64,000 nucleotides of DNA, taken from NCBI GenBank assembly GCA_902537945.1, contig CACBDG010000003.1, positions 53,625 through 117,624 of the forward strand, read 5' to 3'. Source of the stretch: an uncultured SAR116 cluster alpha proteobacterium (GTDB taxonomy: Bacteria > Pseudomonadota > Alphaproteobacteria > Puniceispirillales > Marisalimonadaceae). Below, piece by piece: positions 1 through 64,000 of the stretch. The notes beneath the pieces were generated by a model, which was given only the letters and a program-made list of their open reading frames with translations, was not told where the DNA came from and searched no databases. Both the position numbers and the translations under genes were made by a program. Position 1 is the stretch's first letter, and every line of letters starts with the position of its first letter.

Positions 1-118
1 TTTTTCTAATGGCTTTGTCAATTTCAATAATTGAAGATACATTAACATTCAAACCTCTACGATACATTTGTTTTTCGAATTTTTTAGGATTGTCTCTTAT
101 AAATTTTATATCATGCAT
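1..118 (-). CDS. serS: Seryl-tRNA synthetase, N-terminal fragment (cut by window edge)
   Basis: The minus strand starts with ATG at 118 and reads MHDIKFIRDNPKKFEKQM and onward without a stop to base 1. This is the characteristic start of the coiled-coil tRNA-binding arm of class II seryl-tRNA synthetase, which charges tRNA-Ser. Only about 39 residues are inside the window, so the catalytic motifs cannot be seen. It begins 12 bases after the tatC stop, and tatC-serS is the usual order in alphaproteobacteria. The call rests on the N-terminal sequence plus the neighbourhood. Confidence 0.85.
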   Translation of the reverse strand, partial: MHDIKFIRDNPKKFEKQMYRRGLNVNVSSIIEIDKAIRK

Positions 119-130
119 GAAAAAACTCTT

Positions 131-910
131 TTACTTACTTTTACTAAGAAATTTAGAAAAAATTATAGATACTTCGTATAAAGCGATAATTGGTAATGCG
201 AGTAAAATTTGTGAAATAACATCTGGCGGTGTAAGTATCGCTGCAATGACAAAAGCAGTTAAAATTGCATACTTTCTTTTACTAGCTAGATCATCTGGTG
301 TGATAATACCTGTTTTGACTAACAATAATAAAATGACTGGTAATTCAAAACATAATCCAAAAGCAAAAATCAATTTCATAATTAATGATAGGTACTCTGA
401 TATTCTTGGTTCTAATTCTATAGGTAGAGAACCATCCACACTATTAACTTGAAAAGAAAGAAAGAAGTCCCACGCAAGAGGTATAACGATATAGTAGACC
501 ATAGCTGCACCAGCTAAAAATAAGATAGGAGTGGCTAACAGAAAAGGAAGAAAAGCTTGTTTTTCATTTTGATATAAACCTGGTGCAACAAATCTCCATA
601 TCTGAATTAAAAATATAGGTAAAGAAATACATAAAGATATAAAAAAAGCAACTTTAACCTGTGTAAAAAAACCTTCATGCAAGGCAGTAAATATCATTCT
701 TCCACCATTTTCAAGTATTTGAGAGGCAAGTGGAGCTTGCAAAAACATATAAACAATATCTGCAAGATTTTGATTGTCATCGGTAAATTTAATAAAGCAG
801 AGAAAAAATAAAAATAAAAATGCACAAAAGGATACTAATAGTCTATTTCTTAACTCAATAAGGTGGTCCAATAATGTCATGTTTTGTTCAGTATTTTTGG
901 CTTTTGTCAT
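131..910 (-). CDS. tatC: Sec-independent protein translocase TatC
   Basis: TatC is the multi-spanning receptor of the twin-arginine translocase, which binds signal peptides of folded proteins and exports them across the inner membrane. The 259-residue product has the normal TatC length. It shows the N-terminal cytoplasmic LLDHLIELRNRLL motif near residues 13-25, the best-known TatC signature, followed by about six hydrophobic segments. The ATG at 910 is used. It is the third gene of a tatA-tatB-tatC run on the minus strand, 14 bases after tatB, so the three subunits are probably cotranscribed. Confidence 0.97.
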   Translation of the reverse strand: MTKAKNTEQNMTLLDHLIELRNRLLVSFCAFLFLFFLCFIKFTDDNQNLADIVYMFLQAPLASQILENGGRMIFTALHEGFFTQVKVAFFISLCISLPIFLIQIWRFVAPGLYQNEKQAFLPFLLATPILFLAGAAMVYYIVIPLAWDFFLSFQVNSVDGSLPIELEPRISEYLSLIMKLIFAFGLCFELPVILLLLVKTGIITPDDLASKRKYAILTAFVIAAILTPPDVISQILLALPIIALYEVSIIFSKFLSKSK

Positions 911-924
911 GTTATCATTTAGAA

Positions 925-1287
925 TTATAAATTTTTATTTTTTAAATTTGATTTTTTTTCTGTTATTGTATTATTCGCATTTTTGATATCGTCAACATCA
1001 TTTTTTATCGATTTTATATTTACATCATCTTCTAATTCTTTAATTTCACCTACATGATCATTGATTAAGGATTCCTTATCAATTTTATTAACTTCCTTTC
1101 GCAAGTCAGAAATTTCAGCTTCATTTGCTAAATCATCAATTCCTGAATGAAATTGTGAAGCCATAGATTTTATTTTTCTTATAAAAGATGTAATTGACCG
1201 TAGAACTTTTGGTAGATCTTTAGGGCCAACCACTATAAGCAAAACAAAAGAAATTAATAAAAACTCTGGAAAACCAATATCAAGCAT
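925..1287 (-). CDS. tatB: Sec-independent protein translocase TatB
   Basis: This 120-residue protein has one N-terminal membrane helix (about residues 5-21) with the PEFLLI start and a GPKDLP hinge, then an amphipathic helix and a charged, lysine- and aspartate-rich tail. That is the TatB layout: a partner of TatC in the receptor complex for twin-arginine substrates. TatA and TatB are homologous. The glutamate at position 8, the GP hinge and the location between tatA and tatC support TatB. It starts 21 bases after the tatA stop. Confidence 0.92.
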   Translation of the reverse strand: MLDIGFPEFLLISFVLLIVVGPKDLPKVLRSITSFIRKIKSMASQFHSGIDDLANEAEISDLRKEVNKIDKESLINDHVGEIKELEDDVNIKSIKNDVDDIKNANNTITEKKSNLKNKNL

Positions 1288-1308
1288 TAAATATTACTTT
1301 ACTTACGA

Positions 1309-1554
1309 TTACTTTTTAACAGCTTGTTTCTTTTTTGCTGTTTTTTTAACAGTCTTTTTTTTAGGCTTGGTTTTTGTTTCAGCTATAACCTCTATTTCTT
1401 CATCATTTTCTTTATTAGACTTAACTTGATCTTTGAAGTTTTTTAATCCTTTTCCAAAGTCGCCCATTATACTTGACAATTTACCTTTTCCGCCAAATAA
1501 AATTAGGACAACAATTAATACAATAATCCAATGCCAAATACTAAATGCACCCAT
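1309..1554 (-). CDS. tatA: Sec-independent protein translocase TatA
   Basis: TatA forms the variable-size pore of the twin-arginine translocase. The 81-residue product begins [16 protein letters not shown], an almost textbook TatA membrane helix, followed by the FGGKGKL hinge, an amphipathic helix with the [10 protein letters not shown] motif (about residues 32-41) and a lysine-rich C-terminus. It is the first gene of the tatABC run. The spacer upstream (1555-1635) separates it from the ABC ATPase gene transcribed in the same direction, so it may have its own promoter. Confidence 0.95.
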
Positions 1555-1635
1555 GATACAAATCTCCTATCTAAAATACTTTTAAATTAAAAATACATTA
1601 CATGTAATTTATATTTTTTTATATACGAAAATTAT

Positions 1636-2712
1636 TTATTGCTCAAAGATAAAAATTTGTGTTGGATCAGTTTCAACAATTACCTTTTCATCAATTTTAA
1701 AAAAATTAAGTCCAGGAATTCTTGCGTGAATGTGAAAATTTAATTCATTAACTTTTAATGATAGATGAACCAAACTTGAACCAGCAAGTAATCTTGTTTC
1801 CATAACATATCCATAATATGAAGATTTTATAAAATTTGTTTTATCTTTAGTATTCAAATTAGTTTTAGTTGCAGAAAACAATTTAATTGCCTCGTCTCTT
1901 ACAACAATTTTTACCTTCTTATTATTAAATTTTTGAGGACAATTAAAAGTACCAAGTACAGTACTTACAGAACCTTCTTTAACAATTCCTTCAAGGACAT
2001 TTATTTCTCCAAAAAACTCGGCTATGAAAGATGATTTTGGTCGTAAATATAGATCTATAGGACTTCCAAATTGTTCAATACATCCATTATTTAATACACC
2101 AATTTTATCAGACATAAACATTGCTTCTTCAGGATCATGAGTTACTAATAATGCTGAAATTTTGTGTTCCCTTAGAATATGTAACATTTGGTCTCTAATT
2201 TTTTCCTTTAATCTGGAATCTAAATTTGAATATGGTTCATCTAAAAAAATAATATTAGGATTAGAAGCCATAGCTCTGACTAATGCAACTTGTTGTTGTT
2301 GACCACCAGACAATTCATGAGGATAGTAATCAGCCAAATTAGAAATATCAATTTCATCCATTAAATATTGAATTTTGTGTGTACTTTTTTCTATGTTATT
2401 TTTTTTAATTCCAAAAAAAATATTTTCCATAACAGTTAAGTGAGGAAATAATGCACAGTCTTGAAAGACATATCCAATTTGTCTTTTGTCTGAATTTAAA
2501 TGAAAATTGAAAGAGGAAATAATTTCATTATTTAACTTGATTTCACCTTTTTGAAGCTTTTCTATTCCGCTTGCTAATTTAAGTAATGTTGTTTTTCCAC
2601 ATCCAGAAGGACCCAACAGGGAAACTACTTCTCCTGATTGAAGTTTCATAGAAAAATCATTTAGAATTATTTTTTTGTCATACCTATGTGAAATATTTAA
2701 AAACTCTAACAA
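1636..2712 (-). CDS. ABC transporter ATP-binding protein, Fe3+/polyamine/sulfate importer type
   Basis: A 358-residue ATPase subunit of a binding-protein-dependent importer. It has Walker A GPSGCGKTT (about 34-42), the Q-loop FQD, the signature LSGGQQQQVALVRA, Walker B IIFLDEP with a D-loop, the switch His in VTHDPEEA, and a C-terminal TOBE-like regulatory domain (about 235-358). This architecture is shared by FbpC, PotA, CysA and UgpC families; the overall pattern looks closest to FbpC (ferric iron), but the substrate is not proven. No permease or binding protein is next to it. The likely start is TTG at 2712, because the family needs the first beta strand and an AAGGG ribosome site lies 8 bases upstream. 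Confidence 0.85.
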   Translation of the reverse strand: MLEFLNISHRYDKKIILNDFSMKLQSGEVVSLLGPSGCGKTTLLKLASGIEKLQKGEIKLNNEIISSFNFHLNSDKRQIGYVFQDCALFPHLTVMENIFFGIKKNNIEKSTHKIQYLMDEIDISNLADYYPHELSGGQQQQVALVRAMASNPNIIFLDEPYSNLDSRLKEKIRDQMLHILREHKISALLVTHDPEEAMFMSDKIGVLNNGCIEQFGSPIDLYLRPKSSFIAEFFGEINVLEGIVKEGSVSTVLGTFNCPQKFNNKKVKIVVRDEAIKLFSATKTNLNTKDKTNFIKSSYYGYVMETRLLAGSSLVHLSLKVNELNFHIHARIPGLNFFKIDEKVIVETDPTQIFIFEQ

Positions 2713-2740
2713 ATTTAATACCCTTATTATTTATTTACAT

Positions 2741-3331
2741 TTAATCAACGGATTGATCATCAAAAATAACTTTATTTTTATCAAGTAAACCTGAGTTTTT
2801 AAGGTCTTCAACTCCTGGCAGATCTTCAATATTTTTAAGATTAAAATAATCTAAAAACAAATTTGTAGTTTTCCATGTCAGAGGATTTCCTGGAGTTGAT
2901 TTCCTGCGACCAGGTCGTATCCATTCTAATTCTAATAAAACATCAAGGGTTCCTCTGCTGAGTGAAACTCCTCGAATATTTTCTATCTCTGAACGTGTTA
3001 TAGGTTGATGGTATGCAATAATTGCTAGAGTTTCAGTTGCTGCACGTGACAATTGTTTTGGGACAATTTTTTCAATATTTAAAAACTCTGAAACATCTAA
3101 AGATGTTCTGAATGCATATGCATCATTAATGACATACAAATTAACCCCACTTGAACAGTATTTTTTTTCCAAGTTTTCTAAAATTTCATTTAACATATTT
3201 TTATCAGGTATACGTTTTAATAATTCATCATAATGTACTGGGTCAGAAGAAGAAAAAATCAGAGCTTCAACTACTTTCTGCTTTAAGACAAAATCATAAT
3301 TTTCATTATTATTTTCTTTTGCTTTTTTCAT
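2741..3331 (-). CDS. scpB: Segregation and condensation protein B
   Basis: ScpB is a kleisin-associated winged-helix protein that, with ScpA and SMC, condenses and separates bacterial chromosomes. The 196-residue product has two winged-helix domains. The conserved ATETLAIIAYHQPITRSEIE stretch is in the middle, followed by IRGV and the GRRKSTPGNP wing. The ATG at 3331 (AGGT ribosome site upstream) is preferred to a TTG 27 bases further upstream. It lies 38 bases downstream of scpA on the same strand, as usual. Confidence 0.95.
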   Translation of the reverse strand: MKKAKENNNENYDFVLKQKVVEALIFSSSDPVHYDELLKRIPDKNMLNEILENLEKKYCSSGVNLYVINDAYAFRTSLDVSEFLNIEKIVPKQLSRAATETLAIIAYHQPITRSEIENIRGVSLSRGTLDVLLELEWIRPGRRKSTPGNPLTWKTTNLFLDYFNLKNIEDLPGVEDLKNSGLLDKNKVIFDDQSVD

Positions 3332-3369
3332 AAGTTTACCTAAAATTAAGTTATTCAATTATAATAAAT

Positions 3370-4122
3370 TTAATTTATTTTTGGGTGTAATAAGATATTA
3401 CCATTAAAATTATCTTGCCTTAGTTGTAAACTGCCTTCTTTTACAAGCTCTAGAGAGGCAACAAAATGAGAGGCTAATGCTGATTTCCTTTCTAACTTAT
3501 TTCTAAGATTATTTGGAATAAAATCTAAAAGATCTTTCCAATCTTTGTTATCTTTAAAAAAACTTTTAAGAGTAATTAATGCATCCTCTACTGAGTACAA
3601 TTGAGTATCTGAAATAGTAATTGTTTGATTATTGTTGAACGTAATAATTTCACCATAAGTTTTAATTAAATCATATAAACTAGAATTATAAAGGTATTTT
3701 TGATTTAAACCAAAAATTTCTGGGTTACCTCTTTTAAAAAAATGCGTTCCTAATTTGTACCTTTTAAATAAAAGCTTTGATACTTTTTGCATTCCCTCTA
3801 ATCTTTGCATTTGGAATTCTAGTAATTTTGACATTTCTTCTGAAGTTAGTGATTCCTCTTCTTTATCTTTAGGTAACAAAAGTTTTGATTTCAAAAAGGC
3901 TAACCACGCTCCCATAACTAAATATTCAGCTGCAATATCAATATCTTTTTTAATAACTTGATCTAAAAATTCTAAATATTGCTCAGATAATGTTAGAATT
4001 GATAATTTTGTTAAATCAATTTTATGATCCTTCGCTAAACTTAATAGAAGATCAATTGGCCCTTCAAAACCATCTAATGATAGACTTAGAACATCAATTT
4101 TTTTATTATTTAATTCTGACAT
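3370..4122 (-). CDS. scpA: Segregation and condensation protein A
   Basis: ScpA is the bacterial kleisin that bridges SMC heads and binds ScpB in chromosome condensation. The 250-residue protein has the ScpA N-terminal signature FEGPIDLLLSLAKDHKIDL (about 19-37) and the AAEYLVMGAWLAFLKSKLLLP helix (about 65-85). A C-terminal winged-helix region follows. Its ATG directly follows the stop of the SPOR-domain gene with no spacer, so the pair is probably translationally coupled. In many alphaproteobacteria nagZ sits between the SPOR gene and scpA; here it is absent. Confidence 0.96.
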   Translation of the reverse strand: MSELNNKKIDVLSLSLDGFEGPIDLLLSLAKDHKIDLTKLSILTLSEQYLEFLDQVIKKDIDIAAEYLVMGAWLAFLKSKLLLPKDKEEESLTSEEMSKLLEFQMQRLEGMQKVSKLLFKRYKLGTHFFKRGNPEIFGLNQKYLYNSSLYDLIKTYGEIITFNNNQTITISDTQLYSVEDALITLKSFFKDNKDWKDLLDFIPNNLRNKLERKSALASHFVASLELVKEGSLQLRQDNFNGNILLHPKIN

Positions 4123-4788
4123 TTAATTTCTTATATTAACTTGGAGAATACACACTATTTTTTCTTTTTTGAATTTTTCACATAATCTTAAACCATTATC
4201 TTTATTCATCGTAGTTGACCACACCCTATGAAATATTAAATTATCATTGTTAGTATATGAAAAAATTTCCAACTTTGTTTCTAATAATAAATTTTTATAT
4301 TTTTTTTCAATATTTTTCTTTGCTAATTTAGCTTTATTTAAATTTCTAAATGATCCAAATTGTACTCTATAAAAAAGTATGTTTTTATTTGATTTTTCAT
4401 TATTTTTTTTAATTACTCTTGAAATTGATTTTTTTTCATCAGAAATTTTTGAACCTTTGAATAAATTTTGATCTTTTATTTTCTGTGTTTTATTTTCATT
4501 TGGAACGACTTCCAATGGTAAAAGTTCTGGCTTTGTTGGCTCGGGTCTGATTTTTTCATTTTTAATTAATGCATCTTTATTATTTAAAATTTCAATATCA
4601 AGATTTGAAATTTTCTTACCGCCAGGATCTTTAGGTTTAGTTATAATGTTTTTATCATCTGGTCCTAAAACTATTAATTTATCATTATCAGTTTCTTGAA
4701 AAAAAATTTTTAAAGCAAAGAGACTGATTGAAAAAAAAATTCCAACACTTAAAAAAAATAATGAAAATATCTTCAAGTAATTATTCAT
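4123..4788 (-). CDS. SPOR-domain envelope protein
   Basis: The 221-residue product has a short cytoplasmic start, one membrane anchor (about residues 5-23), a low-complexity lysine/asparagine/proline linker, and a C-terminal SPOR domain (about 145-221) containing YRVQFGSFRNLNKAKLA. SPOR domains bind denuded glycan strands of septal peptidoglycan, so a role in the cell envelope at division is likely. The ATG at 4788 is chosen because an upstream in-frame start would overlap the argS stop. It sits in its usual place between argS and scpA in alphaproteobacteria. Confidence 0.85.
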   Translation of the reverse strand: MNNYLKIFSLFFLSVGIFFSISLFALKIFFQETDNDKLIVLGPDDKNIITKPKDPGGKKISNLDIEILNNKDALIKNEKIRPEPTKPELLPLEVVPNENKTQKIKDQNLFKGSKISDEKKSISRVIKKNNEKSNKNILFYRVQFGSFRNLNKAKLAKKNIEKKYKNLLLETKLEIFSYTNNDNLIFHRVWSTTMNKDNGLRLCEKFKKEKIVCILQVNIRN

Positions 4789-4792
4789 TAAT

Positions 4793-6526
4793 CTACATCT
4801 CAAAAATTGGCTCAATTTTAAGAATACTTAACCCTTTTCTAATTGTTAAAGCGACAGCTTTAACTAATGATAATCTTGCATTTGTTAATTCCAAATCATC
4901 TTCAACTATAAATTTTATATTATTATCTTTACCTTTATTCCATAGACTATGGAAAATGCTTGATAATTCAATTAAGTAATAACAAATTCTGTGAGGTTCA
5001 TGGTTTTTAGCAGCAAGTTCTAAAGTTCTAGGCCATAAAGCTATGAATTTAATAAGTTCAATTTCGTGGACATCTTTTAAGCGTTTTGGATTTTTTAAAA
5101 TTAGTTCTTTCTCTTTAACTTTTGAAGATCTAAAAATAGAGTTACAACGTGCGTGCGCATATTGAACATAAAACACTGGATTTTCTTTTGATTTTTCCAT
5201 TACTTTTTTAAAATCAAAATCTAAAGATTGGTCGTTTCTTCTAGTAAGCATAATAAACCTTACAACATCTTTACCCACAGCATTTATAATGTCAGATAGA
5301 GTTACGAAGTTACCTGCTCTCTTACTCATTTTAATTGGTTTTCCGTCCTCCAAAAGGTTTACTAAAGCACAAACTTTTGTATCAATTGAAATGGTATCAT
5401 TTGACAAAGCTCTTACAGCTGCATTTATTCTAGAAATATAACCTATATGATCTGCCCCTAAAACATTGATCAAATCACCTTTAGTTCTATTTATTTTATC
5501 TAAATGATAAGCCATGTCTGTTGCAAAGTAAGTCCACGTTCCATCTGATTTTTTAAGAGCTCTATCAGAATCATCCCCATACACAGATGACTTAAATAAT
5601 AATTGTTCTCTTTTTTCCCAATTTTTGGGGTGAGTACCCTTAGGTGGATCTAAAACACCATTAAAAATAAGATTTTTACTTTCAAGAATTTTTAAAATTT
5701 CAGTTAATAAATGTCCAGAAATTATTTCTTTTTCACTGGTAAAAACATCCATTTCTATTCCTAATTTAAGTAAATCATTTTGGATCATTCTCATAATAAA
5801 ATCTAATGAAACAGATCTAACTTTTTCAAAAACTTTTTCTTTAGGATCCGTTTCTAATTTATCTCCATACTTTTCAACAAGATTTTTACCTACTTCTTTT
5901 AGGTATTCACCTGGATAAAGGCCCTCTGGAATATCAATTGACTTATTTGTTACTAGTTCATTATACCTTAACAGTGAGGAATCTACTAATTTTTCAATCT
6001 GATTCCCTGCATCATTGATATAGTACTCTCTAGTAACTGTGTAGCCAACCTCAGTCAAAAGAGACGCAAGGGCGTCTCCAAACACAGCACCTCTTGCATG
6101 ACCAGCATGAAGAGGTCCAGTAGGATTAGCAGAAATATATTCGATGTTTATGTTTTTCCCTTTTCCTATTTCTAATTTATCCCAATTCCCAGAGTTCTGA
6201 AGCATATTGCTCAAGAATTCTAACCATACATTTTGTTTAAATGTAATATTGATAAACCCTGGCCCAGCTACATTAACATTGTCAACACCTGGAAAATTTG
6301 AAATATAGACCATAAAATTTTCTGCTATTATTTTAGAGCTTAGTTTTAAATCTTTACTTAAAATCATTGCTAAATTTGTAGACATATCTCCATTAATTGA
6401 ATTTTTAGGAGGCTCTAGAGTTAATTTTTTAAGTATGTCTTCAACTATGAAAGAATATTTTAAATCTGATTTAAACTTCTCAACCGCTTCAATCAAATGG
6501 TTAAAATAAAATTTGTAAATATTCAT
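4793..6526 (-). CDS. argS: Arginyl-tRNA synthetase
   Basis: Class I arginyl-tRNA synthetase, charging tRNA-Arg. The 577-residue protein has the usual length. It carries the N-terminal Arg-tRNA domain, the HIGH-type motif as HAGH (residues 140-143) within NPTGPLHAGHARG, the KMSK-type motif as KMSKRAG near residue 398, and the all-alpha DALR anticodon-binding domain at the C-terminus. It is 15 bases downstream of the dGTPase gene and upstream of the SPOR gene, all on one strand, and probably shares a transcript with them. Confidence 0.97.
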   Translation of the reverse strand: MNIYKFYFNHLIEAVEKFKSDLKYSFIVEDILKKLTLEPPKNSINGDMSTNLAMILSKDLKLSSKIIAENFMVYISNFPGVDNVNVAGPGFINITFKQNVWLEFLSNMLQNSGNWDKLEIGKGKNINIEYISANPTGPLHAGHARGAVFGDALASLLTEVGYTVTREYYINDAGNQIEKLVDSSLLRYNELVTNKSIDIPEGLYPGEYLKEVGKNLVEKYGDKLETDPKEKVFEKVRSVSLDFIMRMIQNDLLKLGIEMDVFTSEKEIISGHLLTEILKILESKNLIFNGVLDPPKGTHPKNWEKREQLLFKSSVYGDDSDRALKKSDGTWTYFATDMAYHLDKINRTKGDLINVLGADHIGYISRINAAVRALSNDTISIDTKVCALVNLLEDGKPIKMSKRAGNFVTLSDIINAVGKDVVRFIMLTRRNDQSLDFDFKKVMEKSKENPVFYVQYAHARCNSIFRSSKVKEKELILKNPKRLKDVHEIELIKFIALWPRTLELAAKNHEPHRICYYLIELSSIFHSLWNKGKDNNIKFIVEDDLELTNARLSLVKAVALTIRKGLSILKIEPIFEM

Positions 6527-6541
6527 TAATTCAAAAACTTT

Positions 6542-7744
6542 CTATGTGTAAAATTTATCATATTCTCTTTTCAAATAATTGTCAGTCATGCCAGCTATGT
6601 AATCAGCTATGACTCTAAATTTTTCTTTTTGTGAGAGTTCCGATAAAATTTGTCCCTTAAAATATTTCCATTGTTCTGGAAGTTTATGAATATCCTTTAT
6701 AAATAATAAAAATAATTTTTCTATCATAAGTGCATTTTTATCTAATTTTTTTACAATTGACTCATTTCGATACATTTTATTAAATAAAAAATTTCTTATT
6801 TCTTCCATTGACGATGAAGCATTTATGGAAAGTTTTACAGTTTTTTTTCCATAATCTTTTATTTCATTTACATTTTTAAAATTATTTTTTTTTATAATTG
6901 CTAGTGAATTTGATACAACATCGTTTATAAAATAACTAATTAGATGTCTTATTAATTGATGAATTAATATATCATCCTTTATATTGATAAAATTATTTTC
7001 GATATTTTTTAAAATATAATTAATAATATCTATTTTACGAAGATCTTTTAAAGAAAATAATTTTTCACGAAGACCATCGTCAAAATCATGCGTTAAATAA
7101 GCTATATCATCAGAAATATTTGCCACTTGACCTTCTAATGAACTGTGTGTTCCGAAATCAATATCTAAGATTAGACAAATGTCTTTGATAGTTTGTGGTA
7201 TTTTATTCAAATCTAAAAAAGGTCCATTATGTTTAATTAATCCCTCTAAAGTTTCATGAGTAAGGTTCAAACCATCAAAATTTGGATATTTTTTTTCTAA
7301 AATTGTTACAACTCTTAATGATTGTTCATTATGATTGAAACCACCTACATCAGACATTATTTTTTTGAGGATATCTTCTCCCTTATGACCTAGGGGTGGA
7401 TGTCCTAGATCATGTGCAAGGGCTATAGTCTCAGTTAAATCCTCATTAATATTTAGAGCCTTAGCAATTGATCTTGCAATCTGAGATACTTCAAGAGTAT
7501 GAGTCAGTCGAGTTCGATAATGATCTCCTTTATGGAAAATAAAAACCTGAGTTTTGTCTTTTAATCTTCTAAAAGCTTCAGAGTGAATAATTCTATCTCT
7601 ATCTCTTTGATATTCAGATCTACCATGGATAAGTGTATCATCTTTATGGACTCTGCCCCTACTTTCAGAACTATGACATGCAAATAGACTTAAATATCGG
7701 TTGTCATTATTAACAAACATAAAATTTTCCAATAAATTATTCAT
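6542..7744 (-). CDS. dgt: dGTP triphosphohydrolase-like HD-domain protein
   Basis: HD-superfamily hydrolase of the dGTPase type, which converts dNTPs such as dGTP to the nucleoside and triphosphate. The 400-residue product has the family's N-terminal GRSEYQRDRDRIIHSEAFRRL region. The metal ligands appear as H82 in RLTHTLEV, then H111-D112 in LAHDLGHPP, with a distal aspartate in the ISDDIAY motif. This is the shorter dgt type 2 seen in alphaproteobacteria, normally next to argS and divergent from erpA as here. Substrate range is not visible from sequence. Confidence 0.92.
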   Translation of the reverse strand: MNNLLENFMFVNNDNRYLSLFACHSSESRGRVHKDDTLIHGRSEYQRDRDRIIHSEAFRRLKDKTQVFIFHKGDHYRTRLTHTLEVSQIARSIAKALNINEDLTETIALAHDLGHPPLGHKGEDILKKIMSDVGGFNHNEQSLRVVTILEKKYPNFDGLNLTHETLEGLIKHNGPFLDLNKIPQTIKDICLILDIDFGTHSSLEGQVANISDDIAYLTHDFDDGLREKLFSLKDLRKIDIINYILKNIENNFINIKDDILIHQLIRHLISYFINDVVSNSLAIIKKNNFKNVNEIKDYGKKTVKLSINASSSMEEIRNFLFNKMYRNESIVKKLDKNALMIEKLFLLFIKDIHKLPEQWKYFKGQILSELSQKEKFRVIADYIAGMTDNYLKREYDKFYT

Positions 7745-7816
7745 TTATGTATAAAAATATGTTAATTTGCAATTAACAATTGTAATAAATTTCAAAATTA
7801 AAAGAGGTTTTTTTAA

Positions 7817-8161
7817 ATGAATGAAAGTAAGGATTTCAATCAAGACTTTAGCCTATCAAAAGAAGCCTTAGAAAGAGTAAAAATTTTACTTAAAGACGAA
7901 GAAGGTTCATATTTTAGAATATCAGTTCTAGGAGGTGGATGTTCTGGTTTTCAGTATAATTTTTCATTTGAAAAAAAACCTAAAGACGATGATATGATTT
8001 TTAAAGAAGGTGAAATTGATTATTTAATAGATAAAGTGTCTATTGATTTTCTTCGTGGAAGCACTTTAGAATATGTTTCAGAACTAGCAGGATCATATTT
8101 TAAAATTGAAAATCCTAATGCTACAGCAAATTGTGGCTGTGGAACAAGTTTCTCTATCTAA
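7817..8161 (+). CDS. erpA: Iron-sulfur cluster carrier, A-type (ErpA/IscA family)
   Basis: Small A-type Fe-S carrier that delivers clusters to apoproteins. The 114-residue product has the three invariant cysteines: C42 in LGGGCSGF and C106/C108 in the C-terminal NCGCGTSF. A strong AGAGG ribosome site precedes the ATG at 7817. It diverges from dgt (72-base spacer) and is followed 15 bases later by xth, the conserved alphaproteobacterial pairing. ErpA, IscA and SufA cannot be separated firmly by motif; the location favours ErpA. Confidence 0.9.
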   Translation: MNESKDFNQDFSLSKEALERVKILLKDEEGSYFRISVLGGGCSGFQYNFSFEKKPKDDDMIFKEGEIDYLIDKVSIDFLRGSTLEYVSELAGSYFKIENPNATANCGCGTSFSI

Positions 8162-8176
8162 AATAAATATAATCAA

Positions 8177-8965
8177 ATGTCCTTTAAAATAGCTAGTTTT
8201 AATGTAAACTCTATAAAAATGAGACTACCAAATGTATTAAGTTGGCTAGATAAAAATAATATTGATGTCATTTTAATGCAGGAAACTAAGACAATTGACG
8301 ATAATTTTCCTTCATTAGATTTTAAACAAAAACGATATAATCTAATATTCAATGGACAAAAATCATATAACGGCGTTGCAATTGCATCTAAATTTGAAAT
8401 AAATGAAATTTCTAGATCATTACCTTTTTACAATGAGAGCATTGATGAAGATAATCAAGCAAGGTTCTTACACGTAAAAATTAATGATGTAAATATCATT
8501 TGCTTATATTTACCTAATGGTAATCCTGCTCCTGGTCCTAAATATGACTATAAAATTAGTTGGATGAAACGTCTAATAAAATATACTAAAGATATTTATG
8601 ACACAAATGAACCTCTGATTTTAGGAGGGGACTTTAATGTAATTCAGGAAAGTATTGATTGTTATGATATATCTAAATGGCAAAATGATGCATTATATCT
8701 GGAAACAACCAGAAGGCATTTGAGAGAGCTAATAAATATTGGTCTAGTTGATGCTTACCGCATAAAGTATCAAACATCTAAAGAGTATAGTTTTTGGGAC
8801 TATCAAGGTGGAGCTTGGCAAAAAGACAATGGAATAAGAATAGATCTTTTTTTAATCTCACCAGAGGTAGTTGATAGTCTAATTGATGTAGGTATAGACA
8901 AAACACCAAGAGGTGAAGAAAAACCCAGTGATCATACACCTATTTGGATTCATTTAGAAAAATAA
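8177..8965 (+). CDS. xthA: Exodeoxyribonuclease III
   Basis: AP endonuclease / 3'-5' exonuclease of base-excision repair (exonuclease-endonuclease-phosphatase fold). The 262-residue protein shows the N-terminal FNVNSIKMR motif, the metal-binding glutamate E36 in LMQETK, the GGDFNV motif in the middle, and the C-terminal catalytic D252-H253 in PSDHTPIW. It is downstream of erpA with a 15-base gap and meets the dehydratase gene tail to tail with only 3 bases between stops; no terminator hairpin is visible there. Confidence 0.96.
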   Translation: MSFKIASFNVNSIKMRLPNVLSWLDKNNIDVILMQETKTIDDNFPSLDFKQKRYNLIFNGQKSYNGVAIASKFEINEISRSLPFYNESIDEDNQARFLHVKINDVNIICLYLPNGNPAPGPKYDYKISWMKRLIKYTKDIYDTNEPLILGGDFNVIQESIDCYDISKWQNDALYLETTRRHLRELINIGLVDAYRIKYQTSKEYSFWDYQGGAWQKDNGIRIDLFLISPEVVDSLIDVGIDKTPRGEEKPSDHTPIWIHLEK

Positions 8966-8968
8966 ACT

Positions 8969-10819
8969 TTATGATTTATGTATATTTTTAGGTATAAACC
9001 CTGAATCTTCTACCCCTCTAGGATTAGGAACCCAGAGTTCTCGATTAGGATGCATTCCAGCTCCATGAGTTGCTGAAACAGCAGAGTTTCTCATTCTATT
9101 AAGCAATCTCGTATCTGCATCTCCAACTGCTGGATGTGTGCCACCATTCGTTTTGAAAATTTCTTCCCAATTGCTTTTTCTAAACTTGAAAGTATTAGTA
9201 TCATTCAATTCAGAACAATTAATCTCATTTTTATTTAAATCAACTATAATCTCATCTCCATCCTCTATTAGGGCAATAGGTCCACCTATAGCCGCCTCTG
9301 GACCAACATGACCAATGACAAGACCAACAGAGCCACCAGAGAAACGTCCATCAGTCATTAATCCTACAATAATATTTCTATCTCTGCACAAAGTGGTAAT
9401 TCTTGAGGTGGAATCTAGCATTTCTGGCATACCAGGTCCACCAACAGGTCCTTCGTACCTAACTACAACCATATCATTATTGTTAAAGCTGTCTGGTTTA
9501 TTTTCTAGGGTCCAAAGAAGTTTTTGTTCTCCATCAAATATTCTAGCTTTCCCAATAAAAACATTATTTTCTAAACCACCTTCAACACCAGCTAGTTTTA
9601 AGATAGAACTGAATTCAGGAGATAAATTTCCTCCTAAAAGTCTAAGTCCACCAGTTTCTTTATAAGGTTTTTTTACAGGATAAATTACTCTTCCGTCAGG
9701 TTCTTTGGGAGCTAATCTATCAACTTGTTCAGCTAAAGTTTCACCTGTACACGTTAAAGTATTGCCATTCAACAATCCTGAGTCTAATAAATCCTTTATA
9801 AAAACTTGAACACCACCTTGATTATCAATATCAACCATTGAGTATTTACCAAATGGTCTTGCGTCAACTAAAACAGGAACTACCTTTTCAGATAAATAGT
9901 TAAATTCATCTGGAGACATAATATCTTCACTAAAACTTTTATATCCTGCAGCTCTAGCTAACTCTGGTGCGTGAAGCATGACGTTAGTTGATCCTCCTAT
10001 AGACATTGCTACTATTAGAGCATTCCTTATAGAGTCTCTAGTAACAATATCCCTTGGCTTAATATCTTTTTTAACCATATTATCTAAATAAGTAATGAGT
10101 TGGTTAGGAAATACATCTAACCTTCTTTTATCGTCTGAAGGTGGTGAAACCATATGTAAAGGTTGCATGCCTACAACACCAATAAACGTCTGCATAGTAT
10201 TATAAGTAAACATCCCACCACAACTTCCATAACCAGGACAAGCTTCGCATGCAATTCTTCTTTTCAGTTCTTCATCTTCACTACCTGCAATTTGATAACT
10301 TGAAATAATGTCCAATGGTTCATTAGTAACTGAATCAATTCCAGGTCTTATTGGACCGTCAGACATTATTATAGCAGGTCTATTGTGCTCTAAAATTGCA
10401 GACAGTGTTCCAACAGGCGGTTTGTCACAGGCAACAACTGCAATTGTACCTTCTAAACCCGAAGCACTTAAATGTTCGCATAATGTATCATTAGTTACTT
10501 CTCTTCCAATCAAAGAATAACGCATCTCCTTAGTACCATTTCTTATACCATCAGATGTTGCGACGGTGTACTCAGGTTGTACTAATCTCATTCTAATATC
10601 ATTTGGGTTTTGGCCTATCCTTAGCCTTAAATTTTCATGTATTGTTTTAACTTTTTGTTCAACACCAAGATAACATTGTGAGTCCCCTTTATTACCAACC
10701 ACCCCAATTGAAGGTTCATGTATTAAATCAAGGTCAGTATTTAGGATTCTTGCAATTCCAAAAGTCTGCGAGTTTCTTCCAGGGTTTTTGTCAATTAAAA
10801 CTGTTTTTGAATTCTTCAT
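8969..10819 (-). CDS. IlvD/Edd family dehydratase, atypical subgroup
   Basis: Fe-S-dependent dehydratase of the family that includes dihydroxy-acid dehydratase (branched-chain amino acids), phosphogluconate dehydratase and sugar-acid dehydratases. The 616-residue protein keeps probable cluster ligands C131 (ACDKPPVG) and C200 (YGSCGGMF), and may use C49 as the third. The motifs differ from standard IlvD: CDKPPVG replaces the usual CDKITPG, and CPGYGSCGGM replaces CPTCGSCSGM. The substrate is therefore uncertain; sugar-acid or dihydroxy-acid dehydration is possible. A GGAG site precedes the ATG. It is 25 bases downstream of valS, the only hint of a branched-chain amino-acid link. Confidence 0.8.
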   Translation of the reverse strand: MKNSKTVLIDKNPGRNSQTFGIARILNTDLDLIHEPSIGVVGNKGDSQCYLGVEQKVKTIHENLRLRIGQNPNDIRMRLVQPEYTVATSDGIRNGTKEMRYSLIGREVTNDTLCEHLSASGLEGTIAVVACDKPPVGTLSAILEHNRPAIIMSDGPIRPGIDSVTNEPLDIISSYQIAGSEDEELKRRIACEACPGYGSCGGMFTYNTMQTFIGVVGMQPLHMVSPPSDDKRRLDVFPNQLITYLDNMVKKDIKPRDIVTRDSIRNALIVAMSIGGSTNVMLHAPELARAAGYKSFSEDIMSPDEFNYLSEKVVPVLVDARPFGKYSMVDIDNQGGVQVFIKDLLDSGLLNGNTLTCTGETLAEQVDRLAPKEPDGRVIYPVKKPYKETGGLRLLGGNLSPEFSSILKLAGVEGGLENNVFIGKARIFDGEQKLLWTLENKPDSFNNNDMVVVRYEGPVGGPGMPEMLDSTSRITTLCRDRNIIVGLMTDGRFSGGSVGLVIGHVGPEAAIGGPIALIEDGDEIIVDLNKNEINCSELNDTNTFKFRKSNWEEIFKTNGGTHPAVGDADTRLLNRMRNSAVSATHGAGMHPNRELWVPNPRGVEDSGFIPKNIHKS

Positions 10820-10844
10820 GTTTTTCTCCGATTTTCATTTAATA

Positions 10845-13487
10845 TTATAAATTTAATAAGGCCTTATTTATTTCTGATTTTCTTTGATCAAATACTGTTT
10901 TTTTAGTTTTTACATCCTCTATAACTTTTGACGGTGCTTTTTCTATAAATGAAGGGTTGTTTAGTCTTTTATCTATTATTTCAATTTCATTGGTTATATT
11001 TTCAAGCTCTTTACTCAATCTATTTTTTTCTGCTTCTATATCGATTAGTCCATCTGTTGGTATCATTAAAATTATCTCATCAACAGTTGTAACAATAGAT
11101 TTTTCATTTTCTTCATGTTGTACAGATAAAAATTTTATCTGATTTAATTTTGCTAAATTAAGGATTAAATCATTATTCTCTTCAATAATAATCTTTTTTT
11201 CTTGGTTTACATTTTTAAGTAAAATTGTAGGTCTAGATTTATTTGGAATATTTTTTTCAACTCTAATTGATCTTATCGCAGATACAATTGCAATTGTCAG
11301 ACCTATGCCATTTTTTAATGAAGTTTCAGTTTCAATTAAGCTCGGCCATGAAGATGATATTGCTAACTTATTAGATTTAAACAAGTTTTCAAAAATTTCT
11401 TCTGTAACATATGGCATTATTGGGTGTAACATTAATAAAACATTTTTCATTATTTTAATAGAAACACTTTTAGTCTCTTTTCGTGACTCAATATCTTTAG
11501 CATTATTCAAAATAGGCTTAATAAACTCTATATACCAATCACAATAATCTCTCCAAATAAATTGATACAAGGCATCTGCAGCATCATTAAATTTGTATTC
11601 AACTATAGATTTTTCAACTTTTGAATTAAGTTGATTATAATTTTCAATTATCCATTTATTGATTTGTAGATTTATAGAATTGAGATCAGTGTCTAGTTCT
11701 GAAACGCATTCATTAAATTCAAGAAATTTACATCCATTCCATATTTTTGTACTAAAATTTCTATATCCTGCAATTCTTTCTTCTGATAATTTTATATCCC
11801 TTCCTTGAGCGGCCATTGCTGTAAGAGTGAACCTTAATGAGTCAGCACCATATTTGATAGATAAATCAAGAGGATCTAGAACATTACCCTTTGACTTTGA
11901 CATTTTTTGACCCTTATCATCTCTTACTAGAGCGTGTATATAAACTTCTTTAAATGGGACCTCGTCATCCATAAAATGCATACCCATCATCATCATACGA
12001 GCCACCCAAAAGAATATTATGTCAAAGCCAGTTACTAAAACATTGGTTGGATAATATTTCTTTAGATCTTTTGTGTTATTAGGCCATCCTAAGGTTGAAA
12101 ATGGCCAAAGTGCAGATGAAAACCATGTGTCCAATACATCTTCATCTTGTATTAGTTTAACTTTTTTTCCATAATGCAACTCTGCTGCTTTCTCAGCATC
12201 TAACTGGTTATGTTCTACAAAAATCTTATCATCAGGCCCAAACCAAGCAGGTATTCTATGACCCCACCATAATTGTCTAGAAACACACCATGGTTGAATA
12301 TTGTTCATCCATTCAAAGTATGTTTTATCCCAATTCGCAGGAACAAACTTAGTTTTTTTATCTTTAACAGCTTTGATAGCTGGTTGAGCTAATTTATATG
12401 CATCAACATACCATTGGTCCATAAGCCATGGTTCCACAACTACGTTAGATCTATCTCCATGAGGAACCATATGTACAATTTTCTCTTCTTTAATATATAA
12501 ATTTTGAGCTTTTAAAATCTCTAAAACTTTTTTTCTAGCTTCTAATCTGTCTAACCCTTTGAAATCTTCTCCACCATTTTCATTTATCGAGGCATTAGCA
12601 TCAAAGATATTAATCATATCTAAGCCATGTCTTTTCCCAACTTCGAAGTCATTAAAATCATGAGCTGGAGTTATTTTAACAGCGCCAGAACCTTTTTCTG
12701 GATCTGAATAATTATCAAAAATAATAGGAATACGTCTATTTATAATTGGTAATATTACATATTTACCTTTTAGATGAATATATCTTTCATCATCGGGATT
12801 TACAGCTACAGCTGTGTCTCCTAACATAGTTTCTGGCCTAGTTGTAGCTATTGTTAAGAATTCGTCACTATTTTCAACTGGGTATTTAAAATACCAAAAT
12901 TTTCCTTCAACTTCTTTTTGTTCAACTTCTAAATCAGAAATAGCTGTTAATAGTTTTGGATCCCAATTAACTAATCGCTTGTCTCTATAAATCAATCCTT
13001 CTTTATATAATTTAACAAATACAGAAATTACGGCTTTTGATAAGCCATCATCCATTGTAAATCGTTCTTTTCTCCAATCCGGTGACGCTCCTAAAGCTCT
13101 TAATTGATTTGTAATTTCACCACCTGACTTTTCTTTCCACTCCCAAACTTTTTCAACAAACTTTTCTCTACCTAAGCCATGTCTTGTTAAATTAGATTTT
13201 GCTAATTCTCTTTCTACAACCATCTGAGTAGCTATTCCAGCGTGATCAGTCCCTGGTTGCCAGAGAACATCTAGTCCTTGCATTCTATGAAATCTTATTA
13301 AAATATCTTGAATAGTGAATGTTAAAGCATGACCAATATGTAACGAGCCAGTTACATTTGGAGGTGGCATCATGATAACATATGGTTCTTTTGGTGATTG
13401 ATTATTTGAAGCAAAAGCACCACTTTCCAACCATCTTTTATACCATTTTTTTTCTATGTAATTAGAATCAAACCTTTTGTCCATCAT
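10845..13487 (-). CDS. valS: Valyl-tRNA synthetase
   Basis: Class I valyl-tRNA synthetase, charging tRNA-Val and editing mischarged threonine. The 880-residue protein has HIGH at residues 50-53 (GSLHIGHALTF), the CP1 editing domain (with TTRPETMLGDTAVAV), the KMSKS motif near residue 525 (GQKMSKSKGN), the anticodon-binding domain and a C-terminal coiled coil that is typical of ValRS. It begins with two consecutive ATG codons at 13487. It lies between a TolC-like gene (23 bases) and the dehydratase gene (25 bases) on the minus strand. Confidence 0.98.
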   Translation of the reverse strand: MMDKRFDSNYIEKKWYKRWLESGAFASNNQSPKEPYVIMMPPPNVTGSLHIGHALTFTIQDILIRFHRMQGLDVLWQPGTDHAGIATQMVVERELAKSNLTRHGLGREKFVEKVWEWKEKSGGEITNQLRALGASPDWRKERFTMDDGLSKAVISVFVKLYKEGLIYRDKRLVNWDPKLLTAISDLEVEQKEVEGKFWYFKYPVENSDEFLTIATTRPETMLGDTAVAVNPDDERYIHLKGKYVILPIINRRIPIIFDNYSDPEKGSGAVKITPAHDFNDFEVGKRHGLDMINIFDANASINENGGEDFKGLDRLEARKKVLEILKAQNLYIKEEKIVHMVPHGDRSNVVVEPWLMDQWYVDAYKLAQPAIKAVKDKKTKFVPANWDKTYFEWMNNIQPWCVSRQLWWGHRIPAWFGPDDKIFVEHNQLDAEKAAELHYGKKVKLIQDEDVLDTWFSSALWPFSTLGWPNNTKDLKKYYPTNVLVTGFDIIFFWVARMMMMGMHFMDDEVPFKEVYIHALVRDDKGQKMSKSKGNVLDPLDLSIKYGADSLRFTLTAMAAQGRDIKLSEERIAGYRNFSTKIWNGCKFLEFNECVSELDTDLNSINLQINKWIIENYNQLNSKVEKSIVEYKFNDAADALYQFIWRDYCDWYIEFIKPILNNAKDIESRKETKSVSIKIMKNVLLMLHPIMPYVTEEIFENLFKSNKLAISSSWPSLIETETSLKNGIGLTIAIVSAIRSIRVEKNIPNKSRPTILLKNVNQEKKIIIEENNDLILNLAKLNQIKFLSVQHEENEKSIVTTVDEIILMIPTDGLIDIEAEKNRLSKELENITNEIEIIDKRLNNPSFIEKAPSKVIEDVKTKKTVFDQRKSEINKALLNL

Positions 13488-13510
13488 ATTAGAATTCCAA
13501 TAAATTTTGC

Positions 13511-14890
13511 TTAATTAAACATCCTACGATCTAATATGTTAAAATCTAGTTTATTCTCTTTCAAATCATATTTAACATCCAAATCATTATTTATATCTTT
13601 AATTGACAAGCTTCCTATAATAGACTTTATTTGATAAACACTAAAAATCTCATCAGCTTGACTTTGTATCAAGTTAGTAGATGCATTTAAAAATTCAACT
13701 TCTGCATCTAGTACGTCTAAAATTGTTCTTATGCCAAATTCTGACTCCTTTTTGATACCATTTAAGGCTAGTAATGAGGATTTTTTTTCGCTCTCTGATG
13801 CTTTGGTTTTTGCAATAGCACTTTTGTAATTTTGATATGATGAAATAGCACTTAACTCTACCTGTCTCTGTTTTTCAGAAAATTCAACTGAACTCGCTCT
13901 TGATAAATTATCAAGTTTTTTTATAGAAGCTTTGGAAGATGAATTATAAAACAAAGGTGTCGTAAAAGTAAGATTCACTCCATAACTTTGATAATCAGTT
14001 GAAGAGGAATTTAATGATGATTCACTATCTTTACCAAAAACTTCTAAGTTTATTGTTGGCCTATTATCACTTTCTTTTAATGCAACATTTTTTTCAGCAA
14101 TATTTTTTTTCAATTTAGCTACAATAATATCAAGGTTATTCTCTAAGGCTATTTTTACAGTTTTATTTTTTGTGTCTGGAGGTATGAAAGTTGAATTAGG
14201 TAAAGAAAATTTATTTGGTATAACTTTGAATTTTGTAATACTTTTAAATTTGGAAATCGCTTTTTCAAGATTCCCCTCAGATAAAATTAAATCATATTGA
14301 GCTTTTGCTAATTTTGATTGAGCTTCGGCCAGTGTGGTTGGTGTTACTGTTCCAGCTTGTAGTTTTAACTCTGTGGCATCAACATTTTCTTTGAATCTAT
14401 CTAAACTTTTTCTTCTTAAACCAACTACAGATTGATTTGAATAAACATCTAAATAAGCTCTTATACAATTCAAAATTATTTTTTGCTCAATAATATTTAA
14501 ATTATATTGCTCAAGTTTAATATTTTCTTTTGCTATAGAATTTTTTTCATAAGCTTTTCCTCCATCAAATATATTTTTACTAAATGAGATAGTGGAGGTT
14601 GTTGTCTCATCATTTACAAATGTTCCTTGGGAATTACTATTTTTATTGTCAGATTTATGGGTTGTTGTAAAAGAATTTGTCCAGTCTTTTGAAGAACCAG
14701 ATTCTTCTAAGGAATTTTTGGTAGCAGCTAATTTATAATTTTGAGCTTTTAATTCCAAACTATTTTTGAGTGCTTCATGAATAGAATTTTCAAATAAAAA
14801 ATCGGAACTAAGAACTTTTGAAACATGTAAAAATAAAAAACAGAAAAATATTAAATAAAAAAATTTAATTCTTTTAAAAAAGGAAATCAT
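13511..14890 (-). CDS. TolC-family outer-membrane efflux/secretion channel
   Basis: The 459-residue product has a signal peptide (hydrophobic stretch about 8-27, cleavage near VLSS) and two long repeat-like alpha-helical regions of the outer-membrane efflux protein type. The helical repeats include the DGGKAYEK and VEFLNAST segments. TolC proteins form trimeric outer-membrane tunnels for type I secretion and drug efflux. No membrane-fusion protein or transporter is adjacent, so the partner pump must be elsewhere. It is the first gene of a minus-strand run with valS and the dehydratase. In alphaproteobacteria a tolC gene next to valS is common. Confidence 0.9.
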   Translation of the reverse strand: MISFFKRIKFFYLIFFCFLFLHVSKVLSSDFLFENSIHEALKNSLELKAQNYKLAATKNSLEESGSSKDWTNSFTTTHKSDNKNSNSQGTFVNDETTTSTISFSKNIFDGGKAYEKNSIAKENIKLEQYNLNIIEQKIILNCIRAYLDVYSNQSVVGLRRKSLDRFKENVDATELKLQAGTVTPTTLAEAQSKLAKAQYDLILSEGNLEKAISKFKSITKFKVIPNKFSLPNSTFIPPDTKNKTVKIALENNLDIIVAKLKKNIAEKNVALKESDNRPTINLEVFGKDSESSLNSSSTDYQSYGVNLTFTTPLFYNSSSKASIKKLDNLSRASSVEFSEKQRQVELSAISSYQNYKSAIAKTKASESEKKSSLLALNGIKKESEFGIRTILDVLDAEVEFLNASTNLIQSQADEIFSVYQIKSIIGSLSIKDINNDLDVKYDLKENKLDFNILDRRMFN

Positions 14891-15022
14891 TGAAACCTCA
14901 AAAAAATACTAAATAAACACTAATTATAACCTAATAGCGAATTGAAAATAAAATTCTAGTTAATAATTAAGTATAACCATGAAAATTAGAAACAAAATAT
15001 TATTCTATATTTTTTTTTTTAA

Positions 15023-15051
15023 TTGCTTGTATGCTTTTGAAGAGTTATAGA
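15023..15051 (+). promoter_or_regulatory. Candidate sigma-70 promoter of tRNA-Cys
   Basis: A TTGCTT box at 15023-15028 and a TATAGA box at 15046-15051 are separated by 17 bases, the ideal spacing. Transcription would start near 15058, about 12 bases before the tRNA 5' end. This is a pattern match only. Confidence 0.5.
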
Positions 15052-15069
15052 AGTAAACACCTAACTTCT

Positions 15070-15143
15070 GGCCCGATGGCAGAGTGGTGATGCAGCGGCC
15101 TGCAAAGCCGTTAACAGCGGTTCGATTCCGCTTCGGGCCTCCA
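15070..15143 (+). tRNA. tRNA-Cys (GCA)
   Basis: A full cloverleaf can be folded. The acceptor stem pairs GGCCCGA with TCGGGCC, the anticodon loop is CTGCAAA giving anticodon GCA, the T arm contains GGTTCGATTCC, and the 3' CCA is encoded. It sits alone between the TolC-like gene, transcribed the other way, and the SelD fusion. Confidence 0.95.
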
Positions 15144-15162
15144 TTTATTAGATGTTATAAAT

Positions 15163-17355
15163 ATGTTTAAGCAACAAGAAATTCCAATAAATAATGACTT
15201 AGTGTTAATTGGTGGCGGACATTCTCACATAATGCTAATGATGGAACTATCAAAAAAACCTATTCAAGGAAACCGGATAACATTAATTAGTAAAGAAATT
15301 GATACTCCTTATTCAGGTATGATTCCAGGTTTCATACAGGGAATTTACACTTGGAGAGAAACTCACATAGACCTCTATAAACTTTGTTTCAAATTGAATA
15401 TTAGATTTATACATTCAGAAGTTTTAGAAATTTCAGCAATTAATAAAGAAATTATTTTAAAAAACAGACCAAAAATAAAATTTGACGTACTATCAATAAA
15501 CACAGGCATACAAAGCAGCAACAAAAATATCAAAGGGGCACTTAAATATTGTGTGCCAGTAAAACCAATCTCAATACTATCAAATAATTTTTTAACTGAA
15601 ATAAAAAAAAATGAAAATATTGCTTTTATTGGAGGAGGTCCCGCTTCAGTAGAATTAGCTTTAGGATTGCAAAAACGTTTCAAAAATACAAAATCTAATT
15701 TCAAAATAAGTATAATAACTGGGAAAAATGGACTATTAAGTTCTTTCCCAAATAAAACAAGAAAAGTAGCAAAACAAACCCTTCAAAATTCACAGATTAA
15801 TGTGATTGAAAAAGTAGAAGTAATTGAGGTGCAAAAAGACAAACTAATTTTGTCAGATAAAACTAAATTGAAAATTGATAAGTCAATTTTATCAACAAAT
15901 GGGATGGCCCCAGAATGGATAAAAAAATCAGATCTTAATTTAAATCGAAGAAATTTTATTATTGTCAATAATAAATTCCAAACAAACTATAATTATGTTT
16001 TTGCTGCTGGTGACATAGTTGATTTTAACAATCAAGATTTAAGTAAATCAGGTGTTTTTGCAGTAAAATCTGGAAAACCTCTAGCTAAAAGTATCAGAGG
16101 ATTTATTCAAAAAAAAATACCTGTTCCCTATAGATTTAATAAAAATTATTTATCAATAATAGGATTGTCAAATGGACTAGCCATTGCCACAAAATATAAT
16201 TTCACATTTACTTCAAGATTTAGTTTTCTTTTAAAAAAATTAATAGATCAAAAATTTGTTAAAAAATTCAATGATTTAAACCAAGATCATTATTATGTAC
16301 TTAAAAATTTTTTTAAAGTTTTTGATGTTATTATTCAAAAAAATAATAAAAATATACCTTCTTATAAAATGCAATGCAAAGGTTGTGCTGCAAAAGTAGA
16401 TTTTAATGCCCTCAAAACAATTTTACCCAAAGAAATCATTACAACTTCTGAAGATGCAATTAATATAAATAATTATCCAAAATTGTATCAGAGTATAGAT
16501 ATGATTAGCTCTATTATATCGGATCCATATCTTTTGGGAAAAATTGCAGCTAATCATGCGATTAACGATATTATTGCTGTAAATTCCAAACTTATTTCAG
16601 CCCTAATGATTTTACAACTTCCATTTTCAAATTCTGAAATAAACTCAAGAGATTTAAAACAAGTCACCTCTGGTGCAAGAGAAGTCTTCAAATTAGCTAA
16701 TTGTTCTATAAGTGGCGGACATACTATGATTGGCAAAGATAAAGATCCAGTAATAGGTTTTTCTGTAATAGGTGAAAAAAAAAATGTAAATAATCAAACC
16801 CGTAGTAAGTTAAAAGTAAATGATATTTTGATATTAACTGAAAGAATAGGGTCTGGAATTATATTTGCAGGTATAAACAACGATATTATTGATAGCTATT
16901 ATCAAATTGAAGTGCTTAACCACATGTCTCAAGGAAATATTAATTTCTCAAAAGTTTCAGATAAATTGAAAATTCTGTTTATGACAGACATAACTGGTTT
17001 TGGACTAGCAAACCATCTATTAAACCTAATAAAAAGAGATGTTGGAAAGACTGGACTGACAATCTATCCAGATAAAATACCTATATTTAAGGGAGTTAAG
17101 GAAGCTTTATCCAAAAATGTCAGATCTTCATTTTTCGAGAAAAATTTTAACACCGCACAAAAAGAATTAGTTTATGATAGAGAAACAAAGTTAATAGATG
17201 AAATATTATATGATCCTCAAACTGTAGGAGGTTTAGCCTTTATAATTCCACAAGAAGAAAAAGTTAAACAATTTAAAATTTTAAAGGAAAACAAAATTAA
17301 TTTTACTGAAATAGGATTTGTAAACAATTTAGATAATAAAATTAGAATAATGTAA
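15163..17355 (+). CDS. selD: NAD(P)/FAD oxidoreductase fused to selenide, water dikinase (SelD)
   Basis: A 730-residue two-domain protein. Residues about 10-390 are a pyridine-nucleotide-disulfide oxidoreductase (NDH-2 like), with the FAD-binding VLIGGGHSHIML start and a second nucleotide-binding IGGGPASVELALG. Residues about 400-728 are SelD, which makes selenophosphate from selenide and ATP. The catalytic cysteine is C408 and the lysine K411, in CKGCAAK, so this is a cysteine and not a selenocysteine form. Such N-terminal fusions to SelD are a known family (TIGR03169 covers the N-terminal part). The oxidoreductase may reduce the selenium substrate, but that is inference. The mnmH start follows the stop by 3 bases. 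Confidence 0.95.
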   Translation: MFKQQEIPINNDLVLIGGGHSHIMLMMELSKKPIQGNRITLISKEIDTPYSGMIPGFIQGIYTWRETHIDLYKLCFKLNIRFIHSEVLEISAINKEIILKNRPKIKFDVLSINTGIQSSNKNIKGALKYCVPVKPISILSNNFLTEIKKNENIAFIGGGPASVELALGLQKRFKNTKSNFKISIITGKNGLLSSFPNKTRKVAKQTLQNSQINVIEKVEVIEVQKDKLILSDKTKLKIDKSILSTNGMAPEWIKKSDLNLNRRNFIIVNNKFQTNYNYVFAAGDIVDFNNQDLSKSGVFAVKSGKPLAKSIRGFIQKKIPVPYRFNKNYLSIIGLSNGLAIATKYNFTFTSRFSFLLKKLIDQKFVKKFNDLNQDHYYVLKNFFKVFDVIIQKNNKNIPSYKMQCKGCAAKVDFNALKTILPKEIITTSEDAININNYPKLYQSIDMISSIISDPYLLGKIAANHAINDIIAVNSKLISALMILQLPFSNSEINSRDLKQVTSGAREVFKLANCSISGGHTMIGKDKDPVIGFSVIGEKKNVNNQTRSKLKVNDILILTERIGSGIIFAGINNDIIDSYYQIEVLNHMSQGNINFSKVSDKLKILFMTDITGFGLANHLLNLIKRDVGKTGLTIYPDKIPIFKGVKEALSKNVRSSFFEKNFNTAQKELVYDRETKLIDEILYDPQTVGGLAFIIPQEEKVKQFKILKENKINFTEIGFVNNLDNKIRIM

Positions 17356-17358
17356 GAA

Positions 17359-18405
17359 ATGGTTAAAAAATATAAATCAATTAAAAATTGGGAAAGCAAA
17401 AACTTCGATACTATTATTGATGTAAGATCTCCATCAGAATTTGCTAATGACCATATTATAGGAGCTGTCAATTGTCCTGTATTATCTGATCAAGAAAGAG
17501 AAAAAGTTGGTGCCATCTATAAAAAAGAAAGTACATTCAAAGCAAAAATAATAGGATCCTCACTTACTGCAAGAAATATTGCAGACCACATAGAAAAAAA
17601 TTTTATTGAAAAAAAAGGTTCATGGCAGCCTTTGATTTATTGCTGGAGAGGTGGTCAGAGATCAAAAGCATTTTCAATTATTTTATCTGAAGTAGGATGG
17701 AGAACATACCAATTAGATGGTGGATATAAAGAATATAGAAACAGTGTTGTAAAATTTTTTGAAAGTATAGGTTCCAAATTAAAAATAATTTTAATAAGTG
17801 GTAAAACTGGTTCTGCAAAAACTAAAATTTTACAAAATATTGGTGAATTAGGTGGACAAATTTTAGATCTTGAGGGTTTAGCCAATCATAAAGGATCCTT
17901 ATTAGGCAAAATGCCAGGTTTAGAACAACCTTCTCAAAAATTGTTTGAGAGTAAATTATTTAATAAACTTAAAGAACTTAACCTTAAAAAAAATATTTAT
18001 GTTGAAGCAGAAAGTAGTAAAATTGGTAATGTTCATATACCTAAATCAATCTGGGCAAAAATGATAATTTCACCTAGAGTTGAGATTAAAGCAGATTTAA
18101 AAATAAGAGCAAATTTTCTAGTTAAAGATTATGATTATATGTGTAATAACCCTAATCTTATTTATCCCTTACTCAGTGGTCTAAAAAAAAGATTGAGTAA
18201 AAATTTAATTGACAGTTGGAAAGATTTAATACTCGAAAAAAATTGGGAAAAGCTCACTGAAAGTTTTTTGCAAAATCATTATGACCCTTCTTACTCCTCT
18301 AATACAATTAAAAATGACCGTAAAATAATAAAACTCATAAATGCTAAATCTTTAAGTCATTCAGAAATTTCAAAAATAGCTAAAAAAATTTTTAAAAATA
18401 ATTAA
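17359..18405 (+). CDS. mnmH: tRNA 2-selenouridine synthase (SelU/MnmH)
   Basis: MnmH replaces sulfur by selenium in the 2-thiouridine at wobble position 34 of certain tRNAs, using selenophosphate and a geranyl intermediate. The 348-residue protein has an N-terminal rhodanese domain, with DVRSPSEFANDHIIGAVN near residues 22-39 and the catalytic C95 in YCWRGGQRS. A P-loop domain (ISGKTGSAKT, about 146-155) follows. It is encoded 3 bases after the SelD fusion, so supply and use of selenophosphate are coupled. The mnm5 group it often accompanies could be made by MnmC at 48.6-50.4 kb. Confidence 0.94.
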   Translation: MVKKYKSIKNWESKNFDTIIDVRSPSEFANDHIIGAVNCPVLSDQEREKVGAIYKKESTFKAKIIGSSLTARNIADHIEKNFIEKKGSWQPLIYCWRGGQRSKAFSIILSEVGWRTYQLDGGYKEYRNSVVKFFESIGSKLKIILISGKTGSAKTKILQNIGELGGQILDLEGLANHKGSLLGKMPGLEQPSQKLFESKLFNKLKELNLKKNIYVEAESSKIGNVHIPKSIWAKMIISPRVEIKADLKIRANFLVKDYDYMCNNPNLIYPLLSGLKKRLSKNLIDSWKDLILEKNWEKLTESFLQNHYDPSYSSNTIKNDRKIIKLINAKSLSHSEISKIAKKIFKNN

Positions 18406-18421
18406 TCTTCAACTCTTTGAT

Positions 18422-18451
18422 TTGTTTTATTAAATTGTTGCATTTTATAAT
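18422..18451 (+). promoter_or_regulatory. Candidate promoter of tRNA-Asn
   Basis: TTGTTT at 18422-18427 and a consensus TATAAT at 18446-18451 are separated by 18 bases, about 38 bases before the tRNA 5' end. In DNA this AT-rich such boxes arise easily, so this is tentative. Confidence 0.35.
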
Positions 18452-18489
18452 AATTAGATTAAAAACAAACAAATGAGTAATCGATATAT

Positions 18490-18564
18490 TCCCCGGTAGC
18501 TCAGCGGTAGAGCAGACGACTGTTAATCGTCTGGCCGGCGGTTCGAATCCGTCCCGGGGAGCCA
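18490..18564 (+). tRNA. tRNA-Asn (GTT)
   Basis: The acceptor stem pairs TCCCCGG with CCGGGGA. The anticodon stem GACGA/TCGTC encloses loop CTGTTAA with anticodon GTT. The T loop is GGTTCGAATCC and the CCA end is encoded. The stop codon of the oppositely oriented small gene begins at the very next base. Confidence 0.96.
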
Positions 18565-18810
18565 TTACTTACATAACTTGTCCCAAGAGTTTACAATTTC
18601 GTGAAAATTTACGTCCTTAAGATATTTTGAAATTAATTCAGGTTTATTCATAAATTTATTATCAGCATAAAAAAGTAATAAACTTATTTCAGCTTCTAAT
18701 AATTTACACTCTGTTTCAAACTTGTTGTTAAAAACCTCATCATTATTTTTTTCTGCATAAGTAGAAAAATTTGAAAATAAAATAATAAAAATAACAGTAA
18801 ATAATTTCAT
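18565..18810 (-). CDS. Small secreted hypothetical protein
   Basis: An 81-residue product with a clear signal peptide (MKLFTVIFIILF, cleavage probably after STYA), leaving a mature protein of about 60 residues. It has two cysteines (C36 in the KFETECKLLEAE helix, C80 near the end) that could form a disulfide. I do not recognise the family. The stop codon abuts the CCA end of tRNA-Asn with no spacer, and the gene follows the DedA-like gene by 19 bases on the same strand. Confidence 0.6.
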   Translation of the reverse strand: MKLFTVIFIILFSNFSTYAEKNNDEVFNNKFETECKLLEAEISLLLFYADNKFMNKPELISKYLKDVNFHEIVNSWDKLCK

Positions 18811-18829
18811 CTTAATTAAACAATATTAA

Positions 18830-19267
18830 TTATAAAAGTTTTAACGCAATATAACCTACAAAAATATATCTTAATATTTTTGAGATTGAAACTATAGTGA
18901 TAAATATTATTAGAGGAACTCTAAACATACCTGCAACAATTGTTAAAGGGTCTCCAACAACAGGAACCCAAGAAAGAAATAAAGACCATTTACCATATTT
19001 TAAATACCATAAACTCACATTATGTAACTGTTTTTTTTTAAAAGGAAACCAACTTTTATTTATAAATTTTGTTATATAAAACCCTAAGTACCAATTAATT
19101 ATTGAACCTAATATATTACCAAAACTTGCAAAGAAAATAAGTAAAAATTGTGAATATTTTTCTAATAAAATAAAAGTGGTTAGTGTTATCTCAGAATGAC
19201 CAGGAAGTATTGTCGAAGATAAAAAAGATGATATAAATAGACTAATATATGCTTCTAACGAATTCAT
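18830..19267 (-). CDS. YqaA/DedA-like inner-membrane protein (VTT domain)
   Basis: A 145-residue, multi-spanning protein with the YqaA-type pattern: an N-terminal LPGHSEIT segment, GNILGSIINWYLG, then WYLKYGKWSLFLSWVPVVGDPLTIVAGMFRV. These are hallmarks of the short DedA/SNARE-associated (VTT) group. DedA-superfamily proteins are linked to lipid-carrier flipping and proton-dependent membrane homeostasis; the role of YqaA itself is unclear. Its ATG overlaps the stop codon of the ABC-F gene by one base (TAATG), so translation is probably coupled. Confidence 0.85.
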   Translation of the reverse strand: MNSLEAYISLFISSFLSSTILPGHSEITLTTFILLEKYSQFLLIFFASFGNILGSIINWYLGFYITKFINKSWFPFKKKQLHNVSLWYLKYGKWSLFLSWVPVVGDPLTIVAGMFRVPLIIFITIVSISKILRYIFVGYIALKLL

Positions 19268-21123
19268 TAATTTAGCTTTTCTATTTTAACTACTAATTCT
19301 TCCCATTTTTTTTCTTCTTCAGTGATAAGATTTATCAGAGTTTTTAATTCAATATTAACTTTCTGAATACGTTTTTGATTATTAGCTTCATAAAAATTTT
19401 CAAGCAACATTTCATCTTCTAAAATACTTTTTTGTTTTTCATATTTTGAAATTTTGTTTTCACAATTTGTTAAAAGTTTTTTTAAATCTTTAGTGCTAGA
19501 TGTCTTAGATTGATTGTTTACTATATTTTTACTGCTAACTTCCTTATGTTTGCCTTTAATTGTATTATTATTTAGAACTACTTTTTTATATTCATTAATA
19601 TCACCTAAAAATTCAGACACATTTCCATCTTTAATGATAAGAAGACGATCAACTAATCTTTCTACCAGAAAAGCATCATGAGTTACTAATATTAAAGATC
19701 CTGTATAATCATTTAAAGCCATTATAAGCGCTTCCCTACTCTCAACATCTAAATGATTAGTAGGCTCATCAAGAATTAGCAAATCAGGTTTTTCAATAAC
19801 AACTAAAAGCAGCAATAATCTAGCTTTTTGTCCACCAGACAATCTTTTTACTTCTATATCCATTGTATCTTGTGTAAAGCCAACTGAACCTAGTTTAGCT
19901 CTAATCTTAGAAGGTACTTCTTTGTCCAGTTTTGAATATAAATGTTCAAAGGGTGTTTCATTTGACCTTAATTCGTCTAGTTGATGTTGTGCAAAATATC
20001 CAATTTTTAATTTTTTGGGATAATTTAATTTTCCTTTCATTGAATTTAGTTTTTTTGCTATCAATTTTGATAAAGTAGACTTACCTTCTCCGTTTACTCC
20101 TAAAAGGGCAATGCGATCATCTGGATCTATACTTAAATTTATATTTTTTAAAATTGGAATATTATTATATCCAACTGATGCCTGTTCAATAGTAATTAGT
20201 GGTGGAGCAAATTTTGTATTTTTTTCAAAATTGAAGGTAGGAACTTTTTGATTTTCTTCAATTATAATAGGTTTCATTTTTTCTAAAATTTTAATTCTTG
20301 ATTGAGCCTGTTTAGCCTTAGAGGCTTTAGCTTTAAAACGATTAATAAAACTTTCCAAATGGGCTCTTTGGGCATCTTGTTTATTTTTTTGAGATATTTT
20401 TTGCTCTAATTGAACTCTTCTTTCGTTATCAAAAAAATCATAATTACCATTATAAAAAATTAATTTTTTTTGTGATAAATGTAATATGCTAGTTACTGAT
20501 TTATTAAGTAAATTCCTATCATGAGAAATTACCAAAGCTGTGTTTTTAAATCTTTGTAAGTAATTTTCTAACCAAACAGAACCTTCAAAATCTAGATAAT
20601 TTGTGGGTTCATCAAGTAAAAGTAATTCTGGATTAGAAAACAATACACTTGCTAATGCAACACGCATTCTCCAACCACCGGAAAAACTAGAGCATGGTCT
20701 AACGAAATCTTCTTTACTAAACCCCAGACCATTTAAAATTGAAGATGCCCTAGCTTCAGCAGAGTATGCATTAATATCAGACAACCTAGTATAAATTTCT
20801 GCAATTTTGTTTGGATCTTTTTCTATTTGAGCATTGTGTAAAAGTTTTGACCTTTCAATATCAGCCTCTAAAACTGTGTCCAATAATGTTACTTCAGTTG
20901 ATGGAGCTTCTTGTGAAACATAGCCAATCTTATAATTTTTTGGCACCTCTATCACCCCAGCGTCTAAAATAATTTCATTTAAAATTAATTTGAATAGAGT
21001 TGTTTTTCCAGCTCCATTTCTTCCAACAACACCTACCTTATGTCCACTAGGAACAAACCCAGATGCATTTTCAAAAAGTGGGACTCCACCTATAGAGAAG
21101 TAAATATTTTTAAAATTAATCAT
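19267..21123 (-). CDS. ABC-F family ATPase (ribosome-associated type)
   Basis: A 618-residue protein with two ABC ATPase domains and no membrane segments. The first has Walker A GRNGAGKTT and signature SSFSGGWRMRVALA with LLLDEPTNYLD. The second has GVNGEGKST and LSGGQKARLLLLLV with LILDEPTNHLD. A linker of about 80 residues rich in K/R lies between them, and a coiled coil forms the C-terminus (about 545-618). ABC-F proteins act on the ribosome, resolving stalled or drug-bound complexes. The layout resembles YheS/Uup of proteobacteria; which one is not settled. Confidence 0.93.
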   Translation of the reverse strand: MINFKNIYFSIGGVPLFENASGFVPSGHKVGVVGRNGAGKTTLFKLILNEIILDAGVIEVPKNYKIGYVSQEAPSTEVTLLDTVLEADIERSKLLHNAQIEKDPNKIAEIYTRLSDINAYSAEARASSILNGLGFSKEDFVRPCSSFSGGWRMRVALASVLFSNPELLLLDEPTNYLDFEGSVWLENYLQRFKNTALVISHDRNLLNKSVTSILHLSQKKLIFYNGNYDFFDNERRVQLEQKISQKNKQDAQRAHLESFINRFKAKASKAKQAQSRIKILEKMKPIIIEENQKVPTFNFEKNTKFAPPLITIEQASVGYNNIPILKNINLSIDPDDRIALLGVNGEGKSTLSKLIAKKLNSMKGKLNYPKKLKIGYFAQHQLDELRSNETPFEHLYSKLDKEVPSKIRAKLGSVGFTQDTMDIEVKRLSGGQKARLLLLLVVIEKPDLLILDEPTNHLDVESREALIMALNDYTGSLILVTHDAFLVERLVDRLLIIKDGNVSEFLGDINEYKKVVLNNNTIKGKHKEVSSKNIVNNQSKTSSTKDLKKLLTNCENKISKYEKQKSILEDEMLLENFYEANNQKRIQKVNIELKTLINLITEEEKKWEELVVKIEKLN

Positions 21124-21194
21124 TTTAAATTTTCTATATTAAATTAATATAGGTTTTGTATATATAATACTGATTATAAGTTAAGTAAAAATTT

Positions 21195-22199
21195 ATGAAA
21201 AATAATATTAAAATTGATTTTGTTGACACTGTTGGAAATACACCACTAATTAAATTAAAAAAAGCTAGTGAAATTACTGGTTGTGAAATTTATGGGAAAG
21301 CAGAGTTTCTTAACCCAGGCTCATCTATAAAAGACAGAGCTGCCAAAGGTATTGTTTTAGATGCAATAGAAAAAAAACAATTATTGCCAGGAGGTATAAT
21401 TGTTGAGGGAACTGCCGGCAACACAGGTATCGGCCTAGGACTAGTTGGAAATTCATTAGGTTATAAAACCTTGATTGTTATGCCTGAAACACAAAGTCAG
21501 GAAAAAAAAGATGCTTTAAGACTGATTGGATGTGAATTAAAATTAGTTCCTGCTTTGCCTTATTCAAATCCTGGAAATTACATAAGACAATCACAACAAA
21601 TCGCTGAAGATTTGTCCAAAACATATGAAAATGGAGTTCTTTGGGCCAATCAGTTTGATAATGTTGCAAATCAAATGTCTCATTACAACTCCACTGGTCC
21701 TGAGATATGGGAACAAACAGACGGCAAAATTGACGCTTTTACCTGTGCAGTTGGTACTGGAGGAACTCTATCTGGAACAGGATTATTTTTAAAAGAAAAA
21801 AATAAGAATATTAAAATAGCTTTATCAGACCCTTATGGCTCTGGATTGTACAACTATTATCAAAATGGTGAAATGAAAGCAGAAGGAAACTCAATAACAG
21901 AGGGTATTGGTCAAGGTAGAGTTACTAAAAATTTAGAAAATTGTCCAATAGATTTATCGTTTAGAATAAGTGATAACAAAGCTCTAAACGTTATATTTGA
22001 TTTACTAAGTGAGGAGGGTTTATTTCTCGGAGGCTCAAGTGGTATCAACGTCGCAGGAGCAATTGAAATTGCAAAAGAGCTAGGTCCAGGACACACTGTT
22101 GTAACGATTTTATGTGACACCGGTCAGAGATATCAATCTAAAATATGGAACCCAGAATTTTTAAAATCTAAAGATTTAATAGTTCCTAATTGGCTTTAA
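21195..22199 (+). CDS. cysK: Cysteine synthase A (O-acetylserine sulfhydrylase)
   Basis: PLP enzyme of fold type II that joins O-acetylserine and sulfide to make cysteine. The 334-residue protein has the PLP-binding lysine K46 in GSSIKDRA, the substrate loop TAGNTGIG, the phosphate-binding GTGGTLSGTG, and the C-terminal SSGINVAGA. The sulfurtransferase gene begins 13 bases after its stop, which suggests a sulfur-metabolism operon. A cystathionine beta-synthase role is a less likely alternative because no CBS domain is present. Confidence 0.92.
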   Translation: MKNNIKIDFVDTVGNTPLIKLKKASEITGCEIYGKAEFLNPGSSIKDRAAKGIVLDAIEKKQLLPGGIIVEGTAGNTGIGLGLVGNSLGYKTLIVMPETQSQEKKDALRLIGCELKLVPALPYSNPGNYIRQSQQIAEDLSKTYENGVLWANQFDNVANQMSHYNSTGPEIWEQTDGKIDAFTCAVGTGGTLSGTGLFLKEKNKNIKIALSDPYGSGLYNYYQNGEMKAEGNSITEGIGQGRVTKNLENCPIDLSFRISDNKALNVIFDLLSEEGLFLGGSSGINVAGAIEIAKELGPGHTVVTILCDTGQRYQSKIWNPEFLKSKDLIVPNWL

Positions 22200-22212
22200 A
22201 TGGAGATATATT

Positions 22213-23058
22213 TTGAACAACTCTTTATTCATTGAACCTAGTTTTCTAAAAAATAAACTTAATGATACAAGTGTGAAGATTTTGGATGCCACATTTTTTC
22301 TTCCTGATTCTGGTTTAAATGCTGAAAAAGAATACCAAAAAGAACACATTCCAAATTCAGTTTTTTTTGATATTAATAAAATTGCTGATCCAAAAAATCC
22401 TTTACCTCACATGATTCCATCAAAACATCTTTTTTCAGATATGATGCAAAACCTAGGACTTAATAATAATGATGAAATTATTATTTACGATAATTCACCA
22501 TTATTGTCTTCAGCTCGTGCATGGTTTTTACTTAGATATTTTGGTCATAAAAATATTTTAATCTTAAATGGTGGGTTAAAAAATTGGAAAAAAAGTGGTG
22601 GAGAAACAACAGCTAAAAAAACAATTATTTTTAAAGGTAACTTTATTAGCAAAACTGAAAAAAAAGACTTAGTTGTAAGTTTAGAGGAAATGATTACTTT
22701 TTCTAAAAATAATTCAAAAATGATTTTAGATGCAAGATCTTATAAAAGGTTTATTGGTGAAGCTAAAGAACCAAGACCAGGATTACAATCTGGTCATATT
22801 CCAAATTCTAAAAGTTTAGCTTCTTCTGAATTACTCACAAATGATGGATACCTTAAATCAATTAAAGAATTAGATAAGTTGTTTTCTAATAATGACATTG
22901 ATAAATCAAAAGATATAATTGCTACATGTGGATCTGGAGTATCTGCATGTGTAATTTCAGTCGCACTTTATTGTTTAGGTAAAGAAATTGTACCTATTTA
23001 TGATGGCTCTTGGACAGAGTGGGCAACGTCTGGACAAAAGATACAAACAGGAAGTTAG
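22213..23058 (+). CDS. sseA: 3-mercaptopyruvate/thiosulfate sulfurtransferase
   Basis: A 281-residue tandem-rhodanese sulfurtransferase. The N-terminal domain is structural and the C-terminal domain carries the active-site C239 in the loop ATCGSGVSA. The CGSGVSA form is closer to mercaptopyruvate sulfurtransferases than to thiosulfate enzymes, which usually have CRxGx[RT]. The start appears to be TTG at 22213, supported by a GGAG site about 8 bases upstream; an ATG at 22200 overlaps the cysK stop but runs into a stop after five codons. It lies directly downstream of cysK. Confidence 0.9.
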   Translation: MNNSLFIEPSFLKNKLNDTSVKILDATFFLPDSGLNAEKEYQKEHIPNSVFFDINKIADPKNPLPHMIPSKHLFSDMMQNLGLNNNDEIIIYDNSPLLSSARAWFLLRYFGHKNILILNGGLKNWKKSGGETTAKKTIIFKGNFISKTEKKDLVVSLEEMITFSKNNSKMILDARSYKRFIGEAKEPRPGLQSGHIPNSKSLASSELLTNDGYLKSIKELDKLFSNNDIDKSKDIIATCGSGVSACVISVALYCLGKEIVPIYDGSWTEWATSGQKIQTGS

Positions 23059-23066
23059 ACTTTAGT

Positions 23067-23828
23067 CTAATGATTAAGAATTTGGCTCAAGAAAAGTTTA
23101 GTTCTATCATTTTTAGGATTATTAAAAAAATTCTTTGGGTCATTCTGCTCTATGATTTCACCTTCATCCATAAAAATAACACTATCTGCAACTTTTTTAG
23201 CAAAACCCATTTCGTGAGTAACAACTAACATAGTCATTCCAGTTTCTGCTAATTCTATCATAGTGTCTAAAACTTCTTTTATCATTTCTGGATCAAGAGC
23301 AGAAGTTGGTTCATCAAATAACATTATTTTTGGCTGCATGCATAATGATCTTGCAATAGCAACTCTTTGTTGTTGACCTCCAGATAATTGTCCAGGGTAT
23401 TTCAAAGCTTGTTCTGGAATCTTTACTCTAGTTAATAATTCCATTGCTAGTTCTTCGGCTTCTTTTTTTGGAAGCTTTTTAACCCAAATTGGAGCCAAAG
23501 TACAATTTTCAAGCACAGTTAAATGAGGAAACAAATTGAAGGACTGAAATACCATTCCGACGTCACTTCTTATAGTTTCAAGATTTTTCAAGTCTCCAGT
23601 TAATTCAACATTGTTTACAATAATATCACCTTGTTGGTGAACTTCTAATCTGTTTATACATCTAATAAGTGTTGATTTTCCAGACCCAGATGGTCCACAA
23701 ATAACTATTCTTTCACCTTGATTGACACCCAAGGAAATATTTTTAAGAACGTGAAAGTTGCCAAACCATTTATGCATTTCTTTTATTTCAATGACTGGTT
23801 TTGAGGATTTATTTTTATTTGATACCAT
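23067..23828 (-). CDS. aapP: General L-amino acid ABC transporter, ATP-binding subunit
   Basis: A 253-residue polar-amino-acid ABC ATPase. It has Walker [10 protein letters not shown] (about 45-53), Q-loop [15 protein letters not shown], signature [15 protein letters not shown], Walker [12 protein letters not shown] and the switch VTHEMGFAK. It is the last gene of aapJ-aapQ-aapM-aapP and starts 7 bases after aapM. The Aap system takes up a broad range of L-amino acids from the periplasm. The stop faces the sulfurtransferase gene tail to tail. Confidence 0.95.
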
Positions 23829-23835
23829 TTTATTC

Positions 23836-24945
23836 TCACTTTTTATCAGTGTTTAATTTATTTTCAAGCCATAAGGAATAACGAGACATAGCAAAACAAC
23901 TTACAAAAAAGAACAAGGCTACAAATAGATAAGTTTCAGTAGATAAACCATTCCATTTTGTATCAGCAAGTGCTGCTCTTCCAATACCAAGTGGATCTAA
24001 CAATCCTATCACCACGACTAGAGTTGTATCTTTATATAAACCTATAAAGGTATTAACAATACCCGGTATTGAAATCTTTAGTGCTTGAGGGAGGGTTATA
24101 AATCTTGTTTTTTGCCAATAATTCATGCCTAAAGCATCTGCAGCTTCATACTGACCTTTAGGAATAGCTTGTATACCACCTCTTATCACTTCTGCTATGT
24201 ATGCAGCAGAAAAAAAAGTAAACATGATTATAACTCTTACTAAAATGCTAAAATTAGTTCCAGGTGGAAGAAAATAATTTAACATTGAAGAAGCAACAAA
24301 AAGAAGTGTTATAAGAGGGACACCTCTCATAAATTCAATGAAACAAACACTTAATGTTCTAACTACTGTTAAATTCGATTGTCTTCCTAATGCTAATAGA
24401 ATTCCTAGAGGTAATGAACAAACAATACCGCAAACCCCTAAAATGACGGTAAGCATAAAGCCACCAAAAAGACTATATTCAATTTTCTGAAGACCAAAAT
24501 AACCACCCATAATTAACACAAATGCAAAAAATGGATAAAAAGCACTGAAATACAATAGCCACTTTCTTTTTGGTATATCAGGATATAACAAAGGTGCAAA
24601 TGCTAGAAACATTGTTAAAAATGTTATATCAATCCTCCATCTTTCTAACTCAGGATAAAATCCATATACAAACTGTCCAACTCTTCGAGTTATAACTGCC
24701 CAACACGCACCATCATCTATTTTTCTACACGCAATTTTGGATTCAGCATCAAAAACAGCGTCTAAGAAAAACCACCCTATTATTCCATCAATTAAATAGT
24801 AAAGAAGTACAACTGATATGATTGTAAGTAGAGAATTACTTATGGACGAAAATAAATTTTGTCTAACCCATCCATATACTCCAACTGTACCAGGAGGAGG
24901 AGGAAGATCAGGATAGTTTCCTGGTTTATAAGTCTTTTCACTCAT
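23836..24945 (-). CDS. aapM: General L-amino acid ABC transporter, permease AapM
   Basis: A 369-residue inner-membrane permease, one half of the AapQM channel. It has an N-terminal hydrophobic segment, a periplasmic cysteine-containing loop (about 68-90), several further membrane helices, and the permease EAA-type loop [20 protein letters not shown] near residue 285, which contacts the ATPase. The length and the extended N-terminal part match AapM rather than generic HisM permeases. The stop of aapQ is 1 base upstream of its ATG, implying coupled translation. Confidence 0.94.
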
Positions 24946-24946
24946 C

Positions 24947-26113
24947 TTATCTACCTACCAATTTCACTTTGCTATTATACCAGTTCATTAAAGCAGATAT
25001 ACTTAGCGAAACGGATAAATAAATTAGCATTACAATAAGCATAGTTTCCATTTCTCTTCCAGTTTGATTAAGAGATATACCGCCAAGTGTTGCAACTAGA
25101 TCCATATAACCTATAGCAATGGCCAAAGATGAATTTTTTGTTAAGTTTAAATATTGACTTGTTAATGGCGGAATTATAACTCTTCTAGCTTGCGGTAGTA
25201 TGACTAAATTCATAACTTTCGAAGGTTTTAAGCCTATTGATTCAGCAGCTTCTCTTTGGCCCTTATCTATAGCTAAAATTCCTGCTCTAACTATTTCAGC
25301 AATAAAAGCAGCAGTATAAATTCCTAATGCAAAAGTTAATGCTGCTAATTCAGGGCTCATATGCATTCCACCTCTAAAATTAAAACCTTTTAAAGCTGGA
25401 ATTTCCAATGAAACAGGCATACCAGATAGAAAAAAAGCGATTAACGGCAGAAAGCAAATTACCGAAAAATTAATCAAAAATACTGGATATTGAATTCCAG
25501 TTAAATCTTGCTTTTTTTTGCAATACTTCGCAAACAAAATTGAAAATATAACTGCTACTACTAAAAACAAATAGACCAGTTCAATACCACTCTCTGCAAG
25601 TGGTTTTGGAATATAAAATCCCCTGTTTGATAAAAATGTAACATCACCTAAACTTATAGCCTTTCTTGGGTGAGGAAGAGTATTAATGATAATACCGTGC
25701 CATAGAAGTATATGTAACAAAATTGGAACATTTCTTGTGAATTCAACATACCAATAAGCTATCTTACTAGCTAACCAATTTTTTGATAATCTTATAATTC
25801 CAAGAGCAATACCTAACACAGTTGCTAAAATAATTCCAAAAAAAGCAACAAGGCCTGTGTTTAATAAACCAACAATTCCAGCCCTCAAATGACTATCTCT
25901 ACTGTCGTAATCTATGAGATATTGGTTAATGTCATATCCAGCTGGAATGAATAAAAATTCAAAACTTATATCTTTTCCAAGAGCTTCAAAGTTAGCATTC
26001 ACATTCATTACTAACCAAGAAATGAACCATCCCAAAAAAAATAAAACGATGATTTGGACTATTATCTCTCTACTTTTTTCATTTCGCCAAATGTTAGAAA
26101 AAAAAGTCATCAT
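24947..26113 (-). CDS. aapQ: General L-amino acid ABC transporter, permease AapQ
   Basis: A 388-residue permease partner of AapM. It shows about eight hydrophobic segments, a long periplasmic stretch after the first helix, and the EAA loop REAAESIGLKPSKVMNLVILP near residue 290. Two ATG codons (26113 and 26110) can start it. It is separated from aapJ by a 70-base spacer that contains a strong hairpin (26142-26174). This is a common arrangement that lets the binding-protein gene be expressed more highly than the permeases. Confidence 0.94.
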   Translation of the reverse strand: MMTFFSNIWRNEKSREIIVQIIVLFFLGWFISWLVMNVNANFEALGKDISFEFLFIPAGYDINQYLIDYDSRDSHLRAGIVGLLNTGLVAFFGIILATVLGIALGIIRLSKNWLASKIAYWYVEFTRNVPILLHILLWHGIIINTLPHPRKAISLGDVTFLSNRGFYIPKPLAESGIELVYLFLVVAVIFSILFAKYCKKKQDLTGIQYPVFLINFSVICFLPLIAFFLSGMPVSLEIPALKGFNFRGGMHMSPELAALTFALGIYTAAFIAEIVRAGILAIDKGQREAAESIGLKPSKVMNLVILPQARRVIIPPLTSQYLNLTKNSSLAIAIGYMDLVATLGGISLNQTGREMETMLIVMLIYLSVSLSISALMNWYNSKVKLVGR

Positions 26114-26141
26114 ACATTCTTAAATTTTTGGATAAAGAAAG

Positions 26142-26174
26142 TTTCACCGCGCCTATTAATTAGACGCAGTGAAA
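26142..26174 (-). terminator. Strong intercistronic hairpin between aapJ and aapQ
   Basis: On the minus-strand transcript the sequence folds into a 14-bp stem with only two G-U wobbles and a 5-base ATTAA loop. A moderately T-rich run (CTTTCTTTA) follows. It lies just after the aapJ stop. It could act as a partial terminator or as a 3' stabiliser of the aapJ message; read as DNA on the plus strand the stem has two C-A mismatches, so the wobble pattern favours minus-strand RNA. Confidence 0.7.
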
Positions 26175-26183
26175 ATTATTTTT

Positions 26184-27197
26184 TTATTTTATTGGCGGTA
26201 TGTAGTGTAAACCACCATCTCTGTATAATGCATTCATGCCTCTTTTAATAGTAAGAGGAAAAAGATGCTTTTCGAAACTTTCCTGATAATTTCCAACTTG
26301 ACTTATGACATTTACTGCCCAGTCAGGAGACAATCCGAGTTTTGATAAACCTTGCAAAGGATCCTTACCAAGTAATCTATTAATTTCCTTGTCTTTGTTA
26401 TCTTTAGCAGCTAGTTCCTTAACATTTTTAGATGTAATGCCTTTTTCCTCCGCTGCCATCATTGCTCTTAATACCCATGAAACTATGTCAGCCCATTGAT
26501 CATCACCATGTCTTACAACTGGTCCCAAAGGCTCTTTTGAAACAATCTCAGGTAAAACCATATGATCAGATGGATTATCAAAACTCATCATTGTAGCATA
26601 TAGTCCGGATGCATCAGTAGTGTAAACATCACATCTACCTGCTTTATAAAGTTCTTGAGCTTCCGCATTGGTTTCAATAGGTACTGGGTTATATTTTATA
26701 TTGTTACCCTTAAAATATTCAGCAAGATTTAATTCTGTAGTAGTACCAGTTTGAATACATACTGAAGCACCGTCTAAACCCTTAGCAGATTTTACGCCTA
26801 AAGATTTTGGAACCATAAATCCTTGACCATCATAGTAATTTACACCTATGAATGTTTGGGATAAGTCTACATCTCTTGAAAATGTCCAAGTTGTATTTCT
26901 AGATAAAATCTCACCTTCTCCAGCAGCTAGTTTTGTAAAACGAGTTTTTCCAGTAGCTGTTGTATAGTTTACTTTACTTGCGTCGCCTAATGTAGCAGCT
27001 GCAACAGCTTTACAAAAGTCAACGTCAAATCCAGTCCAATTACCCTTATCGTCTGGTGCAGCAAAACCAGCTAAGCCTGTATTAATAATACAGTTTAGCT
27101 TTCCTCTAGCTCTTACATCGTCTAATGTGCTTGCAAGTACGGAACCAGCAAACATCACTCCAGCAGTAACACCTGCTAAAAGCATTTTAGTTTTCAT
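26184..27197 (-). CDS. aapJ: General L-amino acid ABC transporter, substrate-binding protein
   Basis: A 337-residue periplasmic binding protein of the polar-amino-acid family (SBP_bac_3). The signal peptide is clear (MKTKMLLAGVTAGVMFAGSV, cleavage probably after VLAS), followed by TLDDVRARGKLNCIINTG. The mature protein has GFDVDFCKAVAAA near residue 58 and the two-lobe layout. The C-terminal YRDGGLHYIPP ending is typical of AapJ/BztA. First gene of the aap operon and, from the downstream hairpin, probably the most abundant product. Confidence 0.95.
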   Translation of the reverse strand: MKTKMLLAGVTAGVMFAGSVLASTLDDVRARGKLNCIINTGLAGFAAPDDKGNWTGFDVDFCKAVAAATLGDASKVNYTTATGKTRFTKLAAGEGEILSRNTTWTFSRDVDLSQTFIGVNYYDGQGFMVPKSLGVKSAKGLDGASVCIQTGTTTELNLAEYFKGNNIKYNPVPIETNAEAQELYKAGRCDVYTTDASGLYATMMSFDNPSDHMVLPEIVSKEPLGPVVRHGDDQWADIVSWVLRAMMAAEEKGITSKNVKELAAKDNKDKEINRLLGKDPLQGLSKLGLSPDWAVNVISQVGNYQESFEKHLFPLTIKRGMNALYRDGGLHYIPPIK

Positions 27198-27223
27198 ATT
27201 ATTTCTCCACTAATAAAGTTTTC

Positions 27224-27236
27224 CATGTTAAACATG
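27224..27236. promoter_or_regulatory. Perfect 13-base palindrome upstream of aapJ
   Basis: CATGTT-A-AACATG lies 27-39 bases upstream of the aapJ ATG, in the 168-base spacer shared with the divergent metC-like gene. It could be an operator or a small 5'-leader hairpin. No known box was matched, so this is only a candidate. Confidence 0.25.
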
Positions 27237-27365
27237 AATTTTGTAGTACTTTCGTTCTTATTTAGTATAGTTTCAAGATAAAAATAAAAAAAATTTTACT
27301 TTAAAACATAAAGATTGGTTTTTTTTAATATTAATAGATGTAGAATTTAATCAAGAATATAATAA

Positions 27366-28535
27366 ATGAAAAAAAATCTTAAAAATTTTAATACAGAGAC
27401 TATTACCTCACACTCAGGTAAAAACCCAACTGAAAATTACGGAATCCCTGCTCCACCTTTATATAGGACTAGTACAATATTAAGTCCTAAAATGGATAAT
27501 TATAGAAATAGATCAGGAAAATATACTTATGGAAGAAATGGAACCCCTACTCTAGACTCCCTAATTAATGCAATTTCAGATCTATATAAGGCTGAGGGAT
27601 GTGTATTAGCTCCTTCCGGAATGGGGGCAATTACAATTGGATTAATGTCAGTTTTAAAGGCAAAAGATCACATTTTGATTCCTGATTCTGTCTATGGTTC
27701 AGCAAGAAGATTTATTCAAGAAGAATTTCCCAGACTAGACATAGAATTTGAATTTTATAATTCCCGTGACCTCGATCATCTAGAATCATTAATAAAAAAC
27801 AATACAAAAGCAATATATATAGAAAGTCCTGGAACCTATACTTTCGAAATAATTGACATTAAAAGGGTTGTTAAAATTTGTAAAAAAAATAACTTAAAAT
27901 CTCTGATAGATAACACGTGGGCAACTGCAATATATTTTAATCCATTCGATTTTGGAGTAGATATTGTAATAGAAGCAATTACAAAATACATCTCTGGTCA
28001 TTCTGACATTATGATGGGTGTTGTTTTAGGTAACAAAGAGGATTTGATTGCACTTCAAAGATGGTCAAAAAATACAGGTAATTATGTAAGTCCTGATGAT
28101 ATTTATATGTCTTTAAGAGGACTAAGAACCCTTCCTTTAAGATTAAAAAAATCATCACAAAATAGTATAAAAATTGCTAAATTTTTGGAAACTAAACACA
28201 TAATAAAAAAAGTCTTTCATCCTGCTCTTGAACAACATCCTGACCATGAGCTTTGGAAAAGAGATTTTAAGGGTGCTTCAGGTTTATTTGCAATTGAGTT
28301 TCATGATAATATAATAGAAGAAGCTATAGATATAATAGCTGACAATTGTCAAATTTTTGGAATTGGTTCCTCTTGGGGAGGTTACTCTAGTCTGTTATCT
28401 ACAATGAATGTTTCAGAAAACAGAAATTTAAAATCCAGTTATGTTCCAACAGGTAACTATTTAAGAATTTATACAGGTAGTGAAGATACAGAGGACCTGA
28501 TTGGAGATTTAAACGTTGGATTTGAGAAAATTTAA
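27366..28535 (+). CDS. metC: Cystathionine beta-lyase (MetC-type PLP enzyme)
   Basis: Fold-type I PLP enzyme of the Cys/Met metabolism family, 389 residues. The Schiff-base lysine is K207 in ITKYISGHSD. SGMGAITIG (about residue 82), the YGRNGTPT motif and IDNTWAT (about residue 181) are further family marks. Cystathionine beta-lyase splits cystathionine to homocysteine, pyruvate and ammonia for methionine synthesis. Related enzymes (gamma-lyase, O-acetylhomoserine sulfhydrylase) share these motifs; the AP-PLYRTST start and the SSWGGYSSL region favour beta-lyase. It diverges from aapJ. Confidence 0.85.
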   Translation: MKKNLKNFNTETITSHSGKNPTENYGIPAPPLYRTSTILSPKMDNYRNRSGKYTYGRNGTPTLDSLINAISDLYKAEGCVLAPSGMGAITIGLMSVLKAKDHILIPDSVYGSARRFIQEEFPRLDIEFEFYNSRDLDHLESLIKNNTKAIYIESPGTYTFEIIDIKRVVKICKKNNLKSLIDNTWATAIYFNPFDFGVDIVIEAITKYISGHSDIMMGVVLGNKEDLIALQRWSKNTGNYVSPDDIYMSLRGLRTLPLRLKKSSQNSIKIAKFLETKHIIKKVFHPALEQHPDHELWKRDFKGASGLFAIEFHDNIIEEAIDIIADNCQIFGIGSSWGGYSSLLSTMNVSENRNLKSSYVPTGNYLRIYTGSEDTEDLIGDLNVGFEKI

Positions 28536-28554
28536 AAAGGTAAAATCTTAATAA

Positions 28555-29439
28555 TTAAATAAGTTGTTCTTCTCCTAAAACAGTTGTTCTTCTCATATCC
28601 CTGTTCTCTTTTAAATCGTCAAATGCTCTAGCCCTGTGCATGGTTTGTCTGTTATCCCAAATAATTAGGTCATTTAGAGACCACTTATGAACATATTTAA
28701 ATTGTGTTTGAGTAGCATATTCAATTAAATCATCTATAAAACACATCGAGTCAGGTCTTATCCAATCTCTAATCTTTCCAATATGACTAGAAAGAAAGAT
28801 TGTTTTTCTTTTAGTCAAATTGTTCATCCTAACAAGAGGTTGCTCTACAGGTGCAAAATTTTTAATTTCTTCTGAAGATAACTCTTTAGTCATATCAAAA
28901 CCTAATCGTTGTCGTGAATAAATCAAAGAATGTTCACAAATCATATTTTTAATTTTTGTTTTTGTATTATTATCAAGACAATCATATGCATCTCTCATGT
29001 CAGCAAATTCAGTATTTCCTCCTTCTTTAGATATATTCCTTGCAGATAACAGAGAGTATTTTGCTGGAATTTTTTTGAAAGAGCTATCAGTATGCCATAG
29101 TCTATTTCCTAAATTAAATATCCTTCGTGGATCATTTTTTGTAAAAGGTTTGTTATTTTTATCTAGATTAGATACATCTGCTAAATCAGCAGATAATCTT
29201 CTGTCTTTAGCTTTTGTAATGTTTGATTTTTTTCCTGATGCTTCTATTTCGCCAAAATATCTAGTAAATCTCACTTGTTCGTCATCATTGATATTTTGAT
29301 TTTTAAATACTAATACAGATAATTTATTTATTGCTTCGTCAATTTTTTCTACTAATTCATCATTTAATTCTTTTTTCAAATTAACCCCAGAGACAAATCC
29401 TACAAAGTTTGGAAATTTTTCTCTTGTTTCTATTTTCAT
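28555..29439 (-). CDS. TauD/TfdA family Fe(II)/2-oxoglutarate dioxygenase
   Basis: A 294-residue non-haem iron dioxygenase. The iron ligands are visible as H116 and D118 in LWHTDSSF and H268 in TMHRARAFDD, with arginines (R280/R283/R284) downstream for 2-oxoglutarate binding. The family oxidises substrates such as taurine, alkyl sulfates, 2,4-D or small acids. The N-terminal region resembles the TfdA/alkylsulfatase-like side more than TauD proper, but the substrate is unknown. A very strong AGGAGG site precedes the ATG. It faces metC tail to tail. Confidence 0.85.
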   Translation of the reverse strand: MKIETREKFPNFVGFVSGVNLKKELNDELVEKIDEAINKLSVLVFKNQNINDDEQVRFTRYFGEIEASGKKSNITKAKDRRLSADLADVSNLDKNNKPFTKNDPRRIFNLGNRLWHTDSSFKKIPAKYSLLSARNISKEGGNTEFADMRDAYDCLDNNTKTKIKNMICEHSLIYSRQRLGFDMTKELSSEEIKNFAPVEQPLVRMNNLTKRKTIFLSSHIGKIRDWIRPDSMCFIDDLIEYATQTQFKYVHKWSLNDLIIWDNRQTMHRARAFDDLKENRDMRRTTVLGEEQLI

Positions 29440-29532
29440 GTTAATCTCCTCCTAGATCCTAATGAAAAAATATTAGTATTTATTTATAATTAATTATAAA
29501 ATACGACTTGTAAAATCAAAAAAGAGAGAATT

Positions 29533-30018
29533 ATGAGTTTAATCAGAGTGAATGTTTTATTAACCTGTTTAATTATATCATTTTTAGTTCTAAGTTTTAA
29601 AACTTATGCTGTTCAAGAATTAAAAGGAACTTGGTTTGAATGCGAGTTTTCTGGCAAAACCAGCAAACCAACTGATGATTGCAATATGTTAGACAATGAT
29701 GGGTTTATATTTAACGAAAACATTGCTGCACATATATCGGTAGTAGATAGTCAAGAACCAAATTGTAAAAAAAATAAATTTGGTCAATGTTTTCAAAGTG
29801 ATTTAAAATTTGTAACTGTAAGGAAAGGAAGACAAGACAAAGTAGATTTTCAAAACGGAAAGCTGATTTTAACTTTTTTAGGTTGTGGACAAGTTTTCCA
29901 TTTGAAAGATAAAATCAAATACGTAGAAGCCGCTCCAGACAAAAAAAAATGTTTTTGGGCTGGTAAAAAAGTCTTTTATCTAAAAAAATACAATGGAAAA
30001 TTAATATTTAAAAAATAG
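29533..30018 (+). CDS. Secreted hypothetical protein
   Basis: A 161-residue protein with a signal peptide (hydrophobic stretch about 8-25, cleavage near TYA) and a mature domain with six cysteines, rich in beta strand and lysine. I do not recognise the family. The LKGTWFECEFSGK beginning of the mature part resembles small lipocalin-like periplasmic proteins only in general style. An AGAGAG ribosome site precedes the ATG. The following membrane-protein gene starts 12 bases later, so they are probably cotranscribed. Confidence 0.65.
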   Translation: MSLIRVNVLLTCLIISFLVLSFKTYAVQELKGTWFECEFSGKTSKPTDDCNMLDNDGFIFNENIAAHISVVDSQEPNCKKNKFGQCFQSDLKFVTVRKGRQDKVDFQNGKLILTFLGCGQVFHLKDKIKYVEAAPDKKKCFWAGKKVFYLKKYNGKLIFKK

Positions 30019-30030
30019 TTATTTAGTAAT

Positions 30031-30510
30031 ATGTATATCTTAAAACAAACAAATCTTCTTAAATTTGGATTAATTACTGTTGGAATAATAATTGCTCTAT
30101 TTTGTTTCTATGTGATTGTCGGCTTTTTAGGCATTCAATTTTTAATGGAACCTTATCAATATGGAACTTTCTTCGCCTGGGTAATAATTTTATTTAGTAT
30201 TTTCTATAGATTTACATTTTTACTTTTAACTATAGGTGTGTTTTTTGGTATAATTAATGTTTTAGAATGGCACTTGATATTTGCAATCTTGTTTACTTTG
30301 CCAAGTCTTCTATTTATTTTTCCAAAACAAATCCTTAATTTTAAAATGAAATCAAAAAATACTTCAAAACCTCAAAAAGATAATTTTAATGAATTTTCAA
30401 GTGCAAATCTAAAACAGAGTATGAACAGATTTAAGAGTAAATCTCAAACAAGTGAGGTAATTGACGGTGAATATGAAGTTATAAAAGATAGTGAAAATAA
30501 AAAAAATTAG
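30031..30510 (+). CDS. Small membrane hypothetical protein
   Basis: A 159-residue protein with three predicted membrane segments (about 14-36, 45-70, 74-103) and a charged cytoplasmic tail of about 55 residues rich in K, S, N and Q. The tail ends in EVIDGEYEVIKD, a short motif seen at the C-terminus of several small alphaproteobacterial membrane proteins. No function can be given. Its stop overlaps by 4 bases the stop of the oppositely oriented histidine-phosphatase gene. Confidence 0.6.
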   Translation: MYILKQTNLLKFGLITVGIIIALFCFYVIVGFLGIQFLMEPYQYGTFFAWVIILFSIFYRFTFLLLTIGVFFGIINVLEWHLIFAILFTLPSLLFIFPKQILNFKMKSKNTSKPQKDNFNEFSSANLKQSMNRFKSKSQTSEVIDGEYEVIKDSENKKN

Positions 30511-31073
30511 TCATTTAATTTGATATGAATTGATTCTTGTGAGTTGAGATCAAATGCAACCATACCTCCGCTTGATGTAGACAAACCAGTAAAAGCTAAA
30601 ATATTAACATAGTGTGTTACTAATAAATATGGTCCACCTAATTTATCAAAGCTATTAACTAAATTATTTAATTTTATTAATGTTAATTTTCTATCTGCAT
30701 GTTTTTCGTAGAAGGAATTTAAACCTTCATGTGTCTTAAATTCTCCGATATTCATATTTAAGGCTGTGTCTTTACACCTACACCAAAAACTTGAATATAT
30801 TTTTGAAAATTTAATACCTATTTTTTTTAAAGTGTTACCAAGCATCCTACTTTGGTCTATACCTACTTGATCAAGGTTTCTTTGAGTGGAACAATCATTA
30901 ACGTTAAAATTTGAAGGATCTCCATTACCTGGAGCTAAGGCGTGTCTTAAAAAAATAACTTTGTCCATATCATGATTTTTAAGTTTTTCTAATGATATGA
31001 AACTTTCTTCAGAATATGAGCCACTAATTAAAAAAAAAGAAAATAGAATCGTAAAAATTATCTTTTTCAACAC
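30507..31073 (-). CDS. Secreted histidine phosphatase superfamily protein
   Basis: A 188-residue protein with a signal peptide (about 1-22) and a histidine-phosphatase core. The catalytic RHA motif is in VIFLRHALAPG (about residue 41-45), a second arginine follows near GIDQSRMLG, and the second histidine is in LVTHYVNI. Such enzymes dephosphorylate small metabolites or proteins; here the location is periplasmic. The start appears to be GTG at 31073. It is 22 bases downstream of the DMT transporter gene on the same strand. Confidence 0.8.
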   Translation of the reverse strand: MLKKIIFTILFSFFLISGSYSEESFISLEKLKNHDMDKVIFLRHALAPGNGDPSNFNVNDCSTQRNLDQVGIDQSRMLGNTLKKIGIKFSKIYSSFWCRCKDTALNMNIGEFKTHEGLNSFYEKHADRKLTLIKLNNLVNSFDKLGGPYLLVTHYVNILAFTGLSTSSGGMVAFDLNSQESIHIKLND

Positions 31074-31095
31074 TAATTATTTCCTATTTAGTTCA

Positions 31096-31983
31096 TTAAT
31101 TTGACTTTTTTACAGTTTCTCTTTTTATAATTAAAAATGAAGAAAATACAATTATAACAGTTCCTAAAAAAAATGTTGTTGAAATAACTTCATCAAAAAT
31201 AAAAATACCAATTACTATTCCAATAGGAACTGATATATATCTTAAAGGAGCTAATAAACTGACTGGCGCCATCTTTAGACTGTAAGCTAAAAAAAACTGT
31301 TGAAAACTTGACATAATACCAATAAGTACCAAAAACATAATCAATGCATTATCATTTGGAAACTCAGTTTGATTAAATAAACAAATAAATAAAAATACAA
31401 TTGTACCAATAATATTATACCAAAGAGCCGTAGTTGTTGGATGATCTGTTAAACTTAACTTTCTCACATAAATTGTCATCAAAGCGCCAAAAAACGGAGA
31501 TAAAACACCTAGAATAATGCCAAAATTTTTCCATTCTTCTGAAAAAGGCTTCAGTATTAGTAAAACTCCAATAAACCCAACTAAAGCTGTTATTTTTCTA
31601 TACCAACCAACTACCTCTTTGATTACAATTGGTGCGAGTAAAGCAACAAATAAAGGCATTGTTTGAAGTAAAGTTGTCATTAAACTAAGATCTATAAATT
31701 GTAATGCTGCAAATAAACATCCAAATGACCCTAATCCAGTAAATATTCTAATTGCTAAAGTTGATTTAGATACAACGCAAAAAGCTTTTGATTTTCTTTG
31801 ATAAATTGACGTAATTAAAAGTAGAGGTATGCAAAATAAATATCTAAAAAATAAAATCATAAATACAGACAATTCTACTGAAATAAACTTTACAATGCTT
31901 GCAATGGTTATTGTGCAAATAACTTCGGCAATAGAAAAAGATATACCTAGTGATATTTCAGATTTTTTATTTATTAAAGACAT
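31096..31983 (-). CDS. DMT-superfamily transporter (EamA type)
   Basis: A 295-residue membrane protein with ten hydrophobic segments arranged as two EamA repeats, the mark of drug/metabolite transporters. The pattern of short polar turns (FRYLFCIPLL, PLRYISVPIG) matches this family. Members export amino acids, nucleosides or other metabolites; the substrate is not visible here. About 257 bases of non-coding DNA separate it from the cyclase gene upstream, in which I see no gene or clear RNA. Confidence 0.85.
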   Translation of the reverse strand: MSLINKKSEISLGISFSIAEVICTITIASIVKFISVELSVFMILFFRYLFCIPLLLITSIYQRKSKAFCVVSKSTLAIRIFTGLGSFGCLFAALQFIDLSLMTTLLQTMPLFVALLAPIVIKEVVGWYRKITALVGFIGVLLILKPFSEEWKNFGIILGVLSPFFGALMTIYVRKLSLTDHPTTTALWYNIIGTIVFLFICLFNQTEFPNDNALIMFLVLIGIMSSFQQFFLAYSLKMAPVSLLAPLRYISVPIGIVIGIFIFDEVISTTFFLGTVIIVFSSFLIIKRETVKKSN

Positions 31984-32240
31984 CTAAATTTAAAAAATCT
32001 AAAATTAGTTGAAAAAAACTGGATTTAAATTCAAGATGTGACATCCCATAAGTAAAGTTAAAATATATTAAATTATTGTAAATACTGACTTTTTTTCCTT
32101 ACAGATCCAATTAAACTTGAAATCTAAAACCTTAACTTTTACAAAAAGAAAGTCAAATTTTAGAGCACTATTTTGATCGATAAGACACCTAAACTAAACA
32201 CCTGTTGCAAATAGACGGCTATACTCTAAATATTTAAAAA

Positions 32241-34139
32241 CTATTCAAAGCCATATTTCAACAAAACTTCTTCATAAACAGGATAGCTTAAACGTTCATT
32301 ATTCCACTTTTTGAAAATATCGTAAATTTTTTGAAGTTTATTACCTTTTATTGATTTTTTTACATTATCAAAATGATCTTGTGCAATTTCAAATTTGCCT
32401 TCAAAGTGTGAAGCTACACCTGAATGTATTTCATAAAAAAACCTTGTTTTGTGTGGCATTGGACTCAACATTTTTAATGCATTTGCTCCATCTTTTACAA
32501 TGTTGTAACATGCTGCTAACATATAATTGTCCATAATAACAACATTACCAGTATCTAATTCATGAGCTTTTAAACCCATATCCCAACAACCTCTGTGAAA
32601 CTGACATTTCTTTTTATTTATATTTTTAGTTTGTTCATCTGGCGAAGTAACATCGTTTAAAGTACATTCGCCTCCAAACGCAACATTTACTGCAAGATTA
32701 CTTAATACATTTGGATCACCAGCATTTAAACTGAAAGCTTTTTCAGCTGACACAAACATCGTTTCCCAGTTTTTTTTGTGAAATTCAATCATTGTTTTGA
32801 CTGTTAAGCCTTTTGGTGACTCTGGGTCAATTATAAGAGCTTTATTAATATATTCTACAGCATCTTCTAACAAATTATTATTATCAGCTTTGGGATTAGA
32901 GGAGTATATCATTCTTGTTCGTTCAGCCAACCATATCCATGCATCAGCATAATTAGGATCTTTTTTGACTGATTCTTTTAAACATTCAATTGCTTTAGGT
33001 CTTAAACTTAATACAGTCTGAGAATTTCTTGCCAAGTTAATACATTCATAAATTGATATATCATCTGTTGAGGATGTAGCTATCTTTTGGTTTATATCCT
33101 TTGACAATACTGCTCCTGCGCCAACAAGTTCATTTATTATTTGTTTTGTAATTTCATCTTGTAGTTTGAATATATTTTTACCTGTTAAATCTCTGTCATA
33201 TGTTTCTGACCAAATATTTGATATGTTCTTACCATCTATAAGATCAACCTTTACTCTAAGCATGTTATCAATCTGCATGATGTTACCATCAACTAAATAA
33301 GAGGCATTTGTAGATGTAGAAACTTCTTTAAGATCTTTTGGAATTTTTTTTAAATTCAGTATATTCAATGATTTAGATGATTTAGTTAATTTAGATCCTA
33401 GGTCTTGAGATATGCCAAGAGCTAGCAGTTTTTCTTTTTGAGTTTCACTTAGGCTTTTAAATGGCAGTATGACAATCTTACTACTATCTAATTTAGTTTC
33501 TGTGTCCAATATTCCTGAGAAGAACAGTCCTATGAAGACGGCAGCTATAGCACCCCCTATCATGGCTATCATCTTGGTATTAGATGATTGTGTCTTTAGC
33601 TTTCTCTTTTGTGATGGATCTAATAACAGATCATAAGCATGAAATTGGTTCTGCTTTACTTTTTGTATTCCTAAATCATTGAATTCGTACTTCGTTTTAT
33701 TAGCAACAAGATCATAAACATTCTTGGATATTGTTATTCCGCCTGGTTGGGCAAGAGCTTCTAATCTAGCTGCTACATTAACACCATCTCCCATAAGGTT
33801 AGCATCACCCTGTTTTACAACATCACCCATATTGATACCTATGCGGTATTCTAGCTTAACATCTGTTGTATCTTTATCATTACGAGCTTTAATTTGTTTT
33901 TGGAACTCTACAGCTGTATTAACAGCAGCAACAGCACTGGGAAACTCAGCAAACACAGAGTCCCCGCCTGTATTGAATATACGGCCTTTTTGTTTTTTAA
34001 TAAGAGGTTCAATGATCTTATTACAGTCATTTAGACTAGCTAGAGTAGCATCCTCATCTTTTTCCATGTGTTTGCTATAGCCAACTACGTCAGTGGCAAA
34101 TATTACTGCTATCTTACGGTCTATGTCTGATGAACTCAT
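32241..34139 (-). CDS. Adenylate/guanylate cyclase with TolB-like and TPR region
   Basis: A 632-residue signalling protein. Residues about 8-170 are a class III nucleotide cyclase domain with metal aspartates D17 (FATDVVGYS) and D60 (NTGGDSVFAEF) and the NVAARLEALA substrate helix. One membrane helix lies at about 189-210. A TolB-like N-terminal type domain (ILPFKSLSE to about 340) follows, then TPR-like repeats (about 390-560). This layout is common in Rhizobiales-type cyclases and suggests periplasmic sensing linked to cAMP production. D17 and D60 indicate a potentially active enzyme; the substrate-specifying residues were not resolved. Confidence 0.88.
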   Translation of the reverse strand: MSSSDIDRKIAVIFATDVVGYSKHMEKDEDATLASLNDCNKIIEPLIKKQKGRIFNTGGDSVFAEFPSAVAAVNTAVEFQKQIKARNDKDTTDVKLEYRIGINMGDVVKQGDANLMGDGVNVAARLEALAQPGGITISKNVYDLVANKTKYEFNDLGIQKVKQNQFHAYDLLLDPSQKRKLKTQSSNTKMIAMIGGAIAAVFIGLFFSGILDTETKLDSSKIVILPFKSLSETQKEKLLALGISQDLGSKLTKSSKSLNILNLKKIPKDLKEVSTSTNASYLVDGNIMQIDNMLRVKVDLIDGKNISNIWSETYDRDLTGKNIFKLQDEITKQIINELVGAGAVLSKDINQKIATSSTDDISIYECINLARNSQTVLSLRPKAIECLKESVKKDPNYADAWIWLAERTRMIYSSNPKADNNNLLEDAVEYINKALIIDPESPKGLTVKTMIEFHKKNWETMFVSAEKAFSLNAGDPNVLSNLAVNVAFGGECTLNDVTSPDEQTKNINKKKCQFHRGCWDMGLKAHELDTGNVVIMDNYMLAACYNIVKDGANALKMLSPMPHKTRFFYEIHSGVASHFEGKFEIAQDHFDNVKKSIKGNKLQKIYDIFKKWNNERLSYPVYEEVLLKYGFE

Positions 34140-34253
34140 ATGTTAATTATAATCATAAAATTAAATAATGCACAATCAACAGTATATAATTATTTTAATT
34201 TAAAGCAGTTTTGACTATTTAAAAAAACCTTTTTAAAAAGAAACTTAACTATT

Positions 34254-34280
34254 TTAATGACTTAATAGTTAAGTCATTAA
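34254..34280 (-). terminator. Hairpin terminator downstream of tRNA-Pro
   Basis: A perfect 12-bp inverted repeat (TTAATGACTTAA, loop of 3, TTAAGTCATTAA) begins 9 bases past the CCA end of tRNA-Pro. A second, mutually exclusive repeat (TTAACTATT / AATAGTTAA, 34245-34272) overlaps it, so two folds compete. T-rich DNA follows on the minus strand. Confidence 0.6.
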
Positions 34281-34288
34281 TTTTATAA

Positions 34289-34365
34289 TGGTCGGGCCAG
34301 CGGGATTTGAACCCACGACCTCCCGCCCCCCAGACGGACGCGCTACCAGGCTGCGCTATGGCCCG
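34289..34365 (-). tRNA. tRNA-Pro (GGG)
   Basis: On the minus strand the acceptor CGGGCCA pairs with TGGCCCG. The anticodon stem TCCGT/GCGGG encloses loop CTGGGGG with anticodon GGG, the T loop is GGTTCAAATCC, and CCA is encoded. Length is 77 bases. Two G-T wobbles and one T-G closing pair occur in the anticodon stem, still a sound fold. Confidence 0.94.
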
Positions 34366-34452
34366 AAATATAATCTAATTTAGTATTATTAAATGATAAA
34401 AATACAACTTTTTATTTTAAATTTCCAAAAAATTGTTGAGGAACGACCTTAT

Positions 34453-34800
34453 TCATGAAAAATGTGTGTGTATTCCTTTCCATTCAGAATTAAAACTGGA
34501 TCTTTTCAAAGTTACGGTTGCTCTTTCTTATCTTTCAAAACTTTTTCCATCTTGATTATAACTAAGAGATGTCCATTTCAATATGGAATTCGCAAATAGT
34601 TTATCTGGTAATAATTGAATAAAAAGAGTTTCTGTTAGAAATTTAAATCCACTAATAGTTGGCCAAATATTTTCCCATTAATTTATTTTAAGTTGATCTA
34701 AACCCTTGACTACATCCATCCAAGTACCAAAACTTACAACATCATTTTCAAAAAATTAAATTGCTAATGAGTATTGTTTTTTTTGAGTAAATTTTTCCCT
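34453..34800 (-). pseudogene. Decayed SnoaL/NTF2-like (DUF4440-type) gene
   Basis: The 540-base spacer between tRNA-Pro and the DUF3422 gene has no open gene. One minus-strand frame from 34800 to a TGA at 34453-34455 gives clear protein-like sequence, interrupted by three in-frame TAA codons. Readable stretches include ENDVVSFGTWMDVVKGLDQL, WENIWPTISGFKFL, LKWTSLSYNQDGKSFER and ERATVTLKRS, ending EWKGIHTHFS. The layout (polar-ketide-cyclase-like fold, W-x-SG, aromatic strand, terminal H-T-H-F-S) matches small SnoaL/NTF2-like proteins. No frameshift is needed, only nonsense changes. The start is also lost: no credible ATG with a ribosome site was found upstream. Confidence 0.7.
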
Positions 34801-34909
34801 TTCAAAAAACACTATTTGATTGTTTTATGTTCTAGATTTTACGAGTTGAATTTATAAATGGCAATGATCCTTCATGCATCAATTAACATATGTGTTTAAT
34901 AATTTTATT

Positions 34910-36262
34910 TTATTTAATTTTATTAATTTTTTTTCGAACCATTTTTGCAATAAACCAAATTAACACAAGTATAATTGGAACACATAATGCTAAAAAGACC
35001 GCTTTACTAATTAAAAATTTATCAAAATTTATTGGGTCAACGAGTGTGCTTAATAGGCCCACAATGTAGTATGTAATTGCAACGATAGACAATGACTCAA
35101 CTGTCTCTTGCAATCGGAGTTGTGCTCTAGCTCTTAGTTCCATAGATTCTAATAAATCTTTATTCTGAATTTGAACTCCCATTTCAATTTGAGTTCTTAC
35201 TAGATTATCTGCTCTTTGAGCTCTTCTAGCTAATGATTCTAACCTTCTTGAAAATGCTTCACTCGTTCTTATTGCAGGTTGTAATCTTCTACTTAAAAAT
35301 TCATTGTTTGTTTGAAATGACTCCAAACGATCTTCTCGCAAATCTGTTATTCTTTGTTCAACTAGCTTATAATAAGCAGCAGTCGCTGATAATCGGTAGT
35401 TTGTCGACGAATCTATTTCTTCTATCTTTGCCACTACATATGATAATTCATTTAAGTCTTGTTGATAATCAGGATATCTAATAGATTTTTTATCTAAATT
35501 GTTTTTAGCAGTTCTTGATACAGATTTTGTGATTTCTGTGATTTGTTTTTCTAGATTACTTAAATTTAAACTTTCTTGTCTTACTTGAGGTAATCCTAAT
35601 AAAGACAGTACCTGATAAGTTTCAAGCTCAACAATTCTTTGCAAAAGTCTTCCAGTTCTTCTTGTTCTTAAATTTTTATTTTGTATAAATACTCTTCTTA
35701 ATCCTGAACCAAGAAAATTTGTCCTATCAGATTTGAAAGACATAAAAACATTAGCACCATCTTCTGCAACATTTGATCCAGCAAAGTTGTCATGATAGAA
35801 ATATTCTTCTATATCAATTGGTTTGAAAATATGTTTCGATGGTACCATTTCAATCCATGATGATAATAAATGTTCACCAGGAAAATTGTTCAAAAAGTCA
35901 GTTGGTAAAAGTCTTAAAAAATTTTCATCAAACAATTTAGGTTTGTTTTTATTCTTATTTTCAATTTTGTTTGGGTATATGAGTGTTAAAGAAATAAATT
36001 CTGTGTGGCATTCATATCTAATTATTAAATCTTTTCCCTCAGCTACCCAATATTTTGAGGCTTCCTTAGGTAAATTTTGAAAGTTAATTTTACTCAGAAA
36101 TTTATCTAAATAGGCCCAGCTTTTTTTATCATCGTTTTCTTTTATAAGATATGCAAAATGAAATACCCTTAAGTTATTACTTAACTTTATATAAGGCCTA
36201 GCATGAAGTTCATCTTTGAAAGATAATTGGCTATTTGAGGTTTGATTTTCCATATTAATCAT
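34910..36262 (-). CDS. DUF3422 family membrane protein
   Basis: A 450-residue protein with the N-terminal ELHARPYIKL motif that marks DUF3422, a long middle part rich in coiled-coil-forming helices (about 240-390, with many E/R/L repeats), and two C-terminal membrane segments (about 395-415 and 423-443). The family is common in alpha- and betaproteobacteria and its function is unknown. The ATG at 36262 is preferred to a TTG just upstream; another ATG lies at 36253. No operon partner is present. Confidence 0.85.
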   Translation of the reverse strand: MINMENQTSNSQLSFKDELHARPYIKLSNNLRVFHFAYLIKENDDKKSWAYLDKFLSKINFQNLPKEASKYWVAEGKDLIIRYECHTEFISLTLIYPNKIENKNKNKPKLFDENFLRLLPTDFLNNFPGEHLLSSWIEMVPSKHIFKPIDIEEYFYHDNFAGSNVAEDGANVFMSFKSDRTNFLGSGLRRVFIQNKNLRTRRTGRLLQRIVELETYQVLSLLGLPQVRQESLNLSNLEKQITEITKSVSRTAKNNLDKKSIRYPDYQQDLNELSYVVAKIEEIDSSTNYRLSATAAYYKLVEQRITDLREDRLESFQTNNEFLSRRLQPAIRTSEAFSRRLESLARRAQRADNLVRTQIEMGVQIQNKDLLESMELRARAQLRLQETVESLSIVAITYYIVGLLSTLVDPINFDKFLISKAVFLALCVPIILVLIWFIAKMVRKKINKIK

Positions 36263-36379
36263 TTTCAAAATAATAAACTTACCTTCACATTAATTAAGAA
36301 TTTATAATTTGTAAAACTTAGATTAAAATAATTGAAAATAATGAATTAATTAAATAAATGTTTAAATAAGGATGTTTAT

Positions 36380-37147
36380 ATGGAATTTAAAAATGATATT
36401 GCAATTATACAACAACAAGCAACTCAAACTAATGTCGGTGTAATTAGAAGACAGGCTATTTTAAATGAATTAAACATTCAAAAAGGTCAAACTATAATAG
36501 ACATTGGATGTGGTGGTGGATATTTACTTAAAGAAATGTCTTTAGCAGTAGGAGAAAAGGGTAAAATTATAGGAGTTGATTCTAGTGATTTTCAAATAAA
36601 ATCTGCAGAAAAATTTTGTTCAAATCTTTCAAATATTGAATTACTGTGTTGTAATGCAGATAGTATAATGATCGAACCAATATCATGCGATGCAGTTACA
36701 TCAACTCAAACTCTTGAGTATATTGAGGATATTGATGATGTCTTAAGAGAAACGAAAAGACTTCAAAAACAAAATTCAAAATTCATAAACATATCAACCT
36801 TGTGGGATTTTTTTGGTTTTCACGGACCAGATCCAGAGCTTAATAAAATTATGCATGATTCGATGAAAGGCCAAAAACATCCAATGCTTCCTGTTCAACT
36901 CAGTGGAAAGTTAGAAAAACTAGGATATAAAAATATTAAAACACAAGAAATAAATTTTTTTATAAGAAATAAACATGACAACTCCTTTCCAAAATGTCAT
37001 GAAATACTTATGAGCAATGCTGCAAGAAATATGGGTGTGTCAGAAGAACTTATATTAAATTGGCAAAATCAATTAAAAAAAGCTGAAGAAGATGGGAGTT
37101 TTGCATTTACTGCATATAGTATTTTGACTTCAGCATATAACTCTTGA
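36380..37147 (+). CDS. Class I SAM-dependent methyltransferase
   Basis: A 255-residue methyltransferase. The SAM-binding motif I is DIGCGGGY (residues 41-48), followed by the acidic strand end in IGVDSSD and by the motif IV region SCDAVTSTQTLEYIED. The C-terminal half carries an HGPDPELNKIMHDSM segment reminiscent of UbiE/arsenite-methyltransferase-like enzymes, but the key cysteines of arsenite methylation are not evident. The substrate is unknown. An AGGATG ribosome site lies upstream. It stands alone, divergent from DUF3422. Confidence 0.85.
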   Translation: MEFKNDIAIIQQQATQTNVGVIRRQAILNELNIQKGQTIIDIGCGGGYLLKEMSLAVGEKGKIIGVDSSDFQIKSAEKFCSNLSNIELLCCNADSIMIEPISCDAVTSTQTLEYIEDIDDVLRETKRLQKQNSKFINISTLWDFFGFHGPDPELNKIMHDSMKGQKHPMLPVQLSGKLEKLGYKNIKTQEINFFIRNKHDNSFPKCHEILMSNAARNMGVSEELILNWQNQLKKAEEDGSFAFTAYSILTSAYNS

Positions 37148-37209
37148 ACACTTTTTTAATACTTAAATTATTTGTTTAGGATTTAAAGATTTTAGGAATA
37201 GTGTTCAAG
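37143..37209. repeat. Perfect 10-bp inverted repeat overlapping a stop codon
   Basis: CTTGAACACT at 37143-37152 and AGTGTTCAAG at 37200-37209 are perfect complements separated by 47 AT-rich bases. The left arm includes the methyltransferase TGA stop (37145-37147). It may be a 3'-end processing or termination structure. Confidence 0.45.
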
Positions 37210-37264
37210 GTTAATATTATTAATAAAAAAACAAATTAACATATTATTTTAAATCGGAATTAAA

Positions 37265-37588
37265 TTAATTACCTGGAGCTTTATAAAGACCAATCATTTT
37301 TGCGCCATCTTTAGCTATGGTGTTTAAATCAATATCTTCAAGAATAGTTAATTCAGCAATTGCACCTGTTTTCATCATTGATAATTTTAAAGACGTCATA
37401 ATATCTGCGCTAGGGGCTTCAACTATTGCTACTACATCATAAATACCTCGTGTGTATGATAAATCAATTAATTTACCACCAATTTTTTCTGATAAGGCAC
37501 TGATCATTGCACGACGATCTTCGTCAGGATTGTCTAACCAACCATCTGTTCCTTGTTTTGTGTATTTTGCTAAAACTATAAATTTCAT
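37265..37588 (-). CDS. GYD-domain protein
   Basis: A 107-residue protein of the GYD family (dimeric alpha-beta barrel fold), with a KFIVLAKYTKQGT start, a middle YTRGIYDVVAIVEAP segment in which the family's GxYD motif is seen as GIYD, and a MTSLKLSMMKTGAI helix. The family function is unknown, with roles in ligand binding proposed. A very strong GGAGG ribosome site precedes the ATG at 37588, so it is probably highly translated. It is monocistronic. Confidence 0.85.
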   Translation of the reverse strand: MKFIVLAKYTKQGTDGWLDNPDEDRRAMISALSEKIGGKLIDLSYTRGIYDVVAIVEAPSADIMTSLKLSMMKTGAIAELTILEDIDLNTIAKDGAKMIGLYKAPGN

Positions 37589-37750
37589 TCTATCCTCCTT
37601 TTTGTTTAAAATAAAATCATATTTTATGTAAATTTCAAAACAAAAGAAAAGAAAAAAATGATTTTAGCTAAAAAACTAATCAAAATAAATCATTGAAATA
37701 GAAAAACTATGCAGCATTCCTAATACTTAAGTTATATAAAATTCAAAGAT

Positions 37751-39001
37751 TTAGTTTAAAAATCGCATTATAGAAACTGAACTAGTGTCTTCATTTCCCA
37801 AGTTATGAGTTAAAATATTTGCTAATACTTCTCCAGACTTTGGAGCCATCATAAGACCATGATGAGAATGACCAAAATTAACGAACAAATTAGGTTGATT
37901 TGGCACACTACCAATTACCGGTATACTGTCAGGAAAGCTTGGTCGATGACCCATCCAAAACTTAGTTTTTCTCAAACTAATATCAGGAAACATTTCAATA
38001 GCAATTGCACTAAGTATTGATTTACGTTTTGGATCGAGCGGTGCCTCAATTGGTCCAAACTCAGCTTGCCCTGCTACTCTAACTCCTCCTTCCATTAAAC
38101 TCGCAATCACACCACCTTCTGGAAAAACTACAGAATTTTTTACTTCTATTTCTGGGTCAGAACAATGAATATGATATCCACGCTCAGTCATCAAAGGCAC
38201 AGTCACATCTAAATTAGAAAGTAAATCTCGACTCCATGCACCTGAAGATATTACAAGTGATTTTGTCTTATAGTTAGAAATTTGTCCTTTTAAGATCCAA
38301 GTTTCTACATCTCTATGTATTTCTAAAATTTGATCTTTAATTATCTCTGCTCCTTGTGCTTTTGCCTTCATTGCAAGAACAGCGCTTAACCTACCAGGAG
38401 AAAGTGATCTTGCAACATCGTAAGTGACTATTCCTGCCTCAAACTTAGATGAAAGAGCAGGTTCTAATGCACGTAATTCAGAACCTTTAATAATTTCTAT
38501 TTTAGCACCTTTTTGTAATCGAATTTGAAATTTCAAATCATCTAAAGTTGCATCTTTTGCATGTCTTACTAATTGTAAATATGCCGTATTTTTAACCAAA
38601 CCTTCATGTCCAGTCCCATTCAGATGTTTACTATAAAGTTCAATAGAGGGTGAGCATAACAATGACATTGCATTCGCAATATTTCGAGTATTCTCTTCAG
38701 TACCATTATATAAAAATTTTAGACCCCAAGGTATCATATTAGCTAAAGAGGTAAGGCGAACTGATAATGGACGCCAGCCAGTTAACATTAACTTTGGAAT
38801 AGTCTTCCAAAAACCAGGTGTGCTATGTGGAATAATTGACCAGGGTGATATAACTCCAGCATTACCATAGGATGTTGCCTGTCCAGGATCATCTTTATCT
38901 ATCAATCGAACGCTTATTCCACGATCTTGCAACGATAATGCTGAGCAAATTCCAACTATTCCTCCACCAATTATTGTAACATCATGTGTTTTCATAGGCA
39001 T
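37751..39001 (-). CDS. dadA: FAD-dependent D-amino acid dehydrogenase (DadA-like)
   Basis: A 416-residue flavoprotein of the DAO family. It has the FAD-binding GGGIVGICSAL near residues 12-22, an acidic strand end at LIDKDDPGQATSYGNAGVI, typical of DadA, and a C-terminal FAD motif NLFVNFGHSHHGLMMAPKSG. It would oxidise D-amino acids to keto acids, passing electrons to the respiratory chain. Related enzymes act on glycine, sarcosine or hydroxyproline, so substrate assignment is moderate. It lies just outside the proposed island boundary. Confidence 0.85.
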   Translation of the reverse strand: MPMKTHDVTIIGGGIVGICSALSLQDRGISVRLIDKDDPGQATSYGNAGVISPWSIIPHSTPGFWKTIPKLMLTGWRPLSVRLTSLANMIPWGLKFLYNGTEENTRNIANAMSLLCSPSIELYSKHLNGTGHEGLVKNTAYLQLVRHAKDATLDDLKFQIRLQKGAKIEIIKGSELRALEPALSSKFEAGIVTYDVARSLSPGRLSAVLAMKAKAQGAEIIKDQILEIHRDVETWILKGQISNYKTKSLVISSGAWSRDLLSNLDVTVPLMTERGYHIHCSDPEIEVKNSVVFPEGGVIASLMEGGVRVAGQAEFGPIEAPLDPKRKSILSAIAIEMFPDISLRKTKFWMGHRPSFPDSIPVIGSVPNQPNLFVNFGHSHHGLMMAPKSGEVLANILTHNLGNEDTSSVSIMRFLN

Positions 39002-39167
39002 CTATTAAAGTTACTGATCTTATAGAAATAATTATTACATAAATTGTTATAATTACTTCAACTAATTTTCTTTACTACCTTTGTACAATAAAACTTTATT
39101 TCTTAGAACATTTATGATTGTTTGCAGTTCAAATCACTCAAAACTAGATCAAATATTACTTCAAAAG

Positions 39168-39242
39168 TGGTAGAGCTAACAAGGATTGAACCAGTGATCC
39201 TTTCGATGTCAACGAAAAGCTCTCCTGCTGAGCTACCTCCAG
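39168..39242 (-). pseudogene. Degenerate tRNA-Val(GAC)-like copy, putative att site
   Basis: Exactly 75 bases long like the intact tRNA-Val at 45480-45554 and, counted by eye, 59 of 75 positions identical. The anticodon loop TTGACAT, the T loop, the D stem and the terminal CCA are intact. The acceptor stem no longer pairs (CTGGAGG against TAGCTCT) and the T stem has a mismatch, so it should not be a working tRNA. One anticodon-stem pair changed from C-G to T-A on both sides. It may be the distal attachment-site copy of the island or an element-borne tRNA that has decayed. Confidence 0.6.
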
Positions 39243-39548
39243 AGATTTTCAAAAAATCAAGTAAATCATACACTTAATATACAACCGCTTTTTAAATCTC
39301 ATAGCTCAATATAGCTAAATATCTAGCTTTTTTAAATGAGTGTGTGACAGGAATGTAACAGAAATTAAGAACTCACTTATACCCCTACCCTAAAATTTTG
39401 TAGGTTTTGTGTATAATAATTAGTCCTAATATTTAATTAGAAAATTTCATTAAATTAATGGTTTTTATACTTAGTTAAATATTTTTAAGAAATCTTTTGG
39501 CAATGGAAAAAGCCTATATATTTTCACCTTTACACTGTTAGTGGAACA
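39243..39548. other. Non-coding spacer inside the island's left end
   Basis: No gene is seen. A small plus-strand terminator-like hairpin (AGCTA, 6-base loop, TAGCT followed by a T run) lies at 39313-39333. A GTGTGTGACAGGAATG segment near 39341 resembles the GTGACAG half-site upstream of the integrase and might be an integrase arm site. The rest is AT-rich sequence without recognisable content. Confidence 0.3.
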
Positions 39549-39630
39549 TATGTGTATGGCTAGATGGATATAGACAGAATCTGCAGTAGATGGAGTGATT
39601 GTAAAAAGCTAAATTTTGTATAAAATAATC
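39549..39630 (+). repeat. Dispersed island repeat, copy R1
   Basis: It shares GTATGGCTAGAT (39554-39565), TGCAGTAGATGGAGT (39582-39596) and a distal TAAAATAATC with copy R2. It lies 25-105 bases upstream of the NTF2-like gene, so it may carry the promoter or leader of that gene. Confidence 0.55.
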
Positions 39631-39654
39631 ATTATAAAACAAAGGGGGAGGAAA

Positions 39655-40026
39655 ATGACAGCTGAAGAAATTGTTTTAGGTGGATACAAGAACTTTGCAG
39701 AAGGTGACATGGAAGCTCTTGCAAAAATATACCATCCTGAATGTAAAATTAATATTAATGGTAATCATTCTTTATCTGGAACATATATTGGCTTTCAATC
39801 ATTTTTAGAAAATGTTCTTGCTAAACTAGACAAGGTTTGGCCTGGATTCAATCTTGATATTGAAAAGGTAGTTTCGAATGAAACAGATGTTTGTGTTTTT
39901 GTTAGCATTAAAGCTGAAAATTTAAATTCAAAATCGATTCACCATTTTGTTGTTAAAGATGGTTTAGAAGTAGAGTTTAATTTTTATGATGATAGTCAAA
40001 AAATGTCAGAAGCTATGAAAATATAA
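39655..40026 (+). CDS. SnoaL/NTF2-like protein
   Basis: A 123-residue protein of the NTF2-like superfamily: MTAEEIVLGGYKNFAEGDMEAL at the start, a beta-rich middle containing LSGTYIGFQSFLENVL, and a C-terminal sheet (HHFVVKDGLEVEFNFYDD). Members are small enzymes (ketosteroid isomerase-like, polyketide cyclase-like) or ligand-binding proteins. The ATG at 39655 follows an exceptionally strong GGGGGAGG ribosome site and is preferred to an upstream in-frame ATG. It is the first cargo gene of the island and is preceded by repeat R1. Confidence 0.75.
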   Translation: MTAEEIVLGGYKNFAEGDMEALAKIYHPECKININGNHSLSGTYIGFQSFLENVLAKLDKVWPGFNLDIEKVVSNETDVCVFVSIKAENLNSKSIHHFVVKDGLEVEFNFYDDSQKMSEAMKI

Positions 40027-40353
40027 TGTAACTATTAATTATTTTTATAAATCATTTTTAATAATGATAAATAGTCCTCATAGAAAAGATAACTTTGATA
40101 TAAGAAAAGAGTTGATAAGTTATGCTGTAATACATAGATGTGATGGAAGAAACGTTCCTCAAATCAAGTAAACTTCCATAATGAAATTCTAACCATTATA
40201 ATAAGTCCTACAGAGTCATACATAGTCATTACTATTATCAGAGCCAAAATTATACATCCAATGTGCTTACAGTGGCTGTGTAAGGCTCTATGAGTCAGGG
40301 ATAGGAGTGGTAACAGTTATATCAAAATTCGTAGAAACCTATTGTATAATCAT
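40027..40353. other. Non-coding island spacer
   Basis: No convincing gene. A 35-codon open frame at 40064-40171 on the plus strand has no ribosome site and is probably chance or a gene remnant. The motif AGAGTCATACATAGTCA (from 40212) resembles AGAGTCACACAGAGTCA at 43752, another island spacer. A further GAGTCA lies at 40292. Confidence 0.3.
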
Positions 40354-40380
40354 CCACCCTATGAGTAATTTATAGGGTAG
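40354..40380 (-). terminator. Hairpin downstream of the cupin gene
   Basis: On the minus strand CTACCCTAT and ATAGGGTGG form a 9-bp stem (one G-U) with a 9-base loop, starting 20 bases after the cupin stop. It is the best terminator candidate for that gene, although only a weak T run follows. Confidence 0.5.
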
Positions 40381-40400
40381 ATAATTATTTCAATTTGCAA

Positions 40401-40826
40401 TTATTTGGCGAATACAGTAAGTGGTCCAAGACCTTCAGCTCCAGCAATTACAGCATACACTATTGAAGGAGTTTTAGCTGTATTTGTAACAGTGTGAGGT
40501 GAATTTGTTGCTTCAACAAACGTATCTCCAGCCTTATAGACTACCTTTTTTCCATTAGGACGTTCTGAGGTAACCTCCCCTGACATTACATGCACGATAA
40601 GGGGTGCAGGATGAGTATGTTTTGGTAATTTTCCACCTACTGGGAATATTACCTGAGCAATAGTCATTTTTGGAGTACCTTTAGGGTAAGAAATAACTTC
40701 ACCTGCACTAGATTTAGAACTTGAATGTAAAATTGTTACTTGTGGTTTTAATTGTTTTGAATTGGCTACATTTGCAAATACTGTTATAATTAATATGCTT
40801 ATCAAATTTGTAATTAATTTATTCAT
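40401..40826 (-). CDS. Secreted cupin-domain protein
   Basis: A 141-residue protein with a signal peptide (about 1-23, cleavage near ANS) and a single cupin fold. Metal-ligand positions are visible as the two histidines in LPKHTHPAPL, the downstream VMSGEV, and the later histidine in NSPHTVTN. Small periplasmic cupins of this type bind a metal and may act as isomerases, dioxygenases or sensors; none can be chosen here. An AAGGGA site precedes the ATG at 40826. Island cargo. Confidence 0.8.
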   Translation of the reverse strand: MNKLITNLISILIITVFANVANSKQLKPQVTILHSSSKSSAGEVISYPKGTPKMTIAQVIFPVGGKLPKHTHPAPLIVHVMSGEVTSERPNGKKVVYKAGDTFVEATNSPHTVTNTAKTPSIVYAVIAGAEGLGPLTVFAK

Positions 40827-40935
40827 TAGATTTCCCTTTTAATTTATTTCAACCCAAAATTTATACTCATTTATAATGATTTATCTGTAAAGCAATTACG
40901 TATTTAAAAATATAAGACTGTATAAGTAATAAGCA

Positions 40936-41016
40936 TATATGAGGGTATGGCTAGATATGTATAGTTAGGGTGTGCAGCAGATGGGGTATTTACAATAATT
41001 AGACTGTGAAATAATC
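40936..41016 (+). repeat. Dispersed island repeat, copy R2
   Basis: It contains GTATGGCTAGAT (40945-40956) and TGCAGCAGATGGGGT (from 40973), with a distal GAAATAATC. It is closest to R1 and lies 40-120 bases upstream of the gene at 41056, repeating the R1-gene arrangement. Confidence 0.55.
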
Positions 41017-41055
41017 TACGATTAATCACTTTAATTTTTTAAATAGGAAACTTTT

Positions 41056-41400
41056 ATGACTTCTTCAAAGCTAGTAAATTATACCACAAGAGAATTTATG
41101 TCAGACCATGAACTTGAACAATACATAGTTAAACAAAACGAAATTTTTACACCTAAAGTTATAGAAGAATTTACGAAAGCTGGAATGTTAAGAAGAGTTT
41201 TGACAAAACTTTGGAATAAGGAAGGTGTTCACAGAGTTGGTATATTATTTGAGTATAGAGATGAAAAAGCATATGTTGAATGCCAAGGTCTATTAGAAAA
41301 GCATTATATCCCAATGGTAAAAACATTTATTACTAAAGTAATAGGAAGCCGGGGTATAGTAGTCCATGAATTTAGTTCTGAAGAATTTACAAAAGGATAA
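41056..41400 (+). CDS. Hypothetical protein, possible dimeric alpha-beta barrel
   Basis: A 114-residue soluble protein that I do not recognise. The second half (RVGILFEYRDEKAYVECQGL followed by a VKTFITKVIGSRGIVVHEF strand) has the alternating strand-helix-strand pattern of small dimeric alpha-beta barrel proteins, but no family motif is evident. An AGGAAAC ribosome site is upstream. Repeat R2 precedes it and a nested hairpin follows its stop. Island cargo. Confidence 0.6.
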   Translation: MTSSKLVNYTTREFMSDHELEQYIVKQNEIFTPKVIEEFTKAGMLRRVLTKLWNKEGVHRVGILFEYRDEKAYVECQGLLEKHYIPMVKTFITKVIGSRGIVVHEFSSEEFTKG

Positions 41401-41413
41401 AATAACTAAAGTG

Positions 41414-41457
41414 TTAACCATTTTAATGACACATGTATGGTCATTCAGCAGGGTTAA
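41414..41457 (+). terminator. Nested hairpin after the gene at 41056-41400
   Basis: Two stacked stems are visible: an inner AATGAC/GTCATT (41425-41430 and 41440-41445) and an outer TTAACC/GGTTAA (41414-41419 and 41452-41457), followed by TTTATTTA. It starts 13 bases after the stop, consistent with a terminator. Confidence 0.5.
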
Positions 41458-41549
41458 TTTATTTAGAGTCAAAAGTAATGCATGAGATGTGGTTATATTG
41501 GCTGTGAGTGTCAGTATAAGTCTAGAATATAATATGCACTTCAATACTA

Positions 41550-42332
41550 TTATTTAAAAATAGCGGATACATTTCCAAATAACGATGAAGTTACCTCTAT
41601 TAATGTTTTATCATTTATAGGAATTGGAAGTCCATAGGCCCCAGTCAAAATTAAATTACCTTTTTTTAAAATGTTGCCTATTTTATCTTGTTCTTTAACT
41701 AACCACTCAACCTCTGACAGCATATCATGGGGCCACTCTTTATCTGACCATGTATCAATTATCTCTTTATCAAATATAAGTTTTAAATCTGTTATTTCAG
41801 AGTTGGTGTTTGCTTTTGTAGGTTTACCAATAACCACACCAGCATTAATAGCATTATTAGCAAGAAGTTCTGCACCAAAAGGTGGGTCACCATTAAAAAC
41901 TAGATTATGTATTTCTATAATAGGATGAATTGTTTCTATTGAGTCTAATATATAATCTAAATTTACCAACTCAGGTGTTAAATCACGATTTAATACAATT
42001 CCAAACTCGGCTTCCATTGCAGGATTTGTAAATTTACTTTTTTCTAAAGTAACACCATCTAAATATAATTCATCTTTCCAAAGCCTTCCCCATGCCGGTT
42101 TAGTAAAACCCATTTTAAGTTGTGTATCTTTAGAAACACATCCAATTTTATAGCCTATAACCTCTTCACCTCTTTGTTCTCTCAAATTAGTTACTGCAGA
42201 TTGAATGCGCCAAGCATCTTCAATGCTTATTCTATTCTTATCTTTAAAAATAGTTCCTGGTGTATTAGAATCATAATCGTGTAACATTTGAAAAGCATAT
42301 TTACTTAATTGTGTTGCAGTCAATTCTGTCAT
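41550..42332 (-). CDS. 2-keto-4-pentenoate hydratase/decarboxylase-like protein
   Basis: A 260-residue member of the fumarylacetoacetase C-terminal fold, hydratase (MhpD/HpcG) branch. The GYKIGCVS motif (60-67) and metal ligands in PAMEAEFGIVL (E107, E109) are visible, followed by TGAYGLPIPI near the end. Relatives hydrate or decarboxylate 2-oxo-pent-4-enoate type intermediates from catechol degradation, but no other meta-cleavage gene is nearby, so the natural substrate is open. An AGGAAG site precedes the ATG. Island cargo. Confidence 0.8.
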   Translation of the reverse strand: MTELTATQLSKYAFQMLHDYDSNTPGTIFKDKNRISIEDAWRIQSAVTNLREQRGEEVIGYKIGCVSKDTQLKMGFTKPAWGRLWKDELYLDGVTLEKSKFTNPAMEAEFGIVLNRDLTPELVNLDYILDSIETIHPIIEIHNLVFNGDPPFGAELLANNAINAGVVIGKPTKANTNSEITDLKLIFDKEIIDTWSDKEWPHDMLSEVEWLVKEQDKIGNILKKGNLILTGAYGLPIPINDKTLIEVTSSLFGNVSAIFK

Positions 42333-42413
42333 TATTTACTTCCTACTCATCCACTTAGTATAACTCATTGATTTTAAGTAATATTATTTTTACTTAGTAA
42401 GTATTTGTTAACT

Positions 42414-42749
42414 TTATTTAAATTTAACATCAGAAGATTTTATAAAGTTTGACAATTCAAGTTCACATTCGCCCTCTGAAAATGATACAATTCCACCCAT
42501 ATCTTTAATGTCTTTCCAAAATTGTGTGGAAAATGATTTTCTTGCTTTTTCTTGAAATGTTCTATCTTTCCAAACATGAAATAAGTCAACTTGAGTATCT
42601 GATATATGTGTAAAACTTCTTAACAACAATCCACCAGTTTCAGAAAACAAATGTTCAGAAATACTTTTTAAACTCATCATAATAGAGTTTTTCGCTAGTT
42701 TGTTTTGTAGTTTGACAGTTACAGTAATTCCAATCATTTTAATATCCAT
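42414..42749 (-). CDS. Hypothetical protein, antibiotic-monooxygenase-like fold
   Basis: A 111-residue product starting MDIKMIGITVTVKL. The pattern of a short strand, a helix with LKSISEHLFSETGG, a strand with LLLRSFTHI, then DLFHVWKDRTFQEKARKS and a terminal sheet resembles the ABM/dimeric alpha-beta barrel group (small quinol or haem monooxygenases). This is a fold impression, not a firm match. A longer reading from 42794 would run into repeat R4, so ATG 42749 (or 42737) is more likely. Island cargo. Confidence 0.55.
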   Translation of the reverse strand: MDIKMIGITVTVKLQNKLAKNSIMMSLKSISEHLFSETGGLLLRSFTHISDTQVDLFHVWKDRTFQEKARKSFSTQFWKDIKDMGGIVSFSEGECELELSNFIKSSDVKFK

Positions 42750-42784
42750 TTTAATATATAAGTTATGGTACGCTCTGAGTGAAG

Positions 42785-42835
42785 TTATGCTCATCTACAG
42801 TGCACCACTTGTAGTTGAATACAAGCTCTACCCTC
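42785..42835 (-). repeat. Dispersed island repeat, copy R4 (reverse orientation)
   Basis: Read on the minus strand it begins GAGGGTAGAGCTTGTAT and continues to GTGCACTGTAGATGAGCATA, paralleling R2 (GAGGGTATGGCTAGATAT to TGTGCAGCAGATGGGGTAT). It lies immediately upstream of the minus-strand gene at 42749, as R1 and R2 lie upstream of plus-strand genes. More diverged than R1/R2. Confidence 0.4.
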
Positions 42836-43010
42836 AGTTTATGTATTACTGAATCTGTGTCAACAGGCACTAAATGGTCTACCGTTTGGTCTACCCTAAA
42901 TGTTACATACTAAATTAGCGTTCTTAGTATAGAGAACGTGAACATGAATCTGTATCACTTAACTGTAACACTATAAGTGTAATCCTACCCCACACCTGTG
43001 CCACCCCGCC
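42836..43010. other. Non-coding, hairpin-rich island spacer
   Basis: No gene is seen in this part of the roughly 400-base gap. TGGTCTACC occurs twice, 12 bases apart (42875 and 42887). Hairpins CGTTCT/AGAACG (42919-42938) and CACTTA/TAAGTG (42956-42979) are followed by a C-rich stretch. That stretch is closed by CCTAC (42984) pairing with GTAGG (43014), which reaches into R3. It could be a structured RNA. Confidence 0.35.
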
Positions 43011-43088
43011 CTTGTAGGTATAGTATTCAAAAGCTCTGCAGCAAATGGGGGGTAAATATCAAAAATCATTTTCGTATAAAATTACCCC
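43011..43088 (+). repeat. Dispersed island repeat, copy R3
   Basis: It contains GTAGGTATAG, then CTGCAGCAAATGGGG (the R1/R2 box) and a distal CGTATAAAATTACC like that of R1. A GGGGTAA/TTACCCC stem (43049-43055 and 43082-43088) encloses the distal part. Unlike R1 and R2 no intact gene follows; a 17-codon open frame at 43141-43194 may be a remnant. Confidence 0.45.
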
Positions 43089-43204
43089 TTTAGTGGTTGT
43101 AGTCTCTATCTTCCATATAATAATTAAATCAAATATAATTATGAATAACAATTATATATTATTAACACTCTTTCCATTACCAGAAGATTTTTAGAAATAA
43201 TAAA

Positions 43205-43693
43205 TTATCTTAGATATGATGGGCATTGTTGGTATTGCCCAATTGTAAGTGTTGATAAGCTACCCCTACAATTATAACTACAAATTTTATTGTAACCTGA
43301 AACAAATTCAGAGTCATATGAACAGTTTGTAACACCTGTATTTTGAGGAGTGTTAACGTTCGTGTTACTATTACCACTATTTCCATAGAAGGTTGGCTTA
43401 CCAATATTCTTTAAATCGTTAATGCCTTTATCAAAATTTTTGCTAGCCCTATTTCTTGCTGACTTATCTAAATCTCTCATGCAATCAGCAAATTGTGATG
43501 TACCACGCGTATAACCATATCTACTACATTTTTGACTGAGATAATCATCAATCGTTTCTTGTGATGCACTCATAAACCACATAGGGCTTCCAGGGCGGCC
43601 AAGCACAGTTTCACCACTTGACCCAGTAGAGCAGTTTGATGTGGTCAAAATAATACCAAATAAGAATAATAATTTAATTAACTTATTAAACAT
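43205..43693 (-). CDS. Putative lipoprotein
   Basis: A 162-residue product with a lipoprotein signal: MFNKLIKLLFLFGIILTTSN followed by the lipidation cysteine. The mature part has SRYGYTRGTSQFADCMRDLD (a C-x-x-x-GY-x-x-GT-x-x-F-x-x-C pattern), an asparagine/threonine-rich low-complexity linker, and a C-terminal domain with five cysteines. I have no functional assignment. Earlier starts at 43708 (ATG) are possible, but the 43693 start gives the normal signal length with lysines near the N-terminus. Island cargo. Confidence 0.65.
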   Translation of the reverse strand: MFNKLIKLLFLFGIILTTSNCSTGSSGETVLGRPGSPMWFMSASQETIDDYLSQKCSRYGYTRGTSQFADCMRDLDKSARNRASKNFDKGINDLKNIGKPTFYGNSGNSNTNVNTPQNTGVTNCSYDSEFVSGYNKICSYNCRGSLSTLTIGQYQQCPSYLR

Positions 43694-43954
43694 ATTTAAA
43701 AAATACATCAAAATTTATTGTTAGTAAAATAAAATAACAAATCTTGATTTAAGAGTCACACAGAGTCAATTCATCTTTCTGGCTATGATTGTGTATAAAA
43801 TCAATTTACCTAGGTCCTATGACTCTAAAATCGCCATTAAACGCCGCTTTAAATACCTGGAAACCCCCAGCCACCAGGGATTACAGAAAATCAGAGATAA
43901 AATTAAAAATCAGGAATTTGCAACTTTATATAAATCTATATAGTTTTATTTGAT

Positions 43955-44365
43955 ATGAAAAAATTAGGTAAATATACAAAAGAAGAATTAGTTATACTTG
44001 AAAACATGTATCAAGATGGCTTTACAATTTACAAGATAGCCAGAGATTTAAGAAGAAGTCAGAAGTCAGTAAAGAATAATCTAATACGATTAGGATTAAT
44101 GAAGCCCCCTATTGAGACCTATATAGGTTCTAATGAGATAACTTTAAACAAAACTAATTATAATCTTTTAAACTTATTACCTATTACCTTCCTTCTTTTA
44201 TCTTTAATTCAGCTTAATACTAACTTCTTAAAGTTTAATACCTTAAGTCAACTACTAGTATTACTACTATCTACTTTTATAATTATATTGATGACTTATA
44301 AATTTATAAAAAGAACTTATAATTTAATATTCTTATCTTTGTATTTTTATATTTTAATGATGTAG
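43955..44365 (+). CDS. Helix-turn-helix protein with hydrophobic C-terminal half
   Basis: A 136-residue product. Residues 6-48 look like a short DNA-binding helix-turn-helix (KEELVILENMYQDGFTIYKIARDL then SQKSVKNNLIRLGL), of the kind found in GcrA-like or SANT-like domains. Residues 71-136 are three strongly hydrophobic segments (about 71-88, 96-114, 121-136). A membrane-tethered regulator is the simple reading. Alternatively the AT-rich 3' half may be a chance frame extension after a frameshift. It is the cargo gene closest to the integrase, and a TA-repeat tract (44366-44405) follows it. Confidence 0.55.
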   Translation: MKKLGKYTKEELVILENMYQDGFTIYKIARDLRRSQKSVKNNLIRLGLMKPPIETYIGSNEITLNKTNYNLLNLLPITFLLLSLIQLNTNFLKFNTLSQLLVLLLSTFIIILMTYKFIKRTYNLIFLSLYFYILMM

Positions 44366-44456
44366 TTATTATATATATATATTATATATTATTATATATA
44401 CTAATTATAACTAATATCTCTTCTTATTAATCTTAATTAAACTATATAGAGCGCCT

Positions 44457-45401
44457 TCAAGATTTTGGATGAGCATATCTAAACAACTGACTTATGGTTC
44501 TATGACCACTTACTGCTGCTATTTCAGGTATGGTATTTCCTTCCTCAAACAATCTACTAATAGATTCATGTCTTAAATCATGGAACCTTATTTTAAGAGA
44601 TAATTTTTTACATAATCTTTGATACATTAACCTCAAACTGTTTGTGGTAAGTGGAAAAACATATTCATTTATTACCTTAAGATTTTTTAAAATATTATAC
44701 GATTTATCTGTCATAGGTATTATACGTGGGTAACCATTCTTGGTATTTTCAACTGTTATTAATCCTCTTTTAAAATCAATATCATCCCATTTTAAAGATA
44801 ATATTTCACTTCGTCTCATAGCTGATTCCAAAGCAAGAACAATAATAGGATAAAGATAAATGTTATTATGGTCTTTAGTATATCGAAGAATTAATTCTAA
44901 ATCTTTGTCTTGTATTCTTCTTATAACCCGTTGATAAAGCTTAGGTATTTTAATGTGTCTAAATAGGTCTATTGGCACTTCCCAGCCCCATTCAACCTTA
45001 GCAATCTTTAAGGCATGTCTTAATATACCAAACTCTCTTGCAAAACTTGATGGCTTTATATTAGCCAATCTTTCATCTCTGTAGTTGGTAATATCAATGG
45101 GTTGTAATTTATCAAGTGGTATCTGCATCCATGGGTTACGTGCTAATGATTCAATAATGATATTCTCATTATGGGATGATTTTTTAAGAGGTGTAACCTT
45201 CTGTTTATACTCAAGAATTATCTCTTTAAAATTCTTAGGTCTATATAGTTCCCCAAGCTTTATTTTCTTTTCCAACTCTAGTTCTTTTTGTCTAGCCCAC
45301 CTCCTTGCATTATCTAAAGAGATAAGAGTTGCACTGGTGGATTGACCTTTGATACGTACCTGAACCTGGTATTTGTTATTACGTTTTCTTATGGTAGCCA
45401 T
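44457..45401 (-). CDS. int: Tyrosine-type site-specific integrase
   Basis: A 314-residue phage-type integrase. The N-terminal DNA-binding domain (MATIRKRNNKYQVQVRIKG) and the core-binding domain (about 55-150) precede the catalytic domain. The catalytic residues are all present: R196 in MRRSE, K221, H274 and R277 in FHDLRH, H300 in SGHRT, and the nucleophile Y309 in FRYAHP. The ATG at 45401 has a GAGG site and matches the normal family start, so an upstream ATG at 45413 is rejected. It sits 78 bases from the 3' end of tRNA-Val and is the likely agent that inserted the 39.2-45.5 kb segment. Confidence 0.93.
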   Translation of the reverse strand: MATIRKRNNKYQVQVRIKGQSTSATLISLDNARRWARQKELELEKKIKLGELYRPKNFKEIILEYKQKVTPLKKSSHNENIIIESLARNPWMQIPLDKLQPIDITNYRDERLANIKPSSFAREFGILRHALKIAKVEWGWEVPIDLFRHIKIPKLYQRVIRRIQDKDLELILRYTKDHNNIYLYPIIVLALESAMRRSEILSLKWDDIDFKRGLITVENTKNGYPRIIPMTDKSYNILKNLKVINEYVFPLTTNSLRLMYQRLCKKLSLKIRFHDLRHESISRLFEEGNTIPEIAAVSGHRTISQLFRYAHPKS

Positions 45402-45411
45402 ATATAACCTC

Positions 45412-45433
45412 ACTGTGACACATGAGTGACAGT
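45412..45433. promoter_or_regulatory. Imperfect palindrome upstream of the integrase
   Basis: A 22-base imperfect palindrome, ACTGTGACACATGAGTGACAGT with 18 of 22 symmetric positions, lies 11-32 bases upstream of the integrase ATG, between it and tRNA-Val. It could be an operator controlling the integrase or an accessory recombination site. A related GTGTGACAG segment is near 39341 at the other end. Confidence 0.4.
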
Positions 45434-45479
45434 CATTAAGTTTATATATGATGAATTACTGCTAAGTCATTGAAATTTA

Positions 45480-45554
45480 TGGTGGGACTAACTGGGATTG
45501 AACCAGTGACCCCTTCGATGTCAACGAAGTGCTCTCCCGCTGAGCTATAGTCCC
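45480..45554 (-). tRNA. tRNA-Val (GAC), integration site
   Basis: All stems pair perfectly: acceptor GGGACTA/TAGTCCC, anticodon stem CTTCG/CGAAG around TTGACAT with anticodon GAC, and T stem ACTGG/CCAGT. The CCA end is encoded. Its 3' end faces the integrase gene, as expected when an element has inserted at the 3' end of a tRNA and rebuilt it. Confidence 0.96.
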
Positions 45555-45619
45555 ATTTAATTATAATAAATATTGTGTTATAGTTGTATTATATTAGCAA
45601 TAAAAAAAGTAAATTATTT

Positions 45620-45991
45620 ATGAAAAAAATTGTTCTAAAATTTAAAGATAAAAATTTAATTTTAAACCTAAGAGATACACCAACAGCAGATTTAATTTAT
45701 AATAACTTACCTTTTACTTCCACTGTAAAAAAATGGGGAGAAGAGATTTATTTTGAAACACCAATTAATGTTGAACTAGAGGAAAATGCTAGAGAAGTTG
45801 TTGAATTCGGAGAAATAGCTTTCTGGAATGGAGGGTCAGCAATTGCTATTGGTTATGGTAAAACCCCAGCTTCGAAAGAAAATGAAATTAGATTAATTTC
45901 ACCTTGTAATATTTGGGCAGACAGTAATTTCGAAAAAAAATATATTGAAAAAATTAAAGAAAACGAGACTGTAAAAATAGAAAAACTTTAA
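45620..45991 (+). CDS. Cyclophilin-like fold protein
   Basis: A 123-residue protein resembling the small cyclophilin-like group (COG2164/DUF369 type). It has LRDTPTADLIYNNLPF near residue 14, a YFETPINVELEENAREVVEFGEIAFW middle, and GGSAIAIGYGKTPAS. No peptidyl-prolyl isomerase activity is established for this group. The ATG at 45620 is preferred to a TTG 36 bases upstream. It lies just outside the island on the far side of tRNA-Val and meets the thioesterase gene tail to tail with a 4-base overlap. Confidence 0.8.
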   Translation: MKKIVLKFKDKNLILNLRDTPTADLIYNNLPFTSTVKKWGEEIYFETPINVELEENAREVVEFGEIAFWNGGSAIAIGYGKTPASKENEIRLISPCNIWADSNFEKKYIEKIKENETVKIEKL

Positions 45992-46431
45992 TTAATTAGA
46001 TCAACGTAAATTGTATCTAATTTTTTTTTAAATTCAAAATCTAAAGTTATTGGTTTATTGCTAACTCTATCAACATACACATGAACAAAAAATCCATCTG
46101 CAGATGCTAAATCATCATTTAGTTTAAATAAACCCACTTCATATCTGACGGAACTATTTCCAATTTTTGTTACTCTTATTCCTGCTTCGATATCTTCTGG
46201 ATATTCAAACGAAGAGAAGTAATTACATCCTGATTGAACTATAAGGCCAATATTATCCCCATTTTTAATATCAATTAAATTGTTCTTTATTAACCATTTG
46301 TTAACTGCAGTATCAAATAACTCATAATAAATTACATTATTTAAGTGACCATAAATATCGTTATCATTCCACCTTGTGTTCATTTTGGAAAAATAATTAT
46401 AATCACTTCGATTTGTAGGATTTTGTCGCAA
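45988..46431 (-). CDS. Acyl-CoA thioesterase, 4HBT hotdog family
   Basis: A 147-residue hotdog-fold thioesterase of the YbgC/4-hydroxybenzoyl-CoA type. The signature TRWNDNDIYGHLNNVIYYELFD is near residues 18-39, with the catalytic aspartate as D24 or D22 and the GHLNN turn. It hydrolyses an acyl-CoA; the chain type is unknown. The start is probably TTG at 46431, because AGGAAG lies 7 bases before it and a later ATG would remove the first strand. It follows the aminotransferase gene by one base. Confidence 0.85.
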   Translation of the reverse strand: MRQNPTNRSDYNYFSKMNTRWNDNDIYGHLNNVIYYELFDTAVNKWLIKNNLIDIKNGDNIGLIVQSGCNYFSSFEYPEDIEAGIRVTKIGNSSVRYEVGLFKLNDDLASADGFFVHVYVDRVSNKPITLDFEFKKKLDTIYVDLIN

Positions 46432-46432
46432 A

Positions 46433-47650
46433 TTAACTCTTCCTATTTTTAAACTCTTTTAACGTGCAAATTTTAGATGCTATAAAATCTATTTTATTTT
46501 CTGGCAAAGAAGCTATATTTATACGCCCATCTGGCATTAAGTATATTCCATTTTCTTTTCTTAATGTCATTATTCCTTCTTCAGAAATAGGTAAAAGTGA
46601 AAACATACCATTTTGAACATTTAAAAAGCTAAAGTAATCTGTTTGTAATTTATTTTGCAAACTTTTTGAAAATTTTTCTCTTAGAGAAACTATTCTTTTC
46701 TGCATTCTACTAATTTCTAAAAGCCATTCATTTTTTAACATTTTATCATCAAATAAAATATTTATTATTTCAGCAGCATGGTCTGGTGGATGGAAATAAA
46801 GCTCACGAGCAATTTCACTTAACATTGTTTCTAAAGAGCTACTTTTAACTTTATTGGAGTCAGTAATGACTGCAATCAGTCCACAACGGTCTCTGTAAAC
46901 ACCAAAAGTTTTACTAGATGAAATAGTTATTAGTACTTCAGGTACAATTTTAACTAATTTTCTAATACCTAGTACATCTTCATCAACACCTCTACCCAAA
47001 CCTTGGTAAACCAAATCTATAAAAGGAACAATTCCATTTTTTTTACATATTTTAGCAACTTCTTCCCATTGATCAGTATTCAAGTCAGCACCAGTTGGAT
47101 TATGACAACATCCATGTAATAATAATGCATCACCAGACTTTAATTTCTTTAAATCTAAAATCATATCTTCAAAATTTAAGAAATTGTTTGTGTTATCGTA
47201 ATAACTATGTTTTGTGATTATCAGACCAGATTTTTGAAACATAAAAGTTTGTTGTCCCCATGTTGGATTGGGGATAGATATTAGTTTATTTTTCAATTTA
47301 CTTTTTATAAGTTCTCCAGCAATTCTTAAACCAGATCCTGCTCCAGGTATTTGTATTGCGCCAATTTTATTGCTTCTTTCATTAAGAATATCTTTACCTA
47401 AAACCAATTTTAAGATATTTTTACAGTATTTAGAGTTTCCAACAGGTGTTTTATAAGATTTAGAAACTTCAGTTTGTAATAATAAAGTTTCAGCTTTTTT
47501 TACTGCTTTAAAAACAGGGGCCTCACCTTTTTCATCTCTATATATACCTATTCCCAAATCAATTTTAGAAGTTCTCTTATCACTTTCTAATTCTTTGAAC
47601 ATAAGTCTTGTTGCATCAAGTGCAGGTTTTTGAATATCAAAATATCTCAT
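46433..47650 (-). CDS. Aromatic/aspartate aminotransferase
   Basis: A 405-residue fold-type I aminotransferase of the class I, subgroup Ia type (AspC/TyrB of gammaproteobacteria). Features include the GIGIYRDEKGEAPVFKAV start, PTWGQQ (about 129), HGCCHNPTGADL, and the PLP lysine in SSSKTFGVYRDR (about residue 245). It transfers amino groups between aromatic amino acids or aspartate and 2-oxoglutarate. AspC and TyrB cannot be told apart here. It is followed one base later by the thioesterase gene. Confidence 0.9.
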   Translation of the reverse strand: MRYFDIQKPALDATRLMFKELESDKRTSKIDLGIGIYRDEKGEAPVFKAVKKAETLLLQTEVSKSYKTPVGNSKYCKNILKLVLGKDILNERSNKIGAIQIPGAGSGLRIAGELIKSKLKNKLISIPNPTWGQQTFMFQKSGLIITKHSYYDNTNNFLNFEDMILDLKKLKSGDALLLHGCCHNPTGADLNTDQWEEVAKICKKNGIVPFIDLVYQGLGRGVDEDVLGIRKLVKIVPEVLITISSSKTFGVYRDRCGLIAVITDSNKVKSSSLETMLSEIARELYFHPPDHAAEIINILFDDKMLKNEWLLEISRMQKRIVSLREKFSKSLQNKLQTDYFSFLNVQNGMFSLLPISEEGIMTLRKENGIYLMPDGRINIASLPENKIDFIASKICTLKEFKNRKS

Positions 47651-47740
47651 AGAAAATCTTTCAAGTAAAAATTTTTAATACATATATAATATTACACTTT
47701 TGGAATTGAACTAATAAACGATATAAACTATAAAAACTAT

Positions 47741-48568
47741 ATGATATCTTACAGTATTAGAAAGAACCCCAAAAATCCAGTTTTAATAACGGTGCCACAT
47801 TCAGGAAGTTTTTATCCAGAACTTTTTAAAAAATATATAAAATTAGACTTAGATAAAATAAGAAAAATTGAAGATTATCAATCTGATAAAATTTTAAAAT
47901 TAATAAAAAAAGAAAGTGCAGATATTTTAATTGGAAAATGTTCTAGAGCTGTAGTGGATTTAAATAGATCTAGAAATTCAATTGATAATGATATGTTTAA
48001 TGAAGTTGTAATAATAGGCCAACCAGATGAAAAAAAAATGCTTTCATATGGTTTAGGCGTTTTTCCTAAAATTATTTCTAATAAATTAATTTTTAAAAAA
48101 AAGCTATCAATCTCATATTCAAAAAAAATGCTGGAAGAATATTATGATCCCTTTCATAAATCTTTATCAAAACAATTAGAATTTTTATTAAAAAAATTTG
48201 GTTTTTGTTATCATTTTGATCTTCACACTATGCCCTCTAGAGCTTTAAAGCATTTTAAAATCAAACCTGATATTGTTTTAGGAAATAATTTTGGCAAAAG
48301 CTCATCTGAAAATCTAATTTATAATTTTAAAAAACGTTTTGAAAAATTTGGTCTTAAGGTTGAAATCAACAACCCATATGCGGGAGGTTATATTACAAGG
48401 CATTATGGCAATCCATTAGTAGGCATTGAAACAATGCAAATAGAAATTAATAGATCATTATATATGGATGAGACAAATCTTAAAATACATAAGATTGATT
48501 ATCTACAAAAAATATTTTCTGAGATATTTAATAATTTTGGATACTCTCAAAGGGAGGCAGCTGAATAA
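47741..48568 (+). CDS. N-formylglutamate amidohydrolase family protein
   Basis: A 275-residue zinc amidohydrolase of the HutG-like N-formylglutamate deformylase family. Marks are TVPHSGSFYPELF (about 17-29), SRAVVDLNRS, FDLHTMPS and GGYITRHYGNP. In histidine degradation it releases formate and glutamate from N-formylglutamate. No hut gene is adjacent, so a general role on N-formyl or related amino acids is possible. It is divergent from the aminotransferase and meets mnmC tail to tail. Confidence 0.88.
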   Translation: MISYSIRKNPKNPVLITVPHSGSFYPELFKKYIKLDLDKIRKIEDYQSDKILKLIKKESADILIGKCSRAVVDLNRSRNSIDNDMFNEVVIIGQPDEKKMLSYGLGVFPKIISNKLIFKKKLSISYSKKMLEEYYDPFHKSLSKQLEFLLKKFGFCYHFDLHTMPSRALKHFKIKPDIVLGNNFGKSSSENLIYNFKKRFEKFGLKVEINNPYAGGYITRHYGNPLVGIETMQIEINRSLYMDETNLKIHKIDYLQKIFSEIFNNFGYSQREAAE

Positions 48569-48569
48569 A

Positions 48570-50378
48570 TTATAGAAGTCTATTTACTTTTAATAAACGC
48601 TCCATATTAGAATTAATTACAAGAGGTTCATTTAAAAGACTCTTAATTAAAAATTCAGCATATAAGGGAGCATAAACAAACCCCCAAGATCCCATGCCTC
48701 CTAATAAGTATTCGTTTTTTGTTTTTTTGTTTATTACAGTTTCCAAGCTACAGAAAAATGGCATCCTATCTTTTGTGCTTGCTCTTACACTTACTCTATA
48801 TTTTGTATGACTATTAAAATCTTTAATTATTTTTTTTAAAAATTCTGGAATAGAATTTAAATTATTAATTTGATCTATTTCTTTGTAATTTTTATCTTCA
48901 TTTCTGTTAAATGAAGATCCTATTTGATGATAGCCTCCAAAAGCTTGTGAGAAATGACGACCATAACTAAAATTTAATTTAAAATTATTATATTCTTTAT
49001 TTTCTTTTAAATAAGTTACTTGTCCAGAAATTGAATTGATGGGTACATTATTACTTAGATTTTTCATCTCATAACCATTTGCCCAAATTACAGTTTTAGC
49101 TTTTAAACTATTACCTTTATGATCAATTAATAATTTAAATTGGTCTTTAATATTTACAATTTTTTTAACATCAAATTTTGGTATAAATTTAATACCTTTA
49201 ATTAAATTCTTTATAAATTTTTTGTTATCCAATATTCCTGATGATTTCATGTATACATAATTTATATTTTCAAGGAACTTAGCATTATCTAATTTATCGG
49301 AAATCAAATCTAATGGCCAATTATTTTGTAAAAGTTTTAAATATTTAACTTGATCTCTTTCCCTTGAAGGTAAAACAATAAGCCCATCAGAGGAAGGAAT
49401 TGAATTAAGATTTTTGGCAAGATTTCTTGAATAAGTAAAAGCCTCTAAAGAGAGTAAACCATAAGGGGAATTATCCAATGTTAATTTTGGCATTTGAAGT
49501 GCCAACTTATTTCCACTTGCTCCACTCGCATATTCAGAAGATTTATCTACTACAAAACATTCAATATTTCTTTTTCTTAATGAATAAGCAAGAGAAGCCC
49601 CTGAAATACCAGATCCTATTATAGCTACTGGTCCTATATATTTTTTAGAACTTGATACTTTGTTGATTTTACTTAATAGAGGTTTCTTTATCCCGATTAA
49701 ACTTTCTTTTTTATTTCCAAAACCAACTACTTTTGACACATAAAATCCTGAATTAGATAATCCTCTTCTGACGTGCCCTGCAGAAGTAAATGTACTAAAA
49801 GTTCCTTTAAATTTTGTAGATAAATAAATTTGTTCAAAAAGTTTTGAATTCCAAGCGGATTTATTCTTTTTGGGAGCAAAACCATCTAAAAACCAAGCAT
49901 CAGCTTTAAATTTAAAATTTTTTAGACTGTTGAAGTCGTCATAAATTAAAATTAATTCAACATTTTCTGAATCAAAAAAAATTCTATGTGTTGATTGAAA
50001 TAAAATTGGTAATTTTTTTATTAATTGATTAAAAAGTATTTTTACTCCGCTTACTTTTTTATATACATTATTTAATTCAATTTTTGTTAATGGAGCGCTT
50101 TCAAAACTGATATAAATTAATTTAGCATTAGGTTTTTTAGTTTCTTTCCATAGTTTCAAAGTCATTAGAAAACTCAAACCTGTACCAAATCCTAACTCAG
50201 AAATTATGAACTTATCAGACTTTTTAAAACGTGAAGCTAAATTGTTTGCTTTAATAAAATTATGCTGAGTTTCCTTTATTCCATATTTTTTATCAAAATA
50301 AATATCTTTATATAAGTTTGAATAAATGCCTAATTCAGAAGAAATTGAAAGATCTGATTTTTTTAAAATATTTTTCAT
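48570..50378 (-). CDS. mnmC: tRNA mnm5s2U biosynthesis bifunctional protein MnmC
   Basis: A 602-residue fusion. The N-terminal SAM methyltransferase domain (MnmC2; GFGTGLSFL about 62-70, WFLDGFAPKKN) methylates nm5U. The C-terminal FAD oxidase domain (MnmC1; GSGISGASLAYSLRKR about 255-270, C-terminal GGMGSWGFVYAPL) removes the carboxymethyl group of cmnm5U. Together they finish the 5-methylaminomethyl group on wobble U34 of tRNA. MnmH at 17.4 kb can then put selenium on the same base. The length and domain order are those of the standard fused enzyme. Confidence 0.95.
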   Translation of the reverse strand: MKNILKKSDLSISSELGIYSNLYKDIYFDKKYGIKETQHNFIKANNLASRFKKSDKFIISELGFGTGLSFLMTLKLWKETKKPNAKLIYISFESAPLTKIELNNVYKKVSGVKILFNQLIKKLPILFQSTHRIFFDSENVELILIYDDFNSLKNFKFKADAWFLDGFAPKKNKSAWNSKLFEQIYLSTKFKGTFSTFTSAGHVRRGLSNSGFYVSKVVGFGNKKESLIGIKKPLLSKINKVSSSKKYIGPVAIIGSGISGASLAYSLRKRNIECFVVDKSSEYASGASGNKLALQMPKLTLDNSPYGLLSLEAFTYSRNLAKNLNSIPSSDGLIVLPSRERDQVKYLKLLQNNWPLDLISDKLDNAKFLENINYVYMKSSGILDNKKFIKNLIKGIKFIPKFDVKKIVNIKDQFKLLIDHKGNSLKAKTVIWANGYEMKNLSNNVPINSISGQVTYLKENKEYNNFKLNFSYGRHFSQAFGGYHQIGSSFNRNEDKNYKEIDQINNLNSIPEFLKKIIKDFNSHTKYRVSVRASTKDRMPFFCSLETVINKKTKNEYLLGGMGSWGFVYAPLYAEFLIKSLLNEPLVINSNMERLLKVNRLL

Positions 50379-50437
50379 TTTATATCTTTAATAATTAAGA
50401 GAAATTTATTAAATTTGTTTAATAAAATATAGTATAT

Positions 50438-50878
50438 ATGAAATTTTTAATAATGTTTTGGAAAACTAAGTCTTTAAAAGATATGACTCCTGATGAATGG
50501 GAATCATTATGCGATAGATGCGGGAAATGTTGTGTAGTTAAGCTTGAAGATTTTGACACACAAGAAATTTATTATACAAATGTATCTTGCAAGCTTTTAT
50601 GCGAAAAAACTGCACTATGCAAAGATTATATTAACAGAAAAGCTTTAGTACCAGACTGTAAAATTTTATCTCCTAAAAACTTAAAAAATCTAAAATGGAT
50701 GCCAGAAACTTGTGCTTATAAAATTCTTGATCAAGGTGGTCAATTACCAGAATGGCACCCACTAGTATGCGGAAACAACGAAGAAATTGTAAAAAGTGGT
50801 AATAGTGTGAAGAATAAGGTAACAAATGAAGAGAAGGTTAAAACAAAAAACTTACCAAATTATATCTATAATTGGTAA
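50438..50878 (+). CDS. YcgN-family cysteine-cluster protein (UPF0260)
   Basis: A 146-residue protein with the YcgN/UPF0260 pattern: W-x-x-LCDRCGKCCVVKLED (about 26-40) and CKLL, CEKTALCKDY, DCKIL, PETCAYKIL, HPLVCG. The eight or more conserved cysteines suggest metal or Fe-S binding, although the function is unknown. A second ATG at 50453 (start MFWKTKSL) is possible. A small membrane-peptide gene follows 17 bases later. Confidence 0.88.
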   Translation: MKFLIMFWKTKSLKDMTPDEWESLCDRCGKCCVVKLEDFDTQEIYYTNVSCKLLCEKTALCKDYINRKALVPDCKILSPKNLKNLKWMPETCAYKILDQGGQLPEWHPLVCGNNEEIVKSGNSVKNKVTNEEKVKTKNLPNYIYNW

Positions 50879-50895
50879 TTATATAAGGAAACAAA

Positions 50896-51072
50896 ATGTC
50901 TAGAAACATGTGGATATTAGCAGTTTTAATTTCAGTATTAGTAATTGCTTCAATTTATAGAGAGCAGTCAGGTATGAAAATGCCTGATCATTTAAATTGT
51001 AAAGAATCAATGTTCGAACAAATGTTTACAGACAAATGCACTCCTAGAACTGGATTAAAAAAATTACAATAA
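50896..51072 (+). CDS. Small single-pass membrane protein, 58 residues
   Basis: An open frame of 58 codons with an AAGGAA site 6-10 bases before the ATG. One hydrophobic segment (about residues 5-20, MWILAVLISVLVIASI) is followed by a short soluble tail with cysteines at 35 and 48. I do not recognise it. Its tight placement between YcgN (17 bases) and the FAD oxidoreductase gene (23 bases), all on the plus strand, supports a real gene. Confidence 0.6.
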   Translation: MSRNMWILAVLISVLVIASIYREQSGMKMPDHLNCKESMFEQMFTDKCTPRTGLKKLQ

Positions 51073-51095
51073 AACAAATATAGAGCTCCAAATAA

Positions 51096-52355
51096 ATGAA
51101 AATTGCCATAATTGGTTCTGGAATATCAGGACTATCCACTGCTTTACTGTTGTCTCAAAAACACGACATAACAATATTTGAAATAGACAAAAGATTCGGC
51201 GGGCATGCAAATACTGTTGAAGTTAAAAATAAGAAAGCAACTATTAATGTTGATACTGGGTTTATAGTATTTAATAAATTAAACTATCCAAATCTAATTG
51301 GTTTTTTTAAACATCTAAATGTAGAAACCATAGAGTCAGACATGTCCTTTGCAGTATCAGCAAGAAATGGTGAATTAGAATATTCAGGTTCGTTGGCAGG
51401 TATGTTTGCACAAAAAAAGAATTACTTTAATTTAAAATTTTATAAAATGTTAAGAGATATTATTAGATTTTTTATTTTTGGTTATAAATATGCTTTTAAT
51501 GTAAAAGAAAATGAAAATTTAAAAGATTACCTTAAAAGATGTAAATTTAGTGATGAATTTGCAAATGATCACTTAATACCAATGTCGTCTGCAATTTGGT
51601 CCTGTCCAGAAAAAGAAATATTAACATTCCCTGCAAAAAACTTACTTACTTTTTTTAAAAATCATCAATTAATTAATTTTTTTATTAGACCTCAATGGAG
51701 AACAGTTAAAGGAGGATCCATAGAATATGTCAAAAAAGTTATCAAAATAATTGAACAGAATAAAAAAAATAAACTTTTATTAAATACAAAAATTACTTCT
51801 ATTACTTCAAAAAGAAAAAAAATTAAAATTGAATACGACCAAAGTTATGAAATTTTTGATAAAATTATAATGGCCACTCATCCTGACCAAACCTTGAGGC
51901 TGATCAAAGATTTAGATAAAAAATCAACTGAAATTTTAAGTAATTTTCAGTACCAGAAAAATACAGTTATTTTACACTCAGATCCATCAACCATGCCAAG
52001 AATACGCAAAACCTGGTCTAGTTGGAATTATATATCTAATGAAAATGGAAAATCATCTACAACTTATTGGATGAATCAACTACAAAATTTAAATACACCA
52101 TTAAATTTATTTGTTAGCCTAAACCCATTTATAATACCTAAGAAATCTCTAATTCATAAAAAAATTATATATGAACACCCTATTTTTAATAAAAATACTA
52201 ACCAGGCTCAAATTCAGATAAATGGTATTCAAGGAAAAGATAATATTTATTATGTAGGTGCTTGGTTAGGGTATGGTTTTCACGAAGATGGAATATCATC
52301 AGCTGTCGAGGTTTCAAAATATTTTGATATAAAATTGCCATGGAAAATTAAATAA
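51096..52355 (+). CDS. FAD-dependent amine-oxidase-like protein (COG2907)
   Basis: A 419-residue flavoprotein. The FAD-binding IAIIGSGISGLSTALLLS is at residues 3-20, followed by DKRFGGHANTV and DTGFIVFN, then C-terminal GAWLGYGFHEDG. It is the COG2907 protein that is found with DUF1365 and a cyclopropane-type fatty-acid synthase in many proteobacteria. In Rhodobacter the cluster is under control of the singlet-oxygen sigma factor RpoE. It is linked to modified membrane fatty acids, where a desaturase-like step is plausible. Here DUF1365 starts 13 bases later. Confidence 0.9.
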   Translation: MKIAIIGSGISGLSTALLLSQKHDITIFEIDKRFGGHANTVEVKNKKATINVDTGFIVFNKLNYPNLIGFFKHLNVETIESDMSFAVSARNGELEYSGSLAGMFAQKKNYFNLKFYKMLRDIIRFFIFGYKYAFNVKENENLKDYLKRCKFSDEFANDHLIPMSSAIWSCPEKEILTFPAKNLLTFFKNHQLINFFIRPQWRTVKGGSIEYVKKVIKIIEQNKKNKLLLNTKITSITSKRKKIKIEYDQSYEIFDKIIMATHPDQTLRLIKDLDKKSTEILSNFQYQKNTVILHSDPSTMPRIRKTWSSWNYISNENGKSSTTYWMNQLQNLNTPLNLFVSLNPFIIPKKSLIHKKIIYEHPIFNKNTNQAQIQINGIQGKDNIYYVGAWLGYGFHEDGISSAVEVSKYFDIKLPWKIK

Positions 52356-52368
52356 TTAGAGTTTAAAA

Positions 52369-53178
52369 ATGAAACCTTATACTGGTAATATAAAATTTTT
52401 TGAGGCAAATATATTCCACGGAAGATATGGTAAAAAAAAGCATTTCTTTAAAAATCGGACAAATGCAATATTAATTGATTTAAAAACCAAAACTCAAAAA
52501 AAAATATTAAAATATCCTTCATTATTTTCTTTAGAAAAGTTTAATCTACTAACTTGGAGTGCCTCAAAACACGGCAATCAATCTAAGTTTTCAACATCTC
52601 ATGATCTTTATCACTTTATTAAGAATTTATGTATAAATAGATCAAAAGATAAAGAAAAAATTCATAAGATAAAATTATTAACTTTTCCAAAAGTTTTAAA
52701 TTTTGGATTTAATCCTCTTTCAGTTTATTTTTGTTATAATAATAAAGGATTACTTATTCACTCTATTTTTGAAGTCAGAAACACGTTTGGAGACATGCAC
52801 CATTATGTTTTACGAAACATTAATCTAAAAAATATTTCTCAAAAAACTTCTAAAAAACTATTTGTATCTCCCTTTTATCCAAAAAAAGGAAATTATAAAC
52901 TATTTGCAAACTATGTCCAAGATATGATTATGATCTCTGTCGAATATTCTTTGAATAATCAAAAAGTTTTTTTAGCGAACATGAAATTGAGAGAAATAAA
53001 ATTTAATAATTTGAATATTTTAAAGGCATTTTTAAAATGTTCTATATATCCAGGTAAGATTTGGATAAATATTCATTTACAAGCATTTATTCTCTGGTTT
53101 AAAAGAGTAAATTTATACAAAATCCCTTCTAGTGAAAAAGTTAAACATTCATTCGGAATAAAAGTATCAAAAGATTGA
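52369..53178 (+). CDS. DUF1365 family protein
   Basis: A 269-residue protein of DUF1365 (COG3496). Family marks are FHGRYGKKKHFF near residue 16, LLTFPKVLNFGFNPLSVYFCYN in the middle, and EVRNTFGDMHHYVL. The function is unknown, but the gene is almost always next to the COG2907 oxidoreductase and a cyclopropane-fatty-acid synthase, as here. A role in lipid modification is inferred from that conserved linkage. Confidence 0.92.
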   Translation: MKPYTGNIKFFEANIFHGRYGKKKHFFKNRTNAILIDLKTKTQKKILKYPSLFSLEKFNLLTWSASKHGNQSKFSTSHDLYHFIKNLCINRSKDKEKIHKIKLLTFPKVLNFGFNPLSVYFCYNNKGLLIHSIFEVRNTFGDMHHYVLRNINLKNISQKTSKKLFVSPFYPKKGNYKLFANYVQDMIMISVEYSLNNQKVFLANMKLREIKFNNLNILKAFLKCSIYPGKIWINIHLQAFILWFKRVNLYKIPSSEKVKHSFGIKVSKD

Positions 53179-53203
53179 CTTAAATTATAATAGGTTAAAA
53201 TTA

Positions 53204-54376
53204 ATGAATTTTTGGAATAATTTATTTTTAAATGGTATTAGAAAATTTCCTTATGGGTCAATTGAAATAGAATGGCCAAATGGAAAAATTGAAAAAATTT
53301 CTGCAACCAAAAATGGCCCTAAAGCAAGTTTAAAAATTTCTGATCAAAATGTTGTTAAAGAAATTATAAGTGGTGGCTCTGTTAAATTTGCAGAATTATA
53401 CATGGCGAAAAGATTAACATCTTCGAACTTAACAGCTTTAATGCATTATTTTGCTCTAAATAATGATGAAGCAGAAGACACTTTAAAAGTTTCAATGCTT
53501 AAGTATTTTTTTAATAAGTTTTCTCATTTCAAAAATAAAAATAGTCAACATCAAGCAAAGAAAAATATCTCTTACCACTATGATTTAGGAAATAAATTTT
53601 ATAGTTATTGGTTAGATAAATCTATGACTTATTCTTCTGCCATTTTTTTAAAATCAGCTGATGATCTAGAAACTGCTCAAACAAATAAATATAAAAAACT
53701 CGCAGAATTAGTTTCGGTAAAAGATGGTGACAATATTTTAGAAATTGGTTGTGGTTGGGGTGGTTTTTCTGAATTTCTAGGAAAAAAATTTGATTGTAAA
53801 ATTACTGCAATTACAATTTCAAAAGAACAATATAATTTTGCAAAAAAAAGAATTAAAAAAGCCCATTTAGAAAATAAAATTGATATAAAATTTTGCGATT
53901 ATCGAAATATTGACGGTAAATTTGATAAAGTATTATCAATTGAAATGTTCGAAGCTGTAGGAAAAGAATATTGGAATAATTTTTTTAAGAAAATAAGAAA
54001 AGTTTTAAATCCAGATGGAAAAGTTGGACTACAATTAATTACAATTGATGATAAAATATATGATGTTTATAAAAATAACCCAGACTTTATTCAAAAATAT
54101 ATTTTTCCTGGCGGAATGTTGCCCTCTTTTGAAATACTTAGAAATGTTGCAACTAAAAACTACTTTAAAGTTGAAAATGTGAATAGTTTTTCAGATGATT
54201 ACGCAAAAACATTAAACATTTGGAATAAAAGATTTAATAATAATTGGAAAAAGATTGAAGATCTTGGATTTGACGAAACTTTCAAATTAATGTGGAACTA
54301 TTATTTATCATATTGTGAAGGTGGTTTCTTATCAAATAATATTGATTTAAAACAAATAAAATTAAATATTAATTAA
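53204..54376 (+). CDS. cfa: Cyclopropane-fatty-acyl-phospholipid synthase family
   Basis: A 390-residue SAM-dependent methyltransferase of the CFA synthase family, which adds a methylene or methyl group to double bonds of phospholipid acyl chains. Marks are NISYHYDLGNKFYSYWLDKSMTYSSAIF (about 123-150), the SAM motif ILEIGCGWGGF (about 178-188), SIEMFEAVGKEYW, and the C-terminal YCEGGF. In related clusters such enzymes make methylated rather than cyclopropane chains, so the exact product is open. Its stop overlaps the NTF2-like gene's stop. Confidence 0.93.
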   Translation: MNFWNNLFLNGIRKFPYGSIEIEWPNGKIEKISATKNGPKASLKISDQNVVKEIISGGSVKFAELYMAKRLTSSNLTALMHYFALNNDEAEDTLKVSMLKYFFNKFSHFKNKNSQHQAKKNISYHYDLGNKFYSYWLDKSMTYSSAIFLKSADDLETAQTNKYKKLAELVSVKDGDNILEIGCGWGGFSEFLGKKFDCKITAITISKEQYNFAKKRIKKAHLENKIDIKFCDYRNIDGKFDKVLSIEMFEAVGKEYWNNFFKKIRKVLNPDGKVGLQLITIDDKIYDVYKNNPDFIQKYIFPGGMLPSFEILRNVATKNYFKVENVNSFSDDYAKTLNIWNKRFNNNWKKIEDLGFDETFKLMWNYYLSYCEGGFLSNNIDLKQIKLNIN

Positions 54377-54798
54377 GTTTTTGATTTAAACAAAAACAAG
54401 CTTATTTTATAGAAATAACCAATAAATGGTATTTTAATGAAGATGCCATTTAATGAATCCCAATAGTCAATATGAGAAGCCACTTTTCCAGAGTCATTCA
54501 GTAGCAACTCACTCATACCTTCAATAGTCTGTAAAGATTTAAATGCAAAGAAAGTCATTTTCCATTTCAAAAACACTCTTTGTTTATTCATTGAATAGTC
54601 AAGAATAAAAAACTTAGGCTCTTGTAAATTTTCAAACATATGATAAAAAATTTTTTTAAAAGCATTTATTCCTTTAATATTATTAAACGGATCTATAAAT
54701 ATTATATCTTCAGAGATTATATCATCGAATTCATTAATATTATCTGGGGAAAGATTACTAAATAAATAGATATATTTTTTAACTATACTTTTTTCCAT
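54373..54798 (-). CDS. Nuclear transport factor 2-like protein
   Basis: A 141-residue NTF2-like protein of the kind found with SDR and CFA-synthase genes. It has an N-terminal helix, DDIISEDIIFIDPFNNIKG, a conserved tryptophan strand (VFLKWKMTF), TIEGMSELLLNDSGKVASHIDYWD, and a hydrophobic C-terminal helix. The family binds small hydrophobic ligands or acts as an isomerase. It is convergent with cfa and 9 bases after the SDR gene, so it belongs to the same functional neighbourhood. Confidence 0.85.
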   Translation of the reverse strand: MEKSIVKKYIYLFSNLSPDNINEFDDIISEDIIFIDPFNNIKGINAFKKIFYHMFENLQEPKFFILDYSMNKQRVFLKWKMTFFAFKSLQTIEGMSELLLNDSGKVASHIDYWDSLNGIFIKIPFIGYFYKISLFLFKSKT

Positions 54799-54807
54799 TT
54801 CAAGATT

Positions 54808-55575
54808 TTAAATTATAAATTTTTTAATTAAATAATAAGAAATTTTATCAGGTAGAAAACTAAAAACCTTCATAAAAATCGAAAATGTAAATGGAAAGAA
54901 GAATTCAAACTTCTTGGTATCCATATACTTAAAAATTAATTTAGCAGCTTCGTCAACATTCATTAAACCTGGCATATAAAAATTATTTATTGAGGTTGCT
55001 TGAGTTTCCACAAACCCTGGACTACATAATTGTACTTTTATACCTATGGGATTAAGGTCATAACGAGCAGATTGAGCAAATGACCTTAGTGCAGCCTTAG
55101 TCGGGCCATATGCCGCTGCTTTAGGCAATCCAATCCAACCAGAAAGACTAGACATAATAATTATGTGACCATTTTTTTTTTTAATTAAACTAGGTAAAAA
55201 AGCTTCATATGAATTCAAGACACCCAAGTAATTAATATTTAAATGATTTTTATAAATATCCAAATTAATTTCTGATGCATTTACAGGTGAATAGATGCCA
55301 GCATTCAAAAAAAGTAAATCAGGCACTTCAATTTCTTTTGCTATTTTTTTTAATTTTGTGAAATCTTGAACATCACATGAATAATATTTAAAGGATTGTT
55401 CATTTGATGGAAAACATTTACTTATTTCTTTTAACTTTCGAGAACTTCTACTAATTCCAATGACATTCCAATCATTTTTTATTAATAATTTAGTAAAAGC
55501 TGCGCCAATGCCATCGCTCGCACCAGTTATAATAGCTGTTTTTTTTTTATTTTTATGGGTTTTCAAAATGTTCAC
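54808..55575 (-). CDS. Short-chain dehydrogenase/reductase
   Basis: A 255-residue classical SDR. The cofactor motif TGASDGIGAAF is at residues 17-27, NAG at 91-93, the catalytic serine in MSSLSG (142-143), and Y156-x-x-x-K160 in AAAYGPTKAA. It would oxidise or reduce an alcohol or ketone with NAD(P). The C-terminal hydrophobic segment suggests membrane association. GTG at 55575 is the likely start. SDRs of this type accompany the COG2907-DUF1365-CFA cluster in many proteobacteria. Confidence 0.9.
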   Translation of the reverse strand: MNILKTHKNKKKTAIITGASDGIGAAFTKLLIKNDWNVIGISRSSRKLKEISKCFPSNEQSFKYYSCDVQDFTKLKKIAKEIEVPDLLFLNAGIYSPVNASEINLDIYKNHLNINYLGVLNSYEAFLPSLIKKKNGHIIIMSSLSGWIGLPKAAAYGPTKAALRSFAQSARYDLNPIGIKVQLCSPGFVETQATSINNFYMPGLMNVDEAAKLIFKYMDTKKFEFFFPFTFSIFMKVFSFLPDKISYYLIKKFII

Positions 55576-55583
55576 TTAGTATA

Positions 55584-56285
55584 TTAAATTTTACAATTTT
55601 GGTATTGAACTATAACAGCTCCTCTAACCTTAGATTTTTTAATTTTTATTTTTACAGAAAATTTTCCAGCCATAATGTTTTTTGTAATAGGTAAATTACC
55701 TTCAACTATATCATTATTACCTAAATAAATAAATATAACTCTTATTGGCTTAGAAGGGTCAAAATAAGGGTTATCATTTATAGATTCAGAAAAATTACCT
55801 TCAACTTTTACCTTTAGTCCACCTGAAAGTAATAATAAAGTATTTTCAGGAGGTATAAAAGATTGGGTTGAAACCGCTAATTCTTTATAATCAAATTTGC
55901 TACAAACTTTGTTATATCCAAGTAACCTTAAAGCATTTATCATATCTTTTTCGGAAACACCCTTAGCTAAATTAGATGCAAGAATATTTTTTGCGTCTCT
56001 GCCAAAATCAGTATCTTGATTTTTTATATTTTCAGTATTTAAAGCTAAATTAGCCTCTTTAAGTTTTAATCTTATATCAGACAATTTTCTTTCTAGTTCG
56101 ATTTTTTGATCATTAAAATCATTAATTATTTTTTCATTTTCTTGAATTAAAACTAATTTATCACGATTTCCAAGCCACCATCCAATAAATATGGCAATAA
56201 TAATCATTAAAAGTTTAAAAAAATAATTCAATATTGATCTAAACTGTTTTTGCCTATATTTATTTTGTGCTTGATAGAAATCCAA
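55584..56285 (-). CDS. Membrane-anchored coiled-coil hypothetical protein
   Basis: A 233-residue protein that I do not recognise. It has a basic N-terminus, one membrane helix (about 24-42, KLLMIIIAIFIGWWLG), a coiled coil (about 50-85) and a C-terminal beta-rich domain (about 130-233). The start is probably TTG at 56285, with AAGG 7 bases upstream. It precedes the SDR gene by 8 bases on the same strand, hence probably one transcript of three genes. A cell-envelope role is likely from the topology only. Confidence 0.65.
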   Translation of the reverse strand: MDFYQAQNKYRQKQFRSILNYFFKLLMIIIAIFIGWWLGNRDKLVLIQENEKIINDFNDQKIELERKLSDIRLKLKEANLALNTENIKNQDTDFGRDAKNILASNLAKGVSEKDMINALRLLGYNKVCSKFDYKELAVSTQSFIPPENTLLLLSGGLKVKVEGNFSESINDNPYFDPSKPIRVIFIYLGNNDIVEGNLPITKNIMAGKFSVKIKIKKSKVRGAVIVQYQNCKI

Positions 56286-56356
56286 ATTTAAACCTTGAAT
56301 ATTTTTTTTTTTCTCTTTTATATTTAATCAGTAATAAATCAATATTTTTTTTATAA

Positions 56357-56977
56357 ATGGCAAACAAAATCATTAGACCTCTAAAAAAATTAAATAAAAG
56401 AGCTTGGCAAAGAATGTTGTCAGGTCGTAAGCTTGATATTTTATCGCCTTCTCCATTAGATATAGAAATTGAAGATATAGCTCTGGGACTCTCAAGAGTA
56501 ACTAGATGGAATGGCCAAACTACAGGTAAACACCCTTATTCGGTTGCTCAACACTCTTTACTGGTAGAACAGCTTTTTAACATTGAGTATCCAGACTTGG
56601 ATAAAAAATGGAATTTAGCAGCACTACTTCATGATTCACCTGAATATGTTATAGGGGATTTAATCACACCATTTAAATATGCACTAAATAACAGTTATAG
56701 ATTTGTTGAAGATAATTTAACTAAAGCAATTTATCTCAGGTTTGGATTACCAGCTATACTTCCAAAACATATTGAATCAAAAATAAAAAAAATTGATAAA
56801 GCTCTTGCTTGGATAGAAGCTATAGATGTAGCTGGATATAGTGAAAAAGAAGCCTCACAAATTATCAAAAAACCAAATTTAAATTCAGAACATAAAGTTA
56901 TAATTGCTCAATCAGCCAATGACGTAAAAAACAATTTTTTAAAAAGATTTCAAGAAATAATCTTAAAAGTTTCTTAA
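56357..56977 (+). CDS. HD-domain phosphohydrolase (YfbR-like)
   Basis: A 206-residue HD-superfamily protein of the type related to 5'-deoxynucleotidase YfbR. Metal ligands are visible as H66 in AQHSLLVEQ, H92-D93 in LLHDSPEY, and D-rich positions beyond (D101). The N-terminal LSGRKLDILSPSPLDIEIEDIA segment is characteristic of this subgroup. A dephosphorylation of nucleotides is the likely activity. It overlaps by 4 bases with the stop of the oxidase gene on the opposite strand. Confidence 0.85.
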   Translation: MANKIIRPLKKLNKRAWQRMLSGRKLDILSPSPLDIEIEDIALGLSRVTRWNGQTTGKHPYSVAQHSLLVEQLFNIEYPDLDKKWNLAALLHDSPEYVIGDLITPFKYALNNSYRFVEDNLTKAIYLRFGLPAILPKHIESKIKKIDKALAWIEAIDVAGYSEKEASQIIKKPNLNSEHKVIIAQSANDVKNNFLKRFQEIILKVS

Positions 56978-58074
56978 TATCCCTCATCAATCAAAGGAAA
57001 AGCACTTAACAAATTTTTTGAATCAAATGCGTAATCTTTGCTCAAATATGTTTGATCAAGTTCTGCTAGTGAATTTAATCCTAGCAACCTTAAGCCTGTT
57101 AAAATTTCAGTTTCTAGTAATTCAAGCATTCGAAGAATAGCTTTTGATCCTCCTGCAGCAGCTGCAAATCCTTGAAGCCTTCCAATACCAACACAATCTG
57201 CTCCTAATGCGATTGCTTTTAAAACATCTGTACCTCGCATTATGCCTCCGTCAAAAATGATCTTTGCTCTATTTTCAACCACCTCAACAATTTCTGGCAA
57301 AACATTCAAACCACCAACTCCAAAATCTAATTGTCTTCCGCCATGGTTGGAAACATAAATTATTTCAATACCATGTTCAATTGCTAATAAAGCATCCTCT
57401 CTAGTAGCTATACCCTTTATTATGATAGGCAAATTGCAATAAGATTTTATCCTATTAATATCTTTCCATGAAAATCGCATTTGATATTCAAAACCACTTG
57501 CACTTTGTCTTGATGTTGTCCTATACCGCTTAGCAAGATCTCGTTCTCTTCTTCCATAAGCATCTAAGTCAACTGTTAGACAAATGGCTGCGTAATTAAA
57601 GTCAATTGCACTTTTGATCTGATCATCAACCCAATTTTGATCACCTCTTACATATAATTGAAATAGTTTTGGATAATTAACGCTTTTTGCAACTTCTTCT
57701 AAACCTGGCATACAAGTGGAGCTAATCATGTGTAATATACCAAATTCAGATGCTGCAATTGTTGGAGCAATTCCTGCACCATCAACAAAATCTTGCATTG
57801 AACCTATAGGAGCAAGAATCACAGGCATTCTTAATGAATGACCGACTAAGTTTGTGGATATATCAACATTTTCAACATCTCTTAACACTCTTGGTCTAAA
57901 TGCTAAACTGTCAAGAGCAAATCTGTTTCTTTTAAAGGTTGTCTCCGTTTCAGCAGCTCCTACTAGATAATCCCAAGTTTCTTTGGAAAGTTTTGATTTA
58001 GCCTTTTTAGCAAATTCATGAAGAACTAAATACTCATCACCTTCGATTTTACTACCTAATTTATTTTCAACCAT
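56974..58074 (-). CDS. FMN-dependent alpha-hydroxy-acid dehydrogenase/oxidase
   Basis: A 366-residue member of the lactate dehydrogenase (LldD)/glycolate oxidase/lactate monooxygenase family. Seen are the DYLVGAAETETTFKRNR start with its tyrosine, the FMN contacts LAPIGSM and SSTCMPG, the catalytic region VSNHGGRQLDFG with the essential His-Gly-Gly-Arg, and the terminal GIGRLQGFAAAAGG. The acid substrate (lactate, glycolate or mandelate) is open. The ATG at 58074 has GGAG 7 bases upstream and is preferred to a TTG 12 bases earlier. Confidence 0.88.
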   Translation of the reverse strand: MVENKLGSKIEGDEYLVLHEFAKKAKSKLSKETWDYLVGAAETETTFKRNRFALDSLAFRPRVLRDVENVDISTNLVGHSLRMPVILAPIGSMQDFVDGAGIAPTIAASEFGILHMISSTCMPGLEEVAKSVNYPKLFQLYVRGDQNWVDDQIKSAIDFNYAAICLTVDLDAYGRRERDLAKRYRTTSRQSASGFEYQMRFSWKDINRIKSYCNLPIIIKGIATREDALLAIEHGIEIIYVSNHGGRQLDFGVGGLNVLPEIVEVVENRAKIIFDGGIMRGTDVLKAIALGADCVGIGRLQGFAAAAGGSKAILRMLELLETEILTGLRLLGLNSLAELDQTYLSKDYAFDSKNLLSAFPLIDEGY

Positions 58075-58180
58075 TCTATTCTCCAAATCAATAACTCAAA
58101 CTATATAAAAATTAATATTTAAATCTATAAAAAACTTGCCTTAGCCAAAAAGCTAAGTTACACAACAAACATATGGTTTT

Positions 58181-58267
58181 GCGAGCGTGGCGGAATGGTA
58201 GACGCACTGGACTTAAAATCCAGAGTCCGATAAGGACGTGGGGGTTCAAGTCCCCCCGCTCGTACCA
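58181..58267 (+). tRNA. tRNA-Leu (TAA)
   Basis: A class II tRNA of 87 bases. The acceptor GCGAGCG pairs with CGCTCGT (one G-T), the anticodon stem CTGGA/TCCAG encloses CTTAAAA with anticodon TAA, a long variable arm is present, and CCA is encoded. A perfect CTTAGC/GCTAAG hairpin (58140-58157) lies 24 bases upstream and may be a terminator of unrelated transcription. Confidence 0.96.
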
Positions 58268-58314
58268 TATAATTTGTTTAAGATATCAAACAAATCATAT
58301 AGGTCATTATATAA

Positions 58315-59157
58315 ATGATTATTACTCGTACAAGAGAAGAACTATATAAAACTCTAGAAGCATTTTCTAAACGTCCAGGTAAATTAGCATTAATTCCTAC
58401 TATGGGGAATTTGCATGATGGACATTTATCTTTAATTAAATTAGCTAAACTAAAAGCATCAAAAATAATTACGACAATATTTGTTAATCCACTTCAATTT
58501 GGTAAAAATGAAGACTTTAAAAAATATCCAAGAAGTGAAAAATTAGATATTGAAAAATTAAAAGAAGAACATTGTGACATTTTATTTATTCCTAGAAATG
58601 GTGAAGAAGTTTTTTCAAAACATGAAAAAGTTAAAACTTTGGACTCGGGGACTCTTGGATCTGAGCTTTGTGGAAAGATTAGACCTGGACATTTTGATGG
58701 AGTGTTGACTGTAGTTAATAAATTATTTGAATTAATTAATCCAAATATAGCTGTTTTTGGTGCAAAAGATTATCAACAACAAATTTTGATTAGAAAAATG
58801 GCTAAGTCATTACATCCTCAAATATCTCTTTTAAAAGCTCCAATAATAAGATCAAAGAATGGTGTTGCCCTATCATCGAGAAATAATTATTTGTCTGAAA
58901 AAGAATTAGATATCGCTGCAAATTTATTTAAATGTCTTCAAAATAGTGTGAATTCTTATAAGAAAAGAAAACAGCTAAATGAAATATTAAATAACGCCAA
59001 TTCTTTTTTAGTATCTAAAAATCTAATGCCCGATTATTTTGAATTAAGAGATAGCGAACTAAATCTTGTCTCAAAAGATAATTTTGAAGGCAGAAAAGTT
59101 TTTCTTGGATCTGTTACAATAAACAATACTAGATTAATTGATAATATTGAATTTTAA
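58315..59157 (+). CDS. panC: Pantothenate synthetase (pantoate-beta-alanine ligase)
   Basis: Pantothenate synthetase joins pantoate and beta-alanine with ATP to make pantothenate for coenzyme A. The 280-residue protein has TMGNLHDGHLSLI (about 29-41, HIGH-like motif HDGH), GAKDYQQQILIRKM near 150, and SSRNNYLS near 185. Its stop codon TAA is immediately followed by the ATG of the rhomboid gene, suggesting coupled translation. panB and panD are not in the window. Confidence 0.95.
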   Translation: MIITRTREELYKTLEAFSKRPGKLALIPTMGNLHDGHLSLIKLAKLKASKIITTIFVNPLQFGKNEDFKKYPRSEKLDIEKLKEEHCDILFIPRNGEEVFSKHEKVKTLDSGTLGSELCGKIRPGHFDGVLTVVNKLFELINPNIAVFGAKDYQQQILIRKMAKSLHPQISLLKAPIIRSKNGVALSSRNNYLSEKELDIAANLFKCLQNSVNSYKKRKQLNEILNNANSFLVSKNLMPDYFELRDSELNLVSKDNFEGRKVFLGSVTINNTRLIDNIEF

Positions 59158-59877
59158 ATGTTTTTTTTCCCATTTGCAGATGAAAACCCTACAAACAAAA
59201 AGCCAATTATTTCTTGGTTAATAATATTTATTTGTTCATTTATTTTTCTTAACCAAATTTTTGATCCTACATATATAACAGAACAGACGTTTTTAAGTTT
59301 TGGCATGATCCCAGCAATTTTATTTGGACATTCTGAATTATCTGGACCTCTGAAAATTATCCCCCCTTTTTTATCAATTTTCACTTCTATGTTTTTACAT
59401 GGTGGTTGGATGCATGTAATTGGAAATATGACTTATCTTTATATTTTTGGAGATAACATTGAAGAAAGGTTAGGAAAATTTAAATTTATAATTTTTTATT
59501 TCGTTACTGGAATTGTTGCTGCTTTTTCTCAAGCAATTATGGATCCCACATCAACAATACCAATGATTGGAGCATCAGGGGCAATTGCTGGTGTGCTTGG
59601 AGGATATTTAGTTTTATATCCTAAGGCAAATATAAAAGTTTTATTCTGGTTTATAATTTTTGTAAAAGTATTTAGAATAAGAGCTTTTATTGTACTTGGA
59701 GGATGGATAATAATTCAATTTATTAGTTTTAATGGATCTGATTTAAATTCGGGGGGTGTTGCATATGCTGCACACATTGGTGGATTTATATCAGGAGTAC
59801 TTTTAATAAATATAATGAAAAATAAAATTACTCAAAAAAATAAAATCCTAAATGGTTCTGTCCCTAATTCTAAATAA
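59158..59877 (+). CDS. Rhomboid-family intramembrane serine protease
   Basis: A 239-residue membrane protein with about six or seven transmembrane segments. The catalytic serine is S140 in IGASGAIAG and the histidine H206 in YAAHIGGF, the rhomboid dyad. The GGWMHVIGNMTYLYIFG segment near residue 82, with its His and Asn, is also conserved. Rhomboids cut substrates within the membrane; the substrate is not known. It is directly downstream of panC and meets the CinA-like gene tail to tail without any spacer. Confidence 0.92.
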   Translation: MFFFPFADENPTNKKPIISWLIIFICSFIFLNQIFDPTYITEQTFLSFGMIPAILFGHSELSGPLKIIPPFLSIFTSMFLHGGWMHVIGNMTYLYIFGDNIEERLGKFKFIIFYFVTGIVAAFSQAIMDPTSTIPMIGASGAIAGVLGGYLVLYPKANIKVLFWFIIFVKVFRIRAFIVLGGWIIIQFISFNGSDLNSGGVAYAAHIGGFISGVLLINIMKNKITQKNKILNGSVPNSK

Positions 59878-60651
59878 TTATAGAGATCTATCATCAATCT
59901 CATTGCCATCTAAAATTTTTCCTTTTCCACCTAATTTTATAACAATTTCTAATATTGCTTCAGAGGCCTTTTCTAGAGACAGTTCATCTTCAGACCTCAA
60001 TACGATAGATGTTCCAAAACTTCCTGGTTTGAAATATGGATAAGAACCAATTTTAACGTTTGAAAATTCATTTTCTATTTTTTCTAAGTCTTTTGCAATC
60101 AAGCCCTCTCCAATATTGCTTGATACAGTTTTTGATTTCAGTTTTTTACCACCAGTTAAATCATTTAAAATTGAGTTAAACATACCCTGCATTATTTTTG
60201 GAACACCGGCAAAAACAAAAAGATTTTCAATCCTATATCCGGGCGCGGCTGAAACGGGATTATCTATCAACTTAGAATTTGTAGGTACAATTGCCATTTT
60301 CTGACGAGCTTCATTAAACTCAATGTTTGTTCCCTCATAATGTAATTGTAATCTTCTCATAGCCTCAGTATTTTTATATAGATTTTGATTGAAGGCCTTA
60401 GCAACACACTCTGTGGTTATATCATCATGAGTTGGACCAATTCCTCCACAAGAAAAAACATATGTATATTTATTTGAGAAAGTTTTAATTGTCTCAATAA
60501 TATTATCTGAAACATCAGGAATAATTCTAGCTTCTTTTAATCTAACACCTAAACCATCCAATTGAGACGCGATCCAATTAATATTTGAGTCTTTAGTTCT
60601 TCCAGATAGGATTTCATCGCCAATAATTATTATACCCGCAGTTGCCACCAT
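59878..60651 (-). CDS. CinA N-terminal-like molybdopterin-binding domain protein
   Basis: A 257-residue protein of the MoaB/Mog fold in the CinA group. It has GDEILSGRTKDSNINWIASQL (about 12-32), SCGGIGPTHDDITTE (about 87-101, the substrate-binding motif) and VSAAPGYRIENLFVFAGVP. Full-length CinA also has a C-terminal amidase domain, absent here, so it is a short version (competence/damage-inducible protein A-like). Related proteins act as NMN/ADP-ribose hydrolases or in molybdopterin handling. It is divergent from map. Confidence 0.85.
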   Translation of the reverse strand: MVATAGIIIIGDEILSGRTKDSNINWIASQLDGLGVRLKEARIIPDVSDNIIETIKTFSNKYTYVFSCGGIGPTHDDITTECVAKAFNQNLYKNTEAMRRLQLHYEGTNIEFNEARQKMAIVPTNSKLIDNPVSAAPGYRIENLFVFAGVPKIMQGMFNSILNDLTGGKKLKSKTVSSNIGEGLIAKDLEKIENEFSNVKIGSYPYFKPGSFGTSIVLRSEDELSLEKASEAILEIVIKLGGKGKILDGNEIDDRSL

Positions 60652-60750
60652 AAAGAAAATTCCTTAATAAAAATTAATATTGTACGTAAATATTTATGAT
60701 TATATATTACAAATAATAATCATAATATATAAAACAAAATTGAAGTAAAA

Positions 60751-61539
60751 ATGAAAAAAGATATAGCTTTATATGACAAAGCAGCATTTTTAAAAATGCA
60801 TGCTGCAGGCAAATTAGCAGCTGATGTTTTAGACTATATAACATCATATGTTAAAAGTGGTGTTTCGACCGGATATCTAAATGATTTATGTCATGATTAT
60901 ATTTTAAAAAATGACGCTACACCAGCGCCATTGAATTATAGAGGATTTCCTAAATCCACTTGTATTTCTGTAAATCACGTTGTTTGTCATGGTATACCTG
61001 GCGACAAAATTCTTGATGAAGGAGACATTCTAAACATTGACGTAACTGTAATCCTTGATGGATGGTATGGTGACACAAGCAGAATGTATTTTGTAGGAGA
61101 GCCATCTAGGAAAGCAAAATTTTTAACTAAAGTAACTTATGAGTGCCTTTGGTTAGGAATTGAAACAGTCAAACCCGGAAGCACTACAGGTGATATTGGT
61201 CATGCAATTCAAACTCATGCTGAAAAAAATGGATTGTCAGTTGTAAGAGATTTTACAGGCCATGGTCTTGGAAAAGTCTTCCACGCACCACCAACAATCT
61301 TACACTATGGTCAACCAAAAACTGGGGATGTTCTTGAAGAAGGTATGATTTTTACCATTGAACCTATGATTAATTCAGGAAAAAATGACGTCAAAATTTT
61401 ATCTGATGGTTGGACAGCAGTTACTCGTGACAAGAGTTTATCAGCTCAATTTGAACACAGTATAGGGGTGACATCAGATGGATATGAAGTTTTTACGAAT
61501 TCTCCTAAAGGCTATACACAACCAGATTACCCAATTTAA
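60751..61539 (+). CDS. map: Methionine aminopeptidase, type I
   Basis: Removes the initiator methionine from new proteins. The 262-residue enzyme has the five metal ligands of type I MetAP: aspartates in DGWYGDTSRM (about 108-111), the histidine in GHGLGKVFHAPP (about 171-181), and glutamates in FTIEPMI and FEHSIGV. The substrate-binding histidine is in NHVVCHGIPG. The N-terminal extension is short, as in most proteobacteria. It stands alone in the plus direction. Confidence 0.96.
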   Translation: MKKDIALYDKAAFLKMHAAGKLAADVLDYITSYVKSGVSTGYLNDLCHDYILKNDATPAPLNYRGFPKSTCISVNHVVCHGIPGDKILDEGDILNIDVTVILDGWYGDTSRMYFVGEPSRKAKFLTKVTYECLWLGIETVKPGSTTGDIGHAIQTHAEKNGLSVVRDFTGHGLGKVFHAPPTILHYGQPKTGDVLEEGMIFTIEPMINSGKNDVKILSDGWTAVTRDKSLSAQFEHSIGVTSDGYEVFTNSPKGYTQPDYPI

Positions 61540-61556
61540 AAATTAATTTTTTGTGT

Positions 61557-61727
61557 TTATTTCTTTAAATTTTCTTTAATTGTTTTTTTTAGAGATTTTG
61601 AAGTTTCTTTGATAATTGGTTTAGCTTTTTGATAACCTTTTAAAGCTAACTCTTCTGCTTTTTTTCTTGCAACTGGATTAGTAGCTAAAATTTTTATCGC
61701 ATTTTTTAAAACTGTACCGATGATCAT
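61557..61727 (-). CDS. Small basic helical protein, 56 residues
   Basis: An open frame of 56 codons beginning MIIGTVLKNAIKILATNPVA and continuing as a lysine-rich amphipathic helix (RKKAEELALKGYQKAKPIIK, then ETSKSLKK). It fills most of the 310-base spacer between map and purB on the opposite strand. I do not recognise the family. The amphipathic pattern with no stop, and the fit of the gap, support a real gene; its start has only a weak GAG ribosome site. Confidence 0.45.
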   Translation of the reverse strand: MIIGTVLKNAIKILATNPVARKKAEELALKGYQKAKPIIKETSKSLKKTIKENLKK

Positions 61728-61849
61728 TTTATTCTCGTATTAAAGTTAAAAACAAAATATATATATATATATAAATTAATTTATTCAGTATAAGAAAATA
61801 GTTTAAAAATAATATAAAAATTTCTTAAAAATTTAATTTAGGTTTTGAA

Positions 61850-63157
61850 ATGATTGAAAGATATTCAAGAAAAGAGATGGTTAAAATTTGGTCTCAAGAA
61901 GAGAAATTTAACATATGGTTCCAACTTGAAGCTCATGCTTGTGATGCTCAAGCAAAATTAGGTGTAATACCAAAAAGATCTGCAGAAATAATTTGGGAAA
62001 AAGGGAAGTTTGATATTAATAAAATTAATGAAATTGAAAAAACAACTAAACATGATGTAATTGCATTTTTAACAAACCTGGCAGAATACATTGGAGAAGA
62101 TGCAAGGTTTATTCATCAGGGCATGACATCTTCTGATATTTTGGATACTACTCTTTCTATACAATTAAGAAACGCATCTGATATTTTATTAAATGATATT
62201 AATCAATTACTTGAAACATTAAAAAAACGTTCTTTCGAACATAAACATACTATTACAATTGGAAGATCTCATGGTATTCATGCAGAACCAATTACATTTG
62301 GCTTGAAACTCGCTGGTTACTATGCTGAATTCAAACGTAATAAAAAAAGATTAATTGAAGCAAAAAAAGAAATTAGTACATGCGCTATATCAGGAGCAGT
62401 AGGAACTTTTGCTCATATTGACCCATTTGTAGAAAATTACGTATCTAAAAAAATGGATTTACTACCTGAAGATGTTTCAACACAAATTATTCCAAGAGAC
62501 AGACATGCAATGTTCTTTTCAACCCTGGCAATAATTGCATCTAGTGTTGAACGCTTAGCAACAGAAATAAGACATATGCAAAGAACTGAAGTAAGGGAAG
62601 CAGAAGAATATTTTTCTCAAGGTCAAAAAGGATCAAGTGCAATGCCACATAAGAGAAACCCTGTGCTTACAGAAAATCTAACTGGACTTGCAAGATTAGT
62701 TAGATCTTCAGTTATACCAGCTTTAGAGAATGTTACATTGTGGCATGAGCGGGATATTTCACATTCATCCGTAGAAAGGATGATTGCTCCCGATGCAACA
62801 ATAACTTTAGACTTTGCTTTACATAGATTAAATAATATAATTGAAAATTTGCTTATTTATCCTGGCTCAATGTTAACAAATTTAGAAAAACTTGGCGGTC
62901 TTGTTCACTCACAACAAGTATTACTTGCACTAACACAAAAAGGTGCTAGTAGAGAAGATGCCTATGAAATGGTTCAAGAAAATGCCATGAAAGTTTGGGA
63001 AACGCCAGAAAATAAAAGAAAAGATGTATACAAAAACTTGTTAAAAAATGATAAAAAAGTGATTAAATACCTTAGTGAAAAGGAAATAGATGAATTGTTC
63101 AATTTAAATCAACATTTTGTTCATGTTAATCATATATTTAACAGAGTTTTTGACTAA
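61850..63157 (+). CDS. purB: Adenylosuccinate lyase
   Basis: Adenylosuccinate lyase acts twice in purine synthesis, releasing fumarate from SAICAR and from adenylosuccinate. The 435-residue enzyme of the fumarase/aspartase superfamily has MTSSDILDT (about 86-94), GRSHGIHAEP with the catalytic histidine, and the superfamily signature GSSAMPHKRNP near residues 261-271. A short TA repeat (61760-61772) lies in its upstream spacer. purC begins 15 bases after its stop. Confidence 0.97.
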   Translation: MIERYSRKEMVKIWSQEEKFNIWFQLEAHACDAQAKLGVIPKRSAEIIWEKGKFDINKINEIEKTTKHDVIAFLTNLAEYIGEDARFIHQGMTSSDILDTTLSIQLRNASDILLNDINQLLETLKKRSFEHKHTITIGRSHGIHAEPITFGLKLAGYYAEFKRNKKRLIEAKKEISTCAISGAVGTFAHIDPFVENYVSKKMDLLPEDVSTQIIPRDRHAMFFSTLAIIASSVERLATEIRHMQRTEVREAEEYFSQGQKGSSAMPHKRNPVLTENLTGLARLVRSSVIPALENVTLWHERDISHSSVERMIAPDATITLDFALHRLNNIIENLLIYPGSMLTNLEKLGGLVHSQQVLLALTQKGASREDAYEMVQENAMKVWETPENKRKDVYKNLLKNDKKVIKYLSEKEIDELFNLNQHFVHVNHIFNRVFD

Positions 63158-63172
63158 GAGGATAATTAATCT

Positions 63173-63940
63173 ATGTCTAAAAAGAAAATTTTATATGATG
63201 GGAAAGCTAAAACCATCTTTGAAGGCCCCACCTCAGATACAGTTATACAATATTTTAAAGATGATGCCACTGCAAATAATGCTAAAAAACATTCCATAAT
63301 TAATGGTAAAGGAGTTTTAAATAATTCTATTTCTGACTACTTAATGAAAAAATTAAACGAGATTGGCATACCAACGCACTATATCAAAAAATTAAATATG
63401 AGAGAACAACTTGTAAAAAAAGTTGAAATAATACCTTTAGAATTTGTTGTTAGAAACATTGCAGCTGGCTCAATTGTAAAAAGACTTGGTTTAAAAGAAG
63501 GTAGTGTTTTTTCAAGACCCCTAATTGAACATTATTTAAAAAAAGATGAGTTGGGTGATCCACTTATAAACGAAGATCATATACTTAACTTTCAGTGGGG
63601 CACTAGAGATGAATTAAAAGAAATGCAAGAATACGGTCTTAGGATTAACGATTTTTTAAGAGGTCTGTTTTTTGGAATAGGTCTTAAACTTGTAGATTTT
63701 AAAATTGAGTTTGGAAGATATTATTCTGAAGATGGCAATTCAATTTTACTATTAGCTGACGAAATAAGCCCAGACAACTGCAGATTATGGGACATTAAAA
63801 CTAATAAGAAAATGGATAAAGATTTGTTTAGGCAAGAATTAGGTGGGTTAAAAGAGGCATATCAAGAAGTTGCAAATAGATTAGGTATTATTCCTGAGAA
63901 AAAAATATACTCTAGCGCTAAACCTGAAATAGTAAAATAA
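63173..63940 (+). CDS. purC: SAICAR synthetase (PurC)
   Basis: Phosphoribosylaminoimidazole-succinocarboxamide synthase joins CAIR and aspartate with ATP in purine synthesis. The 255-residue protein starts KKKILYDGKAKTIFEGP and has the TIGR00081-type motifs EIIPLEFVVRNIAAGSIVKR and LVDFKIEFGR, then LADEISPDNCRLW. AGAGGAT precedes the ATG. It is between purB (15 bases) and purS (11 bases) on the same strand, the common alphaproteobacterial order. Confidence 0.97.
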   Translation: MSKKKILYDGKAKTIFEGPTSDTVIQYFKDDATANNAKKHSIINGKGVLNNSISDYLMKKLNEIGIPTHYIKKLNMREQLVKKVEIIPLEFVVRNIAAGSIVKRLGLKEGSVFSRPLIEHYLKKDELGDPLINEDHILNFQWGTRDELKEMQEYGLRINDFLRGLFFGIGLKLVDFKIEFGRYYSEDGNSILLLADEISPDNCRLWDIKTNKKMDKDLFRQELGGLKEAYQEVANRLGIIPEKKIYSSAKPEIVK

Positions 63941-63951
63941 AGAGAGTTATT

Positions 63952-64000
63952 ATGAAAGTTATTATAAATGTATCTCTTAAGGAAGGTGTTTTAGATCCAG
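63952..64000 (+). CDS. purS: PurS, N-terminal fragment (cut by window edge)
   Basis: The ATG at 63952, with AGAGAG upstream, opens a frame reading MKVIINVSLKEGVLDP up to the window end. This matches the start of PurS, the small subunit of the split formylglycinamidine ribonucleotide amidotransferase (PurSQL). Only 16 residues are visible; the call depends on them and on the purB-purC-purS order. Confidence 0.85.
   Translation, partial: MKVIINVSLKEGVLDP

Follow-up and report, generated by a model that had tools for sequence, protein, structure and literature searches.

A probable tRNA-Val(GAC) integrative element of about 6.4 kb in a SAR116 bacterium, with cargo that suggests a pool common to islands at other tRNA genes

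Introduction

What lies between an intact tRNA-Val gene and a tRNA-Val-like copy in the same orientation, about 6.4 kb away, in the genome of an uncultured SAR116 cluster alpha proteobacterium, and did it arrive there as a mobile element? The locus belongs to a stretch of 64,000 nt (GCA_902537945.1, contig CACBDG010000003.1, positions 53,625 to 117,624 of the forward strand), which we call the window and to which all coordinates refer. SAR116 is described as ranking with the most abundant heterotrophs of surface ocean waters (PMC8547437). A word search of two comparative papers on SAR116 returned no genomic island, integrase, integron, mobile or cassette.

From comparison of sequences, we consider it very likely that the segment 39168–45554 is an integrative element that inserted at tRNA-Val(GAC) by its own tyrosine integrase, with a near-complete tRNA copy as its attachment site and with cargo from a pool common to islands at other tRNA genes.

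Results

The ends of the island and its integrase are the following.

39168..39243, minus strand: decayed tRNA-Val-like copy, putative far attachment site (attR); Rfam tRNA 35.3 bits, no ARAGORN call
39244..39543, minus strand: far end of the element, at 80–83% identity with those of four further SAR116 genomes
39343..39360, minus strand: paired arm-like sites of the far end, TGTTACA (39354–39360) and TGTCACA (39343–39349)
44457..45413, minus strand: tyrosine recombinase (integrase), intact, start probably an inner ATG (MATIRKRNNKYQ); Pfam Phage_integrase, E 7.8e-28
45414..45431, minus strand: paired arm-like sites of the integrase end, TGTCACT (45425–45431) and TGTCACA (45414–45420)
45480..45554, minus strand: tRNA-Val(GAC), intact, putative integrase-side attachment site (attL); ARAGORN, Rfam 67.7 bits, cloverleaf fold

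The integrase gene lies 66 bp from the 3' end of the intact tRNA-Val, a tRNA call on which ARAGORN and Rfam agree with the original prediction. Its product keeps R201, K225, H278, R281, H304 and Y313, invariant across an alignment of 11 sequences including its own, which we take to be the catalytic set of a tyrosine recombinase; the prediction that all catalytic residues are present thus holds. The closest integrases, in G014 (98%) and G036 (92%), each stand beside a tRNA-Val copy identical to the intact one of the window. At the opposite end, the expected same-orientation copy proved real, as it agrees with the intact one at 58 of 68 positions, against 33 for the best of 30 shuffles. The far copy has lost its acceptor stem and has a changed 5' end, and it gives no cloverleaf on folding (z −0.28, versus −2.21 for the intact copy). 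Short tRNA-Val 3' fragments were not found above shuffles within the window island. Of the 68 nt, 10 differ between the copies, and one arm-like site differs too, so that the present mobility of this element is doubtful.

The same anatomy recurs in other genomes. Far ends are 79.7–92.3% identical over 218–298 nt across the window, G036, G014, G028 and G031, and in the latter four the tRNA repeat is fresh (100% over 65–68 nt). A similar TGTCACA-like pair, with 11-nt spacing, stands at either end of related elements, among them those of types A, B and C, the tRNA-Arg elements and the one in G038. The G036 element has the same two ends and a length of 6.4 kb and shares the integrase, the HTH protein (93%) and the DUF6974 protein (97%), and its other genes differ. 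Conserved gene content and order in relatives had been named as a ground against mobility; this was not observed in the relatives compared. Elements at tRNA-Arg(TCG) are built alike (6.0–6.1 kb, repeat of 64–66 nt at 98–100%).

Outside the element, the two flanks behave differently.

37751..39001, minus strand: DadA-like oxidoreductase, variable neighbour
45584..45991, plus strand: cyclophilin-like gene, conserved integrase-side flank, present in 24 of the 40 genomes of the genus

The cyclophilin-like gene has a tRNA-Val copy or remnant alongside in 23 of its 24 genomes, the contig of the remaining one ending there. DadA, by contrast, gave no match at E 1e-4 in the other tRNA-Val loci compared, and an orthologue (69–72%) occurs in 2 of the remaining 39 genomes of the genus, on other contigs, so that we reject it as a conserved flank. 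Because this neighbour is variable, the uninterrupted DadA–tRNA-Val–cyclophilin junction that the original prediction pointed to was not found, but integrase-free tRNA-Val/cyclophilin junctions do exist. For 8 of the 11 occupied loci, the far-side flank matches the downstream flank of an integrase-free tRNA-Val, starting no more than 10 nt from the tRNA end and at 70–98% identity. Occupied G014 and integrase-free G024, for example, agree at 95% over 600 nt, and an occupied and an empty site within the single assembly G028 agree at 97.3% over 411 nt. The window's own far flank, on the DadA side, has no match among the integrase-free junctions compared.

Two tRNA copies in integrase-free relatives had also been named as evidence against a mobile origin. 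This is seen in part: at G031:C98, G004 and G026, no related integrase lies between the two tRNA-Val copies, which counts against the reading. As G031:C98 has type A ends and the other two have type C ends, we interpret these loci as elements in which the integrase gene was lost or was always absent. The island is best understood as a very small tRNA-anchored passenger element, given that the same ends are found elsewhere, that the cargo is variable and that there are tRNA-Val/cyclophilin junctions free of an integrase; this supports the small mobile element first proposed.

Related integrases use the near-full-length tRNA copies in two opposite ways: either the copy on the integrase side is the intact one, or the far copy is, as in types B and C. 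In two genomes, it is the host-side copy that has decayed. For the window, a crossover would have fallen within the region common to both copies, probably the anticodon stem-loop, and would have joined the 5' end of the host tRNA to the 3' part brought by the element. This would leave a functional tRNA next to the integrase and a redundant hybrid at the far end; as the hybrid would have decayed since, the window copy may no longer excise well.

Between the ends lie seven small genes, as predicted, and copies of two repeats that we call T and P.

39554..39607, plus strand: P repeat, first copy
39616..40026, plus strand: SnoaL/NTF2-like protein; E 8.6e-6, slightly below the Pfam gathering score
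40190..40303, plus strand: T repeat, first copy
40401..40826, minus strand: cupin; Pfam E 1.7e-13
40945..40998, plus strand: P repeat, second copy
41056..41400, plus strand: DUF6974 protein; Pfam E 5.9e-43
41413..41528, plus strand: T repeat, second copy
41550..42332, minus strand: 2-keto-4-pentenoate hydratase-like protein; HpaH E 1e-25, under the equivalog cut-off
42414..42794, minus strand: small protein, no Pfam family over cut-off; relatives at 62–64% in three other arrays
43205..43711, minus strand: predicted lipoprotein, no family; called a lipoprotein in the original prediction from its N terminus
43955..44365, plus strand: HTH and membrane protein; weak phage-regulator match, E 4.7e-7; neighbours the integrase in G036 too

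Family matches were found for the predicted cupin, for the NTF2-like and hydratase-like proteins (both below cut-off) and, as DUF6974, for a fourth; the HTH protein has its weak match. Several of these genes belong to a pool whose members lie in islands beside the genes for tRNA-Val, -Leu, -Arg and -Gly. DUF6974 copies 93–97% identical adjoin T copies in islands at all four tRNA genes of other genomes, cupin copies (89–96%) occur in five further arrays, of which two lie at tRNA-Leu and one lies at tRNA-Arg, and the hydratase-like protein has relatives in G033 (89%) and G030 (84%). Against the tRNA-Leu island of G022, DUF6974 is 96.5% and the cupin 93.6% identical, versus 67% and 76% for two core proteins that these genomes encode in the flanks. 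Such little-changed copies near other tRNA genes suggest a cargo pool traded between islands. Defense families gave only two weak matches, PD_DExK (0.005) and CARF (0.002).

T, an imperfect palindrome of about 115 nt, stands at many cargo junctions and has copies in 33 of the 40 genus genomes, including the four that supplied the T model. The 20 array stretches were hand-picked from T clusters, and multi-copy arrays are therefore favored. Polarity and stop codons were mapped on 63 of 72 copies, those below 40 bits being left out. At the 10 mapped loci that hold the anchoring tRNA, all 27 copies of at least 40 bits are antisense to it and lie beyond its 3' end; strand is mixed in 4 of 23 mapped stretches, all four without a tRNA in view. 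In the G036 stretch, T also stands opposite a tRNA-Pro, on its other side; this tRNA is not counted as an anchor. The stop codon of the right neighbor faces T in 43 of 62 cases (24 of these within 28 nt), and that of the left neighbor in 29 of 59 (12 within 28 nt).

Flank linkage and break points were examined on 61 of 71 copies, those of 45 bits or less being left out. Among pairs of T copies, 76 share the left flank only and 46 the right only, and each part of T, left or right, follows the flank on its own side; the pairs are not independent, and some left flanks are another repeat rather than a gene. The estimated break points spread over all of T, with no single crossover point. Gene neighbors are kept across 17 of 46 testable T gaps versus 49 of 107 T-less gaps (Fisher p 0.37), and, when both genes co-occur in another locus, across 17 of 31 versus 49 of 90 (p 1.0). 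In a post hoc split by gap type, order is kept at 17 of 46 gaps with T and 2 of 16 of P type; among plain gaps, it is kept at 44 of 66 below 150 nt and at 3 of 25 longer ones. Module borders are therefore not marked by T alone.

The arms of T pair slightly better with their own partners than when swapped (0.682 versus 0.665; 39 of 2000 swaps as high), and a later covariation test on 46 of the 63 mapped copies gave no excess (77.7% paired versus 77.8% shuffled). A role of T as a structured strand is thus not supported, nor is one as an intrinsic terminator in the window copies.

Discussion

How might the cargo of these elements have come to differ so much? Modules would swap from one island to another, probably through homologous recombination at intergenic repeats that the islands share, for instance T. 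At T itself, exchange is not proven, as gene order overall is broken no more there than at other gaps.

Three rival readings have to be weighed. First, T could be a site-specific recombination site, and the islands gene-cassette arrays moved by some recombinase as in integrons. The genus-wide occurrence of T, its one polarity toward the tRNA, its abutment on stop codons and the linkage of its halves to their flanks all fit this explanation, yet mixed strands where no tRNA is in view, unfocused break points, arms without covariation and the unexceptional breakage of T gaps speak against it. Moreover, no integron integrase passes the TIGR02249 cut-off in the 40 genus genomes, many of them incomplete (52–100% complete), although none does in 14 control genomes either, so that this search had no positive control. 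The pair RYYYAAC/GTTRRRY, the attC box motif, occurs in 0 of 60 T copies, so that T is not attC-like by this test. On balance, a site-specific, integron-like origin seems unlikely.

Second, the element could be a phage satellite, or an element of tycheposon or VEIME type packaged by a helper phage. Its tRNA, tyrosine recombinase and size fit descriptions of tycheposons (PMC10872708 and PMC10803314), and larger relatives with related integrases encode a protein of phrog_4756, a phage family without assigned function (E 1.6e-52 in G016, the genome tested). However, the claimed lack of phage genes stands for six of the seven window cargo proteins, which match no phage family, and is qualified by the HTH protein alone, with its weak regulator match; and exact-word searches of viral contigs found no close integrase, T or end sequence. 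Packaging by a helper phage is thus improbable. A prophage is not supported, as no phage structural or replication genes were found in the element. Plasmid matches comprise 37 records, and all of the 20 matches listed lie at tRNA ends only. In a wide integrase search, full-length matches reach at most 39% among the best 80 of at least 578 found, and T is absent from the loci of those 80.

Finally, an old tandem duplication of tRNA-Val that gathered genes and never moved, although it would account for a nearly full-length, diverged far copy and for the three integrase-free loci with two copies, is highly improbable, given that four other genomes combine this far end with a fresh tRNA repeat, that integrase-free junctions exist and that arm-like sites stand at both ends.

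If the integrative-element reading is true, it names vehicles and attachment sites by which SAR116 cells trade small genes, it offers a testable case of a working tRNA copy handed from host to element, and it makes the role of T open to direct testing. What goes beyond an ordinary island is the opposite use of tRNA copies by related integrases and a cargo pool common to several tRNA islands with T at many junctions. A bolder formulation, which we hold only tentatively and think unlikely, is an integron-like trading system of SAR116 without an integron integrase, in which palindromic T bounds cassettes with one polarity toward the anchoring tRNA, the same cassettes circulate genus-wide between islands at four tRNA genes, and tRNA-borne integrase elements are vehicles able to take over the tRNA they enter.

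Several known systems invite comparison. Integrons and orphan attC clusters likewise hold many small unrelated genes, with an imperfect palindrome, here of about 115 nt, at gene 3' ends and a constant polarity wherever an anchor can be seen; the SAR116 arrays differ in lacking IntI over the cut-off and attC boxes, in carrying genes in both orientations and in break points that do not point to a focused crossover. The Xer dif (pdif) modules of Acinetobacter plasmids are likewise described as genes that move as modules between short repeats, but T resembles the dif-like site of the genus no better than shuffled T does (best match 11.75 versus 11.97 of 21 on average, 60 copies), and a role as dif is not supported.

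Tycheposons, known from Prochlorococcus and further marine bacteria, are described in PMC10872708 as cargo elements of ocean plankton that lie next to tRNA genes and have a tyrosine recombinase, traits that the SAR116 elements share. The opposite use of the tRNA ends and the shared T-repeat pool were not found in the portions of the tycheposon accounts searched.

With the classical tRNA-targeting integrative elements and genomic islands, the SAR116 elements have in common an integrase beside the tRNA 3' end, a direct tRNA repeat, an intact tRNA kept and integrase-free sites in relatives. In classical islands, the repeat usually covers mainly the tRNA 3' end. The SAR116 repeat, unlike theirs, spans 64–68 nt, nearly the whole tRNA, and types B and C keep the far copy intact.

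Results

The integrase, the cargo and the two tRNA-Val copies of the window are all at the positions given in the original prediction of a small tRNA-Val island:

39168-39243 (-), far tRNA-Val copy, decayed
44457-45413 (-), integrase
45480-45554 (-), intact tRNA-Val(GAC)

The window (G000:C3:53625-117624) comes from an assembly that is 75% complete. Its tRNA-Val copies are identical at 58 of 68 positions (best of 30 shuffles, 33), and the far copy, which folds without an acceptor stem, is altered, as is one of the arm-like sites of the window's element; these changes make its present mobility doubtful. A tRNA-Pro(GGG) lies close to the left flank (34289-34365); in another genome, G048, a 39% relative of the integrase adjoins tRNA-Pro(GGG).

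Counting the window's own genome, 39 of the 61 genomes searched have integrase relatives. Among 20 integrase loci fetched, tRNA-Val(GAC) lies beside the integrase at 11 and another tRNA at 4; ARAGORN called none at 5, at two of which (G031 and G020) altered tRNA-Val copies adjoin the integrase. The cyclophilin-like flank on the integrase side is present in 24/40 genus genomes, with a tRNA-Val copy or remnant beside it in 23; the remaining contig (G005) stops there. The far-side flanks of 8 of 11 occupied loci recur at integrase-free tRNA-Val junctions (no related integrase within the fetched stretch, some such contigs stopping soon past the tRNA), with the match beginning at most 10 nt from the tRNA end at 70-98% identity; two further flanks match such junctions only from about 250 nt inward, and the window's far-side flank matched none. 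G028 holds occupied and empty forms of one flank within a single assembly (97.3% over 411 nt), which points to a site that is probably polymorphic within the population or bin.

The elements use the tRNA in two ways. Type A comprises the window, G036 and G014, plus far ends in G028 and G031. Its far copy starts with 7-10 bases of its own, and the integrase-side tRNA is complete wherever seen. The copy beside the integrase is intact no further than position 64 or 53 in types B and C (G016, G013, G009, G031:C86 and G020); their far copy, where on the same contig, is complete, and the sequence before it is common to those elements. Folding bears this out: the intact tRNAs of the window and G016 form an acceptor stem, and neither the far copy of type A (window, G036) nor the type B copy beside the integrase (G016) has one. 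The window's far end is 80-83% identical to those of G036, G014, G028 and G031, four genomes whose tRNA repeat is 100% identical across 65-68 nt. The G036 element (6.4 kb, window-like in size) keeps the integrase (92%), the HTH protein (93%) and the DUF6974 gene (97%), and its remaining genes differ. A near-full-length tRNA repeat also occurs at tRNA-Arg(TCG), in elements of 6.0-6.1 kb in G001 and G004. Larger type B/C elements (L025 6162-7574; relatives in G013, G009 and G020) have a common module that includes a protein of phrog_4756, a phage family without assigned function.

TGTCACA-like heptamers occur as direct pairs, 11 nt apart, at a distance from the tRNA of about 50 nt at the integrase end and about 100 nt at the far end. 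Types A, B and C all have these or similar pairs. Both ends of tRNA-Arg elements carry TTGACACAG pairs, and both ends in G038 carry AGTCACA pairs. All are putative integrase-binding sites.

Paired tRNA-Val copies lacking a related integrase in between, which the original prediction had named as evidence against mobility, do occur, in G031:C98, G004 and G026, and count somewhat against a mobile origin. Since the ends in G031 are type A and those in G004 and G026 type C, we read these loci as elements from which the integrase gene was lost or was always absent. In G004 and G026 the cyclophilin-side tRNA-Val is a remnant, and a type C end precedes the sole full copy seen, which looks like a takeover of the host's tRNA gene by the copy from the element. 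Further units at tRNA-Val or its fragments, in which no related integrase is in view, end in copies of the last 23-28 nt of the tRNA, lying behind end sequences that resemble one another (type D; 11 copies were compared side by side).

Coordinates of these and other loci
L061 (G004) 1207-1281 and 7289-7324, tRNA-Val copies, one full and one a remnant
L067 (G026) 2296-2370 and 949-996, tRNA-Val copies, one full and one a remnant
L146 (G031:C98) 7126-9574, 2.4-kb stretch flanked by type A-like ends and without an integrase gene; it may have been mobilised in trans
L063 1333-2485; L068 1052-2201; L071 1018-6178; L147 3711-3738 and 10025-10052, type D units at tRNA-Val or fragments of it
L195 12854-12870; L201 5128-5143; L204 11695-11708; L205 4295-4308, short copies (14-17 nt) of the 3' end of tRNA-Leu or tRNA-Arg, behind an end that looks similar

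Discussion

The window's spacers have two repeats, T (about 115 nt) and P (about 50 nt), in common with G036 and G014. A first T model, built from eight copies out of four genomes, found T in 33/40 genus genomes, those four included; a refined model detected T in 50 of the 136 genomes searched across the order (32 in this genus, 11 in two other genera of the family and 7 weak elsewhere). An anchoring tRNA, namely tRNA-Leu(GAG), tRNA-Arg(TCG), tRNA-Gly(TCC) or tRNA-Val(GAC), is visible in 10 of 23 mapped stretches, and each of the 27 T copies scoring 40 bits or more in these 10 loci is antisense to it. In each of four other mapped stretches, where no tRNA is visible, T occurs in both orientations. 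In L197, a T site lies 7 nt from the end of a gene (7959-11000) whose 1013-aa product has MORN repeats and a caspase-like domain.

The cargo is likewise found at several tRNAs. Copies of the window's DUF6974 gene at 93-97% lie on islands at all four, and the cupin recurs at 89-96% in five arrays, of which two lie at tRNA-Leu and one at tRNA-Arg. Since the window and G022 show only 67% and 76% identity in two core proteins that adjoin tRNA-Val, horizontal exchange of both cargo genes is well supported by these comparisons.

Where two T copies have one flank in common, they also have in common the part of T next to it (76 and 46 pairs, which are non-independent), a pattern suggesting that exchanges probably took place within T. 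A dedicated recombinase is a possible but less likely agent; attC and dif features were looked for in T and are absent, and no covariation was found between its arms. Estimated break points are scattered, and gene order is kept at 17/46 T gaps versus 49/107 elsewhere, which is no excess breakage at T. Homologous recombination at common repeats would explain these observations most simply. A dif-like site, CGCATAATATATATTATGTAA, occurs once each in 25/40 genus genomes.

Our literature searches, Rfam on the window and word searches in the accessible text of PMC8547437 and PMC12262181 gave no description of T or the cargo pool. The window element belongs with the tRNA-targeting integrative elements. 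Tycheposons, which are defined by a recombinase clade and by hallmark genes, are the nearest named marine kind, a comparison that covers the tRNA site, the cargo and the presence of a tyrosine recombinase.
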